Source: Thermogutta terrifontis (lineage in GTDB: Bacteria; Planctomycetota; Planctomycetia; Pirellulales; Thermoguttaceae). Taken from it: a stretch of 64,000 bases of DNA. Each line of letters opens with the position of its first letter. Positions within the stretch are counted from its first letter, which is position 1. The DNA is taken from NCBI RefSeq assembly GCF_002277955.1, contig NZ_CP018477.1, forward strand, positions 4,113,206 to 4,177,205, written 5' to 3'. The translations under genes were made by a program, and so were the position numbers. A model generated the notes under the pieces. That model worked only from the letters and a program-made list of their open reading frames with translations, had not been told where the DNA came from and ran no database searches. This document shows positions 1 through 64,000 of the stretch, piece by piece.

Positions 1-3
1 CAC

Positions 4-3000
4 ATGCTTGAGCGGCTCATAACATGGTGCCTGCAAAACCGTTTTCTTGTGGTACTGGCCGGAGTTGTGATCGCCGGTGTGGGCAGCTTTTCGCTGCTCC
101 ATTTGGACGTCGATGCCTTTCCCGACACAACCCCAGTTCAGGTTCAGGTGAACACGGTGGCTCCCGCCCTTGGCCCCGAAGAGGTGGAACGTCAAATCAC
201 AATCCCGCTGGAGCAGGTATTTGCCGGTCTTCCGCAGTTGCAGCTCCTGCGATCAATCTCCAAGTTCGGCCTTTCCCAAATTGTGCTCACTTTTCGGGAC
301 GGAACAGACATGAAGTGGGCACGCCAGATGGTCGCCGAGCGGTTGACCATGGTTGAGCTTCCCGAGGGAATCGAGCGTCCCACGCTGGGGCCGATCTCCA
401 CCGGATTGGGAGAGATCTTCCATTATGTGGTCACCCTTAAGAATTGGGATCCGGCAAATGCCACGCCGGATGAGCGAGTCCAAAAACTCACGTACCTGCG
501 GACACTCCAGGACTGGGTGATCAAACCCAAGCTGCTGGCGGTTCCCGGCGTGACTGAAGTTAACTCCTGGGGAGGATATAAGAAGCAATACGAAGTCCGC
601 CCTGATCCCCAGAAACTTCTTCATTTCAATGTCACACTGGAGGACGTCATTCGAGCCCTCGAAGCCAACAATCAGAATGTTGGAGCCGGCGTCGTCCGCC
701 AGTACGGGGAGAGCGTCTTGGTCCAGGGCATAGGCCGGATTACAAACGAAGAACAACTCCGGCAGATTGGCGTGATTTCTCGAGATGGCGTGCCCGTTCG
801 TATTGGCGATATCGCCGAGGTCACAGTCGGTTACGAAATTCGCCGCGGAGCGGTTACGGCGAATGGTAAGGGAGAGGCTGTCCTCGGCCTGTGTTTCATG
901 CTGATGGGAGAAAACAGCCACGAAGTGTGCGCTGCCATTCGGAAACGGCTGGAGGAGATAAAGGCCATTTTGCCCCCGGACGTCGATGTCCACACTGTTT
1001 ACGACCGTACGGAATTAGTCAATTACGTCCTCGAAACTGTGCGGAAAAACGCGTTTGAGGGCGCTCTGCTGGTAATTGCCGTGCTGTTCCTTTTTCTGGG
1101 CAATCTCCGGGCGGCCGCTATCGTGGCTCTGGCCATCCCCCTTTCCATGCTGGTTGCGTTTACAGGAATGCTTAAATTCGGAATCGCGATCAGTCTTCTC
1201 AGCCTGGGAGCGATCGACTTCGGCATGGTGGTGGACAGTTCCGTGGTGATGGTGGAAAACTGCGTCCGCCATGTCGCCAAGGGCGATCTCGGGCGTGGGT
1301 CGATGGTGGATCTCGTTCGGCAGGCTGCCATTGAAGTCCGGAAACCCACGCTGTTTGGCGAGATGATCATCATGATCGTTTATCTTCCGATTCTTGCTCT
1401 CGAGGGGATAGAAGGAAAAATGTTCCGCCCCATGGCTCTGACGGTCATATTTTGTTTGTTTGGAGCCCTCGTGCTGTCTCTGACGTTGATGCCCGTGTTG
1501 GCGAGCATCGTGCTCCCGCACCGCATCCAGCATCGAGAGCCGCTGGCGATCCGCTTGGTGAAGCTTGTCTATAGGCCTTTTCTCAGCTTTTCCACCCATT
1601 ATCCGGGCGTGGTGTTGGCCATCGCGATTCCGTTTGTGGTTTTCGTGCTGGCTGGAATCGGCCCACGACTGGGCAGCGAGTTTTTGCCGAAGTTGTCCGA
1701 AGGGTCTTTTACCATCAATGTGGTGCGGTTGACTGGCACAAGCCTGGAAGACTCCATTTCGCTCAACACACGTATGGAAAAAATGCTTCTTGAGACATTC
1801 CCCGACGAGATCAGGGAGGTCTGGAGCCGCATCGGAACAGCCGAAGTTGCAACCGATCCCATGGGCATTGAACTGACGGATATCTACGTGATGTTGCGAC
1901 CACGTACGCAATGGAAAAAAGCCCGTACCCAAGACGAATTGCGTCAAAAAATCGAAGAAGTGCTGCGCGTCATCCCCGGTCAGCGATTGGCGTTTTCTCA
2001 GCCTATTGAGCTCCGCATGAATGAACTCATCCACGGAGTGCGGAGCGACCTGGGGATCAAAATTTTTGGGGACGACTACGACATACTTCTGGAAAAGGCG
2101 GCTCAGATAGAAACCATTCTCAAACAGATCCCGGGCAGCGCGGATGTGGCCACGGAACAGGTAACGGGCCAACCTGCTCTGGAACTTTCCGTCAGACAGG
2201 ATGAAATTGCGAGGTATGGTCTTTCGGGTGAGGCTGTGTTGCGATCCGTACAGGCGTTGAGCGGGTACAAGGTCGGAACAGTGGTGGAGGGCGACTATCG
2301 CTTCCCGCTGGTTGTGGCCTTTCATCCCTCATACCGCGAACACCCAGATAAGCTTTCCCAACTGATCCTGAAAACGCCCGCTGGCCACAGCATTCCCCTT
2401 GCACGCCTGGTGGAAATTCATCGCCGGGAAACCCCGGCCACAATCACGCGTGAATGGGGACAGCGTCGCGTCACGGTAACGTGCAATATCCGTGGGCGAG
2501 ACATGGGAAGTTTTGTGGCAGAGGCACGCCGTCGCATTAACGAGGAGGTGTTACCGACATTACCTTCAGCAAGGTACTTCATCACGTTCGGGGGGCAATT
2601 CGAAAACTTCGAGCGGGCTTTCATGCGGCTGGCACTCGTTGTGCCGCTGGCACTGGGACTCGTGCTATTCCTTCTGTACCTGACGTATCACAACATTATT
2701 GACGTGCTCAGGGTGTTCACCGGGGTGCCGTTTGGCTGGGTGGGAGGTGTGCTGGCCCTGTGGTTTCGGGACATGCCCCTGTCGGTCTCGGCAGTGATCG
2801 GGTTCGTCGCTCTTTCCGGAATCGCCGTGCTGGACGACATGCTCCTCGTGAGCACGATTCGTCAGCTGCGTCAAAATGGGCTGAGCGTCTCACAGGCGGT
2901 GCAGGAAGCGGCCATCATCCGCTTGCGGCCCGTGCTCATGACGACTCTGGTGGCCAGTTTGGGCTTCCTGCCCATGGCGCTCAGTACTGGTCAAGGGGCG

Positions 3001-3315
3001 GAAGTCCAGCGGCCTCTGGCGACAGTCGTTATTGGGGGCGTTATTGGGGCGATGGTGATGTCACTGCTCGTGCTGCGGGCGCTTTATCTCGTGTTCGACG
3101 GCATAGCCCATGCAATCTTTCAGTTCTGCACGCGCGTCCTTGGAGTAAATCCGGAGGCAACTGCTCGTTGGTTGGGACTCGACGTGGAATTGTCAGCTCA
3201 GCAATCTCGTTTTGGGGCACCGCGGGAGGATGCACCGCAGGCAACTGATTCCCGGGCTCAGGACGCCGTCGCAGCCAGTGCTGGCAGGGGTTCCGATGTC
3301 CAGGATTTGGCCTAA
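4..3315 (+). CDS. Heavy-metal efflux RND transporter, CusA/CzcA family
   Basis: Inner-membrane pump subunit of a tripartite RND system that exports metal cations with proton antiport. The 1103-residue length is slightly above the family's usual ~1040. The N-terminus (LERLITWCLQNR, then a hydrophobic helix) is the typical start of CzcA/CusA, so the ATG at base 4 is probably the true start although nothing upstream can be seen. The TM4 signature GAIDFGMVVDSSVVMVEN carries two acidic residues (D405 and D411), as in divalent-cation CzcA-type pumps. The second half repeats the fold, with a final TM bundle around residues 870-1040. The last ~60 residues are a hydrophilic Ala/Gln-rich tail. A TolC-family gene follows after 148 bases. 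The membrane-fusion adaptor is not in the window and probably lies upstream. The metal specificity cannot be read from sequence. Confidence 0.93.
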   Translation: MLERLITWCLQNRFLVVLAGVVIAGVGSFSLLHLDVDAFPDTTPVQVQVNTVAPALGPEEVERQITIPLEQVFAGLPQLQLLRSISKFGLSQIVLTFRDGTDMKWARQMVAERLTMVELPEGIERPTLGPISTGLGEIFHYVVTLKNWDPANATPDERVQKLTYLRTLQDWVIKPKLLAVPGVTEVNSWGGYKKQYEVRPDPQKLLHFNVTLEDVIRALEANNQNVGAGVVRQYGESVLVQGIGRITNEEQLRQIGVISRDGVPVRIGDIAEVTVGYEIRRGAVTANGKGEAVLGLCFMLMGENSHEVCAAIRKRLEEIKAILPPDVDVHTVYDRTELVNYVLETVRKNAFEGALLVIAVLFLFLGNLRAAAIVALAIPLSMLVAFTGMLKFGIAISLLSLGAIDFGMVVDSSVVMVENCVRHVAKGDLGRGSMVDLVRQAAIEVRKPTLFGEMIIMIVYLPILALEGIEGKMFRPMALTVIFCLFGALVLSLTLMPVLASIVLPHRIQHREPLAIRLVKLVYRPFLSFSTHYPGVVLAIAIPFVVFVLAGIGPRLGSEFLPKLSEGSFTINVVRLTGTSLEDSISLNTRMEKMLLETFPDEIREVWSRIGTAEVATDPMGIELTDIYVMLRPRTQWKKARTQDELRQKIEEVLRVIPGQRLAFSQPIELRMNELIHGVRSDLGIKIFGDDYDILLEKAAQIETILKQIPGSADVATEQVTGQPALELSVRQDEIARYGLSGEAVLRSVQALSGYKVGTVVEGDYRFPLVVAFHPSYREHPDKLSQLILKTPAGHSIPLARLVEIHRRETPATITREWGQRRVTVTCNIRGRDMGSFVAEARRRINEEVLPTLPSARYFITFGGQFENFERAFMRLALVVPLALGLVLFLLYLTYHNIIDVLRVFTGVPFGWVGGVLALWFRDMPLSVSAVIGFVALSGIAVLDDMLLVSTIRQLRQNGLSVSQAVQEAAIIRLRPVLMTTLVASLGFLPMALSTGQGAEVQRPLATVVIGGVIGAMVMSLLVLRALYLVFDGIAHAIFQFCTRVLGVNPEATARWLGLDVELSAQQSRFGAPREDAPQATDSRAQDAVAASAGRGSDVQDLA

Positions 3316-3463
3316 AGCCCCACTCTGAGAGAGCTCAAATCGTGATCACGTCGCGCCTTTACCGACTTTATCGACGGCAAGATCAACAAAAAATGTCGAA
3401 TGAGCCGAATAAACGTTATGGCTAGGTTTCTCCGATAAAGGCCAGGCCCGGAAAGATAGCCAA

Positions 3464-4927
3464 ATGACCCGATTACAGCAAAGAACGGCGCATGGGTTTC
3501 TCTTGTTGGTTTCCTCCTGTTGTGGGGGCCTGCGGTTGCTCGCAAAGCTTTCTTTAATTTATCGCTTCGTAATTCTCTTGCCGCTGATGTGCATTGTGAC
3601 GGTACAGTTTTGCTGCTCCGCTTGTTTTTCGCAGTCTGTGCAAAACTTCCAAGATTCTCAAGGTTTTGTAGTCGTTGCCGACCAAAAAAACGACGCTCAA
3701 CCTGCGTCCGCTCAGGCGTTTACAGTTGCCGAGGCCCTCCGGCTGGCGGAAAAGAGCAGTCCTCAGTTAAGGGACGCCATTTGGGCCGTTTCTGTGGCTC
3801 GGGGGAAACTGCTGCAAAGCCGCCTGTATCCCAATCCGACCCTTTCCATAAGTGGCGAAGAGCTTGGTGATCCAGAAGGCCCGGGAATTTGGACCGCCCC
3901 GTTTGTGAGCCAGGAACTGGTAAGTCCGGGCAAGAGGAATCTGGACCAGGCCATCGCGCACTGCGAATTGGAGCGAAGCCGGTGCCTGGTGGCGGCCGAA
4001 TGGAGGAAACTGGTAGCGGCCATCAGGCGGGCATACTGTGAAGTCCTTCTGGCGGAGAAACGGGCGCAGACATATCAGGAGTTGCTGGCTGTTGCCGAAG
4101 CCTCTTTGAAACAAAGCAGGGCTTTATTGGAATCGCGACAGGGCACCCGTTTGGAAGTCGTTCAGTTTGAGCTGCAGGTGGAACGGTTGCGTGCCCAGCA
4201 GGAAGCCGCCGAGCGCCAGATTCCTTTTCAGAGAGAAAAGCTCGCGGCTGCGATTGGATCGCCAGTACCCCCTCACGTTTCTCTTGAAGACGTGTTTTCG
4301 CTTCCTTTGCCCGAATATGATTGGAATTTACTCCTGCAGCAGGTTCTTGCCTCGCACCCAGAGGTTTCAGCAGCACAGTGGGAAGTGCAACGGGCGCGTT
4401 ATTTGAGTGAACGGATGCGCAGGGAAAAATGGCCGAACGTCACCGTGGGAGCGGGTTATACCCGGCAGAACGAAACCCATGGAGACGACTGGACGCTGGG
4501 CATCAGCGTGCCCCTGCCGCTGTGGGATCGAAATCAGGGAAACATCCTGGCAGCCGATGCACAGATCAGCCAAGCGCTTGAGCGCGTACGACAGGTGCAA
4601 GAGGAGCTGCGCGACCAACTGGCCACGGCTTTTCGGGAATACTCGGCTGCCCGCAAGAGAGTCCAGCGGTATGAACAAGATATATTGCCTCGTGTGCGAG
4701 AGGCTGTGGAACTGGCGATGCAGGGATACACAGGGGGCGTTATGGAGTACCTGCGAGTCCTCGAAGCTCAGCGGTCCGAAATAGAAACAAGATTGGATTA
4801 CCTGGCAAGCCTCGGGGACGCCTGGCAGGCCGCGGCACAGATATCGGGTATTGCAGGGGAAAAGGCCTGGCCAGGGACGCGCCACAACTCGTTAGCCGCT
4901 CAGGCCGAAACATCGGTGAAACGGTAG
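3464..4927 (+). CDS. TolC/CzcC-family outer membrane efflux channel
   Basis: Outer-membrane channel partner of the RND pump encoded just upstream. The 487-residue protein has a hydrophobic export signal around residues 30-50, unusually far from the N-terminus, so translation could start at an internal site. The mature part shows the two-fold OEP repeat: long helical stretches rich in Glu, Gln, Arg and Leu (for example residues 170-250 and 360-450), with beta-rich segments such as NPTLSISGEELGDPEG and NVTVGAGYTRQNETHG. The chosen ATG has a GGAAAG ribosome site nine bases upstream. Position and family support a CusCBA/CzcCBA-type export system. Confidence 0.88.
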   Translation: MTRLQQRTAHGFLLLVSSCCGGLRLLAKLSLIYRFVILLPLMCIVTVQFCCSACFSQSVQNFQDSQGFVVVADQKNDAQPASAQAFTVAEALRLAEKSSPQLRDAIWAVSVARGKLLQSRLYPNPTLSISGEELGDPEGPGIWTAPFVSQELVSPGKRNLDQAIAHCELERSRCLVAAEWRKLVAAIRRAYCEVLLAEKRAQTYQELLAVAEASLKQSRALLESRQGTRLEVVQFELQVERLRAQQEAAERQIPFQREKLAAAIGSPVPPHVSLEDVFSLPLPEYDWNLLLQQVLASHPEVSAAQWEVQRARYLSERMRREKWPNVTVGAGYTRQNETHGDDWTLGISVPLPLWDRNQGNILAADAQISQALERVRQVQEELRDQLATAFREYSAARKRVQRYEQDILPRVREAVELAMQGYTGGVMEYLRVLEAQRSEIETRLDYLASLGDAWQAAAQISGIAGEKAWPGTRHNSLAAQAETSVKR

Positions 4928-5008
4928 GTCTGATTGACTCCTTTTACCAGTTGCATCCTCCCGCATTTCCTCTGGTTCGGCTTGCTAGCACGCTCTCCGT
5001 GAGGCCGT

Positions 5009-5014
5009 TATAAT
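5009..5014 (+). promoter_or_regulatory. Candidate -10 box (TATAAT) upstream of the sulfatase
   Basis: A perfect TATAAT lies 57 bases before the sulfatase start codon. I see no convincing -35 hexamer at 16-18 bases spacing; the nearest TTGCTA is about 21 bases away. Treat it as a weak promoter candidate. Confidence 0.3.
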
Positions 5015-5070
5015 GGGCGTCAGTTTGTCCTGGATCCAGCCTCCCACTTCACGGAGATAAGGGAATCGCC

Positions 5071-6543
5071 ATGATATCACCGCAATTCTTGCTTTTGATT
5101 GGCTGCACCATTTCTGCCGCTTCTGCCGCGGATCCCGTCGCCCATCCCAACGTTGTCTACATCGTCACAGATGACCAGCGATATGATGCCATGAGTTGTG
5201 CGGGGCATCCGTTTCTGAAAACTCCTCACATGGACCGGCTGGCCTCTGAGGGGGCGAACTTTGTGAATGCTTTCGTGACCACCTCTCTGTGTTCACCCAG
5301 TCGCGCTTCTGCGATTTCAGGTTTGTATGCCCACACGCACGGCGTCATCAGTAACTTCACCGAGTTTCCCGACGATTTGCCCAGTTTGCCGAAACAACTC
5401 CAGGCGGCTGGTTACGAAACGGCTTACATCGGCAAGTGGCATATGGGGGAGGAAAACGATGCCCCGCGACCGGGATTCGACTACTGGGCCAGCCACAAAG
5501 GCCAGGGAAAATACTTTGATAATGAATTTAACATCAATGGTCAGCGGGTGATGTTGAAAGGGTATTACACGCAGCGCATTACAGAGCTTGCTGTCAACTG
5601 GCTGCGCCGTCCCCACGAAAAGCCCTTTCTCCTTATGATCGGACACAAAGCGCCTCATACGCCATTTACACCGGAGCCAAAATACGAACATCTTTTTGAC
5701 GATATTGAAATCCACTACCCGGCCAGCGCCTTCGCGCTCGAGGGAAAACCGGAATGGGTCAAGGAACGGCTAATCACGTGGCACGGCATTTATGGACCGC
5801 TGTTTGGCTTCCGCGAGAAATTTCCGGATACGCGACCGGAAGGGGAAGCCGATTTTGCTCGGATGGCGCGCGCTTATTTCGCTACCATCAAGTCGGTGGA
5901 TGACAGTCTGGGTGAGATTCTCAAAACTTTGGAGGAAACAGGCCAGCTCGACAGGACAATTGTTGTGTTTACCTCGGACAACGGTTTTTTACTGGGTGAA
6001 TATGGCATGATGGACAAACGGACTATGCATGAGCCAAGTATTCGCGTACCGTTGTTGGTACGTTATCCGCCTATGATCAAACCAGGCACGGTGATCAAGG
6101 AGATGGTTCTGAACATTGATACAGCCCCCAGTCTTCTCGATCTGTGTGGTGCACCGCCGTTGCCAAAAACTCATGGACGCTCATGGCGACCCCTTTTGGA
6201 AGGAAAGACCGAAGGTTGGCGAAAGAGCTGGTACTACGAATATAACTACGAAAAACAATTTCCCTACACGCCTAATGTCCGCGGCGTTCGCACGGAACGC
6301 TGGAAATACGTCCATTATCCTACCGGTGATGGTAGTCCGGATAAACACAAAGCGGAGCTCTACGATTTGCTCAATGATCCGGAGGAACGGCATAATCTTA
6401 TCGACGATCCCCGCTATCAGGGAGTGCTCGAAGAACTCAAGCGGGAATTGAAGCGGCTCCAGCTCGAAACAGATGCGATCCCGGACAGAATGCCTGTTGA
6501 TGAGGGAATTAAAACCGAGTTGCCGGAGCAGTCGATCCGATAA
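5071..6543 (+). CDS. Exported sulfatase, S1 (formylglycine) family
   Basis: Hydrolyses sulfate esters, most likely on polysaccharides outside the cytoplasm. The 490-residue protein starts with a signal peptide (about residues 1-20, ending ASAA). The core begins with the metal-binding pair D34-D35 in VTDDQRYDA. The activation motif C74-S-P-S-R78 is the Cys-type formylglycine signature, so a formylglycine-generating enzyme is required from elsewhere. GKWHMG at 121-126 supplies active-site Lys and His, and [11 protein letters not shown] supplies the second metal-binding Asp-Asn. The C-terminal [15 protein letters not shown] is typical of the family. A GGAGATAAGG ribosome site precedes the ATG. 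The precise substrate is unknown. A sulfotransferase occurs in the exopolysaccharide locus ~50 kb downstream. Confidence 0.93.
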
Positions 6544-6699
6544 ACCGTCGTTTAATATCCTCCAGCCAATCACGACAAGCGGAATTTGGTATGTCGACAG
6601 TCCGGAGTTAATGCCAGAAAGGAACTTGTGTGAGCTTTTTTGGCCCAGGTTTGGGCCCGGGCCTGAAAGAAAAGGATGATCGGGGAAAGGGTTTTCACA

Positions 6700-7977
6700 A
6701 TGCGCTTACAAAGGCGGTCATTTTGCAAAGTGATCGGCGGTTTGACGGCCACCATCGCCTTGCCCAGTGTTATTGCTCGTTCTGCTTTAAGCGAAGCCAG
6801 TCGGCCGGGAGCAAACGATCGGATTACCATCGGTGTTATTGGGACGGGGAACCGCTCCCGCCTGCTCATCGAACAGTTGCCGGAGCAGGGGCAGATTCTG
6901 GCTGTTTGCGATTGTTACCTGGAGCGGGCGGAACAGGTCAACGCCGAAAAAGGCGGAGGGCGATGGGCGGTCTATCAGGACCATCGGCAACTTCTCGATC
7001 GAAAGGATATTGACGCGGTTATCGTAGGAACGCCGGATCACACCCGCGTCCTGGTGTGCATTCATGCCTGCCAAGCAGGAAAGGACATCTACGCCGAAAA
7101 GCCACTCACGCTGTACATCCGCGAGGGACGCGTGCTTGTCAACGCCGTGCGGAAGTACGGTCGGGTTTTCCAGGTTGGAAGCCAGCAGCGCTCGATGGCA
7201 ATGAATCGGATCGCGTGTGAGTTCATTCGCTCGGGAAAACTCGGCAAGATCCGCGTGGTCCAGGGATGCAACTATCCCGGACCACGGTTTTATCAAGGGC
7301 TACCGGAAGAGCCGATTCCTGACAAACTTGATTGGGATCAGTGGCTCGGCCAGGCACCGTACCGGCCCTACAACCGTCAACTCCATTTTGGTTGGATGGC
7401 CTGGTGGGATTATTCAGGCGGGGAGATGACCAATTGGGGTGCCCACGGCCTCGATCAAATCCAGTGGGCCCTTGGAAAAGACGACACAGGTCCGGTGGAC
7501 ATCCGTCCGCAGGGGGCTGCGAAAGATATGAATGCCCCCGTTCACATGAAATATGCAGACGGTACGCCCGTCCGACTGGAACTCGCGAACGGTCCGATGG
7601 GTGGTGCCATCTTTTCGGGCGAGTTCGGCAAGATTGAAATCAATCGAAATAAGTTTACTTGCAATCCCCCGGATCTCATCAAGGATCTGCCTCCCAAGGA
7701 GGAAATCGAGAAATGGCGAGATGAAGTCGCTCTGTGGCAGGCCAAATATCACATGGAAAACTGGATGGAGTGCATCCGGACGCGGGAGAAACCCGTAGCG
7801 GATGTGGAGATCGGGCATCGGTCGATCACAATTGCCCATCTTGCCAACATTGCCCGCTATCTGGGTCGTCGCCTCCAGTGGGATCCGGTTCGCGAAGTGT
7901 TTATTGGGGATGACGAAGCGAACAGCCTTGTGGAACGACCGCAGCGGCCGGGATACGAATTGCCGAAGGAGATCTGA
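6700..7977 (+). CDS. Tat-exported Gfo/Idh/MocA family oxidoreductase
   Basis: NAD(P)-dependent sugar or cyclitol oxidoreductase of the type abundant in Planctomycetota. I place the start at the ATG at 6700, because GGGGAAAGGG lies at proper distance and this gives a compact Tat signal beginning MRLQRRSFCKVIGG; an in-frame ATG at 6676 has its purine stretch too close. The twin-arginine motif RRSFCK is followed by a hydrophobic stretch ending near ALSEA. The Rossmann region reads TIGVIGTGNRSRLLIEQL. EKPLTLYIREGR is the family's conserved Lys-Pro segment, and GGEMTNWGAHGLDQIQW contains the catalytic His region. The protein is 425 residues, close to family length. It lies 156 bases after the sulfatase, and the two may act together in sugar catabolism, although the sequence does not prove this. 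Confidence 0.9.
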   Translation: MRLQRRSFCKVIGGLTATIALPSVIARSALSEASRPGANDRITIGVIGTGNRSRLLIEQLPEQGQILAVCDCYLERAEQVNAEKGGGRWAVYQDHRQLLDRKDIDAVIVGTPDHTRVLVCIHACQAGKDIYAEKPLTLYIREGRVLVNAVRKYGRVFQVGSQQRSMAMNRIACEFIRSGKLGKIRVVQGCNYPGPRFYQGLPEEPIPDKLDWDQWLGQAPYRPYNRQLHFGWMAWWDYSGGEMTNWGAHGLDQIQWALGKDDTGPVDIRPQGAAKDMNAPVHMKYADGTPVRLELANGPMGGAIFSGEFGKIEINRNKFTCNPPDLIKDLPPKEEIEKWRDEVALWQAKYHMENWMECIRTREKPVADVEIGHRSITIAHLANIARYLGRRLQWDPVREVFIGDDEANSLVERPQRPGYELPKEI

Positions 7978-8235
7978 TCTTCCCCGTGAACTTGGCATTT
8001 TAGACGGGCGTAACACTAATAAAGCAACAACTGGATGCTGTCCGCCAATGGGAATAGGTGGAGGAGCGGGAAGCCTGGGCTGGGGCCTGCCCCGTCGGAA
8101 CAGATTCCGCCTGGCGTGACACTTTTGTTCTACGCTGTTTCGCTCCTGGCAAAACGACGAGCGGCGGTTTATTTGACCAATACAAGACTTGGATAGTGAT
8201 CTTGGTCCTGAATTCCGTGTGGGTGAGGAAGACCC
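7978..8235. other. Intergenic region upstream of the hydrogenase operon
   Basis: 258 bases with no supported gene. The end holds the GTG start context of the HydB-like gene (GAGGAAG, seven bases before GTG). A TTGACC at about 8173 with TAGTGA 15 bases later is a weak promoter candidate with short spacing. I see no terminator for the upstream oxidoreductase. Confidence 0.3.
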
Positions 8236-10419
8236 GTGACACAAGCAGTTTGGGATGCCTACAACTCGCTGAAATCCCGTGCCGAGAGCGTCTATCAAGA
8301 ACGCGTTGGCAAGGGGCGGATTTTTATCCAGGTCGGTTCCGCCACATGTGAGCACGCGGCCGGTTCTCTGGAGGTGGCGGAGGAGTTTCGCAAACACATC
8401 GCGGCCTCAGGACGTGATGATATCGTCCTGCGTAAAACGGGATGCACCGGCCGCTGCAGTCGCGAGCCGATCGTCAGCGTGTTCCGTATGGGCGAAATGC
8501 CCATCAAGTATCAGCTCGTCAATCGCGAGTTGGTGCACAAGATCTTCACGCAGCATGTGCTCGGCGGGGAGCCGCTATTGGACCATATTCTCGATGGCCC
8601 CATCGAACGGTTGTCCAAATATGAGATTCTGAACTGTGGGTCGCTCAGATGCGGTTGGAAAGGAGAACAGATCTGCGGTGGGCCCATGGCCAATCAGTTA
8701 AGGGCCATGGGGATCTCGCCGGAGGTCTGCCGTGTGACGAACGCGAGTTGCTTCGGGGCCTGCAGCGCGGAACTAGCGGGCAAGTGTACCCATATACTGG
8801 TTCGCCCACAAAATGTACTCTACCGGATCTCTACCCTGGAAGATCTCCAGGAGGTCGTTCGCGAACATATTCAAAACGGGCGGATTGTGGAGCGTCTGCG
8901 GGTGAAGGAGGAGCCCGTCAGCCAGGACTTTTTCGAACTGTATGGCGAAATTGCGTTTTTCAACCGCCAGACCCGGATCGCTCTTCGGCACAACGGAATC
9001 ATTGATCCTACCAGTATCGAGGAATATTTCCACTATCGGGGCTTTGAGGCGCTGGCCCGCGTGCTAGCGGAAAATGATCCTGAGAAGGTGGTCGAGGAAG
9101 TAACGCGCTCTAAGTTAAGAGGCCGAGGAGGGGGTGGGTTTCCCACCGGCCAAAAATGGGCCCTGGCGCGAAAGTCCCGTGAAAAAACGCGGTACATTAT
9201 TTGCAACGCAGACGAGGGCGATCCCGGCGCCTTCATGGATCGGAGTATGCTGGAATCCGATCCGTTTAACGTCATTGAAGGCATGATTATTGGTGCCTTT
9301 GCCATTGGATCACACCGGGGATTTGTCTACGTTCGCGCAGAATACCCGCTGGCAGTGGAGCGGGTGGAAAACGCCATCCAGCGCTGTCGGGAATGGGGCC
9401 TTCTCGGAAAAAACATTCTCAATTCAGGATTCGATTTTGATATCGAAATCCGCCTTGGGGCGGGAGCTTTCGTGTGCGGCGAGGAAACGGCGCTCATCCA
9501 TTCGATTGAGGGAGAGCGAGGACAACCGCGTGTTCGGCCGCCCTATCCAACGGAAGTGGGCCTTTGGGGCAAGCCCACCGTGATCAACAACGTGGAAACG
9601 TTTGCCAACGTTCCTGCCATTATCATCTACGGTGCGGACTGGTTTGCCCGAATCGGTTCCGATGCCAGCGGTGGCACCAAGGTGTTTGCTTTGGCGGGAA
9701 AGGTCAAGCAGACTGGCCTGGTGGAAGTGCCGATTGGCATAACGCTCCGAGAAGTGGTCATGGAGATTGGCGGGGGCTCACCAAGCGGGAAAGCTGTCAA
9801 AGCTGTGCAGACAGGCGGTCCGGCTGGCGGTTGTATCCCGGCTTCGATGCTGAATCTGCGAGTGGATTTTGACACTCTCAACAAGGCCGGATCGATAATG
9901 GGCTCTGGCGGCATGATCGTCCTCGACGAGGACGACTGCATGGTGGACATTGCCAAGTTCTTCATGGCGTTTTCGCAGGATGAATCCTGCGGAAAGTGCA
10001 CGCCCTGCCGGGAAGGCACAACCCGGATGATGGAAATCCTCGAACGGATCACCACGGGCAAAGCCGACGAGAGCGATTTGGTGAAGTTGGAACGATTGGC
10101 TCATTTGGTGCGAAAAGCCTCCCTGTGCGGGTTGGGGCGGGCGGCTCCCAATCCGGTACTGAGCACGCTCACCCATTTCCGTGACGAGTACCTGGCTCAT
10201 GTTCGGGATAAACGCTGCCCAGCCAAGAAATGTGTGGCTTTAATTCGCTACGAAATCGATCCCGAAAAATGTGTGGGATGCACCGCGTGTGCCAGAAATT
10301 GTCCGGTGGAGTGCATATCCGGCGAGCGTCGAAAGCCGCATGTTATCGACCAAACGCGGTGCATCAAGTGCGGACGTTGCTTCCAGGTCTGCCGCTTTGA
10401 CGCGGTGCTTCGTTTGTAA
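8236..10419 (+). CDS. hydB: [FeFe]-hydrogenase NuoF-like flavoprotein subunit (HydB-like) with an extra N-terminal domain
   Basis: NAD(P)H- and FMN-binding subunit of a multimeric, probably bifurcating hydrogenase. Start is GTG with GAGGAAG seven bases upstream. Domains in order: thioredoxin-like [2Fe-2S] domain (about 25-115; C38, C70, C74 in TGCTGRC); a second Cys-rich thioredoxin-like ferredoxin domain (about 130-215; C134, C139, C147, C165, C172, C176, C184); the NuoF core with GRGGGGFPTG near 297-305 for FMN/NADH and CNADEGDPGAF at 323-333; an SLBB-like region; a 4Fe-4S motif ESCGKCTPCREGT; and a C-terminal double 4Fe-4S ferredoxin (CVGCTACARNCP and CIKCGRCFQVC). At 727 residues it is about 100 longer than the ~626 I recall for Thermotoga HydB, which fits one additional domain. 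It is followed by hydA and a NuoE-like gene. Confidence 0.92.
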   Translation: MTQAVWDAYNSLKSRAESVYQERVGKGRIFIQVGSATCEHAAGSLEVAEEFRKHIAASGRDDIVLRKTGCTGRCSREPIVSVFRMGEMPIKYQLVNRELVHKIFTQHVLGGEPLLDHILDGPIERLSKYEILNCGSLRCGWKGEQICGGPMANQLRAMGISPEVCRVTNASCFGACSAELAGKCTHILVRPQNVLYRISTLEDLQEVVREHIQNGRIVERLRVKEEPVSQDFFELYGEIAFFNRQTRIALRHNGIIDPTSIEEYFHYRGFEALARVLAENDPEKVVEEVTRSKLRGRGGGGFPTGQKWALARKSREKTRYIICNADEGDPGAFMDRSMLESDPFNVIEGMIIGAFAIGSHRGFVYVRAEYPLAVERVENAIQRCREWGLLGKNILNSGFDFDIEIRLGAGAFVCGEETALIHSIEGERGQPRVRPPYPTEVGLWGKPTVINNVETFANVPAIIIYGADWFARIGSDASGGTKVFALAGKVKQTGLVEVPIGITLREVVMEIGGGSPSGKAVKAVQTGGPAGGCIPASMLNLRVDFDTLNKAGSIMGSGGMIVLDEDDCMVDIAKFFMAFSQDESCGKCTPCREGTTRMMEILERITTGKADESDLVKLERLAHLVRKASLCGLGRAAPNPVLSTLTHFRDEYLAHVRDKRCPAKKCVALIRYEIDPEKCVGCTACARNCPVECISGERRKPHVIDQTRCIKCGRCFQVCRFDAVLRL

Positions 10420-10431
10420 CGCTGGTTGGTC

Positions 10432-10490
10432 CATGCTTGGAAGCATGAGGGGACGTTCGACCCGTCCAGAAATCCATTAAACGGACGTTC
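10432..10490. promoter_or_regulatory. Palindrome and direct repeat between hydB and hydA
   Basis: The 104-base hydB-hydA gap holds the perfect inverted repeat CATGCTT-GG-AAGCATG (10432-10447), with a two-base centre. It also holds the octamer GGACGTTC twice in direct orientation (10451-10458 and 10483-10490). The short centre looks more like a protein-binding site than an RNA hairpin, but no regulator family can be named. Confidence 0.35.
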
Positions 10491-10526
10491 AAACTTTTAG
10501 CCCGGTGCAGGATAGCAAGGTATATG

Positions 10527-12293
10527 ATGGCCAAGCGTCCCAAACAGATTTCGGTGACAATTGACGACACGCCGGTGAAGGTACCGGAAGGCACAACGAT
10601 TATGCAGGCTGCGGAAAAAATTGGCATCCGCATTCCGCGCCTGTGCTATCATCCGGATTTGAGCCTCGCGGGGGCATGTCGAGTCTGTGTCGTGGAAGTC
10701 GAGGGTCTGCCGGGGTATGTGGCCTCGTGCAGCCTTCCGGTTTGGGAGGGGATGGTTATCCGCACCAATTCGCCGGAAATCAGGCAGGCCCGGCGCGACA
10801 TTGTCGAGCTGATTCTGGATAATCACCCGATGGATTGCCAGACCTGCGAGCGCGACGGAAACTGCGAACTTCAAAACTTGGCGTATTCCCTGGGCGTTCG
10901 CGAGCGTTTGTTCGCGGGACGGCGCAAAGAGTTTCCGATTGATGATTCCAGTGTGGCAGTTGTCCGTAATCCCAACAAGTGCATTCTCTGTGGGCGGTGC
11001 ATTCGGGTATGCGCGGAAATCCAGGGGGTTTATAACCTCAGTCAGCACGGTCGAGGCTTTACCACGGTAGTCGGGCCAGCCCATTTGGCCAATATGGATG
11101 ACTCGGTGTGCATCCAGTGTGGTCAGTGCATTAATGTGTGCCCGACAGCGGCATTCCTGGAGAAATCGAGCACCGACATTGTTTGGGAAGCCCTAGCCAA
11201 CCCCGACCTCCATGTCGTCGTGCAGACGGCTCCATCCATCCGCGCCGCCATCGGCGAGGGCTTCGGCTATCCTCCCGGTACACCCTGCACGGGAAAGATG
11301 ATCACGGCTCTTCGTCTCCTCGGTTTTGATGCCGTGTTTGACACGGACCTGGGGGCTGACCTCACCATCGTGGAGGAAGCGCACGAATTTCTGACGCGGT
11401 TGGAATCGGGCGGTCCGCTTCCCATGATCACCTCATGCTCGCCGGGCTGGATCAATTTCCTTGAGAAGTTTTATCCCGAGTTGATCCCGCATGCCTCTAC
11501 CTGCAAGTCCCCGATGAGTATGCTCTCGACGCTGGCGAAAACCTACTATGCCGAACGGAAAGGCATTCCTCCGGAAAAGATTTTCATGGTGGCGGTGATG
11601 CCCTGCGTCGCGAAAAAGTTTGAAGCCCAGCGGCCTGAACACCGCATGCCCAACGGTCGGCCGTACACTGATGCCGTGTTAACCACCCGCGAGCTTATCT
11701 GGATGATCAAATGCTACGGTATTGATTTCACCAAGTTGCCGGACGGGGAATTCGATGCGCCTTTGGGGATCGCGTCCGGTGCTGGCGATATTTTCGGAAC
11801 AACCGGCGGTGTGATGGAGGCAACGCTGAGGGCGGCTGCACGGATACTCACCGGGAAGAAACCCGATCGACTGGAGTTCACTGAGGTTCGTGCCGTCGAG
11901 GGCCTCCGAGACACATACGTCGCGATCGGGGAGCGGAATCTCCATGTCGCCGTCGCCAATGGGCTGAATAATGCCAAGGAAATCCTCAACAAAGTTGTGT
12001 CAGGAGAGGATCATTACGACATCATCGAGGTGATGGCCTGTCCGGGCGGCTGCATCGGTGGTGGTGGACAACCTTATCCTCCCGAAGGCTATCACATCCT
12101 CGATCCCGCACTGCTGCGGAAGCGCGCCAGCGCCCTGTACGCTATCGATAGTGCTAAGCAACTGCGTGAATCCTACGAAAACCCCGCTCTGGAAGAGCTT
12201 TACGAAACCTATCTGGGAAGCCCTGGATCAACCCGGGCGCACCAGCTTCTCCACACGAGTTATCGACCGCGATTGCCGAGGGGTATCCGATGA
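10527..12293 (+). CDS. hydA: [FeFe]-hydrogenase catalytic subunit (HydA, M3-type architecture)
   Basis: Reduces protons to H2 or oxidises H2 at the H-cluster. Two adjacent ATGs (10524, 10527) exist; the second has better spacing from AAGG. Numbering here is from the first. Domains in order: [2Fe-2S] ferredoxin (C41, C52, C55, C69); His-ligated 4Fe-4S motif (H101, C105, C108, C114); two 4Fe-4S clusters (CILCGRCIRVC at 153-163 and CIQCGQCINVC at 196-206); and the H domain. H-cluster motif L2 is MPCVAKKFE (C361), and L3 is EVMACPGGCIGGGGQP (C506, C510). Motif L1 reads TSCSPGW (C305, S306) rather than the classical TSCCPGW, so the usual ligand position carries Ser. The small-subunit-like C-terminus (LYETYLGSPGSTRAHQLLH) is present. 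The maturases HydE/F/G are not in the window. Confidence 0.93.
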   Translation: MAKRPKQISVTIDDTPVKVPEGTTIMQAAEKIGIRIPRLCYHPDLSLAGACRVCVVEVEGLPGYVASCSLPVWEGMVIRTNSPEIRQARRDIVELILDNHPMDCQTCERDGNCELQNLAYSLGVRERLFAGRRKEFPIDDSSVAVVRNPNKCILCGRCIRVCAEIQGVYNLSQHGRGFTTVVGPAHLANMDDSVCIQCGQCINVCPTAAFLEKSSTDIVWEALANPDLHVVVQTAPSIRAAIGEGFGYPPGTPCTGKMITALRLLGFDAVFDTDLGADLTIVEEAHEFLTRLESGGPLPMITSCSPGWINFLEKFYPELIPHASTCKSPMSMLSTLAKTYYAERKGIPPEKIFMVAVMPCVAKKFEAQRPEHRMPNGRPYTDAVLTTRELIWMIKCYGIDFTKLPDGEFDAPLGIASGAGDIFGTTGGVMEATLRAAARILTGKKPDRLEFTEVRAVEGLRDTYVAIGERNLHVAVANGLNNAKEILNKVVSGEDHYDIIEVMACPGGCIGGGGQPYPPEGYHILDPALLRKRASALYAIDSAKQLRESYENPALEELYETYLGSPGSTRAHQLLHTSYRPRLPRGIR

Positions 12294-12859
12294 ACACACA
12301 CCACACCTGCACGTCCACGACTGACAACTGGCCCGAGGTCAAAGCCGTTTCAGAACGGATTCTCGGAGAGGACCTGGTTCAGTTTATCGAAGAATGCCGA
12401 AAAAGCCCGGAGCCGCACAGTCAGCTCATTGCGGTTTTACACCGGGTCCAGGCCAAGTTTGGCTATTTGGGCGCCAGTCATTTGGATGCGGTCGCCCAAC
12501 TGATGCAGATTCCGGCGGCGAAAGTTTCGGGCGTTGCCAGTTTTTATCATTACTTTCGTTTGCAACCACGGGGAAAATTCATCATCAATCTTTGCTTGGG
12601 CACCGCATGTTACGTGAAGGGGGCCGATCGACTTGCGGAAAAGCTTAAAGACGAACTAGGAATTCATTTCGGAGAGACGACCTCCGATGGACTTTTTACT
12701 CTGGAGGGGGCCCGTTGCCTTGGCGCGTGCAGTCTCGCTCCAGTTCTCACGATCAACGACGAAATGCACGGTACAGTCACGCCAGATCAGATTCCCATCA
12801 TTCTCGACCGCTACATCAAGCGCGCCCGAGAAGAAACCCAGACAAGCCCGCAAACTTAA
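12290..12859 (+). CDS. hydC: [FeFe]-hydrogenase NuoE-like [2Fe-2S] subunit (HydC-like)
   Basis: Small electron-transfer subunit of the trimeric hydrogenase. It overlaps the hydA stop by four bases (ATGA), with GAGGGG seven bases upstream, so translation is probably coupled. The 189-residue protein has the NuoE helical N-terminal domain (LIAVLHRVQAKFGYL, SFYHYF) and a thioredoxin-like [2Fe-2S] domain with ligands C102 and C107 (CLGTAC) and C143 and C147 (CLGAC). The gene order NuoF-like, HydA, NuoE-like, all co-directional, is that of an NAD(H)-dependent bifurcating hydrogenase. Electron bifurcation itself is inferred from family and subunit composition. Confidence 0.92.
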   Translation: MNTHHTCTSTTDNWPEVKAVSERILGEDLVQFIEECRKSPEPHSQLIAVLHRVQAKFGYLGASHLDAVAQLMQIPAAKVSGVASFYHYFRLQPRGKFIINLCLGTACYVKGADRLAEKLKDELGIHFGETTSDGLFTLEGARCLGACSLAPVLTINDEMHGTVTPDQIPIILDRYIKRAREETQTSPQT

Positions 12860-12915
12860 CCTTCCTTTGTGGAAACAACCTGGAGCGGGAATAGCCACGT
12901 CCGAAAATCGCGGAT

Positions 12916-13839
12916 TCACGCTCTTGCGGGCGTTGAGTCGTGAAGCACGCTTCGTAAGCCCACTACCAGATCCCAGTGCTGTGTGGGCTTCGGTAACACG
13001 CATATCCGCGGCCAGTATTGGATGAACTGGTAGTCCTCGCAAATGGGAAAGCCTGCCAGAAGCACCCAGCCGCAACCGCGAGGGGAGGCTCGATACGACC
13101 TGACGATGAGCCGCCGAATCTGACGAAGTTCATCGGCATTCGCCGCTTGCACGTCGTAAATAGCTGCCCTGACAGGATGCCAGTTCACTAGGGCTGCTTC
13201 TGGTGTTGTCATCAACACCTCAACGGGCCACCGCTCAAGCATCTGCCTGATCCAGAGGAGCTCATCGGGATACGTTCCAATGAGAGCTATCTGAAGCGGC
13301 GCTTCTATGTGCGGCAAAGTAGGAATGGGTAATTGTGAGCGGGCTAAATGGATTTCTTCTTCACCTGCGGTTGGGGGCAGTGCGCTGAGGGGATTGGTTT
13401 CATTCTGCAAAAGCTGAAGAAGGTCCTTCGCTACAACACGCCATTGAGACCACGACAGCCGCAGGACGCCCGGCAAAGGTGTGCCCGTGCGCGGTTCACT
13501 CTCGCACCAGGGCCCATGGACGACAAGCCAGCGAGTGAGGGGTGTCAACCGGTGGAGAGTATATCGGTCAGCTTGGGAAAACTGGCCGGGCCGATCCTGG
13601 AAAAGAATCAACCAGTCGGGAAATATCTGTCTGGTTCTTACGGTGTCGATAACTTTTTCCAAGGCGGAAAAGGTGTGTACCGCTATCGACGCGTCTCCCT
13701 CAGCAGTGAGCGGTAGAGCAAGTTCAGACTGGCAATCTGAAACAAAGAAAACCACGGTTTTCATAGCGAAAACTATGACGGGTGCACCGGTTGACACATC
13801 TCCAGTTTCCTCCGCCGATGGGGACACTGACGTCCACAC
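12916..13839 (-). CDS. Uncharacterised protein with two alpha/beta halves
   Basis: I do not recognise this gene. The frame is open for 307 residues from a GTG at 13839; an internal ATG at 13764 (MKTVVFFVSDCQ) may be the true start, and neither has a clear ribosome site. Two similar-looking halves can be seen. Residues ~26-130 start with a hydrophobic strand (KTVVFFVSD), followed by DWLILFQD and RWLVVHGPW. Residues ~190-300 start with LQIALIGTYPDELLWIRQMLE, followed by AAIYDVQAANADELRQIRRLI and GWVLLAGFPICED. The alternation resembles degenerate receiver or Rossmann folds joined by a Pro/Glu-rich linker, but no phosphoacceptor motif is evident. It converges on the hydrogenase operon and diverges from csrA. 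Confidence 0.55.
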   Translation of the reverse strand: MWTSVSPSAEETGDVSTGAPVIVFAMKTVVFFVSDCQSELALPLTAEGDASIAVHTFSALEKVIDTVRTRQIFPDWLILFQDRPGQFSQADRYTLHRLTPLTRWLVVHGPWCESEPRTGTPLPGVLRLSWSQWRVVAKDLLQLLQNETNPLSALPPTAGEEEIHLARSQLPIPTLPHIEAPLQIALIGTYPDELLWIRQMLERWPVEVLMTTPEAALVNWHPVRAAIYDVQAANADELRQIRRLIVRSYRASPRGCGWVLLAGFPICEDYQFIQYWPRICVLPKPTQHWDLVVGLRSVLHDSTPARA

Positions 13840-14299
13840 GGGAAGGTGTGGGAGTGGGGATTCAACTCAGAGGGTCCTGACGGTAGGGGAGATTGATGTA
13901 TTGCCCCTACCACAAATTGCGTCCATGTCATCTCAGCAGTCTTTGCACAAGTGGGGATGGATCAGGCGCGCCAGCGTATGTCACATCCCGCAAGTCCACA
14001 GTTTATATCCAAACTGGGGGACCTCTATCAAGGGATTTAAACCGTCATGGGACGAGTGAACCTTTGACGGGGACGCAGCTCAAGAGCACGACCCGCCCGA
14101 TGCGCTCATCACATTCCATACAATCGTTGCTCGGCAAGTGTCATTCACCCCACTTGCGAATTGTGCCGAAGCGATAAGTCAGAGGATATTCGGGATCGAG
14201 GAGGAGCAGCGCTGACGTGCCCTGTGGGGCTCGGCGAGTGCAGCGTCTTGAAAGTTGGAGCATTTCGGACGGACAAACCATGATACAAAGGAGTGTACG
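13840..14299. other. Intergenic region between the unknown gene and csrA
   Basis: 460 bases separating divergent genes, presumably holding promoters for both. A stretch AGCGATAA near 14168 resembles a sigma-28 -10 element but lacks a matching TAAA upstream. The csrA ribosome site AAAGGAG lies at 14287-14293. No gene is supported here. Confidence 0.4.
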
Positions 14300-14539
14300 A
14301 TGCTTGTCCTTTCTCGCCAGCGCGACGAGAGTATTATCATCGGGGACAACATCGTCGTGACGGTGGTCGATATTCGCGGGGATAAGGTGCGTCTGGGTAT
14401 CGAGGCGCCCCCGGAAGTGAGTGTTCATCGTCGCGAGGTGTACGAGGCTATTCAACGCGAAAAAAGGCAGAAAGCCGCTCAAACGCCGTCAAAAGCCGAA
14501 TCGCAAACGCCCTCACAGGAGGAAAAAAACAACCGGTAA
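14300..14539 (+). CDS. csrA: CsrA family carbon storage / translational regulator
   Basis: RNA-binding dimer that blocks or alters translation at GGA-containing leaders. The start at MLVLSRQRDESIIIGD has AAAGGAG seven bases upstream; a longer open frame from 14255 has no support. The 79-residue protein contains the full CsrA beta-barrel sequence: LVLSR at the N-terminus, then VVTVVDIRGDKVRLGIEAP and VSVHRREVYEAI, including the conserved Arg in VHRREV. A lysine/glutamine-rich tail extends ~20 residues past the fold. It sits directly before two flagellin genes. In many bacteria CsrA represses flagellin translation, with FliW as antagonist. No fliW is seen in the window. Confidence 0.95.
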   Translation: MLVLSRQRDESIIIGDNIVVTVVDIRGDKVRLGIEAPPEVSVHRREVYEAIQREKRQKAAQTPSKAESQTPSQEEKNNR

Positions 14540-14569
14540 ATAACGGTTGTACAGGCTGTGCGGATGTTA

Positions 14570-14617
14570 CGGCCACGAGACGAAAACTTCCCACGTCTTG
14601 TGGCCGGTTTCGTTTTT
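14570..14617 (+). terminator. Rho-independent terminator after csrA
   Basis: A 13-base stem CGGCCACGAGACG pairs with CGTCTTGTGGCCG (one G-T pair) across an 11-base loop and is followed by GTTTCGTTTTT. A smaller hairpin, ACAACCG with CGGTTGT (14529-14550), lies just upstream over the csrA stop. This separates csrA transcription from the first flagellin. Confidence 0.87.
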
Positions 14618-14690
14618 GTAACCTACATTTTTCTGCCGAAGCGAACAAAAGAGGAATCGATTTGGGTTTGGCAGGCCGGTGTAAATTACC

Positions 14691-14718
14691 TAAAGTGCCT
14701 GAACATCCCAGTCGATGT
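14691..14718 (+). promoter_or_regulatory. Candidate sigma-28 flagellar promoter for flagellin 1
   Basis: TAAA at 14691-14694 and GTCGATGT at 14711-14718 resemble the flagellar consensus TAAA-N15-GCCGATAA, here with 16 bases spacing and three mismatches in the -10 part. It lies 200 bases before the start codon, between the csrA terminator and flagellin 1. Confidence 0.3.
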
Positions 14719-14862
14719 GCCTCGATAGAGCGATGAATGGACGAAAAACGGTTCATCCGTCTTCCACGCTGAGAACGGTGTGGAGGGGAGCTCATAAGGG
14801 ATCAACACCGGCCTTTGAAACCCGCGCTAAACCGGTCCAGTTGCTCCCATTGTGAGCTAACG

Positions 14863-14917
14863 GTTAGGAAACAGAGTTTGGCTTGGTCCTCTTACGTTAA
14901 GGAAAAGGGTAACAGAC
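14863..14917 (+). promoter_or_regulatory. Flagellin 1 leader with candidate CsrA-binding GGA motifs
   Basis: Two AGGA-type sites lie in the leader: one at 14866-14869 and one overlapping the ribosome-binding site (AAGGAAAAGGG at 14899-14909), eight bases before the ATG. Two GGA sites, with one covering the ribosome site, is the arrangement by which CsrA represses hag in Bacillus. CsrA binding here is inferred from motif and neighbourhood only. Confidence 0.3.
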
Positions 14918-17900
14918 ATGACCCGGATTAACACGAACATCAGCTCGTTGACGGCTCAGAAGACTCTGGCTCGTTCTCAGGCTCAATTGCAGGAAGCTCT
15001 TACCCGCTTGAGCACCGGTTTGCGGATCAATGTCGGCAAAGACGACCCGGCGGGATTGATTGCAAGCGAGGCTCTCCGGGCGGATATTACGGCTGTTCAA
15101 AAGGCTATCACGAACAGCCAGCGGGCGAATCAGATGATTGCCACGGCCGACAGCGCCCTGGGCCAGGTCAGCCAATTGCTCAACGACATCCGGGGATTGG
15201 TTTCCGAGGCAGCCAACAAGGGTGCGATGAGTGCGGAGCAGATCGCGGCGAATCAGCTTCAGATCGATTCTTCGCTGGAGGCAATCGACCGAATCGCTAA
15301 GGTGACACAATTCCAGGGTCAGCGGCTCCTCGACGGTAGCTTCGATTTCATCACCTCCGGCGTGGACAGCTCAAAGATTACCAGTCTGCAGATCGATCAG
15401 GCCAACTTCGGGTCGCTATCCAAGATCGACGTCAATGTGGATATCGTGTCGCAGGCGTCCAAGGCCCAGTTGACGTACAACTATGGTGCATTGGCCACCG
15501 ACGTGGTCCTGGAGATCGCCGGAAAAGACGGTGCTGAGGCTTTCAGCTTCGCGGCGGGAAGCTCGATCCAGGATATGGCTAAGGCAATCAATCTCGTGTC
15601 CGACGCGCTGGGAGTTCGCGCCGTTGTGCACCAGGAAGCGACGGCCGGTCGGGTTACAGCCTCCAGCTTTGGGTCGAATAATGACGTCATCATTACCGCC
15701 AACCAGGCTGGCCAAGCGGCCGGTGATATTCGGATCAAATACACGAAGAACAATAGCGCAACCACCCAGGTGGTTTACACGCCCGCCAGCGGCGGCACGC
15801 CGGGGCTCATCGAGGTCAAGCTTGGCACGCGTCAGTGGGAGGCGGCGAGTGGGGTGTTGGATCCTTCGGGGACGAACAATGCGATCAAGATTACGGCGAA
15901 GGTGAAGGGGGAGGAGTTTAACGGGGTGAATGTGCAGTTGACGATTGGTGGATTGCAGAGTGTGAGTTATGATCATACGACGAAGACGTTGAGCATTACG
16001 GCGACGGCGACGGATACGGCGCAGGACATAGTGAATTTGATCAACAATGATGCGGCGGTGGGGGCGTTGTTTACGGCGGCGAATTATGGGGAGTCGGATG
16101 GGAGTGGGACGGTAGCGGCGGCGAGTGTGACGTTGAGTGGGGGGGTGACGGGGGGTGATGTGATTGCGACGGCGAACGATGTGGTGGCGGCGATCAACAG
16201 TTCGGCGGCGAGTGCGGTGGTGACGGCGAGTTTAGCGGCTGGGGACAATGGGTATGGGGTGGTGAGTCCATTTCAGGAGTACGCGTACTATGGGAGTGTG
16301 GAGGCGAACAATCGGTTGCAGTTTTTGGGGCCGGAGGGGAGTCGGAAGATTCGGTTTGTGTCGAATCCTGGGGAGAGTTTGAGTGTGGATTTGACGACGG
16401 ACCCGCGGGTGGAGGGGTTTTCGTCGGCGATTGTGCAGGGGGTGAATGCGAACAGTACGTTGAAGATTACGGCGCGGTATAAGGGGGAGGCGTATGATGG
16501 GGTGCAGATTGTGTTCAATGACAGTACGGACAACACGGTGGTGTGGGATGCGGAGAGCAAGACGCTGACGTTCAATGTGGACATTAGTGGGGGGTTTACG
16601 GCGCAGCAGGCGGTGAATTTGTTGAACAATGACAGTTATGCGGGGAAGTATTTTCGGGCGGAGAATTTTGGGACGAGTAATGGGAGTGGGGTGTTGAGTG
16701 CGACGATGACGGGGACGACGAGTGGGGGCGTGGTGAGTGAGGGGACGGTGATAGTGCATTTGGCGACGACGTCGGACGGGATTGTGACGACGACGGCGCA
16801 GGATTTGATTAATTACTTTAATGATCCGGCGAATGCGGGGTTATTGAGTGGATTAGGGATCAGTGTGAGCAATGTGGCGGGGAGTGATGGGAGTGGGAAG
16901 CTTGCACCGACGGTGAGTGATTTGGAGTTTGCGACGAGTGGGACGCAGTTGCAGGAGGCGCAGGCGAGTGGGACGACGTATGCGGTGAATGGGGCGAATG
17001 CGCGGTTGACGTTGACGGCGGTGGCGCCTGGGGCGGACTGGAATGGGGTGCGGTTGGTGTTTGAGGACACGGCGACGGCGGGGAATGAGACGGTGGTTTG
17101 GGATGCGGCGACGAAGACGCTGACGGTGGGGATTCAGAGTGGTGTGAGCACGGCGAACCAGGTGATTGCGGCAATCAACAATGACGCCGTGGCCAGCCAG
17201 TTGTTCACCGCCAGCCTCGCCACAGGCAGCAACGGCACTGCTGCTGTGACCGACTCCGATTTCGCCGTGCTCTCGGGAGGCGTTGTGGACGTTGGGGCCC
17301 AGTACGGGGTGGCCCTGGTGGGCAACAGCGATGCCGAAAACATTGGTCTGACTTTTGAGGCGACCGACTACGGGAGCCAGGCCTTTGTCTCGGTGAAGGC
17401 ACTCAGCGGCACGTTCGTGACGACGGACGCCAGTGGGCGAGTAACAGATCGGGCGGTGGGTGCCGACGCTCGGATTCGGGTCAACGGCTACGAAGCCGTC
17501 ACCTCAGGTCTCACCGCGTCCATCAACACGGCCTCGCTGGATCTGACCTTCACCATCGACCCGAACGCCGCGGCCGGAACCAGGACGTCGTTCTCCATTG
17601 TGGGTGGCGGTGCGCTCTTCCAGCTTGGTCTGGATGTGGTGTCCAATCAGCAGGCGCGTATTGGAATTCGCAGTGTCAATACAGCCAAGCTGGGCGGTGC
17701 CCGAGGTCGGCTCAACGAGCTTCGATCTGGCGGTGCCAAGTCGCTGGCCAATGATCCGATCGGCGCAGCCGCTGTGGTCGATGAAGTGATCTCGCAAATC
17801 ACCACTTTGCGGGGTCGGTTGGGGGCGTTCCAGCGGACTACTTTGGAAACGAATATCAGCGCCCTGAACGACACGCTGGAGAATCTGACCGCGGCGGAAA

Positions 17901-18034
17901 GCGATATCCGCGATGCTGACTTCGCGGCGGAAAGCGCGAAACTCACCCGTGCCCAAATCCTGGTCCAATCGGGTACGTCGGTGCTGGCCATTGCGAACCA
18001 GAATCCGCAGGCAGTTCTCGCCTTGCTGCGGTAA
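14918..18034 (+). CDS. Giant flagellin 1 with repeat-containing central domain
   Basis: Filament subunit of 1038 residues, about twice ordinary flagellin length. The N-terminal D0/D1 helices are canonical (ITRINTN-type start, then SSLTAQKTLARSQAQLQEAL and LSTGLRIN with KDDPAGLIAS). The C-terminal D1/D0 is also canonical (ISQITTLRGRLGAFQRTTLE, ETNISALNDTLENL, SDIRDADFAAESAKLT, ending NPQAVLALLR). Between them lies a large surface region with at least three related units starting near NNAIKITAKVKGEEFNGV, NSTLKITARYKGEAYDGV and NARLTLTAVAPGADWNGV. Each continues to a V-WD--(T/S)KTL strand and an INND/LNND segment like the flagellin hook-IN motif. Residues 302-769 are nearly identical to flagellin 2 and are encoded with a strong G-ending codon bias. 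It has its own terminator and is not preceded by a chaperone gene. Confidence 0.95.
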   Translation: MTRINTNISSLTAQKTLARSQAQLQEALTRLSTGLRINVGKDDPAGLIASEALRADITAVQKAITNSQRANQMIATADSALGQVSQLLNDIRGLVSEAANKGAMSAEQIAANQLQIDSSLEAIDRIAKVTQFQGQRLLDGSFDFITSGVDSSKITSLQIDQANFGSLSKIDVNVDIVSQASKAQLTYNYGALATDVVLEIAGKDGAEAFSFAAGSSIQDMAKAINLVSDALGVRAVVHQEATAGRVTASSFGSNNDVIITANQAGQAAGDIRIKYTKNNSATTQVVYTPASGGTPGLIEVKLGTRQWEAASGVLDPSGTNNAIKITAKVKGEEFNGVNVQLTIGGLQSVSYDHTTKTLSITATATDTAQDIVNLINNDAAVGALFTAANYGESDGSGTVAAASVTLSGGVTGGDVIATANDVVAAINSSAASAVVTASLAAGDNGYGVVSPFQEYAYYGSVEANNRLQFLGPEGSRKIRFVSNPGESLSVDLTTDPRVEGFSSAIVQGVNANSTLKITARYKGEAYDGVQIVFNDSTDNTVVWDAESKTLTFNVDISGGFTAQQAVNLLNNDSYAGKYFRAENFGTSNGSGVLSATMTGTTSGGVVSEGTVIVHLATTSDGIVTTTAQDLINYFNDPANAGLLSGLGISVSNVAGSDGSGKLAPTVSDLEFATSGTQLQEAQASGTTYAVNGANARLTLTAVAPGADWNGVRLVFEDTATAGNETVVWDAATKTLTVGIQSGVSTANQVIAAINNDAVASQLFTASLATGSNGTAAVTDSDFAVLSGGVVDVGAQYGVALVGNSDAENIGLTFEATDYGSQAFVSVKALSGTFVTTDASGRVTDRAVGADARIRVNGYEAVTSGLTASINTASLDLTFTIDPNAAAGTRTSFSIVGGGALFQLGLDVVSNQQARIGIRSVNTAKLGGARGRLNELRSGGAKSLANDPIGAAAVVDEVISQITTLRGRLGAFQRTTLETNISALNDTLENLTAAESDIRDADFAAESAKLTRAQILVQSGTSVLAIANQNPQAVLALLR
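15821..17226 (+). repeat. Copy 1 of a ~1.4-kb near-identical flagellin cassette
   Basis: This stretch matches 19361-20766 with about 18 base differences by eye and no gaps (about 98.7% identity); sequence on both sides diverges sharply. It encodes residues 302-769 of flagellin 1. Composition is markedly strand-skewed: in 16081-16140 I count 31 G and 6 C. Codons end overwhelmingly in G (GCG, ACG, GTG, TTG, GGG), unlike the flanking flagellin sequence. The bias also opens long spurious frames on the opposite strand. Confidence 0.93.
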
Positions 18035-18457
18035 TTCGGGTGACATAGACAAACCCTCTCACGCTTGATGCGTTAGAGAGGGATGGGGAAGAGGAACACG
18101 GCCGATCAGTCCAGATCGGCCGTTTCTGTTTGCGCAGGGGTGCAGTTCGAACACCACGGCATTCCTCTGACGACCACACATTATCAGGTTGGGCCCACAA
18201 AGTTTCCTTGGTTTCGCTACCTTATTTCCGATAAGGATCGCAACATCGGAAAAACTGCGCGTTTTGGTCAATTGGCTTCAACCCCTTCAAGTCATCCTTT
18301 CGATAAAAGCGAAAGAGGGTCACGCAGACGGTTCCGCGAGGAACTCCTGCCATGGAAATCGGGAGTTGAGCCCCACAGCCAGCGCGCCCTTGGAGATAGA
18401 CGCCGGCGATCATAGCCACGTGCATTGCAAGTACGGAGTCAGGAGGAAGGGAGTCCC
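18035..18457. other. Intergenic region and leader between the two flagellins
   Basis: 423 bases. It starts with a hairpin CCCTCTCACGC / GCGTTAGAGAGGG (18054-18082), then a strong terminator. Further down are two mutually exclusive small hairpins: CCTTAT/ATAAGG (18220-18236) and TTTCCGAT/ATCGGAAA (18225-18252). The end has a strong ribosome site AGGAGGAAGGGAG (18441-18453), which also holds GGA motifs. TTCCGATAA at 18226-18234 resembles a sigma-28 -10 element, but no -35 lies at the right distance. Confidence 0.4.
18098..18131 (+). terminator. Rho-independent terminator after flagellin 1
   Basis: A perfect 10-base stem ACGGCCGATC / GATCGGCCGT with a six-base loop (AGTCCA) is followed by TTCTGTTT. 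It makes the two flagellins separate transcription units. Confidence 0.87.
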
Positions 18458-21400
18458 ATGACCCGGATCAATACGAACATCAGCTCGTTGACGGCTCAGA
18501 AGACCTTGGCTCGTTCTCAGGCTCAGTTGCAAGAGGCACTCACCCGACTGAGCACGGGTTTGCGGATCAACTCGGGCAAGGACGACCCTGCAGGCTTGAT
18601 TGCCAGTGAAACGCTGCGAAGCGACATCACGAGTATTCAGCGGGCGATTGTGAACAGCCAGCGGGCCAGCCAGATGATCGCCACAGCCGACAGCGCCCTG
18701 GGCCAGGTCAGCCAATTGCTCAACGACATCCGGGGATTGGTTTCTGAAGCAGCCAACAAGGGCGCGTTGAGTGCGGAGCAGATTGCGGCGAATCAGCTTC
18801 AGATCGATTCTTCACTGGAAGCGATTGACCGAATTGCGCAGGTGACGCAATTCCAGGGACGGCGGTTGCTGGATGGTAGCCTCGATTTCGTGACGGAGGG
18901 AGTGGACAGCTCAGCGATTCGGGATTTGCAAATTGATCAGGCGAATTTCGGTAGCAACAACGAAATTGGCGTCAACGTGACTGTCGTGAAACAGGCAACC
19001 CGAGCAGAATTGCGTTACGCCTTTGGGGCCGTGGCCAACGACGTGGTTCTGGAGATCGGTGGTAAGCAGGGTTTTGAAGCGTTCACCTTTGCAGCCGGAA
19101 GTTCCGTCGAGGACATGGCCAAGGCGATCAATCTTGTGTCCGACGCCACGGGGGTGATCGCAGAGGTACAAAAGGAAGCCACCGCAGGACGCGTTGTGGC
19201 GTCGAGTGTGGGGGCACACAACGACGTGATCATCACCGCCAATCAGGCGGGCGAAGCGGCGGGTAACGTCAGAGTCAAGTACACCAAGAACGCCACGGCT
19301 GCTACGACGGTCAACTTCACGCCTGCCAGTGGAAGCAGTCCGGCGGTGCTGGAGGTTCGCCTTGGCACCCGTCAGTGGGAGGCGGCGAGTGGGGTGTTGG
19401 ATCCTTCGGGGACGAACAATGCGATCAAGATCACGGCGAAGGTGAAGGGGGAGGAGTTTAACGGGGTGAATGTGCAGTTGACGATTGGTGCATCGCAGAG
19501 TGTGAGTTATGACCATACGACGAAGACGTTGAGCATTACGGCGACGGCGACGGATACGGCGCAGGACATAGTGAATTTGATCAACAATGATGCGGCGGTG
19601 GGGGCGTTGTTTACGGCGGCGAATTATGGGGAGTCGGACGGGAGTGGGACGGTTGCGGCGGCGAGTGTGACGTTGAGTGGGGGGGTGACGGGGGGTGATG
19701 TGATTGCGACGGCGAACGATGTGGTGGCGGCGATCAACAGTTCGGCGGCGAGTGCGGTGGTGACGGCGAGTTTAGCGGCTGGGGACAATGGGTATGGGGT
19801 GGTGAGTCCGTTTCAGGAGTATGCGTACTATGGGAGTGTGGAGGCGAACAATCGGTTGCAGTTTTTGGGGCCGGAGGGGAGTCGGAAGATTCGGTTTGTG
19901 TCGAATCCTGGGGAGAGTTTGAGTGTGGATTTGACGACGGACCCGCGGGTGGAGGGGTTTTCGTCGGCGATTGTGCAGGGGGTGAATGCGAACAGTACGT
20001 TGAAGATTACGGCGCGGTACAAGGGGGAGGCGTATGATGGGGTGCAGATTGTGTTTAATGACAGTACGGACAACACGGTGGTGTGGGATGCGGAGAGTAA
20101 GACGCTGACGTTCAATGTGGACATTAGTGGGGGGTTTACGGCGCAGCAGGCGGTGAATTTGTTGAACAATGACAGTTATGCGGGGAAGTATTTTCGGGCG
20201 GAGAATTTTGGGACGAGTAATGGGAGTGGGGTGTTGAGTGCGACGATGACGGGGAGGACGAGTGGGGGCGTGGTGAGTGAGGGGACGGTGATAGTGCATT
20301 TGGCGACGACGTCGGACGGGATTGTGACGACGACGGCGCAGGATTTGATTAATTACTTTAATGATCCGGCGAATGCGGGGTTATTGAGTGGATTAGGGAT
20401 CAGTGTGAGCAATGTGGCGGGGAGTGATGGGAGTGGGAAGCTTGCGCCGACGGTGAGTGATTTGGAGTTTGCGACGAGTGGGACGCAGTTGCAGGAGGCG
20501 CAGGCGAGTGGGACGACGTATGCGGTGAATGGGAAGAATGCGCGGTTGACGTTGACGGCGGTGGCGCCTGGGGCGGATTGGAATGGGGTGCGGTTGGTGT
20601 TTGAGGACACGGCGACGGCGGGGAATGAGACGGTGGTTTGGGATGCGGCGACGAAGACGCTGACGGTGGGGATTCAGAGTGGTGTGAGCACGGCGAACCA
20701 GGTGATTGCGGCAATCAACAATGATGCCGTGGCCAGCCAGTTGTTCACCGCCAGCCTCGCCACAGGTAGTGACGGATCTGGTGCCGTCACTGTGTCGGAT
20801 TTTGCTGAACTTTCCGGTGGTGTTGTCGATGTTGGCACCGCTGACGGGGCACCCCTCATTGGAAATGAAGAACAGGCGACCACAGGACTGGTTTTCAAGG
20901 CGGTCGAGTTCGGGTCAGATGCTTTCGTCTCTGTGAAGGCCCTCAATGGGACAAGCTTCACTGTAACGGACCGCGACGGAAACCAGGCGACGCGGAGCGC
21001 GGGAACGGACGTGCAGGTTCTGGTGAACGGGATTGCGGCAGTCGGCAAGGGACTTCGGGCGTCTATCAATACAGCCGCGCTCGATCTGTCATTCAGTGTT
21101 TCAGAAAGTCTGGCAGACGGCACAATGACCGCATTCCGCATTGTGGGCGGTGGGGCGCAATTCCAGCTCGGCCCCGATGTTGTCTCCAACCAGCAGGCCC
21201 GCCTGGGTATACAAAGTGTGAACACGGCAAAACTCGGGGGGGTTGCCGGCCGGCTATTCGAATTGCGATCAGGTGGTGCGAAGTCCCTTACCCGCGATGT
21301 GAACGGCGCAGCCGCTGTGGTTGAAGAAGTCATTGCCCAGATCACCACACTGCGCGGTCGATTGGGAGCGTTCCAGCGAACCACACTGGAAACCAATATA

Positions 21401-21583
21401 AGTTCCCTCAATGACACGTTGGAAAATCTGACAGCGGCGGAAAGCTCAATCCGGGATGCCGACTTCGCTGCCGAAAGCGCAGCATTGACCCGTGCGCAAA
21501 TTCTCGTCCAATCGGGTGTCTCGGTTCTGGCTATTGCCAACAACAACCCGCAAGCGGTGTTGGCTCTCCTTCGCGGTGGGTGA
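18458..21583 (+). CDS. Giant flagellin 2, paralog of flagellin 1
   Basis: Filament subunit of 1041 residues. The start is the ATG at 18458, with the strong ribosome site AGGAGGAAGGGAG a few bases upstream; the frame opens 33 bases earlier but without support. The N-terminal 301 residues align without gaps to flagellin 1 at roughly 80% identity. Residues 302-769 are about 99% identical, and the remaining C-terminal part diverges again before the conserved D1/D0 end (SSIRDADFAAESAALT, NPQAVLALLRGG). Local differences from flagellin 1 in the shared block are few: GGLQS becomes GASQS, GTTSGG becomes GRTSGG, and NGANAR becomes NGKNAR. The presence of two flagellins suggests a filament with mixed or switchable subunits. 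Confidence 0.95.
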   Translation: MTRINTNISSLTAQKTLARSQAQLQEALTRLSTGLRINSGKDDPAGLIASETLRSDITSIQRAIVNSQRASQMIATADSALGQVSQLLNDIRGLVSEAANKGALSAEQIAANQLQIDSSLEAIDRIAQVTQFQGRRLLDGSLDFVTEGVDSSAIRDLQIDQANFGSNNEIGVNVTVVKQATRAELRYAFGAVANDVVLEIGGKQGFEAFTFAAGSSVEDMAKAINLVSDATGVIAEVQKEATAGRVVASSVGAHNDVIITANQAGEAAGNVRVKYTKNATAATTVNFTPASGSSPAVLEVRLGTRQWEAASGVLDPSGTNNAIKITAKVKGEEFNGVNVQLTIGASQSVSYDHTTKTLSITATATDTAQDIVNLINNDAAVGALFTAANYGESDGSGTVAAASVTLSGGVTGGDVIATANDVVAAINSSAASAVVTASLAAGDNGYGVVSPFQEYAYYGSVEANNRLQFLGPEGSRKIRFVSNPGESLSVDLTTDPRVEGFSSAIVQGVNANSTLKITARYKGEAYDGVQIVFNDSTDNTVVWDAESKTLTFNVDISGGFTAQQAVNLLNNDSYAGKYFRAENFGTSNGSGVLSATMTGRTSGGVVSEGTVIVHLATTSDGIVTTTAQDLINYFNDPANAGLLSGLGISVSNVAGSDGSGKLAPTVSDLEFATSGTQLQEAQASGTTYAVNGKNARLTLTAVAPGADWNGVRLVFEDTATAGNETVVWDAATKTLTVGIQSGVSTANQVIAAINNDAVASQLFTASLATGSDGSGAVTVSDFAELSGGVVDVGTADGAPLIGNEEQATTGLVFKAVEFGSDAFVSVKALNGTSFTVTDRDGNQATRSAGTDVQVLVNGIAAVGKGLRASINTAALDLSFSVSESLADGTMTAFRIVGGGAQFQLGPDVVSNQQARLGIQSVNTAKLGGVAGRLFELRSGGAKSLTRDVNGAAAVVEEVIAQITTLRGRLGAFQRTTLETNISSLNDTLENLTAAESSIRDADFAAESAALTRAQILVQSGVSVLAIANNNPQAVLALLRGG
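19361..20766 (+). repeat. Copy 2 of the ~1.4-kb near-identical flagellin cassette
   Basis: Partner of 15821-17226, at exactly the same offset (903 bases) from its start codon. Most of the ~18 differences are third-position changes, often T/C or A/G. Both edges are abrupt: identity begins at CTTGGCAC and fades after GCCTCGCCACAGG. The same G-rich, C-poor codon pattern is present in both copies. Confidence 0.93.
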
Positions 21584-21661
21584 ACAATGAAACTGCTCGC
21601 CGCATAGGGCCATATTACTGACAAAGTCGGGTTAATCGCGTGAATGAAGCGAGAGCGGCAG

Positions 21662-22159
21662 TTAACCGGACCCGTCAGAAGCTCGGGCATCTCCGGTGTT
21701 CTCCGCGGAGATGCTGGAGCCACCGCCCCGGAGATGTTTACCATTTCCGTGAATCCGCTTCAGTTTATCTGCGAGGAGTGACAGCCGGACCTGTTCCAGG
21801 TCGCTGCGGTGCTTGAGCTGATTAAAATGATAAACGCCAACAAGAAGATCGCCCGTGGCAAGGACTACCAGCCAGATGGTGAGAAGGGCGGTCGCCAGCC
21901 AATAGCCGATGGCCCAGACGGGGTGCTCAGTATTGGAGAACATCAATCGACCCGCCCAAAGGAGCAGGCCAAGCACGATCATAAGAAAGCTGATCTGGGC
22001 ACGCCGGTAAAATCGCCGACGAAGAAACTCCAAATCGGAGGATGTAGCCCTCTTTGAGAGCACTGACCAAGCACGGGCCTGCCATGCCAACAAAATAACC
22101 CCTGCGGCTACGATCGCCCAGGGGAAAGTCACGTCACTCCATTCTGCCCAGCCGCTCAT
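21662..22159 (-). CDS. Small membrane protein of unknown function
   Basis: A 165-residue protein with three predicted membrane helices: about residues 12-28 (FPWAIVAAGVILLAW), 53-70 (ISFLMIVLGLLLWAGRL) and 82-105 (AIGYWLATALLTIWLVVLATG). A basic segment (SDLEFLRRRFYRRAQ) lies between helices 1 and 2, and the tail is charged (RSDLEQVRLSLLADKLKRIHG). I do not recognise the family. It is convergent with flagellin 2 and lies 102 bases upstream, on the same strand, of no close partner except the ferredoxin gene behind it. Confidence 0.65.
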   Translation of the reverse strand: MSGWAEWSDVTFPWAIVAAGVILLAWQARAWSVLSKRATSSDLEFLRRRFYRRAQISFLMIVLGLLLWAGRLMFSNTEHPVWAIGYWLATALLTIWLVVLATGDLLVGVYHFNQLKHRSDLEQVRLSLLADKLKRIHGNGKHLRGGGSSISAENTGDARASDGSG

Positions 22160-22261
22160 ACTTGCAATCCCCTAAAAGCGGGGAGGCTCAATCGCAGTTC
22201 GCCATAGCCGAGGCGAACTACCCGTCGCCCAGGCGAACTACGGATGTCGTTGAGATTGGCG

Positions 22262-22540
22262 TCAGGCTTCGCAAAGGGGTTTCTTTTTTTCCGTTATTTT
22301 CGGACACTGGGGAGCCATTTCCGCGTTAATCTTGATGTACTCTTTCCATTCCTCGGGAACATTGTCAGCCAGGAAAATGGCGTCCACCGGACATTCGGGG
22401 ACACACGCCTCGCAGTCGATGCATTCATCCGGATGGATGTAAAGCATCATCTCCCCTTCGTAGAAGCACTCCACCGGGCAAACCACCACACAATCCGTAT
22501 ACTTGCACCCATAGCATGGTTTACAAACGACGTGTGTCAT
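22262..22540 (-). CDS. fdxA: 7Fe ferredoxin (FdxA type, 3Fe-4S plus 4Fe-4S)
   Basis: Low-potential electron carrier of 92 residues. The Cys pattern matches Azotobacter ferredoxin I with a one-residue offset: C9, C17 and C50 for the 3Fe-4S cluster, and C21, C40, C43 and C46 for the 4Fe-4S cluster, with the additional C12. The YTDCVVVCPVECFYEG and HPDECIDCEACVPECP segments are diagnostic. A GGAG lies nine bases before the ATG. It might serve the hydrogenase as ferredoxin partner, but it is 10 kb away and bifurcating enzymes normally use 2[4Fe-4S] ferredoxins, so this is speculative. Confidence 0.93.
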   Translation of the reverse strand: MTHVVCKPCYGCKYTDCVVVCPVECFYEGEMMLYIHPDECIDCEACVPECPVDAIFLADNVPEEWKEYIKINAEMAPQCPKITEKKKPLCEA

Positions 22541-22842
22541 ACCGATTTTCTCCGCAATTGCAGACAGATCAACGAACCGTTGGACGCCGCAATATTGTAT
22601 CTCTGACGGGTTCGCAGGAATTTCCCCTCCCGCGACGAAGCGCGCTTTATGTCATATTATGGAGGCAAAAAATCAATGTCAAGGAACGAGTGCGCTATTG
22701 CGGAAATAGGGGCAAACCCATCCAAATGCCGCTCGCGAGACGCCCTTTGCCGGCATCGGATTGTCGCGGCTGGATCGCTACAAATTACTGAATACGCGAA
22801 TCTCAGACCAGATCGTTTTATTCTAAACCGAGAGGAAATGCC
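22541..22842. other. Intergenic region upstream of the ferredoxin
   Basis: 302 bases that should hold the divergent promoters of fdxA and the small Cys protein. Open frames here have no ribosome site and no recognisable protein features. No hairpin stands out. Confidence 0.4.
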
Positions 22843-23079
22843 ATGCATGCCAGGCATCGGACGCCGCTAATAAAACGCTTCCTTGCGGCCGTCTTCAGTC
22901 CTGAGTTCTGCGAAAAGTGGTGCCCAATCTGTGTGCGGGCTCGAAAAGGAGTTCGCTGGGCCCGCTGGGTTCAGCGATTGGAGCTCGCTTTGACAGCCGG
23001 TGGCTGCCCGTGGGGACGCGCCCGCCAGAAAAAATACGGCGTGCCGCCCAACCTGCCGATTGGCAAAGGGGTAGAATGA
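22843..23079 (+). CDS. Small Cys-containing basic protein
   Basis: A 78-residue open frame with a good ribosome site (AGAGGA, six bases before ATG). It has a CEKWCPIC cluster (two CxxC-like pairs) near residue 23, then a basic helix-like middle (RARKGVRWARWVQRLEL), and a GCPWGRARQKKYG motif near residue 54. I have the impression that short proteins with the CPWGRARQ-type motif recur in Planctomycetota, but I cannot confirm it here. It is followed after 61 bases by the beta-lactamase-fold gene. The function is unknown; possible metal binding is inferred from the Cys spacing. Confidence 0.55.
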   Translation: MHARHRTPLIKRFLAAVFSPEFCEKWCPICVRARKGVRWARWVQRLELALTAGGCPWGRARQKKYGVPPNLPIGKGVE

Positions 23080-23140
23080 AACTGCAAGGCTTACCCGTTT
23101 TTCCATCGCCACGTGGAATTTGTTAGGAGAAGACATTTTT

Positions 23141-24343
23141 GTGGTTCAAACAATGATACGGCGAAAGCCCGCTGGGCAAGGTTGGCATATAATCCTTTAT
23201 TTTTCTGCGGTTTTGATCACGTGCAGTTTCCTTCCAGTGAGACCGGCACTCGGAAAGGATGATTTGCCGGCTCGGCTGGAGGGTGCGGTGCGTCCTTTCA
23301 TCGTCAATCACCAACTCGCGGGCTGCGTGATGGTTGTGGCTGACAAGCATAAGATAATCCATACCATCACACTTGGCTGGGCGGACGTCGACGCGAAAAG
23401 GCCAATGCAGGCCGATACCCTTTTCTGGATTGCGTCGCAGTCGAAACCGATCACGGCCACCGCGTTGATGATCCTGGTGGATGAGGGCCGTGTTCAGCTC
23501 GACGATCCGGTGGAAAAGTATCTCCCGGAGTTCCGCGGACAGTGGTTGATTGCGGAAGCGGCTGAAAACCGCGTGCTTCTCAAGAGGCCTTCACGGCCAA
23601 TCACTGTTCGGGATATTCTGTCGCACACAAGTGGACTCCCGTTTCGATCCGCGCTGGAGGTACCCACGTTGGATGTGTTCCCGCTGGCTGCCCGGGTACG
23701 AAGCTATGCCATGACGCCGCTGGAATTTGACCCTGGTCGCCGCTATCAGTACTCCAACGCCGGTATCAATACGGCTGCAAGAATTGTGGAAGTGGTCACC
23801 GGAAAACGGTTCGAAGAATTTCTCAAAGAGCGGATCTTCGAACCACTTGGAATGAAAGACACAACCTTTTGGCCTGACAAAGAGCAACTTTCCCGGCTGG
23901 CCAGAGCATATCGGTATGATGCTCAGTCGAAAGAGCTTGTATCCGTTCAAATCGACCAACTGGCCTATCCACTCGATGACAGGCAAAACCGGTATCCGGT
24001 TCCAGCGGGCGGATTGTTCTCTACGGCTGCTGACTTGGTAAAGTCCTATCAGATGCTTTTAAATAATGGCACGTTTGAAGGAAAACGGCTTATATCGGAA
24101 GACGCCGTGCGAGAAATGACATCGCGTCAGACCAGGCCGGAACTTGATAACAGTTATGGATTGGGTTTTGTGGTCAATGGTCCGGTGTTTGGTCACGGTG
24201 GCTCGCATGGAACCAACACCCTCGCGGATCGGCGGAAGGACGCGATCCTTGTGTGGCTTGTCCAGCATGCGGGGCCAGAGGCGCAAGAAGCTTTTCGCCA
24301 GGTGGACCAGATTTTCAGTGAATGGTCTCCTGATCGCGGTTAA
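23141..24343 (+). CDS. Exported serine hydrolase, class C beta-lactamase / esterase fold
   Basis: Penicillin-binding-protein-like hydrolase, probably an esterase or peptidase rather than a resistance enzyme. I choose the GTG at 23141 because AGGAGAAG lies eight bases upstream; a TTG at 23120 and an ATG at 23153 are alternatives. The 400-residue product has an N-terminal hydrophobic signal (about residues 15-37, IILYFSAVLITCSFLPVRPALG). Catalytic S99-Q-S-K102 is the SxxK motif in FWIASQSKPITATAL. YSN is in RRYQYSNAGIN, and HGG near the C-terminus takes the place of KTG. LSHTSGLPF is also typical of the family. The natural substrate cannot be deduced. Confidence 0.9.
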   Translation: MVQTMIRRKPAGQGWHIILYFSAVLITCSFLPVRPALGKDDLPARLEGAVRPFIVNHQLAGCVMVVADKHKIIHTITLGWADVDAKRPMQADTLFWIASQSKPITATALMILVDEGRVQLDDPVEKYLPEFRGQWLIAEAAENRVLLKRPSRPITVRDILSHTSGLPFRSALEVPTLDVFPLAARVRSYAMTPLEFDPGRRYQYSNAGINTAARIVEVVTGKRFEEFLKERIFEPLGMKDTTFWPDKEQLSRLARAYRYDAQSKELVSVQIDQLAYPLDDRQNRYPVPAGGLFSTAADLVKSYQMLLNNGTFEGKRLISEDAVREMTSRQTRPELDNSYGLGFVVNGPVFGHGGSHGTNTLADRRKDAILVWLVQHAGPEAQEAFRQVDQIFSEWSPDRG

Positions 24344-24411
24344 AAACATCACAGTGGTGGAGCATTTTTCTGGGTTTATTTGAGACACAATATTAGGCGA
24401 GTAAAGATACT

Positions 24412-26361
24412 ATGCCGGCTATTCCAAAGAAAGACCTCACGAACTTCCTCCCCATGACCCGAGAGGAAATGGAAGCTCGGGGTTGGGACTATGTGGACGT
24501 GGTATTCGTAACAGGCGACGCCTACGTGGATCACCCGAGTTTCGCCATGGCCTTGCTGGGGCGGCTGATGGAGGCCGAAGGATACCAGGTGGCGATTCTT
24601 AGCCAGCCGGACTGGCATTCATGTGAGCCCTGGAAGAAGTTTGGGCGTCCGCGGCTGTGCTTCGCAGTTAGTGCTGGGAATATGGATTCCATGGTGAATC
24701 ATTACACGGCGAACCGCAAAGTGCGGAATGATGACGCGTACAGTCCTGGAGGCCGAATTGGTTTGAGGCCGGATCGCGCCACGCTCGCATACTGCCAACG
24801 CGCGCGGGAGGCCTACAAGGGCGTGCCGGTGATTGCGGGAGGAGTGGAAGCCAGTTTGCGTCGCATCGCCCACTATGACTACTGGAGCGACAAAGTACGG
24901 CGATCCATTCTTCTCGACTCCAAGGCCGACCTTCTCGTCTACGGAATGGGTGAGCGTCCGCTTTTGGAGATTTTGCGCCGACTCGCTGCCGGAGAGCCTA
25001 TCAAAAATATCCGGGACGTTCGGGGTACGGCCTACCGGCTGGGTGCTTCAGAAAAGCCTCCGGAGGATGCGATCTATCTGCCGTCCTACGAGGAGGTTGT
25101 AGCAAGCAAGGAAGCTTTTGCGCGGATGACCAAGATGGCTCACTTGGAAACCAATCCTTACAATGCCCGGCGCCTTGTGCAATACCATGATCGTGAAGCT
25201 GTAGTCATTAATCCACCGGCGTTTCCATTAACGGAGGAGGAGATGGACCGGGTGTACGGGCTTCCTTTCCAAAGGCGGCCCCACCCTCTGTATGGCGACG
25301 AACCCATTCCCGCATTTGAAGTAGTCAAACACTCCGTCCAAATTATGCGGGGTTGTTTTGGTGGGTGCACATTTTGTTCCATCACCGCCCACGAAGGTCG
25401 GATTATTCAAAGTCGGTCACCGCAGTCGATTATTCAGGAAATTGAAAGGTTAAAACAGGACCCCGAATTCAAAGGCGTCATCAGTGATATCGGCGGTCCA
25501 ACTGCAAATATGTATCGGATGAATTGCAGCCGTCCGGAGGTTCGGGAAAAATGCCGCCGTTTGAGTTGTATCCATCCGACAATATGTAAGCTTTTAAATA
25601 CCAGCCACGGACCGCTCATTGAACTCCTCAAGCAAGTGCGACATGTGCAGGGTATCAAAAAGGTGTACGTGGCTTCGGGAATCCGCATGGATCTGGCTCA
25701 GTTAAGCCCTGCTTACATGAATCATCTCGTGCGTTATCACGTGGGCGGCCACCTTAAAGTAGCCCCCGAGCACTGCGATCCCGATGTATTACGCCTGATG
25801 AAAAAGCCAAGCATCGAGGATTTTGAAAGATTTGCGAAGAAATTTCACGAACTTTCCCGCGCTGCGGGAAAGGAACAATATCTGGTGCCGTATTTTATTT
25901 CGGGTCACCCTGGCTGCGATCTTAAGGCGATGATCCGCCTTGCGGAGTTTCTCAAACGCACTGGGTATCGCCCCCAGCAGGTTCAGGACTTCATGCCCAC
26001 GCCCTTTGATATTGCCACGTGCATGTATTACACCGGTATCGACCCGATGACCGGTGAAAAAGTCTACGTTCCGCGTGGCGAACGCGAGCGAAGGCTCCAG
26101 CGGGCACTCCTTCAATTCTGGAAACCGGAGAATTATTTTCTCGTTCGCGAGGCCCTCCAACTGGCCGGCAGAACAGATTTGATTGGGAGTGGCCCTCAAT
26201 GTCTCATCCCGTCGCGCCCGCCGAAAGAAGCCCTCGTCGCCCGCCGAAAAAGCCAGCACGAGAGAACAGGGGCTGAGCATCCGACCGGAATGAAGGCCAC
26301 CGTGGCGGGCTATCGTCCGCACCGAAAGACGTTTCGGCGTAGAACGACCAAGAAAAGCTGA
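24412..26361 (+). CDS. YgiQ family radical SAM protein
   Basis: A 649-residue UPF0313/YgiQ-type radical SAM enzyme. The N-terminal domain has the family opening [18 protein letters not shown] and [10 protein letters not shown]. The radical SAM cluster is the C-x3-C-x2-C in [18 protein letters not shown] (around residues 315-322). Further conserved segments are GHLKVAPEH and [11 protein letters not shown]. The last ~60 residues are basic ([23 protein letters not shown]), as often seen in the family. The reaction is not established for the family. It lies 68 bases after the serine hydrolase, on the same strand. Confidence 0.93.
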
Positions 26362-26768
26362 TCCGCGTGGGGGAATCCGAAATTTGCCACGGTGTCGGCT
26401 GCCTCTCGACCGGTCCGCTGGCGACTCCGCTTTGACGCGCTCCATCGCGGCTTCTGGTTGTGAAACTGCAAGTCTCCCAGGTACGGCTGCAACCGTGCGG
26501 AAAAATGGAGGCTCCGTCATGTCCTAACGAGCTTACCCGGGCCACTGCAGCGTCTATCTGTGATGAAATGCAGATGCTCTTGAGAGCACGCCGTCGCGGC
26601 CATCGCTTCATGAAAACGAGTACAGTGGGAAAGGTTCCCATGTGTTCCTATACTGGAAGTAGGGTGTAATGGTAGGACTTTCCCGAGCCGAAAAACTCTC
26701 CGGGCGAACGGGCTGCCGGTTCTGCAGGGGTATCAACATTATTCGATTCGTTTTGGTATTAAAGTCCT
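26362..26768. other. Intergenic region between ygiQ-like and hsp70-like genes
   Basis: 407 bases without a supported gene. A 69-codon frame from a GTG at 26460 lacks a ribosome site and protein-like composition. No tRNA-like or strong terminator structure was seen. Confidence 0.4.
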
Positions 26769-28322
26769 ATGACTATTTCAGGTGAGCGAATTCCCGCAGT
26801 GGGTATTGATCTGGGCACGACTTACTCCGTCGTTGCCTACTTGGATGCGCAGGGCCATCCGGAAACGATCGTCAATGCCGAAGGGGAACGACTCACGCCG
26901 AGTGTCGTGTACTTCGACGGGGAAGAGGTGATCGTCGGCCGCGAAGCCCTCAAAGCTTTTGCCCGCCTGCCGAGTCAGGCGGCCGAATGTTCCAAACGGG
27001 ATGTGGGCTACAAGGTCTATCACAAGGCCCTACAAGGCAAGTACTACCCGCCGGAAGTAATTGAGGCATTTATTCTCAATAAACTCCGGCAGGATGCGGC
27101 GCAGCAGCTTGGCGAATTCAGTCATGTCGTTATCACCGTGCCTGCCTATTTTGATGAGGTGCGGAGGAAAGCGACCCAGGACGCCGGTTATATGGCAGGG
27201 CTCGAAGTGATGGATATCATCAACGAGCCGGTGGCCGCTGCTCTGGCTTTCGGCTATGAGTCCGGCAAATTGAATACGCCATCAAGCGACATCAAACCCG
27301 AAAGGGTGCTCGTGTACGATCTGGGAGGTGGCACTTTCGACGTGACGGTGATGGAGATTCGAGGCTACGAGTACGTGACGCTATCAATTGATGGAGATGT
27401 GCGACTCGGCGGATGGGACTGGGATCAACGTTTGGTTGACCTGGTGGCGGAAAAAATCATTCGTCAGATCGGGTTCGATCCCCGGGAAGATGTTCGCCTG
27501 TGGGGCAAATTGTGGTCGGCCTGCGAGGAAGCCAAGCGGACTTTATCGGTCCGTACAAAAACGGTCATACCATTTGAGTATCGAACTAAGACGGTGGACG
27601 TCGAGGTGCGTCGGGAGGAATTTGAGGAGGCCACCCGGGACCTCCTCGATCGCACGCGATTTACAACGCTTCAGGCGCTTAAGGCAGCCGGTCTGGATTG
27701 GGGGGATATCGATCGGGTTCTCCTCGTGGGGGGATCAACACGGATGCCGATGGTCCGCAATCTTATCCGCGAACTCTCCGGTAAAGAACCGGATACATCC
27801 ATTTCCGCGGATGAGGCAGTGGCCCTTGGGGCGGCCCTCCACGCCGGGTGGCTACTGGGAAAGGCACGGGGTGAACGGCCGCGGTACAAGGTCCGGAATG
27901 TCAACTCACACAGTCTGGGAGTGGTGGGGTGGGACCCGCTCACACGGCGTCGAAGAGTGGGAACGATTATCCCGCGCAATACGCGTCTTCCGATTATCGC
28001 CAAAAGGAGGTTCCGCACGCACAAGTCTGATCAGCGCTCCATTCTGGTTGAAATCGTCGAAGGAGAAAGTCCCGAGCCAGAGGACTGCTGTCAAATCGGC
28101 AAGGTGCGTGTCCACGATTTGCCGCCCAATCTCCCAAAGGGGTGGCCGGTGGAGGTCATCTTCCAGTATCGGGCGAACGGCAGGCTGAAGGTCCGTATCC
28201 GCGTGCCGGAGGTGGATCGCGAAGTTGTGGCGGAGTTCCAGCGGGAAAGGGCTCTGACAAAAGAACATCTGGACGGCTGGCGCCGATTTATCAGTGGTAA
28301 AGAACCAACGGATTACCGATGA
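26769..28322 (+). CDS. Short Hsp70/DnaK-like chaperone
   Basis: An Hsp70 ATPase with reduced substrate-binding region. The 517-residue protein has the full nucleotide-binding domain: phosphate-1 GIDLGTTYSVVAYL at ~12-25, VVITVPAYFDEVRRKATQDAG, NEPVAAALAFGYE, phosphate-2 VYDLGGGTFDVTVME, and adenosine motif VLLVGGSTRMPMV. The remaining ~140 residues form a beta-domain-like part (VNSHSLGVVGWDPLTRRR, IPRNTRLPIIAKRRF). The helical lid of DnaK (~640 residues) is missing. It is followed by a thioredoxin-TPR gene. It is probably a specialised Hsp70 rather than the housekeeping DnaK. Confidence 0.9.
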   Translation: MTISGERIPAVGIDLGTTYSVVAYLDAQGHPETIVNAEGERLTPSVVYFDGEEVIVGREALKAFARLPSQAAECSKRDVGYKVYHKALQGKYYPPEVIEAFILNKLRQDAAQQLGEFSHVVITVPAYFDEVRRKATQDAGYMAGLEVMDIINEPVAAALAFGYESGKLNTPSSDIKPERVLVYDLGGGTFDVTVMEIRGYEYVTLSIDGDVRLGGWDWDQRLVDLVAEKIIRQIGFDPREDVRLWGKLWSACEEAKRTLSVRTKTVIPFEYRTKTVDVEVRREEFEEATRDLLDRTRFTTLQALKAAGLDWGDIDRVLLVGGSTRMPMVRNLIRELSGKEPDTSISADEAVALGAALHAGWLLGKARGERPRYKVRNVNSHSLGVVGWDPLTRRRRVGTIIPRNTRLPIIAKRRFRTHKSDQRSILVEIVEGESPEPEDCCQIGKVRVHDLPPNLPKGWPVEVIFQYRANGRLKVRIRVPEVDREVVAEFQRERALTKEHLDGWRRFISGKEPTDYR

Positions 28323-28869
28323 ATTGTTCGTCGCCCATAGGACAAACGGGTCTGCACGCTGCGTCGCCGTCATTCTTCAAAGGAAGTTGCGCGTCTTGTT
28401 CACGGGCAGGTGGAGGGATCTACTTGTCAGATCCGTTTCGCAGTGTCACACTATGCATGGCCTCCCGGCGGGCACGACAAGCATGCCCCCGCGAAGCATT
28501 TGTCCTGGAAAGCCGCTTTTCAGGTCACATTCCAAGGTTTGGACCGTCCATCTCATCGACCGGGCTCCGCGTGCTTGGTTGCATTGCTGGTTAAACGGCA
28601 GGGGCGATTCATGAATGGGCCCTACGACACGTTGGGCCCGTGGCGTGTTGCCGGTTTTTCCAAAAGTGGGGATGGCTCAGTTGCTTGTGAGGGTGCTTGA
28701 GGCACAGCAATGGTGGTATGATAAAGTTTTGCGTCGCTGGTTGATCGGATGTCAGTTTCGGCCTGTGGAAACAGACCTTGGAAGCGCGCTATCGCGTGCC
28801 CTCCATTTGGCGTGCAACCAGCGCCAACTTGGAAAGGCGCCAATGTGAATTTACCAGAGAGGATGCAAG
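28323..28869. other. Intergenic region upstream of the thioredoxin-TPR gene
   Basis: 547 bases. Several short overlapping open frames exist in all three plus frames, but none has a convincing ribosome site. A GGGCCC / GGGCCC inverted repeat (28617-28622 and 28634-28639, 11-base loop) is followed at some distance by GGTTTTTC and could be a weak terminator or a regulatory structure. Confidence 0.35.
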
Positions 28870-29730
28870 ATGAGCGAGACCTGCCCGTGGATTATCTCAA
28901 CGACCACTGCCACCTTCGAACAGGACGTCCTGGAACGTTCCAAAGAAGTTCTCGTGGTGTTGGACTTTTGGGCGCCGTGGTGTGGGCCATGCCGGATGTT
29001 GGGACCCCTGCTTGAAAAACTGGCTCGAGAGAAAAAAGGGGCTTTCGTCCTGGTGAAGGTCAATACGGATGAAATGCCGGAACTGGCAGCCGTGTTTCAC
29101 GTCCAGGGGATTCCAACCGTCTTTGCACTGCGCGATGGACGCGTGGTGGACTATTTTACCGGAGCATTGCCGGAATCCGAGCTGAGGGCTTGGTTGGATC
29201 AATTACTTCCGCAGGAAGACGAAGCGCTAGTGGCACAGGCCGATGCCCTGGCCGATCGTGATCCAAAATCAGCGGAGGCCAAGTACCGCGAAGCTATTTC
29301 GCGGAATCCGAAGTCCATTCCCGGGCGGATCGGTCTGGCACGACTGCTCGCAAAGCAGAAACGGTACGATGAAGCCAAATCCTTGCTCAACGAACTGAGC
29401 GATCTGGGAGCGACGTCGGAGGAAGTGGAAAAGCTGCGGGCGGAGTTGGAACTTGCGGACTCGGGTGAGACAACCGATTTGCGATCCTTGGAAGCCCAGG
29501 TCGTGGCCAACCCAGGGGATTTGAATCTCCGCCTGAAATATGCCCGTGCCCTGGCTGCCACCCTCCGTTACCAAGAGGCTTTAGAGGAAGCACTCCGTGT
29601 GGTGCAAACAGCCCAGGGTGAGCCGAAGGAAGAAGCCCGAAAATTAATGCTTCAGATCTTCAGCATCCTCGGGGCCATTCATCCTCTGACAGAAGAGTAT
29701 CGCCGACGTCTGACAATGGCACTGTTTTGA
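28870..29730 (+). CDS. Thioredoxin-domain TPR protein (CnoX/YbbN-like)
   Basis: A 286-residue protein with an N-terminal thioredoxin fold. DFWAPWCGPCRMLGPLLEKL has active-site C38-G-P-C41, so unlike some YbbN proteins it keeps both cysteines. FHVQGIPTVFALRDG supplies the cis-Pro region. From about residue 110 the protein is helical with tetratricopeptide-like repeats (YREAISRNPKSIPGRIGLAR, LLNELSDLG, NPGDLNLRLKYARALAA), matching the CnoX/YbbN architecture that hands oxidised clients to DnaK or GroEL. The preceding gene encodes an Hsp70-like chaperone, which fits this role. Confidence 0.88.
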   Translation: MSETCPWIISTTTATFEQDVLERSKEVLVVLDFWAPWCGPCRMLGPLLEKLAREKKGAFVLVKVNTDEMPELAAVFHVQGIPTVFALRDGRVVDYFTGALPESELRAWLDQLLPQEDEALVAQADALADRDPKSAEAKYREAISRNPKSIPGRIGLARLLAKQKRYDEAKSLLNELSDLGATSEEVEKLRAELELADSGETTDLRSLEAQVVANPGDLNLRLKYARALAATLRYQEALEEALRVVQTAQGEPKEEARKLMLQIFSILGAIHPLTEEYRRRLTMALF

Positions 29731-29824
29731 AAAAATTAGAAAACAAGCGTGTTTGGCAAACTGGGTTGCGTGTCGTCGCTATTTTGAAAACCTGTTTTAG
29801 GGCATCGCTGGACCGGTATTGGTT

Positions 29825-32710
29825 ATGCCCGACAAGGATGAGTTGAGCGTGGAGGCAACTCTCATCAATGTCCGCGGCGCGCGGGTTCACAATCTCAAAA
29901 ACGTGGATGTTTCGATTCCGCTTGGCCGTCTGGTCGTGATCACCGGTCCGAGCGGTTCGGGGAAAAGCTCCCTGGCGTTTGACACACTCCACGCCGAGGG
30001 ACAGCGCCAGTACCTGGAGACACTGACGCCGCACCTGCGGCGGTTCATTCCACAGCTGGAACGCCCGGATGTGGATTGGGTGGAGGGACTACCGCCGACG
30101 GTGGCCATCGATCAACGGGGCGGTCCCCCACCACCTCGAAGCACCGTGGGAACTCTCACTGAAGTGTATGACCTCCTGCGCCTTCTGTACGTGCGGGTGG
30201 GCGAACTCCAGTGTCCTAAATGTTTGGTGCCGGTCGTCAGTCAATCGCCCCAGGAAATCTGTCAGGCAATTCTGTCCCTTCCCGAAGGCACACGCCTCAT
30301 CCTTTTGGCTCCTATTCCAATCAAGAAATCGCGAAAGGCTCCGGAATTAGTGGCCACAATCCGCAAATTGGGGTTCCCGCGGGTTCGGCTTAATGGGCAA
30401 TTATGCGATCTGGACGACCTCACGCCCAAAACTCTCGAGGGACAGTGCCGCGTGGAAGTAGTGGTCGACCGCGTGATCATCAAGCCCGCCGTCGAAACGC
30501 GGCTGCGTGAATCGCTTCATACAACCCTCAGAATTTCGGATGGGCAGGCGATTGTTTCTTACGAAGTTGCGGGAGAAGGCGGTGAACCCGTTTGGGTGGA
30601 CCAGGTTTTCAGCACTGTTCGGCGTTGCTCTCGCTGCGGTGAAATTTACCCCGAGGTCGATCTTCGAACTCTCAGCTTTTTCAGTCCTCACGGTGCGTGT
30701 CCGCAGTGCGAGGGCCTTGGTGTGGTGGATCGATTTGATCCCAACCTGGTGATCGACTTTTCGCGAGGATTGGAAAACGGGGCGGTGCGACTGTGGAAAG
30801 ATGCCCGCGCTAAACTGAAGCATCATGCAAAAAAGATCGAGCGACTCATGAAGCAGGGCGGATTTGATTGGTCAACGCCGCTGGAAAAAATTCCCGAAGA
30901 GTTCCGTGCAAAGCTCATTTTTGGGGCCCGACCTTCCGATCAGAATTCGGACAGATCCCCGGCAAATTCACAACCCACGCGTCGAACCCGAAGCACAGAA
31001 TTCGTGGGCCTTCTCCAGCTTCTGGAAGTGGAATATGAGCTGTTGGCAGAAGACTGGCAGCGGCGTGAATGGGCGGCGTATCGGTCCCAGGTGGCCTGCC
31101 CATCCTGTCAGGGGGCACGTCTCGGTGCGCTTGGACGCTCTGTGATGATCGAGGGGGTACCCATTCACGCCCTCTGTGCATGGACGATTCCAGAGGTGCG
31201 TGCCTTTCTGGAAAGGCTAAGTCTTCCACCGTATCAGCAGAGCGTGGCAGCGCCGATCATTAAGGAGATCGTGCATCGGTTGGATTTTCTCAATCAGGTG
31301 GGACTCGATTATGTCACGCTGGATAGACGGGGCGAAACCTTAAGCGGGGGGGAACTTCAGCGAGTACGCTTGGCAGCCGGGTTAGGCGCCGTATTAAGCG
31401 ACGTATGTTACATCGTGGATGAGCCATCGATTGGGCTTCACCCGCGGGACAATGACCGCCTCATTGCCAGCCTCCGTCAACTTGTCGATCGTGGAAACAC
31501 GGTCATCGTGGTGGAGCACGATGAAGCTATCATCCGGGCGGCAGACTGGGTGATTGATATGGGACCTGGCGCTGGACCGGCTGGAGGACAGGTTGTCGCG
31601 GAGGGAACGGTGGCCGACATCATGACTCATCCCCACTCTATGACGGGGCGTTACCTTGCCGGCCAGGAGGTTATTCCCATTCCCACCGGGCGTCGTCAGC
31701 CACAACCAGGGCGTGAAATTGTTCTCGTAGGGGTCACCACGAACAACCTCAAGAATATCACGGTTGAATTTCCGCTCGGACTGTTTATCTGCATCACGGG
31801 TGTGAGTGGTTCTGGAAAGAGCTCGCTCCTCAGTATGACTCTTGCCCCAGCCTTAAAACGGGCGCTCCTCGGCCTGGGAAGCAGGGGCGCCGGATATCAG
31901 GAAATACGGGGCTTCGAAAACGTAGACAGGGTTGTGGATGTCGATCAAACACCCATTGGCAGGTCGCCTCGCAGTAACGTGGCGACCTATACTGGGGTGT
32001 TTGACGAGATCCGACGGGTCTTTGCCACCACACGTGATGCCCGCCGATTAGGATTTCGGGCTGATCGATTCAGCTTCAATAATCCGGCCGGTCGCTGTCC
32101 CGTATGCCAGGGATTGGGGCAACAGAAGATCGAGATGGATTTTTTGCCTGATATGTACGTGACCTGCCCGGCGTGTCTCGGCCGCCGATTCAATCCCCAA
32201 ACCTTGGAGGTTCGTTACCGGGACAAGACCATCGCCGACGTATTGGAGATGTCGATAGAGGAAGCCCTGGACTTCTTCGAAAATTTTCCCGCCATCGAAA
32301 CGGTTCTGCGATGCCTGCGGGAGGTCGGGCTGGGCTATCTTCAGCTTGGGCAAAAAGCCGTGGCGCTGTCGGGCGGGGAAGCCCAGCGAATCAAGCTGGC
32401 AACCGAGTTGGCTCGAGGACGCCAGGGAAAAACGGTGTACCTTCTCGACGAGCCGACCACCGGCCTTCATAAGGATGACGTACGGCGGCTTCTCTCCGTG
32501 CTGCATCACTTGGTCGACGCAGGAAACACTGTGGTCGTGGTGGAGCATCACCTGGACCTGATCAAATCGGCCGACTGGATTATCGAACTGGGGCCCGAGG
32601 GGGGCCGCGAAGGGGGCAACGTGGTGGCGATGGGAACGCCCGAGGATTTAGCCCGTCATCCGAACAGCCCTACCGGCCGCTATTTGGCTCCAATTCTAAA
32701 ACGGAGCTAG
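29825..32710 (+). CDS. UvrA-like ABC ATPase paralog
   Basis: A DNA-repair-type ATPase of 961 residues from the ATG at 29825; a TTG two codons earlier is also possible and neither has a strong ribosome site. It has the two UvrA ATPase modules. First Walker A is GPSGSGKSSLAF (41-52), with signature LSGGELQRVRLAAGLG and Walker B YIVDEPSIGLHP. Second Walker A is GVSGSGKSSLLSM, with signature ALSGGEAQRIKLATELARG and YLLDEPTTGLH. Zinc-binding CxxC pairs include CPQCEG and CPVCQG with CPACLG. The loop after DWVEGLPPTVAIDQ reads RGGPPPPRSTVGT, where canonical UvrA has KTTSRNPRSTVGT, and LETLTPHLRRFIPQLERPDVD replaces the usual SLSAYARQFL segment. I therefore read it as a divergent paralog rather than the housekeeping uvrA. 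Its role in excision repair is uncertain. Confidence 0.9.
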   Translation: MPDKDELSVEATLINVRGARVHNLKNVDVSIPLGRLVVITGPSGSGKSSLAFDTLHAEGQRQYLETLTPHLRRFIPQLERPDVDWVEGLPPTVAIDQRGGPPPPRSTVGTLTEVYDLLRLLYVRVGELQCPKCLVPVVSQSPQEICQAILSLPEGTRLILLAPIPIKKSRKAPELVATIRKLGFPRVRLNGQLCDLDDLTPKTLEGQCRVEVVVDRVIIKPAVETRLRESLHTTLRISDGQAIVSYEVAGEGGEPVWVDQVFSTVRRCSRCGEIYPEVDLRTLSFFSPHGACPQCEGLGVVDRFDPNLVIDFSRGLENGAVRLWKDARAKLKHHAKKIERLMKQGGFDWSTPLEKIPEEFRAKLIFGARPSDQNSDRSPANSQPTRRTRSTEFVGLLQLLEVEYELLAEDWQRREWAAYRSQVACPSCQGARLGALGRSVMIEGVPIHALCAWTIPEVRAFLERLSLPPYQQSVAAPIIKEIVHRLDFLNQVGLDYVTLDRRGETLSGGELQRVRLAAGLGAVLSDVCYIVDEPSIGLHPRDNDRLIASLRQLVDRGNTVIVVEHDEAIIRAADWVIDMGPGAGPAGGQVVAEGTVADIMTHPHSMTGRYLAGQEVIPIPTGRRQPQPGREIVLVGVTTNNLKNITVEFPLGLFICITGVSGSGKSSLLSMTLAPALKRALLGLGSRGAGYQEIRGFENVDRVVDVDQTPIGRSPRSNVATYTGVFDEIRRVFATTRDARRLGFRADRFSFNNPAGRCPVCQGLGQQKIEMDFLPDMYVTCPACLGRRFNPQTLEVRYRDKTIADVLEMSIEEALDFFENFPAIETVLRCLREVGLGYLQLGQKAVALSGGEAQRIKLATELARGRQGKTVYLLDEPTTGLHKDDVRRLLSVLHHLVDAGNTVVVVEHHLDLIKSADWIIELGPEGGREGGNVVAMGTPEDLARHPNSPTGRYLAPILKRS

Positions 32711-32774
32711 CATACGATCGGCTGATTGAGGTGGTCGCGCGGCGGAAGAAAGAGTTTTAAACCGACGCGGAATC

Positions 32775-32812
32775 GACAAAACAAACGGCCCCGTTCGCAG
32801 AGGATCGGGGCC
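32775..32812 (-). terminator. Terminator after the DUF1559 gene
   Basis: The seven-base stem GGCCCCG / CGGGGCC with a 12-base loop is followed on the minus strand by GTTTGTTTTGTC. It lies 40 bases past the DUF1559 stop. On the plus strand the same stem is followed by TGATTATT, so it may also stop the UvrA-paralog transcript. Confidence 0.75.
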
Positions 32813-32851
32813 TGATTATTCACTCTTAATCCGGCCAAACCGGATCGGATT

Positions 32852-33832
32852 TCAGTATCCGCCGGTGTTGGTCTCACCACCATCTCGGGTGGATAGGGCG
32901 CGATAAACGGCCAAGTCAATCGTATCCGAAATAAACCGGACCGTACCGTCACCGAACCCAAAATTCCCACCACCGGGATGAAAACTTCCAAAGGCCCCGT
33001 TATTGGAGCCGTAGACCACCCCTTGTCCCGGTGGGGTGTTGAGGGGATTGTCGGTAGTCCGCAACGAATCTGTGTGTCGCCCTGCGATCCACCAGCGATT
33101 CACACCCTCAGCTGTGTGAGATTTGATCACTTCACCGACGAAAAATGTATTGCTCAACCCATCCGTGCAGTCAGCATATTTCAGAGAGCGAATGTACATG
33201 AACATCCCCGTGTTACCGGCTTTAACAGCTCCGCTAATGCCCTGGCTGGGGCCGATCGAACCAGAGCACAGCGCGTAACAACCCGTAGAATAGACGGGCG
33301 TCGGATTGTTTACCGAATAAAGTGGCTCGTCCGTGGATGATGGGCACACGAAGACCTGCGGCCGGGTGCGGAAGAGTTGATCGTAGTTGGGAATAAGATT
33401 CAACCAACCCGTTGTTGAAGGACCAATACCGCAGTTTGCCGGTGCGATGGCCCCCAATTGGAAACCGATTTGGTCGTAAATGTTTTTCGCTTCCAAATAG
33501 GGAAGCAGCATGACGAAGCCGCTGGTCCCTTGGCGCTTGTAATCCGGCACAGCATTGGCACCTGAAGTCGGGGCGAGGCCATAGTAATCCGAACAGTCTG
33601 ACCCCATTCGACCCGGAGGCAGAGATTTCACGGCCTGCTCGTAATTAGCCATAGCAAGCGTGATCTGCTTCAAGTTGTTCGTGCACTGGGATCTGCGTGC
33701 CGCTTCCCGGGCGGCCTGTACGGCCGGTAATAGAAGGGCAATGAGAATCCCAATAATGGCGATCACGACGAGAAGCTCCACAAGTGTGAAGCCAGGAGAC
33801 CGCGATTGGCGACACTTTGTGACGTACAGCAT
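32852..33832 (-). CDS. DUF1559 prepilin-like exported protein
   Basis: A planctomycete protein with a type IV prepilin/pseudopilin N-terminus. I choose the ATG at 33832 because GGAGGT lies six bases upstream; a longer frame to 33874 has no site. The 326-residue protein opens with a basic leader, then [20 protein letters not shown], the prepilin peptidase cleavage site and hydrophobic helix with conserved Glu at +5. The DUF1559 body follows: [34 protein letters not shown] and, near the C-terminus, [19 protein letters not shown] with the H-x-G signature. A lipoprotein gene is immediately upstream. Planctomycete genomes carry many such genes, and their assembly role is not settled. Confidence 0.93.
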
Positions 33833-33893
33833 ACAAGACCTCCACTCAACAACAATTACGGGAAACGGGAACAACGAACCGCAGGTAAGGCGA

Positions 33894-34361
33894 TCAGAAT
33901 TTGTTTGGATCGTCGGAGATCGGGACTGCCTGGACCCTCTTGAGTGGGCCGGTGATATCGATCCGGAGCGAGTCGGTCGGCTTGTCGATGGTCACAGTCA
34001 GACCACTTGTCTCAGGATCGGCATATTTTTCATCAATGAGCGAGACACTTTCCTGTCCGACCATCGCGTTGAGGATGATAGCGACTTTGTGCGTACCGGG
34101 CACGCAGCCGTCACCATTCTCGAAAGTCGTCAGTGTGAATTTTCCGGTTTGAGGGTCAATCTGACCGGTGGCGGGCCGAGTCCCTTCAGGCACCACCCGT
34201 ATGAAGCCCGGCACCCCCGCTGCAAGCGGTTGACCGTCGATAAAAACCTGTCCAGACACTTTAACGAGCCTGGGTCTCCCTTTTCCGCAGCCGAGAATCA
34301 ATGGGGCGAGGGCCAAAAATAATAGTGCTAATGCACCAGCGCGACCAACACGTAGACACAT
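33894..34361 (-). CDS. Small lipoprotein paired with DUF1559
   Basis: A 155-residue secreted lipoprotein. The signal sequence ends in the lipobox LILGC (lipidated Cys at residue 25). The rest is beta-rich: [19 protein letters not shown] looks like a carboxypeptidase-regulatory-like repeat, followed by [14 protein letters not shown] and [17 protein letters not shown] lies eight bases before the ATG. The stop is 61 bases from the DUF1559 start, so the two genes form an operon. This gene pair is a recurrent planctomycete arrangement. The function is unknown. Confidence 0.82.
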
Positions 34362-34584
34362 CCGTGGCTTCTCCTCGCAACTAGCAAACGCGGATGAACA
34401 AGGGGACTACAACCGGTGGGCGGCGTGCATCCAATCGGGGGAGTGATCGGACGGGTACACAACCACACAATATGCTCAGGCGTAAAGTAGCAGTCAAGAT
34501 GTCAGACTTTTTGGTGAAAAAATAAACAACTTGCGCGTGTGTTGACAAGGTAATCAATGCTTGCCGTTTTGTGTTCCAAAGTAA
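34362..34584. other. Intergenic region upstream of the lipoprotein-DUF1559 operon
   Basis: About 220 bases with an AT-rich section near 34500-34590 that may hold the promoter for the minus-strand lipoprotein gene. No gene is supported. Confidence 0.35.
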
Positions 34585-34618
34585 AGAAAAAAGGTCGCCG
34601 GTCTTGCGACCGACGACC
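34585..34618 (-). terminator. Terminator after the secretin gene
   Basis: On the minus strand an 11-base stem GGTCGTCGGTC / GACCGGCGACC with a GCAA tetraloop is followed by TTTTTTCTTT. It lies 35 bases past the secretin stop codon. Confidence 0.83.
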
Positions 34619-34652
34619 CGGCTCGGAGGAGGGACGTCAGCTTGGCTGCGTG

Positions 34653-37600
34653 TTATTGCGTGATGCCGAGCTTTTCTTCCTCTTCTTCTGCGATGATGAT
34701 CCGCGGCGTGACCATCATCATGAGGCTCTGGGTTTCACGCCCGACACCCACGTTCTTGAACAGGCGGTTGATGTAGGGGATCTTGTCGAGCATGGGCACG
34801 CCGAACTCGTTACGGCCTTCGCTCAATCGTTTGATTCCACCGAGGAGGACGGTTCCACCGTCGGGGACGCTCACGGTTGTCAGCACGTAGAAGGAGGCAA
34901 CGGTCGGCAACTGAACGGTGGTGCCGGAGCGGGTGGTGCTTCGCGAATTGGCGTTCTTCGTATTGTCGTTCGGTGTCTGCTGATTTCCTTCAGCCGACGT
35001 GCTTTCCGTGGTGGTTTCGGACCCTGTGAACGTGAACTCGTTCACGTCCTTGATCCGTGCAAAGTAGGGGATGATCGTCATCCGCACGAACCGCCGGTCC
35101 TGTGAGACCACAGGTTGCACCGTGAGGAACGTCCCTTCATGAACCATGGTGACCACGGGTTGCTGAGCGGCCGCGAAGTCTCCGACCACCGGGATCACGC
35201 TGATCACGAAGGGGCTGGTGGACTGGTCGGCCACGATGCCGTACTGCCCGTTGAAGAGCGTCACCTTGGGGGCTTGCAGCACGTTGGACCGCCGGTCACC
35301 CTGTGCAGCCTCGATGAAGAAGAAGGCCTCGATATCACTCAGGATCGCGAATCCGAGCTGGGCACCCGCGGTCGGGTCATAGCCGCCAAATTGAGGAACT
35401 GCGAGGCTGAAGCTCCCCTGGCGGAACGGGATGTCGAGGTCCGCGCTGAACACGTTGGGCGCTGACAGACCCACCGTTACACCCTTGCCGCTGTCGCGGT
35501 CACGCAGATCGCGGATGTCAAGCTGTTCTTCGGCGTCGCCAGTGGGATCACCCTGCTGTACGATCTGCCCAAAGCGAACACCGCGACGGCCGTCGATCTT
35601 GTCGTCGATGTCGAAATCGAAGTCCACGCCGATCCGTTCGAAGAAGTTATCATTGAGGGTGATGAATCGAACTTCCACCGTGACCTGAAGGTCCTGCATG
35701 CGGCGGAGTTGCTCCAGCAGATCGGAGATCTGCTCATGAACCTCCTGGGTTTGGCTGATGACCAGGCTCAGGTTCGTGGGGAAGGGAGAAATTGAACCGG
35801 GGCCGCCGACCGTGTCCCACGTATCGGGAGCGACCGTGGTTTCGATGAGGTCGATGAGGCTTTGGAAGTCGGCGAGAGCAGCACCACCCATTCCCCCAGG
35901 GCCGGTTGTGATCGGGGCATTTGTCCCGCCGGGAGAGGCGTGTGCTGCGGCCGTGGACATCTGGGCGAGAATCGAGGGGTTGACACCGGCCGTCGCTTTG
36001 GAGCCGTCGCGGGTCGCAACCACGGCAACGGGTGCTAGCGGTGAGCCCGTCTGATTGACCCCCAGTTGGGCCAGAGCCGTGCTGTAGGAATCTGCAAGTG
36101 TCTTTACCTCGCCCCTGAAATTGGGGATGGGAGAGACCAGGTCGGCGACGTTGTACACGACTGGATACACGGTGCCTCGGCGGTACTGCTCGCTTGTGAT
36201 CTTGAGGACATCGTCCTTGATCACGTAGGACAGATGGAGCGGCTCAAGCACAAGGTTCAGGGCACTCTTGAGCGAGATTTCTTGCGTCAGGCTGATCGTC
36301 ACCGGCGTGTCCGTGGTGACGCCTTCCGAGGCCAGACCGGCTGGATCCACGTGGATGTTGACGTCCACCAGCTTCGCGAGGTAATCCAGCACCCGACCGA
36401 GAGGTGCGTTCTCGAACTGCAGCATAACAAGTGTGTTGAGCTTCTGTTCGATTTCCAGCTCCCGGGCGGAGCGCTGACGACCGGCCTCGGCAAGCTTGGA
36501 GCGGCGCTTCGTCAGGTCGGCCCAGGACTTGGCGTCTGGCATCACGTAGGGATTGGAGTCATCGAAAGGTATCGACGCCTTGTCCACCGATGCCAGTTGG
36601 GCCAGGAATCCCTGCTCCTTCTGATCCCGAATGGCCATGCTCTCGCTGTACTGGCGGATAAACCGGGCGTTGAGTACGAGTTGCTTGGTCACCGGATTGT
36701 CGGGATCCAATTCCGCCGCTTTCTTGGCCACGACCTCGGCCTCAGCAAACCGCTGCTCGCGCATGAGTTGGTTGTATTGCTCTACGAGTTCGGCGAGCTT
36801 ACTCTGACGATCGAGGTTGGATTGCTGCTCCGCGGCAATTTTCTGGGTAACCTCTTGGTTTTTCTTCTCACGCTCGATGCGTGGACGATTTTGTTCCAGG
36901 TAATACTGGAAGTCTGCGATCTGACGATCGAGTCTCCGCAGAAGCTGATCCCGGGTGTTGAGATCCAGTGTCGCGTTATCTACAGTCTTGCGAGCTTCCT
37001 GCAGGATTTGCAGAGCCTTTTCGGGATCCTTTTCCCGCAGGCTCAGCGCTTGCGACTCCTTGAGGGAAATATCTGCCACAAGCTGCCGGGTGGCAAGCTG
37101 CTGCTGCGTCATCGCATCCGGTGCGGCCAGGCCAGGATTGGTCGCAGCCTGGGTGACGGCGCGGGCGGCCTCCTGCTGGAGCACGTCCTGGACCCGCTGG
37201 ACCGTGACAGGATCCATTTCGTTGAAGTACGCTGTGGACTGGCGGAAGTACTCCATCGCGGTGGCATGGTCACCGCGTCGCAGCGCCTCTTCCGCCTGCC
37301 GCACGAGCGCCATCCCACGACTTTCACCGGCAGGAGGAGCGGTCGTTTCCGGACTAAACGGGCTGCCCGGTGTGGCCGGTGCCTGCTGGTAAACGCCTGC
37401 TGGGATGTTGCGGGTCATGTCACGAGTCGGATCGTAAACCGCAGCCGCTGCCACATTCCCATTGTAGGCACCCGCGGCAGGAACCACGGCTTGCGCGCCG
37501 ACCGGCTGCACACCGAGACGCTGTTTCATCTGCTGGATATCAGCGAGGAGACGTCCCGGAGAGTCTTCCTGTGGGCTGAAGGCACCTTCCGACACGCGGA

Positions 37601-38774
37601 GCATCGCCGCCTGGTTGGCCAGCGTTTCCGCCGTGCTCAAATCGCCGGCGGCCAGTGCTGCTCGAGCCTGCGCCAGAATCTGCAGCACCCGCTGCTTTTG
37701 TGCGGCCAGATCGCTCCCCTGGGCACGCCGCGTGCGCTCGGCAGAAATCCGCTGGAGAAGCGTCTCCGGCTTCATCTCGAACGGACTGAAGGTGATTCCC
37801 TGTTGAGCGGCCAATTGGGCAAGCCGTTCTGCTTCGTCCAGGTCACCCCACCGCAGCAGTCCGTCCGCCTCTTCCAACAGGAGTTTTGCATACAAGCGAC
37901 GCCAGCCTTCAGTTTGCGACCGCTCGGCTTTTTGGGCCATCAGGTTTTCATGGGTCTGAATAAGTGCCTCGACCCGCTCGGGTGAGTCCTCAAACCGCCC
38001 GTAGGTAAGTCCGAGGGATCGCACCTGGTCAAGGTACCGTCGCGCTGTCTTGACATCCCCCAAAGCAAGTGCCCGTCTCGCCTCCAGCAGCCATTGATCA
38101 CTCTGCATCTGGGCGGGTGACTTGCCTGACGTGTTGGCGGGAGGAGCAACCTGCGTGATTTGACCCACCGGGGGCAGGGGGTTGACCGACGGTGGAGTAC
38201 TGGACGCGCCGACGGAGACCTGGCCGCCCATTTTTCGGATGTCCTCCGCCAGTTTGGTAGGTGAATCCTCTTCCGGACCGAAAGTTGCCGGAAGGGCAGC
38301 GGCCATCTGGCACCATTGCGCCGCTTCCGTCAGATTCCCACGGATCAAGGCCATCCGACCGTTGCGGACGTATGTCTTGGCCTGGGTCTTCGGATCCGGG
38401 GTGGACTCGGTGAGGTTCCGTGCACCAAAGGGATCCTGCACCTGACCGGCGGTGGTCCCCCGGCTTCCCCGGGCGTTTTCCAGAGCCCGGCGGACCTTTT
38501 CCGGGGTATCGCCCAGATACAACGGCGGATACTTCACTCCCAGACTCTCCGCTTGCTGGAGGAGTTGTTCGGCGCCGTCGTAATTTCTCTCGGCAATCGC
38601 CTGTCGCGCCCGAGCCAGTAAGTCGTCACACTGGCGGCGGAGCACTTCCGGACTGGATGAAGTGCCCACCCCAGGCGATTGCGTGGGGTTTTGGCCCCAG
38701 AGTTGCCCGTTCACCATCATGAACGCCAGGCAGATCGCTGCCACTCCGCGGAAGAACACAGTCGGTGCGTTCAA
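34653..38774 (-). CDS. Large secretin (type II/IV pilus family) with N-terminal TPR-like repeats
   Basis: An outer-membrane secretin of 1373 residues, about twice GspD/PilQ length. I choose the TTG at 38774 since AAAGGAG lies seven bases upstream and this gives a clean signal peptide (FFRGVAAICLAFMMVNGQLWG). The frame continues 43 codons upstream without a site. Residues ~35-560 contain about six degenerate TPR-like units with the recurrent pattern A-x-x-A-L-x-x-G-D and an F-x-x-x-E-D-S-P ending (for example ARRALALGDVKTARRYLDQV and FEDSPERVEALI). A charged helical stretch (~640-760) follows. Then come an STN-like domain (LQFENAPLGRVLDYLAKLVDVN) and the secretin domain with VSVPDGGTVLLGG and the terminal PYINRLFKNVGVGRETQSLMM. 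Partners in the window may be the DUF1559 prepilin-like protein. Confidence 0.9.
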   Translation of the reverse strand: MNAPTVFFRGVAAICLAFMMVNGQLWGQNPTQSPGVGTSSSPEVLRRQCDDLLARARQAIAERNYDGAEQLLQQAESLGVKYPPLYLGDTPEKVRRALENARGSRGTTAGQVQDPFGARNLTESTPDPKTQAKTYVRNGRMALIRGNLTEAAQWCQMAAALPATFGPEEDSPTKLAEDIRKMGGQVSVGASSTPPSVNPLPPVGQITQVAPPANTSGKSPAQMQSDQWLLEARRALALGDVKTARRYLDQVRSLGLTYGRFEDSPERVEALIQTHENLMAQKAERSQTEGWRRLYAKLLLEEADGLLRWGDLDEAERLAQLAAQQGITFSPFEMKPETLLQRISAERTRRAQGSDLAAQKQRVLQILAQARAALAAGDLSTAETLANQAAMLRVSEGAFSPQEDSPGRLLADIQQMKQRLGVQPVGAQAVVPAAGAYNGNVAAAAVYDPTRDMTRNIPAGVYQQAPATPGSPFSPETTAPPAGESRGMALVRQAEEALRRGDHATAMEYFRQSTAYFNEMDPVTVQRVQDVLQQEAARAVTQAATNPGLAAPDAMTQQQLATRQLVADISLKESQALSLREKDPEKALQILQEARKTVDNATLDLNTRDQLLRRLDRQIADFQYYLEQNRPRIEREKKNQEVTQKIAAEQQSNLDRQSKLAELVEQYNQLMREQRFAEAEVVAKKAAELDPDNPVTKQLVLNARFIRQYSESMAIRDQKEQGFLAQLASVDKASIPFDDSNPYVMPDAKSWADLTKRRSKLAEAGRQRSARELEIEQKLNTLVMLQFENAPLGRVLDYLAKLVDVNIHVDPAGLASEGVTTDTPVTISLTQEISLKSALNLVLEPLHLSYVIKDDVLKITSEQYRRGTVYPVVYNVADLVSPIPNFRGEVKTLADSYSTALAQLGVNQTGSPLAPVAVVATRDGSKATAGVNPSILAQMSTAAAHASPGGTNAPITTGPGGMGGAALADFQSLIDLIETTVAPDTWDTVGGPGSISPFPTNLSLVISQTQEVHEQISDLLEQLRRMQDLQVTVEVRFITLNDNFFERIGVDFDFDIDDKIDGRRGVRFGQIVQQGDPTGDAEEQLDIRDLRDRDSGKGVTVGLSAPNVFSADLDIPFRQGSFSLAVPQFGGYDPTAGAQLGFAILSDIEAFFFIEAAQGDRRSNVLQAPKVTLFNGQYGIVADQSTSPFVISVIPVVGDFAAAQQPVVTMVHEGTFLTVQPVVSQDRRFVRMTIIPYFARIKDVNEFTFTGSETTTESTSAEGNQQTPNDNTKNANSRSTTRSGTTVQLPTVASFYVLTTVSVPDGGTVLLGGIKRLSEGRNEFGVPMLDKIPYINRLFKNVGVGRETQSLMMMVTPRIIIAEEEEEKLGITQ

Positions 38775-39489
38775 GCCAGTACTCCTTTCGAGATCACCCA
38801 GACTCCGTTCGGTACCTCGTGTTGTGTCCATCGGACCGCTATCGCTCCGTTTGATGAGAATCCGCACCGGCATACGGGATCGCCTCCATGCGATGCCACA
38901 CACGCCGCAAATCCTCGCCTGCTCCGCCCTGCGGGAGTCCTCACCATCGGCGAGGAATGCCTGATTTCCGTATTGTTGTGAGTCGTTGTAGCGCGGGATA
39001 AATACAGATGCTACGTTACTGGGTCAAGAGTGATTGTTCGCAATTCTTACTTCCTGCGGCTCCCCGACACTCCATTTCCGCGACCTTGTGCGAGTGGCCG
39101 TCGTCCATGATCGTTGGACACGCGAATCATCGCAGCCGCTTCAACACGCTTCGGGCCTCTCCTGCGACCACGGATGAGCCGGACCCAAAGGCGAGGCGAA
39201 AAATAGCCAAGGTTTCATAATGGGTCAACACCAAAAATTCGAAGAGCTGGCAACAAGTCAGCGGTTCCATCCTCGTCTTGAAAAGTTGCGCTCCGGGACA
39301 AGCCATTTGGCCCAGTCTGACGTGGCAAAGCGAACTTGTACGGGCGAATCTCTGCTAGGCGGGCAAAACAGGCCGCTTTCTTGCAGCCTAACCGAACTCG
39401 ACAAGCAGCAATTGGATCACGAAATCGCAGAACATCCAGCCTGGGCCGTGCGCCTGTCATCAGCACCGACCGCCGAAGATGTGGTAAAA
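38775..39489. other. Intergenic region between sdhB and the secretin
   Basis: 715 bases. The secretin ribosome site lies at its left end. Open frames on both strands (for example 39008-39220 and 39215-39493) are unsupported by ribosome sites or recognisable sequence. No sdh terminator was found, so the secretin could receive read-through from sdhCAB. Confidence 0.4.
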
Positions 39490-40341
39490 TCACCGCTCAA
39501 ACCAGTTGCGGAACATATGAATTGTGGCGGCTCTTCCCATCCGGGCTATGGAGGTGGTCAGGGGGATTTCCTTCGGACACACTTTAACGCAATTTTGGGC
39601 GTTCCCACAGACCTGAATGCCGCCTTCGGAAATGAGGGCGTCAAGGCGGTCGCGACTGTTCATTTTGCCCACGGGGTGGCTGTTGAAAAGATCGATCTGC
39701 GCGATGGCGGCTGCTCCCATGAAATGTCGGTTGGTAATCTCGGCCTCACGCCGGCGATAATCGTCTTCTGATTCTCCAGGCAGCCGCTTGACCTCGATTT
39801 TCAAGTACTGCGGGCATGCTTCCATGCAGCAACCACAGCTCATGCATTTGCTGAGCACGTAGGCGATCTCCTGCATTTCCTGGGATTGCCGCAATGGGGG
39901 ACCCAGGTCCAGATAGCTGTCCACAGGAATCCACGCTTTGATCTTTTTGAGCGTGGCGAAAATGCGGGTCCGGTCCACCACTAAATCGCGGATGACCGGA
40001 AACTTGGTCATCGGCTCCAGCCGTATGCCCGCCGGCCGATCTGCCAGGAGTTTATCCACCAACGCGGTGCACGCCTGCCGCACACGCCCGTTAATCACCA
40101 TCGTACATGCCCCGCAAACTTCCTCCAGACAGTTGCACTCCCAGGCCACCGGGGGAACGGGTTTTCCTTCAGCGTTGACACCGAGTTGTGCGATCTTTTG
40201 AAGAACGCTGATGACGTTCATGTCCGATTCATAGGGAACACGAAAGCGCTCCCAATAGCTCGGTCGCCCGGGGCCATCTTGTCGCTTGACTTCTACGAGA
40301 AACTCACGTACTGGACTGGACGGTGTATGAGCAGCGGCCAT
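39490..40341 (-). CDS. sdhB: Succinate dehydrogenase / fumarate reductase iron-sulfur subunit
   Basis: Electron-transfer subunit of membrane complex II. The 283-residue protein has the [2Fe-2S] ligands C71, C76, C79 and C91 (CLEEVCGACT). A [4Fe-4S] motif follows at C166, C169, C172, C176 (CMSCGCCMEACP). A C-terminal CGNAQNCVKVCPKEIPLT contributes the [3Fe-4S] cluster. It is the last gene of sdhC-sdhA-sdhB, reading right to left, and is 164 bases from sdhA. An insert-rich segment (KRLPGESEDDYRRREAEI) between the clusters is as in the B. subtilis/epsilon-type enzymes. Confidence 0.95.
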   Translation of the reverse strand: MAAAHTPSSPVREFLVEVKRQDGPGRPSYWERFRVPYESDMNVISVLQKIAQLGVNAEGKPVPPVAWECNCLEEVCGACTMVINGRVRQACTALVDKLLADRPAGIRLEPMTKFPVIRDLVVDRTRIFATLKKIKAWIPVDSYLDLGPPLRQSQEMQEIAYVLSKCMSCGCCMEACPQYLKIEVKRLPGESEDDYRRREAEITNRHFMGAAAIAQIDLFNSHPVGKMNSRDRLDALISEGGIQVCGNAQNCVKVCPKEIPLTTSIARMGRAATIHMFRNWFER

Positions 40342-40505
40342 AGGTCACTCTCGTGTGTTTGCCTTGACTACCTCGCCAGATGCCTCATCGATTACCAATC
40401 GTTGCCTCTCGATCACTATCCGGTATGACGATCCCAATCGTCCAATTCCAGCCCGGCAATCAATCCGATCTTCCCAGCAAATTAACCACGCGCTTTTGAA
40501 AACCG

Positions 40506-42476
40506 TCACACTCTGACCGCCTGTTGCTTGGCCCGGGTTCGCTCTTTCCAAACCTCTTCAATCACCTCTCCGCCTACCACGCCATACAAGCGCGGTCGTG
40601 GGGGAATGAGCGACGTATCAACCTCTTCGTACGAAATCTCTGGATCACCGTTCGGGCCGCAGACAGCAATGGTTGATTTCAACCACCGGCGATTGTTCTC
40701 CTCAAACCGATCACACCACTCTTCGGCTTGTCTTCGACGTTCTGCTGGATCAGTCGCGGTGATGGAAGGGAGCTGGAACTCCGGCTTGAAATGGGCACCT
40801 CGGCATTCGTCCCGCAGCCGCGCGCCTTTCAGAATCGCCTTGGCCAGAGGGAACATATCCATAAGCGCTCGCACAAAGACAACATTTTGATTGGTCCATA
40901 GCCCACGATCGGCGATCCCACACCGAGCGGCACGCTCCTGAAGCTCACACACCTGAGCGTACGCTCGATCAAGTTCGTCGTTGTGGCGCACAACGGTGGC
41001 TGCCCTCGTCATTACTTTTCCCAATTCCTGATGGAGGGCGTACGGATTTTCCCCATCTGCAGGGCGTGAGAGAAGCGATTCGAATCGCTGTCGATGTTCA
41101 CGCTCGGCCAGTTCCAGCAACCGACTGGAGATTTTGCGCTGCCCATTCTGATGGAGGATCTCAATGTACGAAACAATGCTTGGCGCGACGATCAAACCGC
41201 TGAAGATACAGGAGAGCAGGGAATTTGCGCCCAGTCGGTTGGCGCCGTGATACTGGTAGTCGCACTCACCAACGGCGAACACGCCCTGCAAAGATGTGTG
41301 ATGATTGCGCGGAGAGCCAATCCGTAACCCGCCTGCCTCCGTGCGTTCATAATCCACCCACAACCCACCCATCGAATAATGCACAGCCGGAAAGATTTTC
41401 ATGGGCACAACACGAGGATCGACCCCCTGAAACTTCTGGTAAATCTCCAGAATACCGCCCAGCTTCCGGTCGAGGACCTCCCGCGGTAGGTGCGTGAGAT
41501 CGAGGTATACGCAGAGCCGATCCTTCTCAACGCTCAGTCCCTCTTCGGTACAGACCTTGAAAATCTCACGCGTGGCAATATCTCTTGGCACCAGGTTCCC
41601 GTATTTTGGATATCGCTCTTCGAGGAAGTAATACCGTTCGTGCTCAGGGATCTCCTGTGGCGGTCGGGGGTCTTGGGGACGGCGAGGAACCCAGATCCGG
41701 CCTCCTTCCCCGCGGGCGGACTCGCTCATGAGCCGAAGTTTATCAGCCCCCGGAATTGCAGTCGGATGCACTTGGATAAACTCTGGGTTGCCATACTTGG
41801 CGCCGGCCTGGTAAGTACGACTCGCGGCACTCCCATTGCAAGCCATAGACATCGTCGATCGCCCAAAGATGACCCCGCATCCTCCGGAGGCAATAACCAC
41901 CGCGTCCGCCGGCAGGGCGCGGATTTCCATGCTGACCAGGTCCTGAACTACGCATCCGCGGCAGATACCATTTTCGTCCAGTATGGGACCCAAATAGTCC
42001 CAGAATTCATACTTGCGGACTTTCCCGGCGACCTCCCAGCGCCGTACCTGCTCATCCAGGGCATAGAGAAGCTGCTGGCCTGTTGTGGCTCCCGCGAATG
42101 CCGTACGAGGGTACAGGGTGCCCCCGAATCGCCGCTGATCACGAAATCCTTCCGGGGTGCGATTAAACGTGACCCCCAGCCGATCCATCAGGTCGATGAT
42201 TCGGGGGGCCCATTCGGTCATCTCTTTGACCGGTGGTTGATGTTGCAGGAAATCCCCCCCATACACTGTGTCGTCGAAATGCTTCCATTCACTGTCGCCC
42301 AACTGCCGGGTAAGATGGTTCACGCTGTTGATCCCACCCTGCGCACACACACTGTGAGAGCGTTTGACGGGCGTCAAACTCACGAGATCAACGCGGACGC
42401 CCAGTTCGGCAAGTTTCATCGTCGCGGATAGACCTGCCAAACCACCGCCCACAACGACAACGTGCATCTCATCCAT
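40506..42476 (-). CDS. sdhA: Succinate dehydrogenase / fumarate reductase flavoprotein subunit
   Basis: Oxidises succinate to fumarate with covalent FAD. The frame opens with a GTG at 42485; I prefer the ATG three codons later, placed after GGTGAG. The 656-residue product has the FAD Rossmann motif VVVVGGGLAGLSATMKLAE, the FAD-attachment His in SHSVCAQGGINS, the active-site region HPTAIPG, and SESARGEGGRIW. HYSMGGLWVDYE and ANRLGANSLLSC follow. The C-terminus is Lys/Arg-rich. The three-subunit SdhCAB arrangement with one cytochrome subunit is that of the diheme menaquinone-type enzyme. Confidence 0.95.
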   Translation of the reverse strand: MDEMHVVVVGGGLAGLSATMKLAELGVRVDLVSLTPVKRSHSVCAQGGINSVNHLTRQLGDSEWKHFDDTVYGGDFLQHQPPVKEMTEWAPRIIDLMDRLGVTFNRTPEGFRDQRRFGGTLYPRTAFAGATTGQQLLYALDEQVRRWEVAGKVRKYEFWDYLGPILDENGICRGCVVQDLVSMEIRALPADAVVIASGGCGVIFGRSTMSMACNGSAASRTYQAGAKYGNPEFIQVHPTAIPGADKLRLMSESARGEGGRIWVPRRPQDPRPPQEIPEHERYYFLEERYPKYGNLVPRDIATREIFKVCTEEGLSVEKDRLCVYLDLTHLPREVLDRKLGGILEIYQKFQGVDPRVVPMKIFPAVHYSMGGLWVDYERTEAGGLRIGSPRNHHTSLQGVFAVGECDYQYHGANRLGANSLLSCIFSGLIVAPSIVSYIEILHQNGQRKISSRLLELAEREHRQRFESLLSRPADGENPYALHQELGKVMTRAATVVRHNDELDRAYAQVCELQERAARCGIADRGLWTNQNVVFVRALMDMFPLAKAILKGARLRDECRGAHFKPEFQLPSITATDPAERRRQAEEWCDRFEENNRRWLKSTIAVCGPNGDPEISYEEVDTSLIPPRPRLYGVVGGEVIEEVWKERTRAKQQAVRV

Positions 42477-42689
42477 CGTTCTCACCCAAAAGTGTCACGG
42501 CATTGAAATTAATTTGGAATGGCGATGCCGTACCGAGCCGCACCCGTGTGACAACCCGCATACCGCCACCTGTGCGAAGTGCACCCTTAGTTAGACCATT
42601 TCTACCTTCACTCCAGCCCTCTCCGCTCGCTCTGCTCTGGACTGCGTGGGCGTGTCTTTAACCTCCGAGCGAACCCCATCCGTCTTTCG

Positions 42690-43448
42690 CTACTCTGCCG
42701 GGACGCCTGGCATGGGAAGCGGAACCAACACTCGATTTGCGGTTTGGGGCGACTCCTTGGCTGTCGCCATCCCATACAGCGCAGTGACTGCGATACCTCC
42801 CAAAAACAGACCGACGATCAGGCAAAAGATGGAAGCCGCCCGCTGCGCGCGGGGGCTAATCCAGATCCCCCATGTTATTCCGAACGTCCAAATTCCATTG
42901 ACAAAATGATAGACACAGGAAAGCACACCCACGGCGTATAGAACTTCAATAATGGGCGAAGCCTGGATTGCTTTGGCCGCTGTAATCACATTGGCAGGAT
43001 CGAACTGTTTTCCCCCCAAGGGTTTGGCCACATTTTCCACCCACCAGTCGAACTTAAACCAACCATGCATGTGAAAGACATGCCAGAAAATGAAAAAGAA
43101 TGCGATCACGCCCGTCCAACGTTGAAGTGTGTAGCGAAAATTCTCCAAATAGGGATACTGGCGGAGGTTCCGCTTCCCTCGTGAGACGATCATCATGCCG
43201 ATCACCGCGTGGAAAATGATCGGCAGGAATATGAATGGCCATTCCAGGAGCATGATCGTGGTGGGTCCCAGGCTATGAATGAGACCCACTCGATACTGAA
43301 AGATTTCCACGCCGTCTGCTATTGACGCATTTGTGGCCAGATGGAAGATAAGAAACCCACCCACCGGAACCAATCCGGTGAATGAGTGAAGCCGCCGAAT
43401 GGCGAACTCATGCTTTCCCATGAAAGATGCGAGATCGAACCATGCCAC
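42690..43448 (-). CDS. sdhC: Succinate dehydrogenase cytochrome b558 subunit
   Basis: Membrane anchor and quinone-reactive subunit with two hemes. The 252-residue protein has five membrane helices and aligns with B. subtilis SdhC. The four heme ligands can be placed at H36 (LIFHLATN), H80 (IIFHAVIG), H123 (FWHVFH) and H181 (VYHFVNG). The opening MGKHEFAIRRLHSFTGLVPVG is also conserved. The presence of all four ligands predicts a diheme menaquinone enzyme. It is first in the sdhCAB operon, 204 bases from sdhA. Confidence 0.94.
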   Translation of the reverse strand: MAWFDLASFMGKHEFAIRRLHSFTGLVPVGGFLIFHLATNASIADGVEIFQYRVGLIHSLGPTTIMLLEWPFIFLPIIFHAVIGMMIVSRGKRNLRQYPYLENFRYTLQRWTGVIAFFFIFWHVFHMHGWFKFDWWVENVAKPLGGKQFDPANVITAAKAIQASPIIEVLYAVGVLSCVYHFVNGIWTFGITWGIWISPRAQRAASIFCLIVGLFLGGIAVTALYGMATAKESPQTANRVLVPLPMPGVPAE

Positions 43449-43845
43449 GGCCGCTTACCTCATATCACTCAAAAGTGGGGAACAATAGGCCACCCGAGCA
43501 GTATTAACCGGGAGACGCTGTGTCACTTATGCCAGACGATATAGGTGGATTGCAATCATTACCAGTATATGGCGAACGACCCCTGCTGAGCAATGAGACG
43601 ACCACGGGCACAACCCTGGTCCCCGGATGCTGCCAAACTGACAGGGGACAAATTTTCCACGGATTGCCTGCACGCCATATCGCACAGCATGGAAATCCTA
43701 CATTGGGATGGGTTTTCTCCGGTCTCCCGGCCGACCCATGTCGGTTTTGGACGCCATTCCATCCACTGTCAGATTGCGTTCTGGGTTGGCACGCTAGTTG
43801 CACGCCTAGATAGGACGTGAGGGAAAAACTGGGAGTGTAGCGGCC
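43449..43845. other. Intergenic region between sdhC and the receiver-domain gene
   Basis: 397 bases between divergent genes, presumably carrying the sdh promoter and that of the response regulator. Overlapping open frames on both strands (43504-43860 minus, 43520-43813 plus) are unsupported. GGGAG lies ten bases before the receiver-gene ATG. Confidence 0.4.
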
Positions 43846-44229
43846 ATGCGAATCTACCACCCCTGGCTTCTCGTCGCCGATGACGACCCGATTTTCCGCG
43901 AGACCGTCCAGCAGGTGCTAGAGGCGGAGGGATATCGCACTCTTCTCGCGTCCACTGGAGAGGAAGCCGTGGCCCTGGCCCGACAGCGGGATGTCCATGT
44001 TCTCCTTCTGGACTTTCACATGCCGCGGCTCACCGGCCTGGAAGCATTTCGCCTTGTCCGTCAGGTCAAGCACAACGTCCCGTGCATTCTCATGTCGGGG
44101 GCCATCGACCCCGAGACTATTGAACAGGCACGACGAGAGGCCGTATTTGAGATCCTCACCAAGCCGTTTTCCGCCCGCCAGCTTTCCACCGTTGTCCGAA
44201 ACGCGCTTACCCAAAAATACGGGTTTTGA
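43846..44229 (+). CDS. Stand-alone response regulator receiver protein
   Basis: A 127-residue CheY-like protein consisting of one receiver domain without an output domain. Acidic pocket residues are in VADDDPIFR (D12-D14). The phosphoacceptor is D56 in LLLDFHMPRLTG, the switch Ser is S84 in CILMSGA, and the conserved Lys is K106 in ILTKPFSARQL. All key residues are present, so it should be phosphorylatable. No histidine kinase is in the window. It could act in chemotaxis, motility or exopolysaccharide control, but nothing in the sequence decides this. Confidence 0.92.
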   Translation: MRIYHPWLLVADDDPIFRETVQQVLEAEGYRTLLASTGEEAVALARQRDVHVLLLDFHMPRLTGLEAFRLVRQVKHNVPCILMSGAIDPETIEQARREAVFEILTKPFSARQLSTVVRNALTQKYGF

Positions 44230-44936
44230 AATCTGAATTGACCCGACTTTCTTCTCAGCCACGCACCCGGGGCTCTCCTGTGACTGGCATGCCGGATCTT
44301 CTCGTGGGCTCTCTCCCCATTTAGAATCCGTATAACCCTCCGGCCCGTGAATTCAGGGGCCCGGTGCCCAGTCTCGACGAGTGGAAACCCGTCTTCCGGA
44401 ACAGATGACAGACCGTTGGCTACTAGTCCCTCCGGGAATTAAACTGGGTTGTTTGGCGTGGGGACAGGCGTTTGAAAAGCGGACTTGCCCTGGGAGGTGA
44501 CATCAATTTCTAGCGCCGGGATATCGGTAAGAGTGCGTGATTCAACGCGAGCAGTTCAAGAGGGCAATGTGGGCAGCCAACGATTTGGCGGACGGCAATT
44601 CAGGTTACAGGAATGTCGCGTGGAACCGCGGGAACCGGAATCACGGGTGCGCAACCCACGGGAACGGAGTATGCGCGGATCGCCGCCTCAAGCGTCAACT
44701 CGGCCGTCAAACATCGGCCAGATGGGGGAGCAGCCATGGGAACCGGCTGCTTCCGGCCATTCTCCGACGGCGTGCCTGAGGTTTTTTGGCCCAGTGGACT
44801 CAAACAGGCTGGCAAAGGCTTCCTGAAGCTTGAGATCGCCGGAAAAGGTCGCGCCTTTTAACATGATTTCGCCGAAATACTGAAAACAGGGACAGAAAAT
44901 TGACACGCAAGCCCTTTGCAGGACCGATCTCGTACG
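44230..44936. other. Long leader/intergenic region before the exopolysaccharide cluster
   Basis: 707 bases with no supported gene. Short frames in both directions (for example 44485-44826 plus, 44688-44906 minus) lack ribosome sites. The segment GGGACAGAAAATTGACAC near 44890-44906 contains a TTGACA hexamer, but no good -10 follows. A long non-coding leader upstream of an RfaH-like gene may carry the cluster's promoter and processive-antitermination signals. Confidence 0.35.
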
Positions 44937-45506
44937 ATGCCCATTCGGCCGAAAGAGCCCGATATCTTCCCGGAAAACCTGCTCGACGAAAGTGTTTCAT
45001 TGGCCCGAGAAGGCCGATGGTGGGCACTTTACACGAAGGCACGCCAGGAGAAAATCCTGATGCAACGCCTTCGCGAACTGCGAATTTCCCACTACTGCCC
45101 ACTGGTACCTAAGCGTACCAAGACGCCTAAAGGTCGCATATTCACCTCGTATATTCCCCTCTTCTCGGGTTATGTGTTTCTCTGCGGACAAGACGAGGAT
45201 CGTTATCGGGCTGTCACAACGAACTGCGTGTCAAGGTGCATTGAAGTACCCGACAGGGAGACGTTGGTGAGCGAGCTCCGTTCCATCCAACGGGTGATCG
45301 CTTCGGGGCTGCCAATTCTGCCGGAGTCCCGAATCACAGCAGGAACCCGCGTGCGAATTCGGTCAGGTCCCCTCGCGGGCATCGAAGGCGTCGTCATTTC
45401 ACGCCACGGCGAGGAAAGATTTATCGTGATGGTTTCCTTCATCCAGCAGGGAGCGTCCCTCTTAGCCGACCTGGTCGAATTGGAACCAATCGCCGAAGGA
45501 TGCTGA
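44937..45506 (+). CDS. NusG-family transcription antiterminator (RfaH/UpxY-like)
   Basis: A specialised NusG paralog that helps RNA polymerase read long exopolysaccharide operons. I choose the ATG at 44937; the frame extends to a TTG at 44916. The 189-residue protein has the NGN domain (GRWWALYTKARQEKILMQRL, IPLFSGYVFLCG) and a C-terminal KOW segment (ITAGTRVRIRSGPLAGIEGVV). It precedes, by 311 bases, the ~18-kb glycan cluster on the same strand, the usual position of UpxY/LoaP-type regulators. An RfaH-style ops element was not found. Confidence 0.88.
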   Translation: MPIRPKEPDIFPENLLDESVSLAREGRWWALYTKARQEKILMQRLRELRISHYCPLVPKRTKTPKGRIFTSYIPLFSGYVFLCGQDEDRYRAVTTNCVSRCIEVPDRETLVSELRSIQRVIASGLPILPESRITAGTRVRIRSGPLAGIEGVVISRHGEERFIVMVSFIQQGASLLADLVELEPIAEGC

Positions 45507-45817
45507 CGGCCACGGCCTTCTCTTCCGTTGACATTGTTCTAAGCAGATTTGCGTAGAAACTTTAGCTTGGCCACGATGCGGGTACCCGAATGACTCTTCT
45601 GCCATTCACGCCCCTCGGCTCAAACGCTTCATGCTCCGACCGACCGGGTAGTGGGAAAAAAGGATGACTTGTCCGAAATGGTTGACTTGGCTGAGTCCAC
45701 CATTTAAAGTGGTTAAGCGATAAGTGAAGGGTTTACCGAACGGAACGTTGGGGCAGATGGACTTGATGCTTTTTGATCCAGGCCGGTCAATTCTAGGCAG
45801 CAGGGAGTTCTGCAGCG
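45507..45817. other. Intergenic region before the initiating sugar transferase
   Basis: 311 bases with no gene. It holds an imperfect palindrome around CCACCATTTAAAGTGG (45699-45714) and the GGGAG ribosome site of the next gene. It may contain the main promoter or antiterminator loading site of the glycan cluster. Confidence 0.35.
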
Positions 45818-46708
45818 ATGAGCGTCTTGCCCCGGCGTGTCACTTCGTTTCCCAATCCCGGGCTTTTTGCTGACGCCGATTGCAGTTCGCTATCAGAAGC
45901 CCCAACCCGTCCGGAAGTCCCCGTTGTTCGCCCGTCTGCCTACTTTAGGTGGCAACCCGGCATGGCGTGGTTCCTCGCACTGGGTATTGCGCCAATTGTG
46001 TTACCAGTCACAGGGCTCCTCGTTCTGCTTGTCCGCTTAACGAGCCGCGGTCCTGGTCTGTACCGGCAATTGCGGGTAGGAAAAAATGGCAAGGTCTTCT
46101 GGATCTATAAAATCCGAACCATGTACTGCGACGCTGAAAAGGAAACCGGGCCGGTCTGGACGGCGGAAAACGATCCGCGGGTTACCCCTGTCGGCCGAGT
46201 CCTCCGGCGATTTCATCTGGACGAATTGCCTCAACTCTTTAATGTGCTCAAAGGAGAAATGACGCTCGTCGGGCCGCGACCGGAAAGACCAGAATTTGCC
46301 CAGGTGCTCGCCAGAGCGGTTCCAGGGTACTTGCAGCGGTGTGCTGTTCTTCCGGGCATCACTGGGTTGGCCCAAATCAATTTGCCCCCGGACTCTGATC
46401 TGGACTCCGTTCGCCGGAAACTGGTGCTGGATCTGGAATACATCGAGCGGGGAAATATCTGGCTGGATGCGCGGATCCTGCTCTGCACCGCGCTGAAACT
46501 GGTGGGCCTGCCGGGGTTGAAAATTGCCCGATGGCTTCGGTTGACCCGCACCGTCCGCATTCCTGATTGGATGCGAACTGAGGCGACACATGTGGCGAAT
46601 CTCCCGAAGACCTACACTGATGCAGTGTCCCACTCGGTTTCCAAGCCGCACAACGGACATCGCCATGCATTTACCAGCCAATGGACACCAGTCCGAAAAC
46701 CTCGTTAG
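45818..46708 (+). CDS. Undecaprenyl-phosphate sugar phosphotransferase (initiating enzyme)
   Basis: Starts glycan synthesis by moving a sugar-1-phosphate onto undecaprenyl phosphate. The 296-residue protein has one hydrophobic segment (about 51-76, WFLALGIAPIVLPVTGLLVL) and the bacterial sugar transferase core: YRQLRVGKNGKVFWIYKIRT, then RRFHLDELPQLFNVLKGEMTLVGPRPE, and LPGITGLAQIN. It lacks the N-terminal multi-helix region of WbaP/WcaJ, so it is the short WecA-independent type. It is the first enzyme gene of the cluster, followed after 12 bases by the deacetylase. Confidence 0.93.
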   Translation: MSVLPRRVTSFPNPGLFADADCSSLSEAPTRPEVPVVRPSAYFRWQPGMAWFLALGIAPIVLPVTGLLVLLVRLTSRGPGLYRQLRVGKNGKVFWIYKIRTMYCDAEKETGPVWTAENDPRVTPVGRVLRRFHLDELPQLFNVLKGEMTLVGPRPERPEFAQVLARAVPGYLQRCAVLPGITGLAQINLPPDSDLDSVRRKLVLDLEYIERGNIWLDARILLCTALKLVGLPGLKIARWLRLTRTVRIPDWMRTEATHVANLPKTYTDAVSHSVSKPHNGHRHAFTSQWTPVRKPR

Positions 46709-46720
46709 TACTTTGTAGGT

Positions 46721-47614
46721 ATGGCCGATGTCCTGAACATTGTCACGGTCGACGTCGAGGAGTATTTCCAGGTATCCAATTTTGAAAAAGCAATTCCTCG
46801 TGCAGAGTGGGACTCCTTTGCGTCTCGGATCGCGTTGCCCATCCAGAAGCTTCTGGAAATGTTCGCAAGCCGCCAAGTGAAGGCAACATTTTTCGTCCTT
46901 GGATGGGTGGCCCAAAGGCAGCCTCGATTGATTCGTGAGATTCACCTTGCAGGACATCAAATTGGGTCCCACAGCACCTGGCACAGACTCGTCTACGAGC
47001 AGTCGCCCGAGGAGTTCCGGAGGGACCTCAGGGAGTCCATTGCGATTTTGAGCGACATTACCGGTTCGGCGGTAACCGCTTATCGCGCGCCGAGTTTTTC
47101 CATCACGGAAAAATCTCTCTGGGCATTTGAGATCCTGGCCGAAGAAGGCATTCGTTACGACGCCAGTGTGTTCCCGATATATCACGATCGCTACGGCTTA
47201 CCGAAGGCCCCCGTAATACCTTTTCAGATCCGGACTCAAGCCGGGCCAATTTGGGAAGTTCCGGCGAGTGTGGCGCGAATTTCAGCCCTTAATATTCCGG
47301 TGGCTGGCGGGGGATATTTTCGCCTTTACCCGTACTGGCTCACGCGTGCACTTTGTCAGAAGATCCAGCGCGAGGGCCGACCGGTGCTGGCATACATCCA
47401 CCCGTGGGAGTTGGATCCAGATCAGCCGAGGATTCCCCGCTTACGTTGGTCTGCGCGGTTCCGTCATTATGTCAACCTTACCAAGACCGAGCACAAGCTA
47501 TCCAGGTTGCTCGAGGATTTCCACTGGAACACGCTGGAAGCCGGTGTAAACCACTGGATCGCTCGCCACCCGGAACCAACGATGTTAAGCCCCTGCCTCT
47601 CCCCAGCGGAATGA
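46721..47614 (+). CDS. Polysaccharide deacetylase (exosortase-system type)
   Basis: A 297-residue NodB-type deacetylase. It starts LNIVTVDVEEYFQVSNFE, the opening I recall for the deacetylases linked to exosortase/PEP-CTERM loci (DUF3473 type). Metal-site residues are D11 and the HSTWH motif (H84, H88); AYRAPSFSI holds the catalytic-region Arg-Ala-Pro. The C-terminal IHPWELDPDQPR is also conserved in that subfamily. There is no signal peptide, so action is cytoplasmic or at the membrane surface. Its stop overlaps the next start by four bases. Confidence 0.9.
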   Translation: MADVLNIVTVDVEEYFQVSNFEKAIPRAEWDSFASRIALPIQKLLEMFASRQVKATFFVLGWVAQRQPRLIREIHLAGHQIGSHSTWHRLVYEQSPEEFRRDLRESIAILSDITGSAVTAYRAPSFSITEKSLWAFEILAEEGIRYDASVFPIYHDRYGLPKAPVIPFQIRTQAGPIWEVPASVARISALNIPVAGGGYFRLYPYWLTRALCQKIQREGRPVLAYIHPWELDPDQPRIPRLRWSARFRHYVNLTKTEHKLSRLLEDFHWNTLEAGVNHWIARHPEPTMLSPCLSPAE

Positions 47615-48807
47615 ATAGCAGGAAAAGGCTGCTTTACCTTGTTCATCGTACGCCGTATCCTCCCAATCGGGGACACCGGATTCGATCCTTTCACTGGCTT
47701 GACTACTTGGCACAACGATGTGAGCTGGACGTTGCCTTCTTGGCCGATGAGCCTATTACTGCGGAGACAGAGGAGGCCCTTCGGACACGCTGCCGTAACC
47801 TGGTTTGGTCGGTGATCACACCCTGGCAGCGCCGGACCCAGGCACTTTTGTCCCTCTTCCTGGGTGCCACCGCAACCCAAGGAGCCTTCTGGTCGAGAAA
47901 GTTAGATCGGCACATCGCCTCATTGTGCCACCGTCAACACTATGACGTGGTACTCGTCTATTGTTCGAGTATGGTACAGTATGTGCAAGGAAGATTTAAA
48001 AAAGATAGCGTGGTCGTCGATCTTGTAGACGTTGACAGCCAAAAATGGTTGGACTACTCACGCACAAGTAAGATGCCTCTTCGATGGCTGTATCGCGTGG
48101 AAGGCCTCAGGCTGCGTCGTCTGGAGTGTCGCCTGCCTGCACTTGCTTCTTTGGTCACCTTGGCCACCAATCCGGAATGTGATCTGTACAAGTCTTTTTG
48201 TCCGAATGCCCGCACCGCCGTCGTCGAAAATGGGGTTGATATTGATTATTTTTCTCCGTGTTTCGATGACCGAGAACCTACGATTGATCATCGTCTAACG
48301 TTTGTAGGTGCGCTGGATTATCCGCCCAATCGCGACGGTGTCATTTGGTTCATCGACCAGGTTTGGCCGATTTTGTCGCAACGATTTTCGAACCTCGAGT
48401 TTTATGTGGTCGGCGCAGGGGCTGACAGAAACCTCAAGCTTGCGGTTGCAGGTGTTTCTCGCGTTTTTCTCACCGGGGATGTACCCGATGTTCGGCCATT
48501 TCTGTTGGGAGCTGTGGCTATCATTCCGTTGCGGATGGCCCGAGGGGTGCAGAACAAAGTTCTCGAAGCCATGGCCATGGGTTGCGCGACGATCGCAAGC
48601 TCTCCCGCCCTGGAGGGCATTCCTGCGGTACCCGGAAGGCATGTTCTCAAGGCCGACACACCGGAAGAATGGATAAACACAGTCACCAGCGTTATTGAGA
48701 ATCCATCTTTGAGAATGGCAATAGGAACGGCAGCCCGTGAATATATTCTCCAGCATTATACATGGCAAGAAAAGCTCAAACCTCTCGACGAGTTGTTACA
48801 ATTGTAA
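47611..48807 (+). CDS. Glycosyltransferase, exosortase-associated sugar transferase type
   Basis: A GT4-like transferase of 398 residues, starting at ATG 47611 in an ATGA overlap with the deacetylase; the longer frame upstream lies inside that gene. LLYLVHRTPYPPNRGHRIRS, the VVDLVDVDSQKW segment, NGVDIDYFSP and MARGVQNKVLEAMAMG match the family I know as PEP-CTERM/EpsH1-associated transferases. EAMAMGCATIASSPALEG is the nucleotide-sugar binding C-terminal motif. Donor and acceptor are unknown. Confidence 0.9.
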   Translation: MNSRKRLLYLVHRTPYPPNRGHRIRSFHWLDYLAQRCELDVAFLADEPITAETEEALRTRCRNLVWSVITPWQRRTQALLSLFLGATATQGAFWSRKLDRHIASLCHRQHYDVVLVYCSSMVQYVQGRFKKDSVVVDLVDVDSQKWLDYSRTSKMPLRWLYRVEGLRLRRLECRLPALASLVTLATNPECDLYKSFCPNARTAVVENGVDIDYFSPCFDDREPTIDHRLTFVGALDYPPNRDGVIWFIDQVWPILSQRFSNLEFYVVGAGADRNLKLAVAGVSRVFLTGDVPDVRPFLLGAVAIIPLRMARGVQNKVLEAMAMGCATIASSPALEGIPAVPGRHVLKADTPEEWINTVTSVIENPSLRMAIGTAAREYILQHYTWQEKLKPLDELLQL

Positions 48808-48857
48808 GGCAACGTAGATGGCTTTGATGCTGTATCGCATATACACAATGGAGATTA

Positions 48858-49688
48858 ATGAATTTCACAATGGATTCTGAGGTTTTGTGTCCCTGTTGTG
48901 GACGCGAGCTTGATCAGGATGTACGTAATAATCGCCGGTGGCTATTGTGGCAGTCGCTGGGCAAGCGTTTTGGCGTCTACGAGGTGCCCTCTCATATAAA
49001 GCTCTCTGTTGTCGTGCCGGTCTACAATGAGGAAAACACCATCGACGAGATACTCCAGAGGATTTGCCAGGTCCCTGTCACCAAGGAAATCATCGTGATA
49101 GATGACGGTAGCACGGATAACACTGCCGCGAAACTGAAGCAATGGGAAGAACGTGGGGATGTGCGGATTCTCCGACATGCTCGTAACCAGGGCAAGGGCG
49201 CCGCTCTGCGGACGGGTTTTGCTCATGTCACTGGTGACATTGTGGTGATTCAGGATGCCGATTTGGAGTATGATCCGGCTGAGCATCTCCGCTTGATTCA
49301 GCCGATCGTGGAAGGTGTTGCCGACGTGGTGTATGGCTCTCGGTTTATTTCCGAAGGGCCGCATCGCGTACTGTACTTCTGGCATTACGTTGCCAATCGA
49401 GCGATTACAACACTTTCCAATATGTTCACCGATCTCAACCTCACCGATGTGGAAACTTGCCACAAGGCTTTTCGGCGGGAGGTCATCGAGGCAATCCGGC
49501 CCACTCTCAAGGAAAATCGCTTTGGGATCGAAATCGAACTGACGGCGAAAGTGGCGCGGCGGGGATACCGAATTTACGAAACCGGTGTTAGTTATTACGG
49601 GCGTACTTATCAACAGGGAAAAAAAATCGGCTTTCGGGATGCGCTTCAGGCAATCTGGTGTATATTCCGGTATTGGCTGAAAGACTAA
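48858..49688 (+). CDS. DPM1-like GT2 glycosyltransferase with a Cys-pair N-terminus
   Basis: A 276-residue GT2 transferase related to dolichol/undecaprenyl-phosphate mannose synthases. LSVVVPVYNEENTIDEIL opens the GT-A fold at ~49. IVIDDGSTDNTAA and VVIQDADLEYDP supply the nucleotide and metal-binding acids (DAD), and GIEIELTAKVARRGYRIYE is DPM1-like. The first 48 residues are unusual: C11-P-C-C14-G-R-E-L looks like half a zinc ribbon. There are no C-terminal membrane helices. It probably makes a lipid-linked monosaccharide or adds a residue to the growing chain. Confidence 0.9.
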   Translation: MNFTMDSEVLCPCCGRELDQDVRNNRRWLLWQSLGKRFGVYEVPSHIKLSVVVPVYNEENTIDEILQRICQVPVTKEIIVIDDGSTDNTAAKLKQWEERGDVRILRHARNQGKGAALRTGFAHVTGDIVVIQDADLEYDPAEHLRLIQPIVEGVADVVYGSRFISEGPHRVLYFWHYVANRAITTLSNMFTDLNLTDVETCHKAFRREVIEAIRPTLKENRFGIEIELTAKVARRGYRIYETGVSYYGRTYQQGKKIGFRDALQAIWCIFRYWLKD

Positions 49689-49740
49689 TGTGGCGCCGAA
49701 TATTCTAAAAGTACACTTCAGTCGTGAACCGCGGTGACTG

Positions 49741-51036
49741 ATGCGCGGACTGGTTTACGTCTACCTGCTGACGTACCTTGGGGCAGCACTGTCCCTGTTC
49801 TGTCCATTAATTGGTTTATTTATTTATATTCACTACGCTATTTTAAAGCCGGAATCGCTGTGGTACTGGTCCGTTGGGGCGCGTGGGCCAGGACGGTACA
49901 GTTTTATCGTAGGCGTAGGAATGTTGGTAGGCTGGGGCATTCGAGGGCTCGGCGACTGGCGGCTAGGCCGATCAACTATTGTCGTGGCGATGTTGCTGGC
50001 CTTCGTGACCTGGGTTGCTGTGGGATATTTCTTCGCCCAAGAGCCGATTCTTGTCAGGAACTTTGTCGTTTCCCTGCTTAAAATAGTCCTGCCGTTTCTG
50101 GTAGGGATCACGTTGATGGAAAAGAAGGAGCACGTGCGTTGGCTCGCTTGGGTGATTGTCATCACGCAGGGATATTTGGCCCTGGACTTTAATCGCAGCT
50201 ATTACCAGGGGGTCAACCGTATAGTCCTGGAGGCCTATGGCGGTTTTGACAACAATTGCATTGCGGCTGCAATGGTTGTGGGATCACTGCTCGCCTTTTT
50301 CCTGGGACTGGCGGAGACCCGGTGGTCCCTCAAGGTGATCGCGTTTGCCGCGTCCGCGCTCATGGTGCACACCATTATGTTTTCTTTTTCCCGGGGGGGG
50401 ATACTGGGATTAATCGCCGGCGGAATAGCAGCATTCATACTAATTCCAAAGAGTTTTAAAACCACGGCAATTTCGATTCTGGCGGTTATACTTGCCCTTC
50501 GCCTCGCAGGGCCCGAAGTTCGCCAGCGGTTCATGACGACGTTCGTCGATCCTGAACAGCGCGACCGTTCGGCGCGAAGCCGGGTGGAACAATGGGGAGC
50601 GTGCCTTCGAAGTATTCGGGAGAACCCGTTTTTGGGTGTGGGTGCCAACCATTGGCCACTGCGGTCCCAGCAAATGGGGCTCCCCCGAATGCATGCGCAT
50701 TCACTGTGGCTGGAAACGGCGGCGGAAATGGGGGTGCCGGGACTATTGCTGCTCAGCGGCTTTTATGGTCTGACTATTTACAGGCTGAGGAAATTAGTTA
50801 AGGAATGCCACAACCTTGACTTGTGGTCCCAGTACATGGCGAGGGGGGTGATTGCATCGCTTGTCGGTTTTGCCGTAGCGGTGAGTTTTATCAGCGTGGT
50901 ATGGCTGGAGATTCCCTACTATACCGTTTTGCTAGGTGCCGCGCTACTGCGTGTCCATACAGAGGAGTGGGAGCACCGCTTTGAGCCGAATACTATTAAC
51001 ATTCCCGAGCATATGACTAAATATGCAAGTCTCTAA
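49741..51036 (+). CDS. O-antigen ligase/polymerase-like membrane protein
   Basis: A 431-residue polytopic protein with about ten hydrophobic helices. The Wzy_C-type large periplasmic loop contains HAHSLWLETAAEMGVPGLLLL near residue 320, with the conserved His. It opens with an MRGLVYVYLLTYLGAAL-type sequence that resembles exosortase-A-system O-glycosylation ligases. It may polymerise the repeat or ligate glycan to protein or lipid. Its end overlaps the next gene by 14 bases. Confidence 0.85.
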   Translation: MRGLVYVYLLTYLGAALSLFCPLIGLFIYIHYAILKPESLWYWSVGARGPGRYSFIVGVGMLVGWGIRGLGDWRLGRSTIVVAMLLAFVTWVAVGYFFAQEPILVRNFVVSLLKIVLPFLVGITLMEKKEHVRWLAWVIVITQGYLALDFNRSYYQGVNRIVLEAYGGFDNNCIAAAMVVGSLLAFFLGLAETRWSLKVIAFAASALMVHTIMFSFSRGGILGLIAGGIAAFILIPKSFKTTAISILAVILALRLAGPEVRQRFMTTFVDPEQRDRSARSRVEQWGACLRSIRENPFLGVGANHWPLRSQQMGLPRMHAHSLWLETAAEMGVPGLLLLSGFYGLTIYRLRKLVKECHNLDLWSQYMARGVIASLVGFAVAVSFISVVWLEIPYYTVLLGAALLRVHTEEWEHRFEPNTINIPEHMTKYASL

Positions 51037-52051
51037 TGAAGAGCTAGCGAATAAATCCGGCAATTTCGCCGGCCCAAACGGCCAACACCAGTCGGGTGAC
51101 GGTCAACCGCAGGTTCGCCAGCCGCACTCGCAATCCACTATGACTCTCGACAGATCCGATCAGGTCTGGACGTGGTCGGCGGACGAGCATTTAGCTGGAT
51201 TTGCCGTTTGGAGGGAAATGATATGGGAAATCTGTAGCTACCGCGAGCTTCTCGGGCAGCTTGTTCTGCGCGATATTCGAATTCGCTATAAACAGGCGAT
51301 CATGGGATTTGCCTGGGCGTTGTTAATGCCGCTGCTGATTGTGGCGGCGGGATGCCTGGTGAAAATAGCGCTGGCCCACGCCTCAGGTGATAACGTCGAT
51401 TTACCACGGGTCGCGGGAATGTCAATCAAGGCACTGGGGTGGGCATTTTTCGCGGGCTCGATTGGGTTTGCAGCGAACAGCCTGGCATCAAATATGTCCC
51501 TTGTAACGAAAGTCTATTTTCCCAGAGAATTATTCCCCTTCTCTGCGGTTATAACTCAGTTGATTGACACCTGCGTGGGCGGAGGTTTTTTGCTCATTCT
51601 ACTCGGCTTCTTCGCCAGGATATCAATTTCCGTTCATTGGTTGTGGGCTGTGCCCGTTATGCTGCTTCTCATTGCAATAACGGCTGCAACGGCTCTTCTT
51701 TTAAGCTGCGCCAATGTGTTTTTCCGGGATGTGAAGTACATTGTACAGATTGTTCTTACATTTGGCATCTTCTTCACGCCGGTGTTCTATGAGCCGGAGC
51801 TTTTTGGGCCACATGGCTCGTTCATCATGATGCTCAATCCGCTGGCACCTATCTTGGAGGCTTTCCGCCTGGCGATCGTCGAACAGCATAATCTCTTGCT
51901 TCCTGTGGTAGCGGAATCGCATGACGGTGTACAATTCGCAACCTGGCACATCGGCTTTCTCGTCTACTCTGCCGTTATAAGCGTGGGTGGGTTTTTATGG
52001 GCTTGGAGATATTTTCACAAGATGGAGTTCCTGTTTGCTGAGTATGTGTGA
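51023..52051 (+). CDS. ABC-2 type polysaccharide exporter permease (Wzm-like)
   Basis: A 342-residue permease with a 60-residue hydrophilic Gln/Ser-rich N-terminal extension (NGQHQSGDGQPQVRQPHSQS). RELLGQLVLRDIRIRYKQAIMG is the conserved cytoplasmic stretch before helix 1, and PLLIVAAGCLVKIAL and later helices form the six-TM ABC-2 domain, with PVFYEPELF and LNPLAPILEAFR near the end. It pairs with the ATPase gene 62 bases downstream. It would flip a finished, lipid-linked glycan. Confidence 0.92.
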   Translation: MQVSNEELANKSGNFAGPNGQHQSGDGQPQVRQPHSQSTMTLDRSDQVWTWSADEHLAGFAVWREMIWEICSYRELLGQLVLRDIRIRYKQAIMGFAWALLMPLLIVAAGCLVKIALAHASGDNVDLPRVAGMSIKALGWAFFAGSIGFAANSLASNMSLVTKVYFPRELFPFSAVITQLIDTCVGGGFLLILLGFFARISISVHWLWAVPVMLLLIAITAATALLLSCANVFFRDVKYIVQIVLTFGIFFTPVFYEPELFGPHGSFIMMLNPLAPILEAFRLAIVEQHNLLLPVVAESHDGVQFATWHIGFLVYSAVISVGGFLWAWRYFHKMEFLFAEYV

Positions 52052-52113
52052 CAGATATATACAGTCGTCGTGTACTCATGACGGTGCACCTTGACGTGAC
52101 GCAGTAGCCAGTT

Positions 52114-53349
52114 ATGGAACTGCCAGTAGTGGAGGTCGAACACCTCGGGAAAAAATTTCGTCGCGGAGAGTTGTTCGACACGCTGCGCGACTTGATCCCC
52201 GGTACGCTGCGTCGCCTCCGGCGAAAAGATACCGAGCGCGACGATGCTTGGTTTTGGGCTCTGCGGGATGTCAGCTTCTGCGTCCATCGAGGGGAGGTGC
52301 TGGGAATTGTAGGAGCAAATGGAGCCGGGAAAAGTACTTTATTAAAGATTCTTGCGAGAATTCTGCGGCCGACTACAGGCCGTTTGATGGTGCGCGGAAG
52401 ACTTCGAGCGCTCATTGAAATCGCCGCGGGTTTCCATCCTGATCTGACGGGAAGAGAGAACATTTACTTGAACGCGGCGATACTCGGAATGAAAATGAGT
52501 GAGGTTCGCGAAAGATTCGATGACATAGTTGAGTTTGCCGGCATTGGTCCATTTCTGGATACTCCTGTCAAGCGATATAGCTCCGGCATGTTTGCCCGTC
52601 TCGGATTCGCGGTGGCAGCCCATCTGGAGCCAGATATTCTGGTTGTCGACGAGGTTTTGGCTGTGGGGGATGCGGCATTTCAAGCGAAGTGCCTTGGAAA
52701 AATGCGTGATGTGGCCGGCGAGGGGAGAACGGTCATTTTCGTCAGTCACAACATGCGGGCAATTCAGCAGTTATGTCACCGCGCCATTCTTTTGGAGCAG
52801 GGTTGCATTGTTAAGGAGGGACCGCCCACAGAAGTTGTGGAGGCGTATTTGGCTCGTGCCCTGTCGCACGGGGCGTCGGGCGAGTGTGCGCTGTCGATGA
52901 ATCCGGCAGCGCCGATCACGATATCGCATCTGAGACTGCTCAACGAACGTGGGAATGTAACAACCTTATTCTCGCGTAGCGAGCGCGTAGTTTTTGAGAT
53001 AGAAGGATTTGTTAATGAAGTAGGACGGCGATACATTATTGCCCTTGATATTAAGACGATGGATGGTTTACTGCTATTTCGCACACATTCATTTGAACAG
53101 CCAGAATCGTATCGAATTCTGGACAAGAAGGGGCCATTTGTACTCAGATGTTATATTCCAGCCGAGTTTCTTCCCGCAGGACGGTATGAGGTGGGATTGG
53201 TTGTGGCAGAGCGTGGGGTCTGCGAATTCGAAAATCGCCACCGCGTCATGGCTTTCGATGTCTTCCAGGATAGTCCCTTAAGAGGATCGGATATTATGAC
53301 GACTGTTGGACTTGTGACGCCAGATTGCGGCTGGGAAAGGGTTTGCTGA
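52114..53349 (+). CDS. ABC exporter ATPase with C-terminal glycan-binding domain (Wzt-like)
   Basis: A 411-residue ATPase. Walker A is GANGAGKST, the signature YSSGM replaces LSGG as in Wzt/TagH-type proteins, Walker B is ILVVDEVLAVGD, and the switch His is in VSHNM. Residues ~270-411 form an extra beta-rich domain (HLRLLNERGNVTTLFSRSE, CEFENRHRVMAFDVF) like the carbohydrate-binding Wzt_C domain that recognises the modified glycan end. The stop overlaps the next start as TGATG, so expression is coupled to the methyltransferase. Confidence 0.92.
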   Translation: MELPVVEVEHLGKKFRRGELFDTLRDLIPGTLRRLRRKDTERDDAWFWALRDVSFCVHRGEVLGIVGANGAGKSTLLKILARILRPTTGRLMVRGRLRALIEIAAGFHPDLTGRENIYLNAAILGMKMSEVRERFDDIVEFAGIGPFLDTPVKRYSSGMFARLGFAVAAHLEPDILVVDEVLAVGDAAFQAKCLGKMRDVAGEGRTVIFVSHNMRAIQQLCHRAILLEQGCIVKEGPPTEVVEAYLARALSHGASGECALSMNPAAPITISHLRLLNERGNVTTLFSRSERVVFEIEGFVNEVGRRYIIALDIKTMDGLLLFRTHSFEQPESYRILDKKGPFVLRCYIPAEFLPAGRYEVGLVVAERGVCEFENRHRVMAFDVFQDSPLRGSDIMTTVGLVTPDCGWERVC

Positions 53350-53984
53350 TGCCCACGAGTGAGCCACGGACGCTTTCTATTGTGCATGATATTATTCTGC
53401 GCATCAAACCCTCCAGCGTCATTGATATTGGCGTTGGGCATGGCAAAACAGGTGTTCTTGTGCGAGAGTACACTGATATTTGGCACGAGCGATATGACAA
53501 ACACTCGTGGACCACGCGAATTTATGGAATAGAGGCCTTCGCCCAGTATCGGAATGCGCTGTGGGATTATGCTTATGACGACGTGTACATCGGCGATGCA
53601 CTATCCGTGCTGCCAGGCCTCCCTAACGTAGACTTAATTGTAGCGCTGGATGTGTGGGAGCACTTGAGCCGTGAATATGCAGAAAAGCTGTTGGAACTCT
53701 GCTTGAACAAGTCCCGGTTCTTGTTGTTATCCACGCCAATCGTCGTACGCGAACAAGGTGATGTATTGGGCAATGCGTACGAAAGGCATGTCAGCCAGTG
53801 GTCTCCGGCGGACTTTGAGGCAGTGGCCCACAGGCTCGTGGCTACAACCGGCCGGGACTGGATTCTGCTGCTCTCGTCGCGGGAAAGGATCCCCTACGAC
53901 GTGTGGCGGTTGCACCGTCGCTGGGAGCATTTGATGCGCGGCGTAAGGTCTTTTTTCCTTTTGGTCAAGCACAAAAACTGGTGA
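53349..53984 (+). CDS. Class I SAM-dependent methyltransferase
   Basis: A 211-residue protein starting at the ATG at 53349 in a TGATG overlap with the ATPase gene; an upstream frame to 53325 lies inside it. IKPSSVIDIGVGHGKTGVL is motif I of the Rossmann methyltransferase, YGIEAFAQYRN holds the acidic ribose-binding position, and DLIVALDVWEHLSREYAEKL is motif IV. It may cap the chain by methylation. In ABC-dependent systems such a cap is the feature recognised by the Wzt C-domain, which agrees with the neighbouring gene. Confidence 0.83.
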   Translation: MPTSEPRTLSIVHDIILRIKPSSVIDIGVGHGKTGVLVREYTDIWHERYDKHSWTTRIYGIEAFAQYRNALWDYAYDDVYIGDALSVLPGLPNVDLIVALDVWEHLSREYAEKLLELCLNKSRFLLLSTPIVVREQGDVLGNAYERHVSQWSPADFEAVAHRLVATTGRDWILLLSSRERIPYDVWRLHRRWEHLMRGVRSFFLLVKHKNW

Positions 53985-54018
53985 TTTTGAGTGTGGCAAT
54001 ATAATATCGTCTAGTACT

Positions 54019-55293
54019 ATGCGAATTCTTTTTGTAGGACCGGGTGGGAGTGTTCACACAGCCCGGTGGATGTCTCAGCTTAGTGACGAACCATGGGAGC
54101 TGTTTTTGTTCCCTACAGAGCTCTATTATATTCGTCCAGAAACGCCGCGGGCCACCATTCTTGACGTGGAGGATCGGTTTGCGATAAACGCTCCGTCCTA
54201 TATCGTCCTTCGAGATCGTTTCTATTCTGCGTGGGGATATAACTGGCCGTTACGACGGGGCCTGTACCGAGCTGGAAAATGGGCACGCCTCCTTGCGCCG
54301 GAATTTGACAATCCGGCTTGGCGATTGGCACGCGTGATCGACCGTTTACGCCCGGATATTGTGCATTCCTTCGGGCTCCATCTGGGAGGATACCTCACTC
54401 TAGCAGCCAAGGACTTTTGCCAACGTCCGTTTCCAATCTGGATCGCTACCAATTGGGGAAGCGATCTGTTTCTATTCGGGCGGTTGGAACGTCATAAAGA
54501 GCGATTATCCAAAGTAATGACGAATATTGATTATTACTGGTGTGAGTGTACCCGTGATGTGGAGCTGGCCAAAGCTTGGGGGGTCCCGCCGCAAAAGATT
54601 CTCCCACCCGTGCCGGTTGCAGGTGGTTTTGACGTAGAAGAGGCAGCGCAACTGCGGCAGCCGGGACCGGTGTCGGCTCGAAGGCTCATTGTGCTGAAAG
54701 GATATCAAGATTGGGCGGGACGAGCGCTGACCGCTATATACGCCCTACGACTTTGTCGAGAACGATTGCAGGGATATGAGATAGCGATATACACGGGTGG
54801 ACGCGACCCAGAGGCCGTACAAATCGCCGGGGAATTGCTTGCCCAGGATGTTGGCATCAACGTTACATTTATTCCTCCACGTACTCCACATAAAACTATG
54901 CTGCGTTGGCACGGCCGAGCGCGCATCTCTATAGGATTGAGCATCAGTGACTCAATCGCTATATCGCTTCTGGAAGCGATGCTGATGGGATCATTTCCGA
55001 TTCAGTCAAATACCGGTGCCGCTCATGAGTGGATACAGGACGGCTGCACCGGTTTTATTGTTCCTCCGGAGGATCCCTACGCGGTGGCCGAGGCTCTGCA
55101 ACAGGCGTTAGCACGAGATGAGCTGATTGATTCTGCTGCAGCTGTTAACCTGGAAGTAATCAAAAGCCGGTGTGACCGACGCACCACTGGAGAGCTGGTC
55201 AAATCCGCATACAAACGCGTGATCGAGGAAGCTTCCATTAGCCTAAACCGTAGAAATCACGGTGCTAATGTCTCTGAAGCCGTCACGTCGTGA
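54019..55293 (+). CDS. GT4 family glycosyltransferase
   Basis: A 424-residue GT-B transferase. RILFVGPGGSVHTARWMSQL is a common N-terminal loop of GT4 enzymes, and DIVHSFGLHLGGYLTLAA is the acceptor-side segment. Near the C-terminus, SIAISLLEAMLMGSFPIQSN and GCTGFIVPPEDP form the E-x7-E-type nucleotide-sugar site. Starting with this gene the third-position AT content of the cluster seems to rise. Specificity is unknown. Confidence 0.87.
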   Translation: MRILFVGPGGSVHTARWMSQLSDEPWELFLFPTELYYIRPETPRATILDVEDRFAINAPSYIVLRDRFYSAWGYNWPLRRGLYRAGKWARLLAPEFDNPAWRLARVIDRLRPDIVHSFGLHLGGYLTLAAKDFCQRPFPIWIATNWGSDLFLFGRLERHKERLSKVMTNIDYYWCECTRDVELAKAWGVPPQKILPPVPVAGGFDVEEAAQLRQPGPVSARRLIVLKGYQDWAGRALTAIYALRLCRERLQGYEIAIYTGGRDPEAVQIAGELLAQDVGINVTFIPPRTPHKTMLRWHGRARISIGLSISDSIAISLLEAMLMGSFPIQSNTGAAHEWIQDGCTGFIVPPEDPYAVAEALQQALARDELIDSAAAVNLEVIKSRCDRRTTGELVKSAYKRVIEEASISLNRRNHGANVSEAVTS

Positions 55294-55308
55294 CTATTAC
55301 ACTATTTC

Positions 55309-56217
55309 ATGAATAACACACAATGGATAGTCGCGATTGCTACTCGGGGGCGGCAAGCACTTTTGCGGCGAACCCTCGAACATCTGGTCAAGTCCGGGGC
55401 GAGCAGTGATGGTGCAATGGTGGTCATAGCCGAGAACGGCGGTTCCACGGAGGCTTGGACGCTGGCTGACGAATACAGATCACATTGTGAAATTGATTAT
55501 ATTCATGTTGAAAAAATCGGTAAGACGCATGCGCTCAATGCAGTGCTCGACAAGTATTGTAATGCGTTTATATGGTTTATAGACGACGACGTGCGGGTGA
55601 CCAGGGAAGCGGTTTTGGCATATCGCGACGCGTTTCTGGCACGATCGATTGGGCGCGAATTTTACGGGGGCCCTCTTGGTATAGATTGTGAGCGACCACC
55701 GGAACAATGGCTGCAACGCTATTTACCGCGTTCGGTGACCGGGTGGAAAAAAGGTGCGGGAGAGGACGCGACGAATACGTTTTTTCTCGGGGCAAACTGG
55801 GCAGCCTGGGCATCGGATCTTTTAAATTGCGGGGGCTTTGATGAAAGCCTTGGACCTGGGCAGACGGAAGTCGGAGATGAGGAGGAGATCCAGCGAAGGT
55901 TGGTTGATGCAGGACTTAAACCCGTGTATTTAGACTTTGCGATGGTCTATCATTGGGTGCCGCACGACCGCTGCTCGCCGAAGTGGGTGTTGCGACGTGC
56001 GTTCAACCTCGGTCGCCTGGAGGGACGGCGTAAGGATCTTTCCGGCCCTACGCTCCTTGGCAGACCTCGTTGGATGTACAGGGAAGCGGGTGTTCGAATG
56101 TGGCGGTGGGTTTGCAGTCGGTTCGCGCGGAATCCGGAGCAGCGCTTCCAAGCAGCGTACGAGCTTTTGTTTTTTCTGGGCTGGATGTTAGAAGCCAAGC
56201 AAGGAGACAAATCGTAG
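55309..56217 (+). CDS. GT2 family glycosyltransferase
   Basis: A 302-residue GT-A enzyme. IVAIATRGRQALLRRTLEHL opens the fold, and WFIDDDVRVTREAVLAY carries the DDD/DxD metal site near residue 88. GGFDESLGPGQTEVGDEEEI is the conserved acceptor loop with ED-like acids, and FAMVYHWVPHDR lies at the end of the catalytic domain. It is followed after four bases by the sulfotransferase. Confidence 0.88.
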   Translation: MNNTQWIVAIATRGRQALLRRTLEHLVKSGASSDGAMVVIAENGGSTEAWTLADEYRSHCEIDYIHVEKIGKTHALNAVLDKYCNAFIWFIDDDVRVTREAVLAYRDAFLARSIGREFYGGPLGIDCERPPEQWLQRYLPRSVTGWKKGAGEDATNTFFLGANWAAWASDLLNCGGFDESLGPGQTEVGDEEEIQRRLVDAGLKPVYLDFAMVYHWVPHDRCSPKWVLRRAFNLGRLEGRRKDLSGPTLLGRPRWMYREAGVRMWRWVCSRFARNPEQRFQAAYELLFFLGWMLEAKQGDKS

Positions 56218-56221
56218 TCCA

Positions 56222-57139
56222 ATGGTGAAACAGGATTCAAATAACGATCGCCACTTGCCTGCAGTCAGCGCGGAGGTACGCCGATATTTCGATTGGAGCC
56301 ATCGCAGCCTCTGGACCAATGATGCCGAGCGAACACGACGGCCGGTTTTCATTATCGGAGTCCATCGGAGGTCAGGTACAAACTTTCTGGCCGACGCGAT
56401 TCGCCTAACGTCGCGTTTCTCCCTACCGGTGCCACTATATGAAGATTATCTCCTGCAGTATTCCAACATGCTAATCGAATATGTCCGGTTAACAGCCAGA
56501 GAGCAGTACCAAAAACGGTTTGCTGAAAAACCTGCGGCATATTCTGAGTGCGAGCAGCTTATGACGAGGTCCATTGGTGACGGGCTTCTTAACTTTCTAA
56601 GATCATATGTGCCGGGGGAATATCGAATTCTGACAAAAACGCCGGACCCATGGAACTTGGTCAATTTTTTCACGCTTTTTCCCGACGCCCTTCTCATCAT
56701 CATTGTCCGCGATGGCCGCGACTGTGTTGAATCGGCAAAATGGGCGTTTCCTGGCAGGTCCTACCTCTACTGGATGGCGACGTGGGCAGCAAATGCCCGC
56801 ACTATTCTGAACTTCTTGAGAATACTTCCCCCTCGCTATGAAGGGCAAGTGATAGTCACACGCTATGAGGACTTATTATCCGGCCAACAGGAGATGGAAA
56901 GGATTCTCGAATTTGTCGGATGTTGTTCCCAGGAATATCCGTGGGACGAATTTCGCGCACTACCGGTGCGAGGCTCCACATTTTTCAGAGGCGAAAAGAA
57001 AACGCTGCATTGGCAGCCTGTTGAGAAAACCCAGTATTTCCAGCCTATCGGACGGTGGAAAAATTGGTCCTGGTGGCTGCGCTGGAACTTCAAACGGCTT
57101 GCAGGTGCCGAGTTAGCCGCTTTAGGATACACATGGTGA
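56222..57139 (+). CDS. Sulfotransferase family protein
   Basis: A 305-residue PAPS-dependent sulfotransferase fold. The 5'-phosphosulfate loop is FIIGVHRRSGTNFLADAI (around residues 43-60), and the 3'-phosphate site is IIIVRDGRDCVESAKWAF (around residues 158-175). RYEDLLSGQQEMERILEFVG follows as in Sulfotransfer_3-type enzymes. In this cluster it most likely sulfates a sugar of the exported polysaccharide; a protein substrate cannot be excluded. Confidence 0.88.
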   Translation: MVKQDSNNDRHLPAVSAEVRRYFDWSHRSLWTNDAERTRRPVFIIGVHRRSGTNFLADAIRLTSRFSLPVPLYEDYLLQYSNMLIEYVRLTAREQYQKRFAEKPAAYSECEQLMTRSIGDGLLNFLRSYVPGEYRILTKTPDPWNLVNFFTLFPDALLIIIVRDGRDCVESAKWAFPGRSYLYWMATWAANARTILNFLRILPPRYEGQVIVTRYEDLLSGQQEMERILEFVGCCSQEYPWDEFRALPVRGSTFFRGEKKTLHWQPVEKTQYFQPIGRWKNWSWWLRWNFKRLAGAELAALGYTW

Positions 57140-57224
57140 CCTGTCGCGGTGAGTTAGCGGTTGGTGCGTAAGGCGAAAGTGGAAAGAGCGGTGCGAGAAA
57201 TAGAATAAGTATCACATTTACGAT

Positions 57225-58130
57225 ATGCCACCTCGAATCAGCGTTGTTATTCCGGTTTATAACGGCGCTAAATATCTGCGGGAGGCACTGGCGTCCGTGA
57301 TGGAGCAAACCTATAAACCGTTTGAGATCATCGTGGTTGATGACGGATCAACGGACGGGTCGGCAGATATCGCGAAGTCATTCGCTGAGAATATTATCGT
57401 CCTGTCGCAGGCAAATCGGGGTGAATCCGCAGCTCGGAACCTCGGAATCAATGCGGCTTCGGGCGACTGGATTGCCTTTCTCGATGCAGACGACATCTGG
57501 CATCCGAAGAAACTGGAGCGACAATCCGTCCATTGTACGGCGGAAACAGATTGTATCCACACTAATTTTTTTTACTTCGGTATTTGTGAGGGGAAAGTGG
57601 ATGTATCAAGTATAGCCAAAGAAGTACGATATTCGATCCCGCATGTAGCCGTGCACAACCCATTTAGAATCTCCAGTGTTGTAATAAGAAAGGATTTGCC
57701 GGTTCGTTTTCCTGAATGGACCCAGGATGGGGAGGATCTTCTTTTCTTCCTTGACTTGTGTCTTAAAGCACGAATCCGGTTAGTGCCCGAATTTCTAACC
57801 GGATACCGAGTTCATGAAGAAGGGCAGAGCAGGAAACCTGACATGCTGATTCGTCGCTTCGCTGCGCTGATCGAATATTTCAAACGGCGTCCGGAAATCT
57901 GTGAGTGTGATGCGGATAAGGCTTTGACAGGCTTTGTAGATCAAATAGCACGCCAGGCAGTTTTAGCTCGATACACGAGACGGTGGGACGAGTATAGGTG
58001 TTTAAAAAGGTTTCTAAAGGAATACGACGGAACGCTTAGCCCACTAGCCCGGCAGGTGAGAAGAGAAATGGTCGGACCCCAGTTCCTATATACGTTAAAG
58101 GACGCGTTCACGAAGGTGTTTCGTGGTTAG
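57225..58130 (+). CDS. GT2 family glycosyltransferase
   Basis: A 301-residue GT-A enzyme. PRISVVIPVYNGAKYLREAL is the standard opening, IIVVDDGSTDGSADIAK and WIAFLDADDIWHPKKLERQ give the nucleotide and DxD metal motifs. The C-terminal half is divergent. It resembles the GT2 at 59370-60305, which suggests duplication within the cluster. Confidence 0.9.
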   Translation: MPPRISVVIPVYNGAKYLREALASVMEQTYKPFEIIVVDDGSTDGSADIAKSFAENIIVLSQANRGESAARNLGINAASGDWIAFLDADDIWHPKKLERQSVHCTAETDCIHTNFFYFGICEGKVDVSSIAKEVRYSIPHVAVHNPFRISSVVIRKDLPVRFPEWTQDGEDLLFFLDLCLKARIRLVPEFLTGYRVHEEGQSRKPDMLIRRFAALIEYFKRRPEICECDADKALTGFVDQIARQAVLARYTRRWDEYRCLKRFLKEYDGTLSPLARQVRREMVGPQFLYTLKDAFTKVFRG

Positions 58131-58173
58131 AGCCGTGAATTTCTTAAATAAATGGTGATCACCTTGCTGATAT

Positions 58174-59388
58174 ATGATTTCGGGCCAGGCCAGGGTCCTG
58201 TTTGCAGCACACTCAGCCCAGCCAGGTGGGGCTGAGTATTGCCTGGATATACTTCTGAAAGGGATTGATCGCAGCATTTGGGATGCTGAGGTCGTTTTTG
58301 CGTGCGAGGGTCCCTTGGTCGATACTCCGCGATCCTTGGGTATACAGGCGAATATTTTGCCAATGAGTTGGTGGATGGGGTACGAGCCTTCGTTCTGGTA
58401 TTGGCGGAATTTGGTACGATGGCCTTGGCGCGTGGCTCGGCTTGCGAGAAAGCTGAGAAAGCAAAAGTTTGACCTTGTCTATACAAATACTGCGGTCATT
58501 TTTGAAGCGGCATTGGCTGCGAGAGTTGCCGGTGTTCCGCATATCTGGCACGTCCATGAGATGCTCACACCGATTTATTGGCGCAGCCTTGTCCCACTGT
58601 ATGTCATCCGTCGTTGTATTTCACGATGGGCTCGTGCGATTGTTTTTGAATCACAGGGCGCACTTCGAGTATTCGAGGAGGACTTCGAGCAATATCCGGC
58701 GAAAATCAGAGGAAAACGGACCTGCGAAGTTTATGTAGTGCCAAATCCATTGCGGATTGTTCCCCCATCGGTAACACGGCGAGACCGCTGCCGGGCAAGA
58801 GAGGCCCTGGGGATATCAGGAGGCGAGTTTCTCATTCTCTGGATTGGGCAATTCATTCCACGAAAAAATCCGAAGCTAATGCTGTCAGCTTACCGAAAAT
58901 CGCAGATGCCGGGCAGGTCGATTCTTATCATGCTGGGCGACGGACCCTTGAGGACGGAGCTAATTCATGAGGTTAAGACGTTCGACCAAAAAAACAAGAG
59001 AGTAATTCTGGATGGTTTCAAGACCAATATAGAACAGTATTTGCAGGCCGCGGATGTATTAGTCCTAACGTCTTCTGAGGAGTCTTTTGGATTGGTGCTT
59101 CTTGAAGCGGCCGGCTTTTCGCTGCCAGTGATAGCTACCGACTCGGGCGGACCGCGCGATATAGTTGATCATGGAAAGACGGGCTTTCTCGTGGAGCCCG
59201 AGGATGACTTTGCAATTGCCCATAATTTGGCTGCCCTCGCTACGAACGGTGAAATGCGGGAGCGGATGGGACAGGCGGCGCGCGATCGCGTGCTGAACGA
59301 ATTCACGGCGCAGCGATATGTGGCAGAAATTCAAGAGATCATGATAAGAACGATGCGACGGGAGCGGCAATGTCGCAACCGCTTGTAA
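58174..59388 (+). CDS. GT4 family glycosyltransferase
   Basis: A 404-residue GT-B transferase. VLFAAHSAQPGGAEYCLDIL has the GT4 GGAE loop, ILWIGQFIPRKNPKLMLSAY begins the donor domain, and VLTSSEESFGLVLLEAAGF supplies the E-x7-E motif. GGPRDIVDHGKTGFLVEPED follows. The stop overlaps the next start by 19 bases. Confidence 0.92.
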   Translation: MISGQARVLFAAHSAQPGGAEYCLDILLKGIDRSIWDAEVVFACEGPLVDTPRSLGIQANILPMSWWMGYEPSFWYWRNLVRWPWRVARLARKLRKQKFDLVYTNTAVIFEAALAARVAGVPHIWHVHEMLTPIYWRSLVPLYVIRRCISRWARAIVFESQGALRVFEEDFEQYPAKIRGKRTCEVYVVPNPLRIVPPSVTRRDRCRAREALGISGGEFLILWIGQFIPRKNPKLMLSAYRKSQMPGRSILIMLGDGPLRTELIHEVKTFDQKNKRVILDGFKTNIEQYLQAADVLVLTSSEESFGLVLLEAAGFSLPVIATDSGGPRDIVDHGKTGFLVEPEDDFAIAHNLAALATNGEMRERMGQAARDRVLNEFTAQRYVAEIQEIMIRTMRRERQCRNRL

Positions 59389-60305
59389 GCGTTGTCATTC
59401 CGGTGCATAATGGGGAACGCTATCTTGAGACTGCCATCCAAAGCGCCCTGGGGCAAACATATACGCGTTTAGAGATCATTATTGTCAATGATGGATCGAC
59501 AGATGGTAGTGGTAGTATTATACACAAGTATAAAGAGGACATTCAGATTATCGAACAGCCACAAATGGGGGTGGGGGCGGCCCGAAACCGGGGAATCCTG
59601 GAAGCGCGTGGAGAATTAATCGCATTTCTTGATCAGGACGATTGGTGGTTTCCTACGAAAATAGAAAAACAAATCAATGAGATGTTCCGTAGTGGCAGCG
59701 GACTTGTTCATACCAATACTCTTTACTTTGACGATTCTGCGCAGAAATTCTGCGAACCGCTGGACCCGCTTGTTAGGCCGGAGGAGTATGTTGGCTGGTG
59801 CTATGACCGCTTACTGCTGGGCAACGCAATCTGCAATTCCAGCGTGCTTGTACGCCGGGTTCTGTTTGCTCAAGTGGGCTTGTGTGACTGCCGCATCGAG
59901 GGAAATTCGGTTCAGGATTACGATCTCTGGTTGCGGTTGGCGCAGGTTACTCCGTTTGGATTTGTGGACGAGCCTTTGACGGTGTTCAGACTGCATCCTC
60001 TGCAAGGAACGAATAATCGGCGCTTAATGTTGCGTGAGCAGATCAAGGTTCTCCAGTGGCGACTCCACGCGTGTAGTCGGAATCAAAAGCGCGAGTTGCG
60101 GAGACGGCTTGCGGGCTTGGCGGATTTGCTCGGGCGATATGAGCTCGATTTCAGAAACCACGCGGCGGCCAGAGCGGCGTTTTGGAAGGCGCTCTTGTTT
60201 AGGCCGAGTATCCGTAGTTTAGGTCTGCTGTATATTACTTATCTACCACCCGCATGTGTGAAGTACGTGCGAGTCATTTACAGTATGTTGAAAGGTCAGC
60301 GATGA
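59370..60305 (+). CDS. GT2 family glycosyltransferase
   Basis: A 311-residue GT-A enzyme overlapping the previous gene by 19 bases. PLVSVVIPVHNGERYLETAI, IIIVNDGSTDGSGSII and LIAFLDQDDWWFPTKIEKQ are the GT2 motifs; the metal site reads DQD instead of DAD. EGNSVQDYDLWLRLAQVTPF is the catalytic Asp region. It is similar in length and order of motifs to the GT2 at 57225-58130. Confidence 0.9.
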   Translation: MSQPLVSVVIPVHNGERYLETAIQSALGQTYTRLEIIIVNDGSTDGSGSIIHKYKEDIQIIEQPQMGVGAARNRGILEARGELIAFLDQDDWWFPTKIEKQINEMFRSGSGLVHTNTLYFDDSAQKFCEPLDPLVRPEEYVGWCYDRLLLGNAICNSSVLVRRVLFAQVGLCDCRIEGNSVQDYDLWLRLAQVTPFGFVDEPLTVFRLHPLQGTNNRRLMLREQIKVLQWRLHACSRNQKRELRRRLAGLADLLGRYELDFRNHAAARAAFWKALLFRPSIRSLGLLYITYLPPACVKYVRVIYSMLKGQR

Positions 60306-60395
60306 TTGATGATCTCGAAGGAGAAAGTTTAAATGGAGGTATCGAAAAACTGAGACGCACACAAAGCAATAAATTATTGTGAGAATAACGTATAA

Positions 60396-61016
60396 ATGAG
60401 AAAACTTCTCAAGCGCGGAATTCAGCTTGCCAGTCTTGTGCCGGCTGTTGTTCTGGTTGTTATCAGCGCGATTGCCAAGCCCGTTATCGGCCGGAGGCGT
60501 GCCTTTTTGGGACCAGCGCAGTTGGTCGCCCTAGTTCCTGGCATGCTGGGGATCTATCTGCGATGGGCATATTACTTCATGACTATAAAAAAATGTAGTT
60601 GGGATGTAACGATCGAATTTGGGAGCTTCTTTTCCTGTCCAGATGCCGAGGTGGGCGCGTTTGTCTATATCGGAGCCTATTCTATTATTGGGAGTGCGAG
60701 GATTGGTGATCGGGTTCGGATCGCTTCCGGCGTTTCGATTCCGAGTGGCCGTTATCAGCATCTGGTGCAGGACGAACAAAACCATTCACCAGTGCGCAGC
60801 TCCGATAGCAACGGCAGTTTTACCACGATCCAGATTGGTCATGACACCTGGATTGGTGAACGAGCGGTCGTCATGGCGGATGTGGGTGCCAGGTGTATTG
60901 TGGGAGCTGGCGCGGTCGTATGCAAGCCTATCCCGGATGATACAGTGGCTGTGGGAGTGCCAGCAAGAATTGTTCGCTCAATGAGCATGAATGACGATTT
61001 GACGTGTTCACGATAG
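60396..61016 (+). CDS. Left-handed beta-helix acyltransferase
   Basis: A 206-residue hexapeptide-repeat protein, likely an O- or N-acetyltransferase acting on a sugar of the glycan. The N-terminal ~60 residues are hydrophobic (LASLVPAVVLVVISAIA and LVALVPGMLGIYLRWAYYF), suggesting membrane association. The repeat region begins VGAFVYIGAYSIIGSARIGD and ends IQIGHDTWIGERAVVMADV with VGAGAVVCKPIPDDTVAVG, typical of WbbJ/VatD-type enzymes, with the catalytic His in IGHDTWIG. Confidence 0.87.
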   Translation: MRKLLKRGIQLASLVPAVVLVVISAIAKPVIGRRRAFLGPAQLVALVPGMLGIYLRWAYYFMTIKKCSWDVTIEFGSFFSCPDAEVGAFVYIGAYSIIGSARIGDRVRIASGVSIPSGRYQHLVQDEQNHSPVRSSDSNGSFTTIQIGHDTWIGERAVVMADVGARCIVGAGAVVCKPIPDDTVAVGVPARIVRSMSMNDDLTCSR

Positions 61017-61064
61017 CGCAATCGGATCGCGAAAGTAGAAGGAATATATAGGTGAGGGGCATTT

Positions 61065-63704
61065 GTGTCATTGGAACCTGACGAGTATAAAGCGAATTTG
61101 ATAGTGAACTTACCTGCTGGTTGGGCAGGTGAGTCGTTGCGTATTCCTTTTAGATGCGGTGTGCCGGTGCCGAAGGGACGCATCTGTGGACCGGCGACTG
61201 CCTCTGTTTCAGGGCAGGGGGTGACCGATTACGGTTGTCTGGTGGAGACCCTGGCATGCTGGCCGGATGGCTCAAGCCGCTGGCTTGCTGTCGAGGGAGT
61301 TCTGAGTCTATCGCGGGTGGGAGGGCCGCGGCAGGTTGTGACCGTTGGGTTGAGACCGAATTCAGAAAACCATGCGCCTTACCACACGCAAATAGCCTGC
61401 GGAAACCAAAAAGATGCTGTTTTAGACGTGCTTAGTAATCGTCTCTATGTTGGACGGCCGGATACTCGTGTAAATATATCGATCTACATAAATGATGCAA
61501 AAAAGCGGAAGATTTCACTAGAAATCACGGGCCATGAACCGGTCAGAATTAAAGGGCCAGTTGAGAAGTTAGTTGTGCGGGGCAGGTTTGGCAAAAAGCG
61601 CGACTTACTACTCGTGGGGAGTGTGACTCACTATCGGCCACTCGCCGCAATGCTGATGACGATAACGCTTCGCAATAGCAGGCGGGCGCGGCATCGCGGG
61701 GGACTTTGGGACCTCGGTGATCCTGGGTCGATCCTCCTTTCGGAATTCGGCCTTGACATCGAGTTACCATCCGCAATTCGGACCTGGTATTGGGCCGATG
61801 GGTGGAAATGTTTATCATGGGATTGCCTGCCAATTAACCAATGTGATGACGATGGTAACGGTGAGTCCCGAGAATTATGGTCCGTGTTTCAGGCCTCAAG
61901 CGGCGGCGAAAACTGGAATAGTGTGAACCATATCGATGGCCAGGGGCAGGTGCGATTACCGTTTAAGGGGTACGTTTTACGCTTTGGCAAAGAAGAAAAA
62001 AGAGGTGATCGCATCACACCGCTGTGCGTGGCGGCCACGGATTTTGGAGCAATCGGTATAGTTCCTCGGCGCTTTTGGGAGGAATTCCCCAAGCGAATAA
62101 GTGTTTTTCCCAGGTCGGTGCGAATTGCGTTGTTGGCCGGTTACGATGAGCAGGTTCATGAACTTCAGGGAGGCGAGCAAAAAACGTTTAACGTCTGGGT
62201 TGTTTATCCAGATTGTAAAACACAAAACGTGCATGGTTTATTAAGCCAGTTAGTGGGCCTGTCTTTTTCAAGCGTTACTGTTGATCACATTCCTTCCGAT
62301 TTCCCCGAGGTGCTGGCTCCGCTCCCTTGCACGAATCAGTGGGCGAATAGTCGATTGGCAGAATTCGCGGAAAAAGCCGCCTTTGGCCCAACTGGAATTC
62401 TCGCGAATCGGGAAAAAGTGGATGAATTCGGGTGGCGGCATTTCGGCGATACATACGCTGATCACGAGGAGACGCATTATCAAGGATCGTTGCCGCTTAC
62501 CTCGCATTATAACAACCAGTTTGATTTGCTGTATGGATGCATTCTTCAGAGGTTGATCAGCAGGGATCCGCGGTGGGACGAGATCATCGTTCCGTTGGCA
62601 AATCACGTCATCGATATTGATATTTATCACACCGATCAGGATCGCTCTACATTTAACCATGGTCTATTCTGGATGACGGACCACTATCGAACTGCATATA
62701 CAGCGACACACCGGGCATTTTCACGCTTCAACGCTAGCACCAAGCGGTATGGTGGCGGACCATGTAACGAGCATAATTATACGAGTGGCCTTGCATTATA
62801 TTACTTTCTATGGGGCGATGAGCGCGCCAAAGAGGCGGTCCTCGAACTGGCGAATTGGGTTATTGCCATGGAGGACGGATCGCAAACGCCCTATTTTGTT
62901 GTGGACTGCGGCCCCACCGGACTTTCCACCATGACGAGTTCTCACGATTATCACGGACCGGGGCGAGGAGCGGCTAACTCCATCAACGCCTTGCTCGATG
63001 CGTGGTTGCTAACGGGGGAAAAAAGATATTTAGAATTTGCGGAAGTACTCATCAGGAGGACTGTCCACCCTGAGGACAACATCGCAGCTTTAGATCTGCG
63101 AAATGCCGAGCTGCGATGGTCGTACACGATGTACCTGGAGGTTCTCGGTAAATACTTGCGCATCAAACGTGCGTTTGGTGATATGGACACAATGCACGAG
63201 TATGTTAGACGTTCTCTCGTGAGATACGCAGAATGGATGGTTGACAACGAAGAACCATATCTGGCACGGGCGGAACAGCTTGAATATCCAACTGAGGCGT
63301 GGGCGGCGCAGGATTTTCGCAAGACAACCGTGCTCTTGTGTGCAAGCCAATATGCTGCACCGGAAGTTGCCGCCGGATTTCGTAACAAGGCAATCGCTCT
63401 GGCGGAGGCTGCTTGGCGCGACTTATTGAGGTTTCCGCGACCGCACAATGTTCGAGCTGCCGCGGTGATTTTAACGCAGGGAATCTGGCATCTGGCCCTC
63501 GAACAGTCAAGCACGGATGTTTGCTGCACCGCTCAGAATACAAATGGGCGGAATCTATGGCCCCGTGAGATGTTTATCCCACAACGGACTCGAGTGAGGA
63601 ATAAGCTGAAAAGTCCGCGTGGTTGGCTGACGTTGCTGCTTCGGGTTACCAATCCTCGGACTATGGGACGCCTTTTATATTTACTGTGGAAATGGCGCAA
63701 CTGA
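61065..63704 (+). CDS. YetA/rhamnogalacturonan-lyase-like (PcRGLX-type) protein
   Basis: An 879-residue protein, GTG start with GAGGGG six bases upstream. The N-terminus has a beta-rich domain with the turn FRCGVPVPKGRICGP, like the RIFT-barrel start of exo-rhamnogalacturonan lyases of the PcRGLX/YetA type. The C-terminal ~450 residues are helical and Trp/Tyr/His-rich (GWRHFGDTYADHEETHYQGS, HNYTSGLALYYFLWGDER, SSHDYHGPGRGAANSINALL), in agreement with an (alpha/alpha)6 toroid. I see no signal peptide. Its place in a biosynthetic cluster is unexpected: it might trim or turn over the polymer inside the cell, or have a new role. The assignment to the lyase family rests on remembered pattern. Confidence 0.6.
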   Translation: MSLEPDEYKANLIVNLPAGWAGESLRIPFRCGVPVPKGRICGPATASVSGQGVTDYGCLVETLACWPDGSSRWLAVEGVLSLSRVGGPRQVVTVGLRPNSENHAPYHTQIACGNQKDAVLDVLSNRLYVGRPDTRVNISIYINDAKKRKISLEITGHEPVRIKGPVEKLVVRGRFGKKRDLLLVGSVTHYRPLAAMLMTITLRNSRRARHRGGLWDLGDPGSILLSEFGLDIELPSAIRTWYWADGWKCLSWDCLPINQCDDDGNGESRELWSVFQASSGGENWNSVNHIDGQGQVRLPFKGYVLRFGKEEKRGDRITPLCVAATDFGAIGIVPRRFWEEFPKRISVFPRSVRIALLAGYDEQVHELQGGEQKTFNVWVVYPDCKTQNVHGLLSQLVGLSFSSVTVDHIPSDFPEVLAPLPCTNQWANSRLAEFAEKAAFGPTGILANREKVDEFGWRHFGDTYADHEETHYQGSLPLTSHYNNQFDLLYGCILQRLISRDPRWDEIIVPLANHVIDIDIYHTDQDRSTFNHGLFWMTDHYRTAYTATHRAFSRFNASTKRYGGGPCNEHNYTSGLALYYFLWGDERAKEAVLELANWVIAMEDGSQTPYFVVDCGPTGLSTMTSSHDYHGPGRGAANSINALLDAWLLTGEKRYLEFAEVLIRRTVHPEDNIAALDLRNAELRWSYTMYLEVLGKYLRIKRAFGDMDTMHEYVRRSLVRYAEWMVDNEEPYLARAEQLEYPTEAWAAQDFRKTTVLLCASQYAAPEVAAGFRNKAIALAEAAWRDLLRFPRPHNVRAAAVILTQGIWHLALEQSSTDVCCTAQNTNGRNLWPREMFIPQRTRVRNKLKSPRGWLTLLLRVTNPRTMGRLLYLLWKWRN

Positions 63705-63785
63705 TCGGTGATTAGTACTCAGCAATCCTTGTGACGTGACAGATAATCGGAACAAAATATCATAACGTGGCGAACAGGATGTGAG

Positions 63786-64000
63786 ATGCGTGTGTGGTGG
63801 CTACCGGATTTTTATGTCAGGAGCGTTACTGATCTTTCTCCAGAATGGTTGCAGAGCGTGCATGTTAAAGGGCTTTGCATCGACGTGGATTGTACTTTGA
63901 CGGACTATGTGTCAAATGATATTCCGGCGGAAGTTGCCGCCTGGCTGAGCCAAATAAGGCAAAGTGGAATAAACATCTGTCTCCTCTCAAATGGTGGAAA
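63786..64000 (+). CDS. YqeG-like HAD phosphatase, truncated by the window end
   Basis: Partial gene of at least 71 codons, cut at base 64000. AGGATGTGAG precedes the ATG. The translated start reads MRVWWLPDFYVRSVTDL, then GLCIDVDCTLTDYVSND with the HAD motif I DxDxT (D34, D36), and at the window end ICLLSNGG with the motif II Ser. This matches the YqeG/HAD-IIIA family (ribosome-associated GTPase-neighbour phosphatases), where the opening LxPDxYVxSIxD is typical. In this cluster it may instead dephosphorylate a sugar phosphate. The full protein cannot be seen. Confidence 0.72.
   Translation, partial: MRVWWLPDFYVRSVTDLSPEWLQSVHVKGLCIDVDCTLTDYVSNDIPAEVAAWLSQIRQSGINICLLSNGG

Follow-up and report, generated by a model that had tools for sequence, protein, structure and literature searches.

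How two neighbouring flagellin genes of a single bacterium can share an almost identical centre while their ends have diverged is the question raised by a locus of Thermogutta terrifontis R1, whose genome has been published as a single circle of 4,810,751 bp. The locus lies in a window of 64,000 nucleotides, to which all coordinates given here refer, and comprises flagellin A (14918-18034, plus strand, 1038 residues) and, in tandem to it, flagellin B (18458-21583, plus strand, 1041 residues). Both proteins score above the Pfam cut-off for Flagellin_N (8e-29 in A, 2.1e-29 in B) and Flagellin_C (4.8e-21 and 6.1e-20), and they also match Flagellin_IN (1.5e-6 and 1e-4). The 5' flank of A (14918-15820, plus strand) encodes the N-terminal helices, located within residues 2-130 by a structure model that has low confidence in that part, together with the first beta part. 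Both this flank and the 3' flank of A (17225-18034, plus strand), which has diverged from B, are of normal composition.

According to the codon alignment, A and B differ at 508 of 3114 ungapped bases, only 18 of which fall within codons 302-769. This central cassette (15821-17224 in A and 19361-20764 in B, both on the plus strand) is identical at 1386 of 1404 bases and at 464 of 468 residues, in full agreement with a preliminary description of the DNA that had reported a centre about 99% identical, with about 18 base differences, between diverged ends and differing C-terminal parts. The value of about 80% that it gave for residues 1-301 holds for the protein (238/301) and not for the DNA (679/903, 75%). 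The scan for high-identity segments which it had proposed places the top segment at 15830-17226 of A, with a score of 1244; when the difference positions were permuted 1000 times, no score exceeded 122. The 18 differences are scattered over the 1404 bases without forming a variable region, and 13 of the 17 differing codons are synonymous. Searched against the whole R1 genome, the cassette DNA matches A and B only (next E-value 0.26), no silent cassette archive of the vls type being found, and the other protein matches are weak ones (34-37%) in a third flagellin.

The history of the cassette becomes apparent when A and B of R1 are compared with their counterparts in the sister genome G001, a four-gene comparison that covers the 5' side only, as B of G001 ends at codon 364. 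Over codons 1-301, 124 sites are of the orthologue type and 11 of the concerted type, whereas codons 302-364 exhibit 6 concerted sites and none of the orthologue type. Similarly, A and B differ at 3 of 230 four-fold sites of the cassette, compared to 15 of 223 between R1 and G001. Paralogues more alike than orthologues inside the cassette, with the opposite in the 5' flank, support gene conversion. A filament made of two flagellins could favour a uniform surface, and the preliminary description had considered selection for an identical exterior; however, selection alone gives no account of identity at silent sites, nor of site patterns that flip at the cassette edge, and its action without any conversion is hardly credible.

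The exchange is not restricted to R1. The contigs of three other Thermogutta genomes stop at the cassette or within it, as contigs do at repeats, and the paralogues are identical up to the contig ends over 87 bases in G001, 141 bases in the congener G002 and 54/55 bases in G003, the assemblies covering the remainder of the cassette in one copy of G001 and in neither copy of G002 and G003. The paralogue pair of G002 is otherwise mosaic. A flagellin pair from another genus (G026) displays a milder version of the homogenisation, and in the flagellins of G034, G011 and G012 the best within-genome DNA matches of at least 120 bases reach at most 74% identity. Conversion, as put forward in the preliminary description, is thus borne out by the reversal of the site patterns, but not as a recent single event peculiar to R1, and the breakpoints expected in this genome and not in its relatives gave way to paralogue identity shared there by three other Thermogutta genomes. 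The comparison of genes across genomes shows that gene conversion has repeatedly passed a central block of about 1.4 kb between A and B, the 5' part, as tested with the four genes, following orthology and the 3' parts having diverged. That duplicate flagellins can evolve in concert is not new: the Campylobacter fla genes, studied by Meinersmann and Hiett in 2000, are reportedly likewise duplicates partly homogenised by conversion, but in R1 it is the central block that is homogenised, the ends have diverged and the tract is recoded. The Salmonella genes fliC and fljB are alike at their ends and variable in their centre, so that A and B, with a shared centre and diverged ends, are their mirror image. 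Both are pairs of flagellin genes with recombination, as indicated for Salmonella by PMC5744181.

Besides its identity, the cassette possesses an extreme and sharp-edged base composition which, like the recoding, was absent from the preliminary description. The best-scoring composition segments, rich in codons with G or T as third base, extend over codons 304-751 of A (15827-17170, plus strand) and codons 305-751 of B (19370-20710, plus strand). Over codons 304-751, G occupies 217 of 233 four-fold sites in A and 217 of 232 in B, C is left at a single one of the 233 sites of A, and about nine tenths of the silent positions are now G or T. The GC skew of the coding strand, 0.497 in A and 0.496 in B compared to 0.032-0.110 in the flanks (0.032 for codons 1-303 of A), is confined to the cassette, as in vls. 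Runs of at least three G are equally strand-specific, amounting in the block of A to 34.9/kb on the coding strand vs 0.7/kb on the non-coding strand, against 14-17/kb and 8-9/kb, respectively, in the flanks. No canonical G-quadruplex motif (four runs of at least three G, loops of 1-7) occurs in the block, and no inverted repeat of at least 60 bases, the minimum length searched, was found in 12000-26000. Skew (codons 304/305-751) and conversion (codons 305-769) begin within one codon of each other and end 18 codons apart, the 3' edge of the skew lying inside a helix of the structure model (746-755), with no obvious domain joint there.

In a sample of the genome outside A and B, comprising 7755 windows of 100 codons, the mean four-fold G fraction is 0.35 (sd 0.07). 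The maximum of 0.73 belongs to a transposase-like gene. Transposases, considered as a second multicopy class with skew, proved uninformative: of the 18 matches to the IS630-like family, 16 were measured over a stretch and gave values of 0.29-0.68, and two DDE_Tnp_1 places were found. Among 123 flagellin-like open reading frames or pieces, only those of R1 and G001 exceed 0.69 in an 80-codon window, the carriers of the skew being these two genomes only. Near-identical repeats are error prone, and the breaks in the relatives' contigs could recall the assembly collapse or polishing artefact raised as a possible refutation in the preliminary description. Such an artefact is nevertheless very improbable: the R1 genome forms one circle, the 18 differences between A and B show that the block was not simply duplicated from a single sequence, and G001, a separate assembly with A complete and B as far as codon 364, carries the skew in both.

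With regard to the origin of this composition, G002 uses ordinary codons in the first third of the cassette, the part available. At four-fold sites of conserved residues (first two bases kept) in codons 305-470, a C of G002 corresponds to a G of R1 in 43 of 66 cases, and not one of the 47 C sites of G002 has kept its C in R1; a comparison of the entire block with the more distant G051 gives 77 C-to-G changes among 138 such sites. Cytosine deamination on the coding strand was rejected because four-fold C became G and not T (only 4 of 66). Over codons 305-462, protein identity reaches 107/158 between R1 and G002, and 77/158 between G051 and either of them. Over these codons, five more distant flagellins differ from R1 at 3 to 6 more residues than from G002, so that the block protein of R1 may have changed slightly faster. 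Because G002 has ordinary codons and the protein distances fit vertical descent, the recoding arose in place; comparison of the genomes shows that, once G002 had branched off, the silent sites of the block on the R1/MAG-77 lineage were rewritten to G, with T wherever G would change the residue, and that the flanks were spared. Acquisition of an already skewed cassette from a donor with extreme codon usage, followed by copying into both genes, would explain a composition foreign to the genome sample, but it is improbable in view of the vertical distances to G002 and G051, the restriction of skewed pieces to R1 and G001, the lack of any relative in plasmids or viral contigs (none confirmed out of 17 pattern matches), and silent changes that appear balanced rather than decaying.

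Once established, the recoded state has been maintained. Between R1 and G001, four-fold divergence in the block is far below that of the flanks of A (114/318; p 2e-16), whereas amino-acid divergence is equal (16/449 and 20/570). Among paralogue-specific silent changes, polarised by A of G001, A or C gave way to G or T at 7 of 47 sites and G or T was lost at 6 of 365 (p 1.7e-4). By now, the recoded block appears to have reached equilibrium.

A selective cause at the RNA level (mRNA structure, translation speed or export timing), with a real conversion that merely spreads the pattern, appears rather unlikely, even though folding is weaker in the block mRNA (-0.250 kcal/mol per base) than in 30 versions recoded with the codons of the flanks (-0.327, sd 0.012). 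The ratio of four-fold to two-fold-pyrimidine differences between R1 and G001 (15:11 in the block, 114:30 in the flanks; p 0.025), and therefore four-fold G as the most tightly held state, would also suit it. However, a C-poor strand is a poor route to an unfolded mRNA, since the complementary RNA would reach -0.103, and a synonymous shuffle at the same usage has about the same energy (-0.256). Nor is any reason at the RNA level known to us why skew and conversion should share their 5' edge. The genome sample offers no comparable preference, nor an NNT preference, and the 46 tRNA matches contain each anticodon once, except CAT. Translational optimisation as such was discarded, the preference being equally lacking in a crude set of ribosomal-protein genes (plus-strand open reading frames of at least 85 codons in 20 kb, some of them not ribosomal). 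An antisense gene is not favoured either: TTA, which reads as a stop on the opposite strand, still makes up 10% of the 29 Leu codons in spite of the general rarity of A-ending codons. Replication skew was dismissed, sampled stretches ranging only from -0.05 to +0.11, and so was the loss of MutS, a MutS-family match being present in R1, G001 and G003; none was found in G002, which is 87% complete.

A recombination-linked, strand-asymmetric force remains the favoured cause of the rewriting, and the complete reading, which combines recurrent exchange, recoding in place and a force of this kind acting on the converting DNA, is given a probability of about one half. The force could consist of mismatch resolution that prefers alleles whose coding strand carries G (then T), i.e., a strand-biased conversion, or of selection for a GT-rich strand with G-runs that pairs more readily, as suggested for Borrelia vls. 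A non-G allele newly arisen in one copy would be overwritten from the other copy, which would also account for the frozen silent sites. The pair would yield two kinds of filament subunit, which differ in their assembly ends but present an almost identical surface in the cassette region. In G002, the identical 141-base stretch inside the cassette has C at 23 of 31 four-fold sites; homogenisation thus needs no skew, and homogenisation alone does not yield skew. G003 (5 C and 4 G at nine four-fold sites, in 14 codons only) probably likewise homogenises without skew. Against the mechanism, the observed identity in G001 begins near codon 336 and the skew at 304, the two 3' edges do not match, the skew occurs in only two genomes, and C is kept at the genomic rate at two-fold sites of the block followed by A, which the model does not predict.

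The closest likeness is found in the vls cassettes of Borrelia, the Lyme disease bacterium, for which two papers (PMC11499132, PMC3585125) report a coding-strand GC skew of 0.52 on average, G-runs and prominent GGG codons, with no compact G-quadruplex arrangement. The vls cassettes and the R1 block have in common a converting surface-protein cassette, the coding-strand skew, the G-runs (35/kb in R1), the prominence of GGG codons and the lack of a compact quadruplex arrangement. R1 differs from vls by a free-living thermophilic life, a genome that is not AT-rich, an unrelated protein, a tandem gene pair in place of a single expression site, no silent archive, and an exchange that homogenises instead of diversifying. 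Tentatively, and with the odds somewhat against it, a G-run, C-poor coding strand may be a convergent mark of bacterial conversion cassettes, arising by biased conversion or pairing selection independently in Borrelia vls and, via synonymous rewriting within one genus, in a free-living thermophilic planctomycete. No recoded or skewed flagellin cassette is described in the titles and abstract openings of the literature surveyed.

Why vls cassettes are G-skewed was a matter for which direct testing was precluded in 2013, according to PMC3585125, and a title from 2025 suggests that such testing is only now becoming possible. In this respect, a single genus in which the same exchanged cassette exists with and without skew, and which includes a cultivated free-living member, makes the link between composition and conversion testable. 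The silent rewriting of about 450 codons, largely from C to G and held thereafter, does not readily follow from mutation bias or codon optimisation, and an anomalous composition within a gene is not necessarily a sign of foreign DNA. If the convergent reading is true, the skew would have arisen in a thermophile where immune evasion is not expected.

The chromosome of Thermogutta terrifontis R1, given as 4,810,751 bp in its genome report (CP018477; PMC5673643), is represented by one contig of 4,810,751 bases, and contains in the window two tandem flagellin genes on the plus strand, A (14918-18034) and B (18458-21583), whose upstream sequences showed no clear relation when compared. The preliminary description had proposed a near-identical flagellin centre with diverged N- and C-terminal parts, and this proves to be real: over codons 302-769, the cassette, A and B share 1386/1404 bases and 464/468 residues, versus 679/903 bases and 238/301 residues over codons 1-301, and the DNA identity of the 3' part amounts to 48-81% per 100-base bin. 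The top high-identity segment of A (15830-17226) scored 1244 versus at most 122 in 1000 permutations. In the AlphaFold2 model of the flagellin, built from 18 sequences (mean pLDDT 76, low at the termini; pTM 0.48), helices are predicted within residues 2-130 and 947-1037, with the cassette placed in the beta-rich middle part, which by analogy with flagellin structures would form the outer surface; Foldseek ranks flagellins highest, at low TM-scores. At 10524-12859, the window also encodes the large subunit of an iron-only hydrogenase and, after it, a thioredoxin-like 2Fe-2S protein.

The cassette has almost certainly been homogenised by gene conversion. In a four-gene site-pattern test comprising A and B from R1 and from its sister Thermogutta sp. 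MAG-77 (G001; A complete, B to codon 364), codons 1-301 contained 124 orthologue-type and 11 concerted sites, whereas codons 302-364 contained none and six, respectively (Fisher p 1.3e-6), counts which exclude 153 and 13 sites of other variable patterns, bins summed. Within the cassette, A and B differ at 3/230 four-fold sites, versus 15/223 between R1 and G001. Recent conversion had been suggested; the concerted sites uphold the conversion itself, but it is not one event peculiar to R1, as identical paralogue sequence occurs at contig ends or starts, at or inside the cassette, in G001 (87 bases) and in two other Thermogutta genomes, G002 (141 bases) and G003 (54/55 bases), in the manner of assemblies that break at repeats. 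Depending on the genome, the flagellin pair is a mosaic of 25-codon bins, some 95-100% and others 72-88% identical (G002), or, in another genus, is devoid of skew and mostly 83-93% identical in the centre and 53-91% at the ends (G026; L016, L061), or shows roughly uniform identity (G051); no homogenised tract was found in the G018 pair by 25-codon-bin comparison. From this mixed pattern, with G001 and G003 included, conversion is regarded as recurrent but not universal. A second near-identical bin occurs upstream of the main cassette, at codons 251-275, in G002 (L062/L063, 96%) and G003 (L065/L066, 95%), and a 10,025-codon open frame in another genome (G013:C8, about 32713-50403) contains stretches related to the cassette.

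A scoring scan, with base frequencies chosen by the analyst from previously computed compositions, delimits an anomalous block at codons 304-751 of A, 305-751 of B and 304-752 of G001 A. Third bases of the A block are G or T in 404/448 codons, and its 233 four-fold sites comprise 217 G, 10 T, 5 A and a single C, those of the flanks being 36-40% G and 33-36% C. All 44 Lys, Glu and Gln codons end in G, while AGT makes up 74% of the Ser codons (n=42) and TTG 79% of the Leu codons (n=29). The GC skew reaches 0.497 in the block of A versus 0.032 and 0.039 in its flanks, and 0.496 versus 0.110 and 0.057 in B; G-runs of at least 3 occur in the A block at 34.9/kb on the coding strand and 0.7/kb on the opposite strand. 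A and B take the top two places for four-fold G in a genome sample of 224 ORFs (15 R1 stretches and the window); per 100-codon window, the block attains 1.0 versus a maximum of 0.73 among 7755 others. Similarly, when 123 distinct flagellin-like ORFs or ORF fragments from the loci compared are ranked, where one gene may count more than once via its fragments, the top eight all belong to R1 or G001, the best elsewhere reaching 0.69. At two-fold pyrimidine sites of the A block (15827-17170), T accounts for 82-93% before G, T or C and for 33% before A, close to the genomic 32%; B and G001 A give comparable counts. A flagellin-like gene of G034 (L069, codons ~600-1100; L018 is the same gene) shows a GC skew up to 0.45, yet four-fold G only up to 0.58. 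G-rich third positions also occur in a transposase, presumably IS630-like from its motifs (L053:6947-7888; G000:C1 near 4407000), with 18 matches in the R1 genome, several with in-frame stops.

We consider, with a probability of about 0.9, that the block was recoded in place and has been maintained by some force. G002, the one congener shown to have ordinary cassette codons (G003 contributes 14 cassette codons), has C at 72/107 four-fold sites of the homologous cassette (codons 304-470), and at the 47 of its four-fold C sites where the residue and the first two codon positions are conserved, R1 has 43 G, 4 T and no C. Over 158 residues, 107 are identical between R1 and G002, and 77 between either of them and G051; R1 differs from five more distant flagellins by 3 to 6 residues more than G002 does. 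Such protein distances fit vertical descent, with perhaps slightly faster change in R1, and taken with the loss of C they indicate that the protein was largely kept while silent bases were rewritten on the R1/G001 branch. Past codon 470, the origin is based on the more distant G051, relative to which 77/138 four-fold sites changed from C to G, and on other relatives of normal composition. With regard to maintenance, R1 and G001 differ at 15/223 four-fold sites in the block versus 114/318 in both flanks of A (p 2e-16), and at 16/449 versus 20/570 amino acids (p 1). This equal protein divergence argues against a recent transfer of the block from one lineage to the other, although faster protein change after a transfer could produce the same equality. 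Polarised by G001 A, silent A/B changes affected 7/47 A/C sites toward G/T and 6/365 G/T sites away from it (p 1.7e-4; small numbers, with a single orthologue as outgroup), and the composition of the recoded block looks like an equilibrium rather than that of a decaying insert.

Cytosine deamination does not fit as the cause because C became G rather than T, nor does translational optimisation, as codon usage in the genome sample and in a crude ribosomal-protein set fails to match. The block mRNA folds less than recoded controls, and the oppositely biased strand would fold far less still. Since deamination, translation and mRNA folding fit poorly, what remains is a force on one strand of exchanged DNA. 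RecA prefers GT-rich DNA. The skew coincides with the conversion edges within one codon at the 5' side and within 18 codons at the 3' side, where its edge falls within a model helix (746-755). Against a role for recombination, the identical 141-base cassette stretch of the G002 paralogues is rich in C (23/31 four-fold sites), so that homogenisation proceeds without skew there, and the C kept before A at two-fold sites is left unexplained by a recombination-linked model.

In two reports on the vls antigen-switching cassettes of Borrelia, a mean GC skew of 0.52 and, for strain B31, 27 coding-strand G-runs/kb are given, and the authors suggest a role of composition in conversion (PMC11499132, PMC3585125). 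In its composition and its exchange, the flagellin cassette resembles those of vls, but it has neither a silent archive in the R1 genome nor variable regions; it is vls-like, yet no member of the vls class. A strand-acting force on DNA undergoing exchange would rewrite and hold the silent sites of these flagellins, and the hypothesis that recombination is this force stands at even odds.
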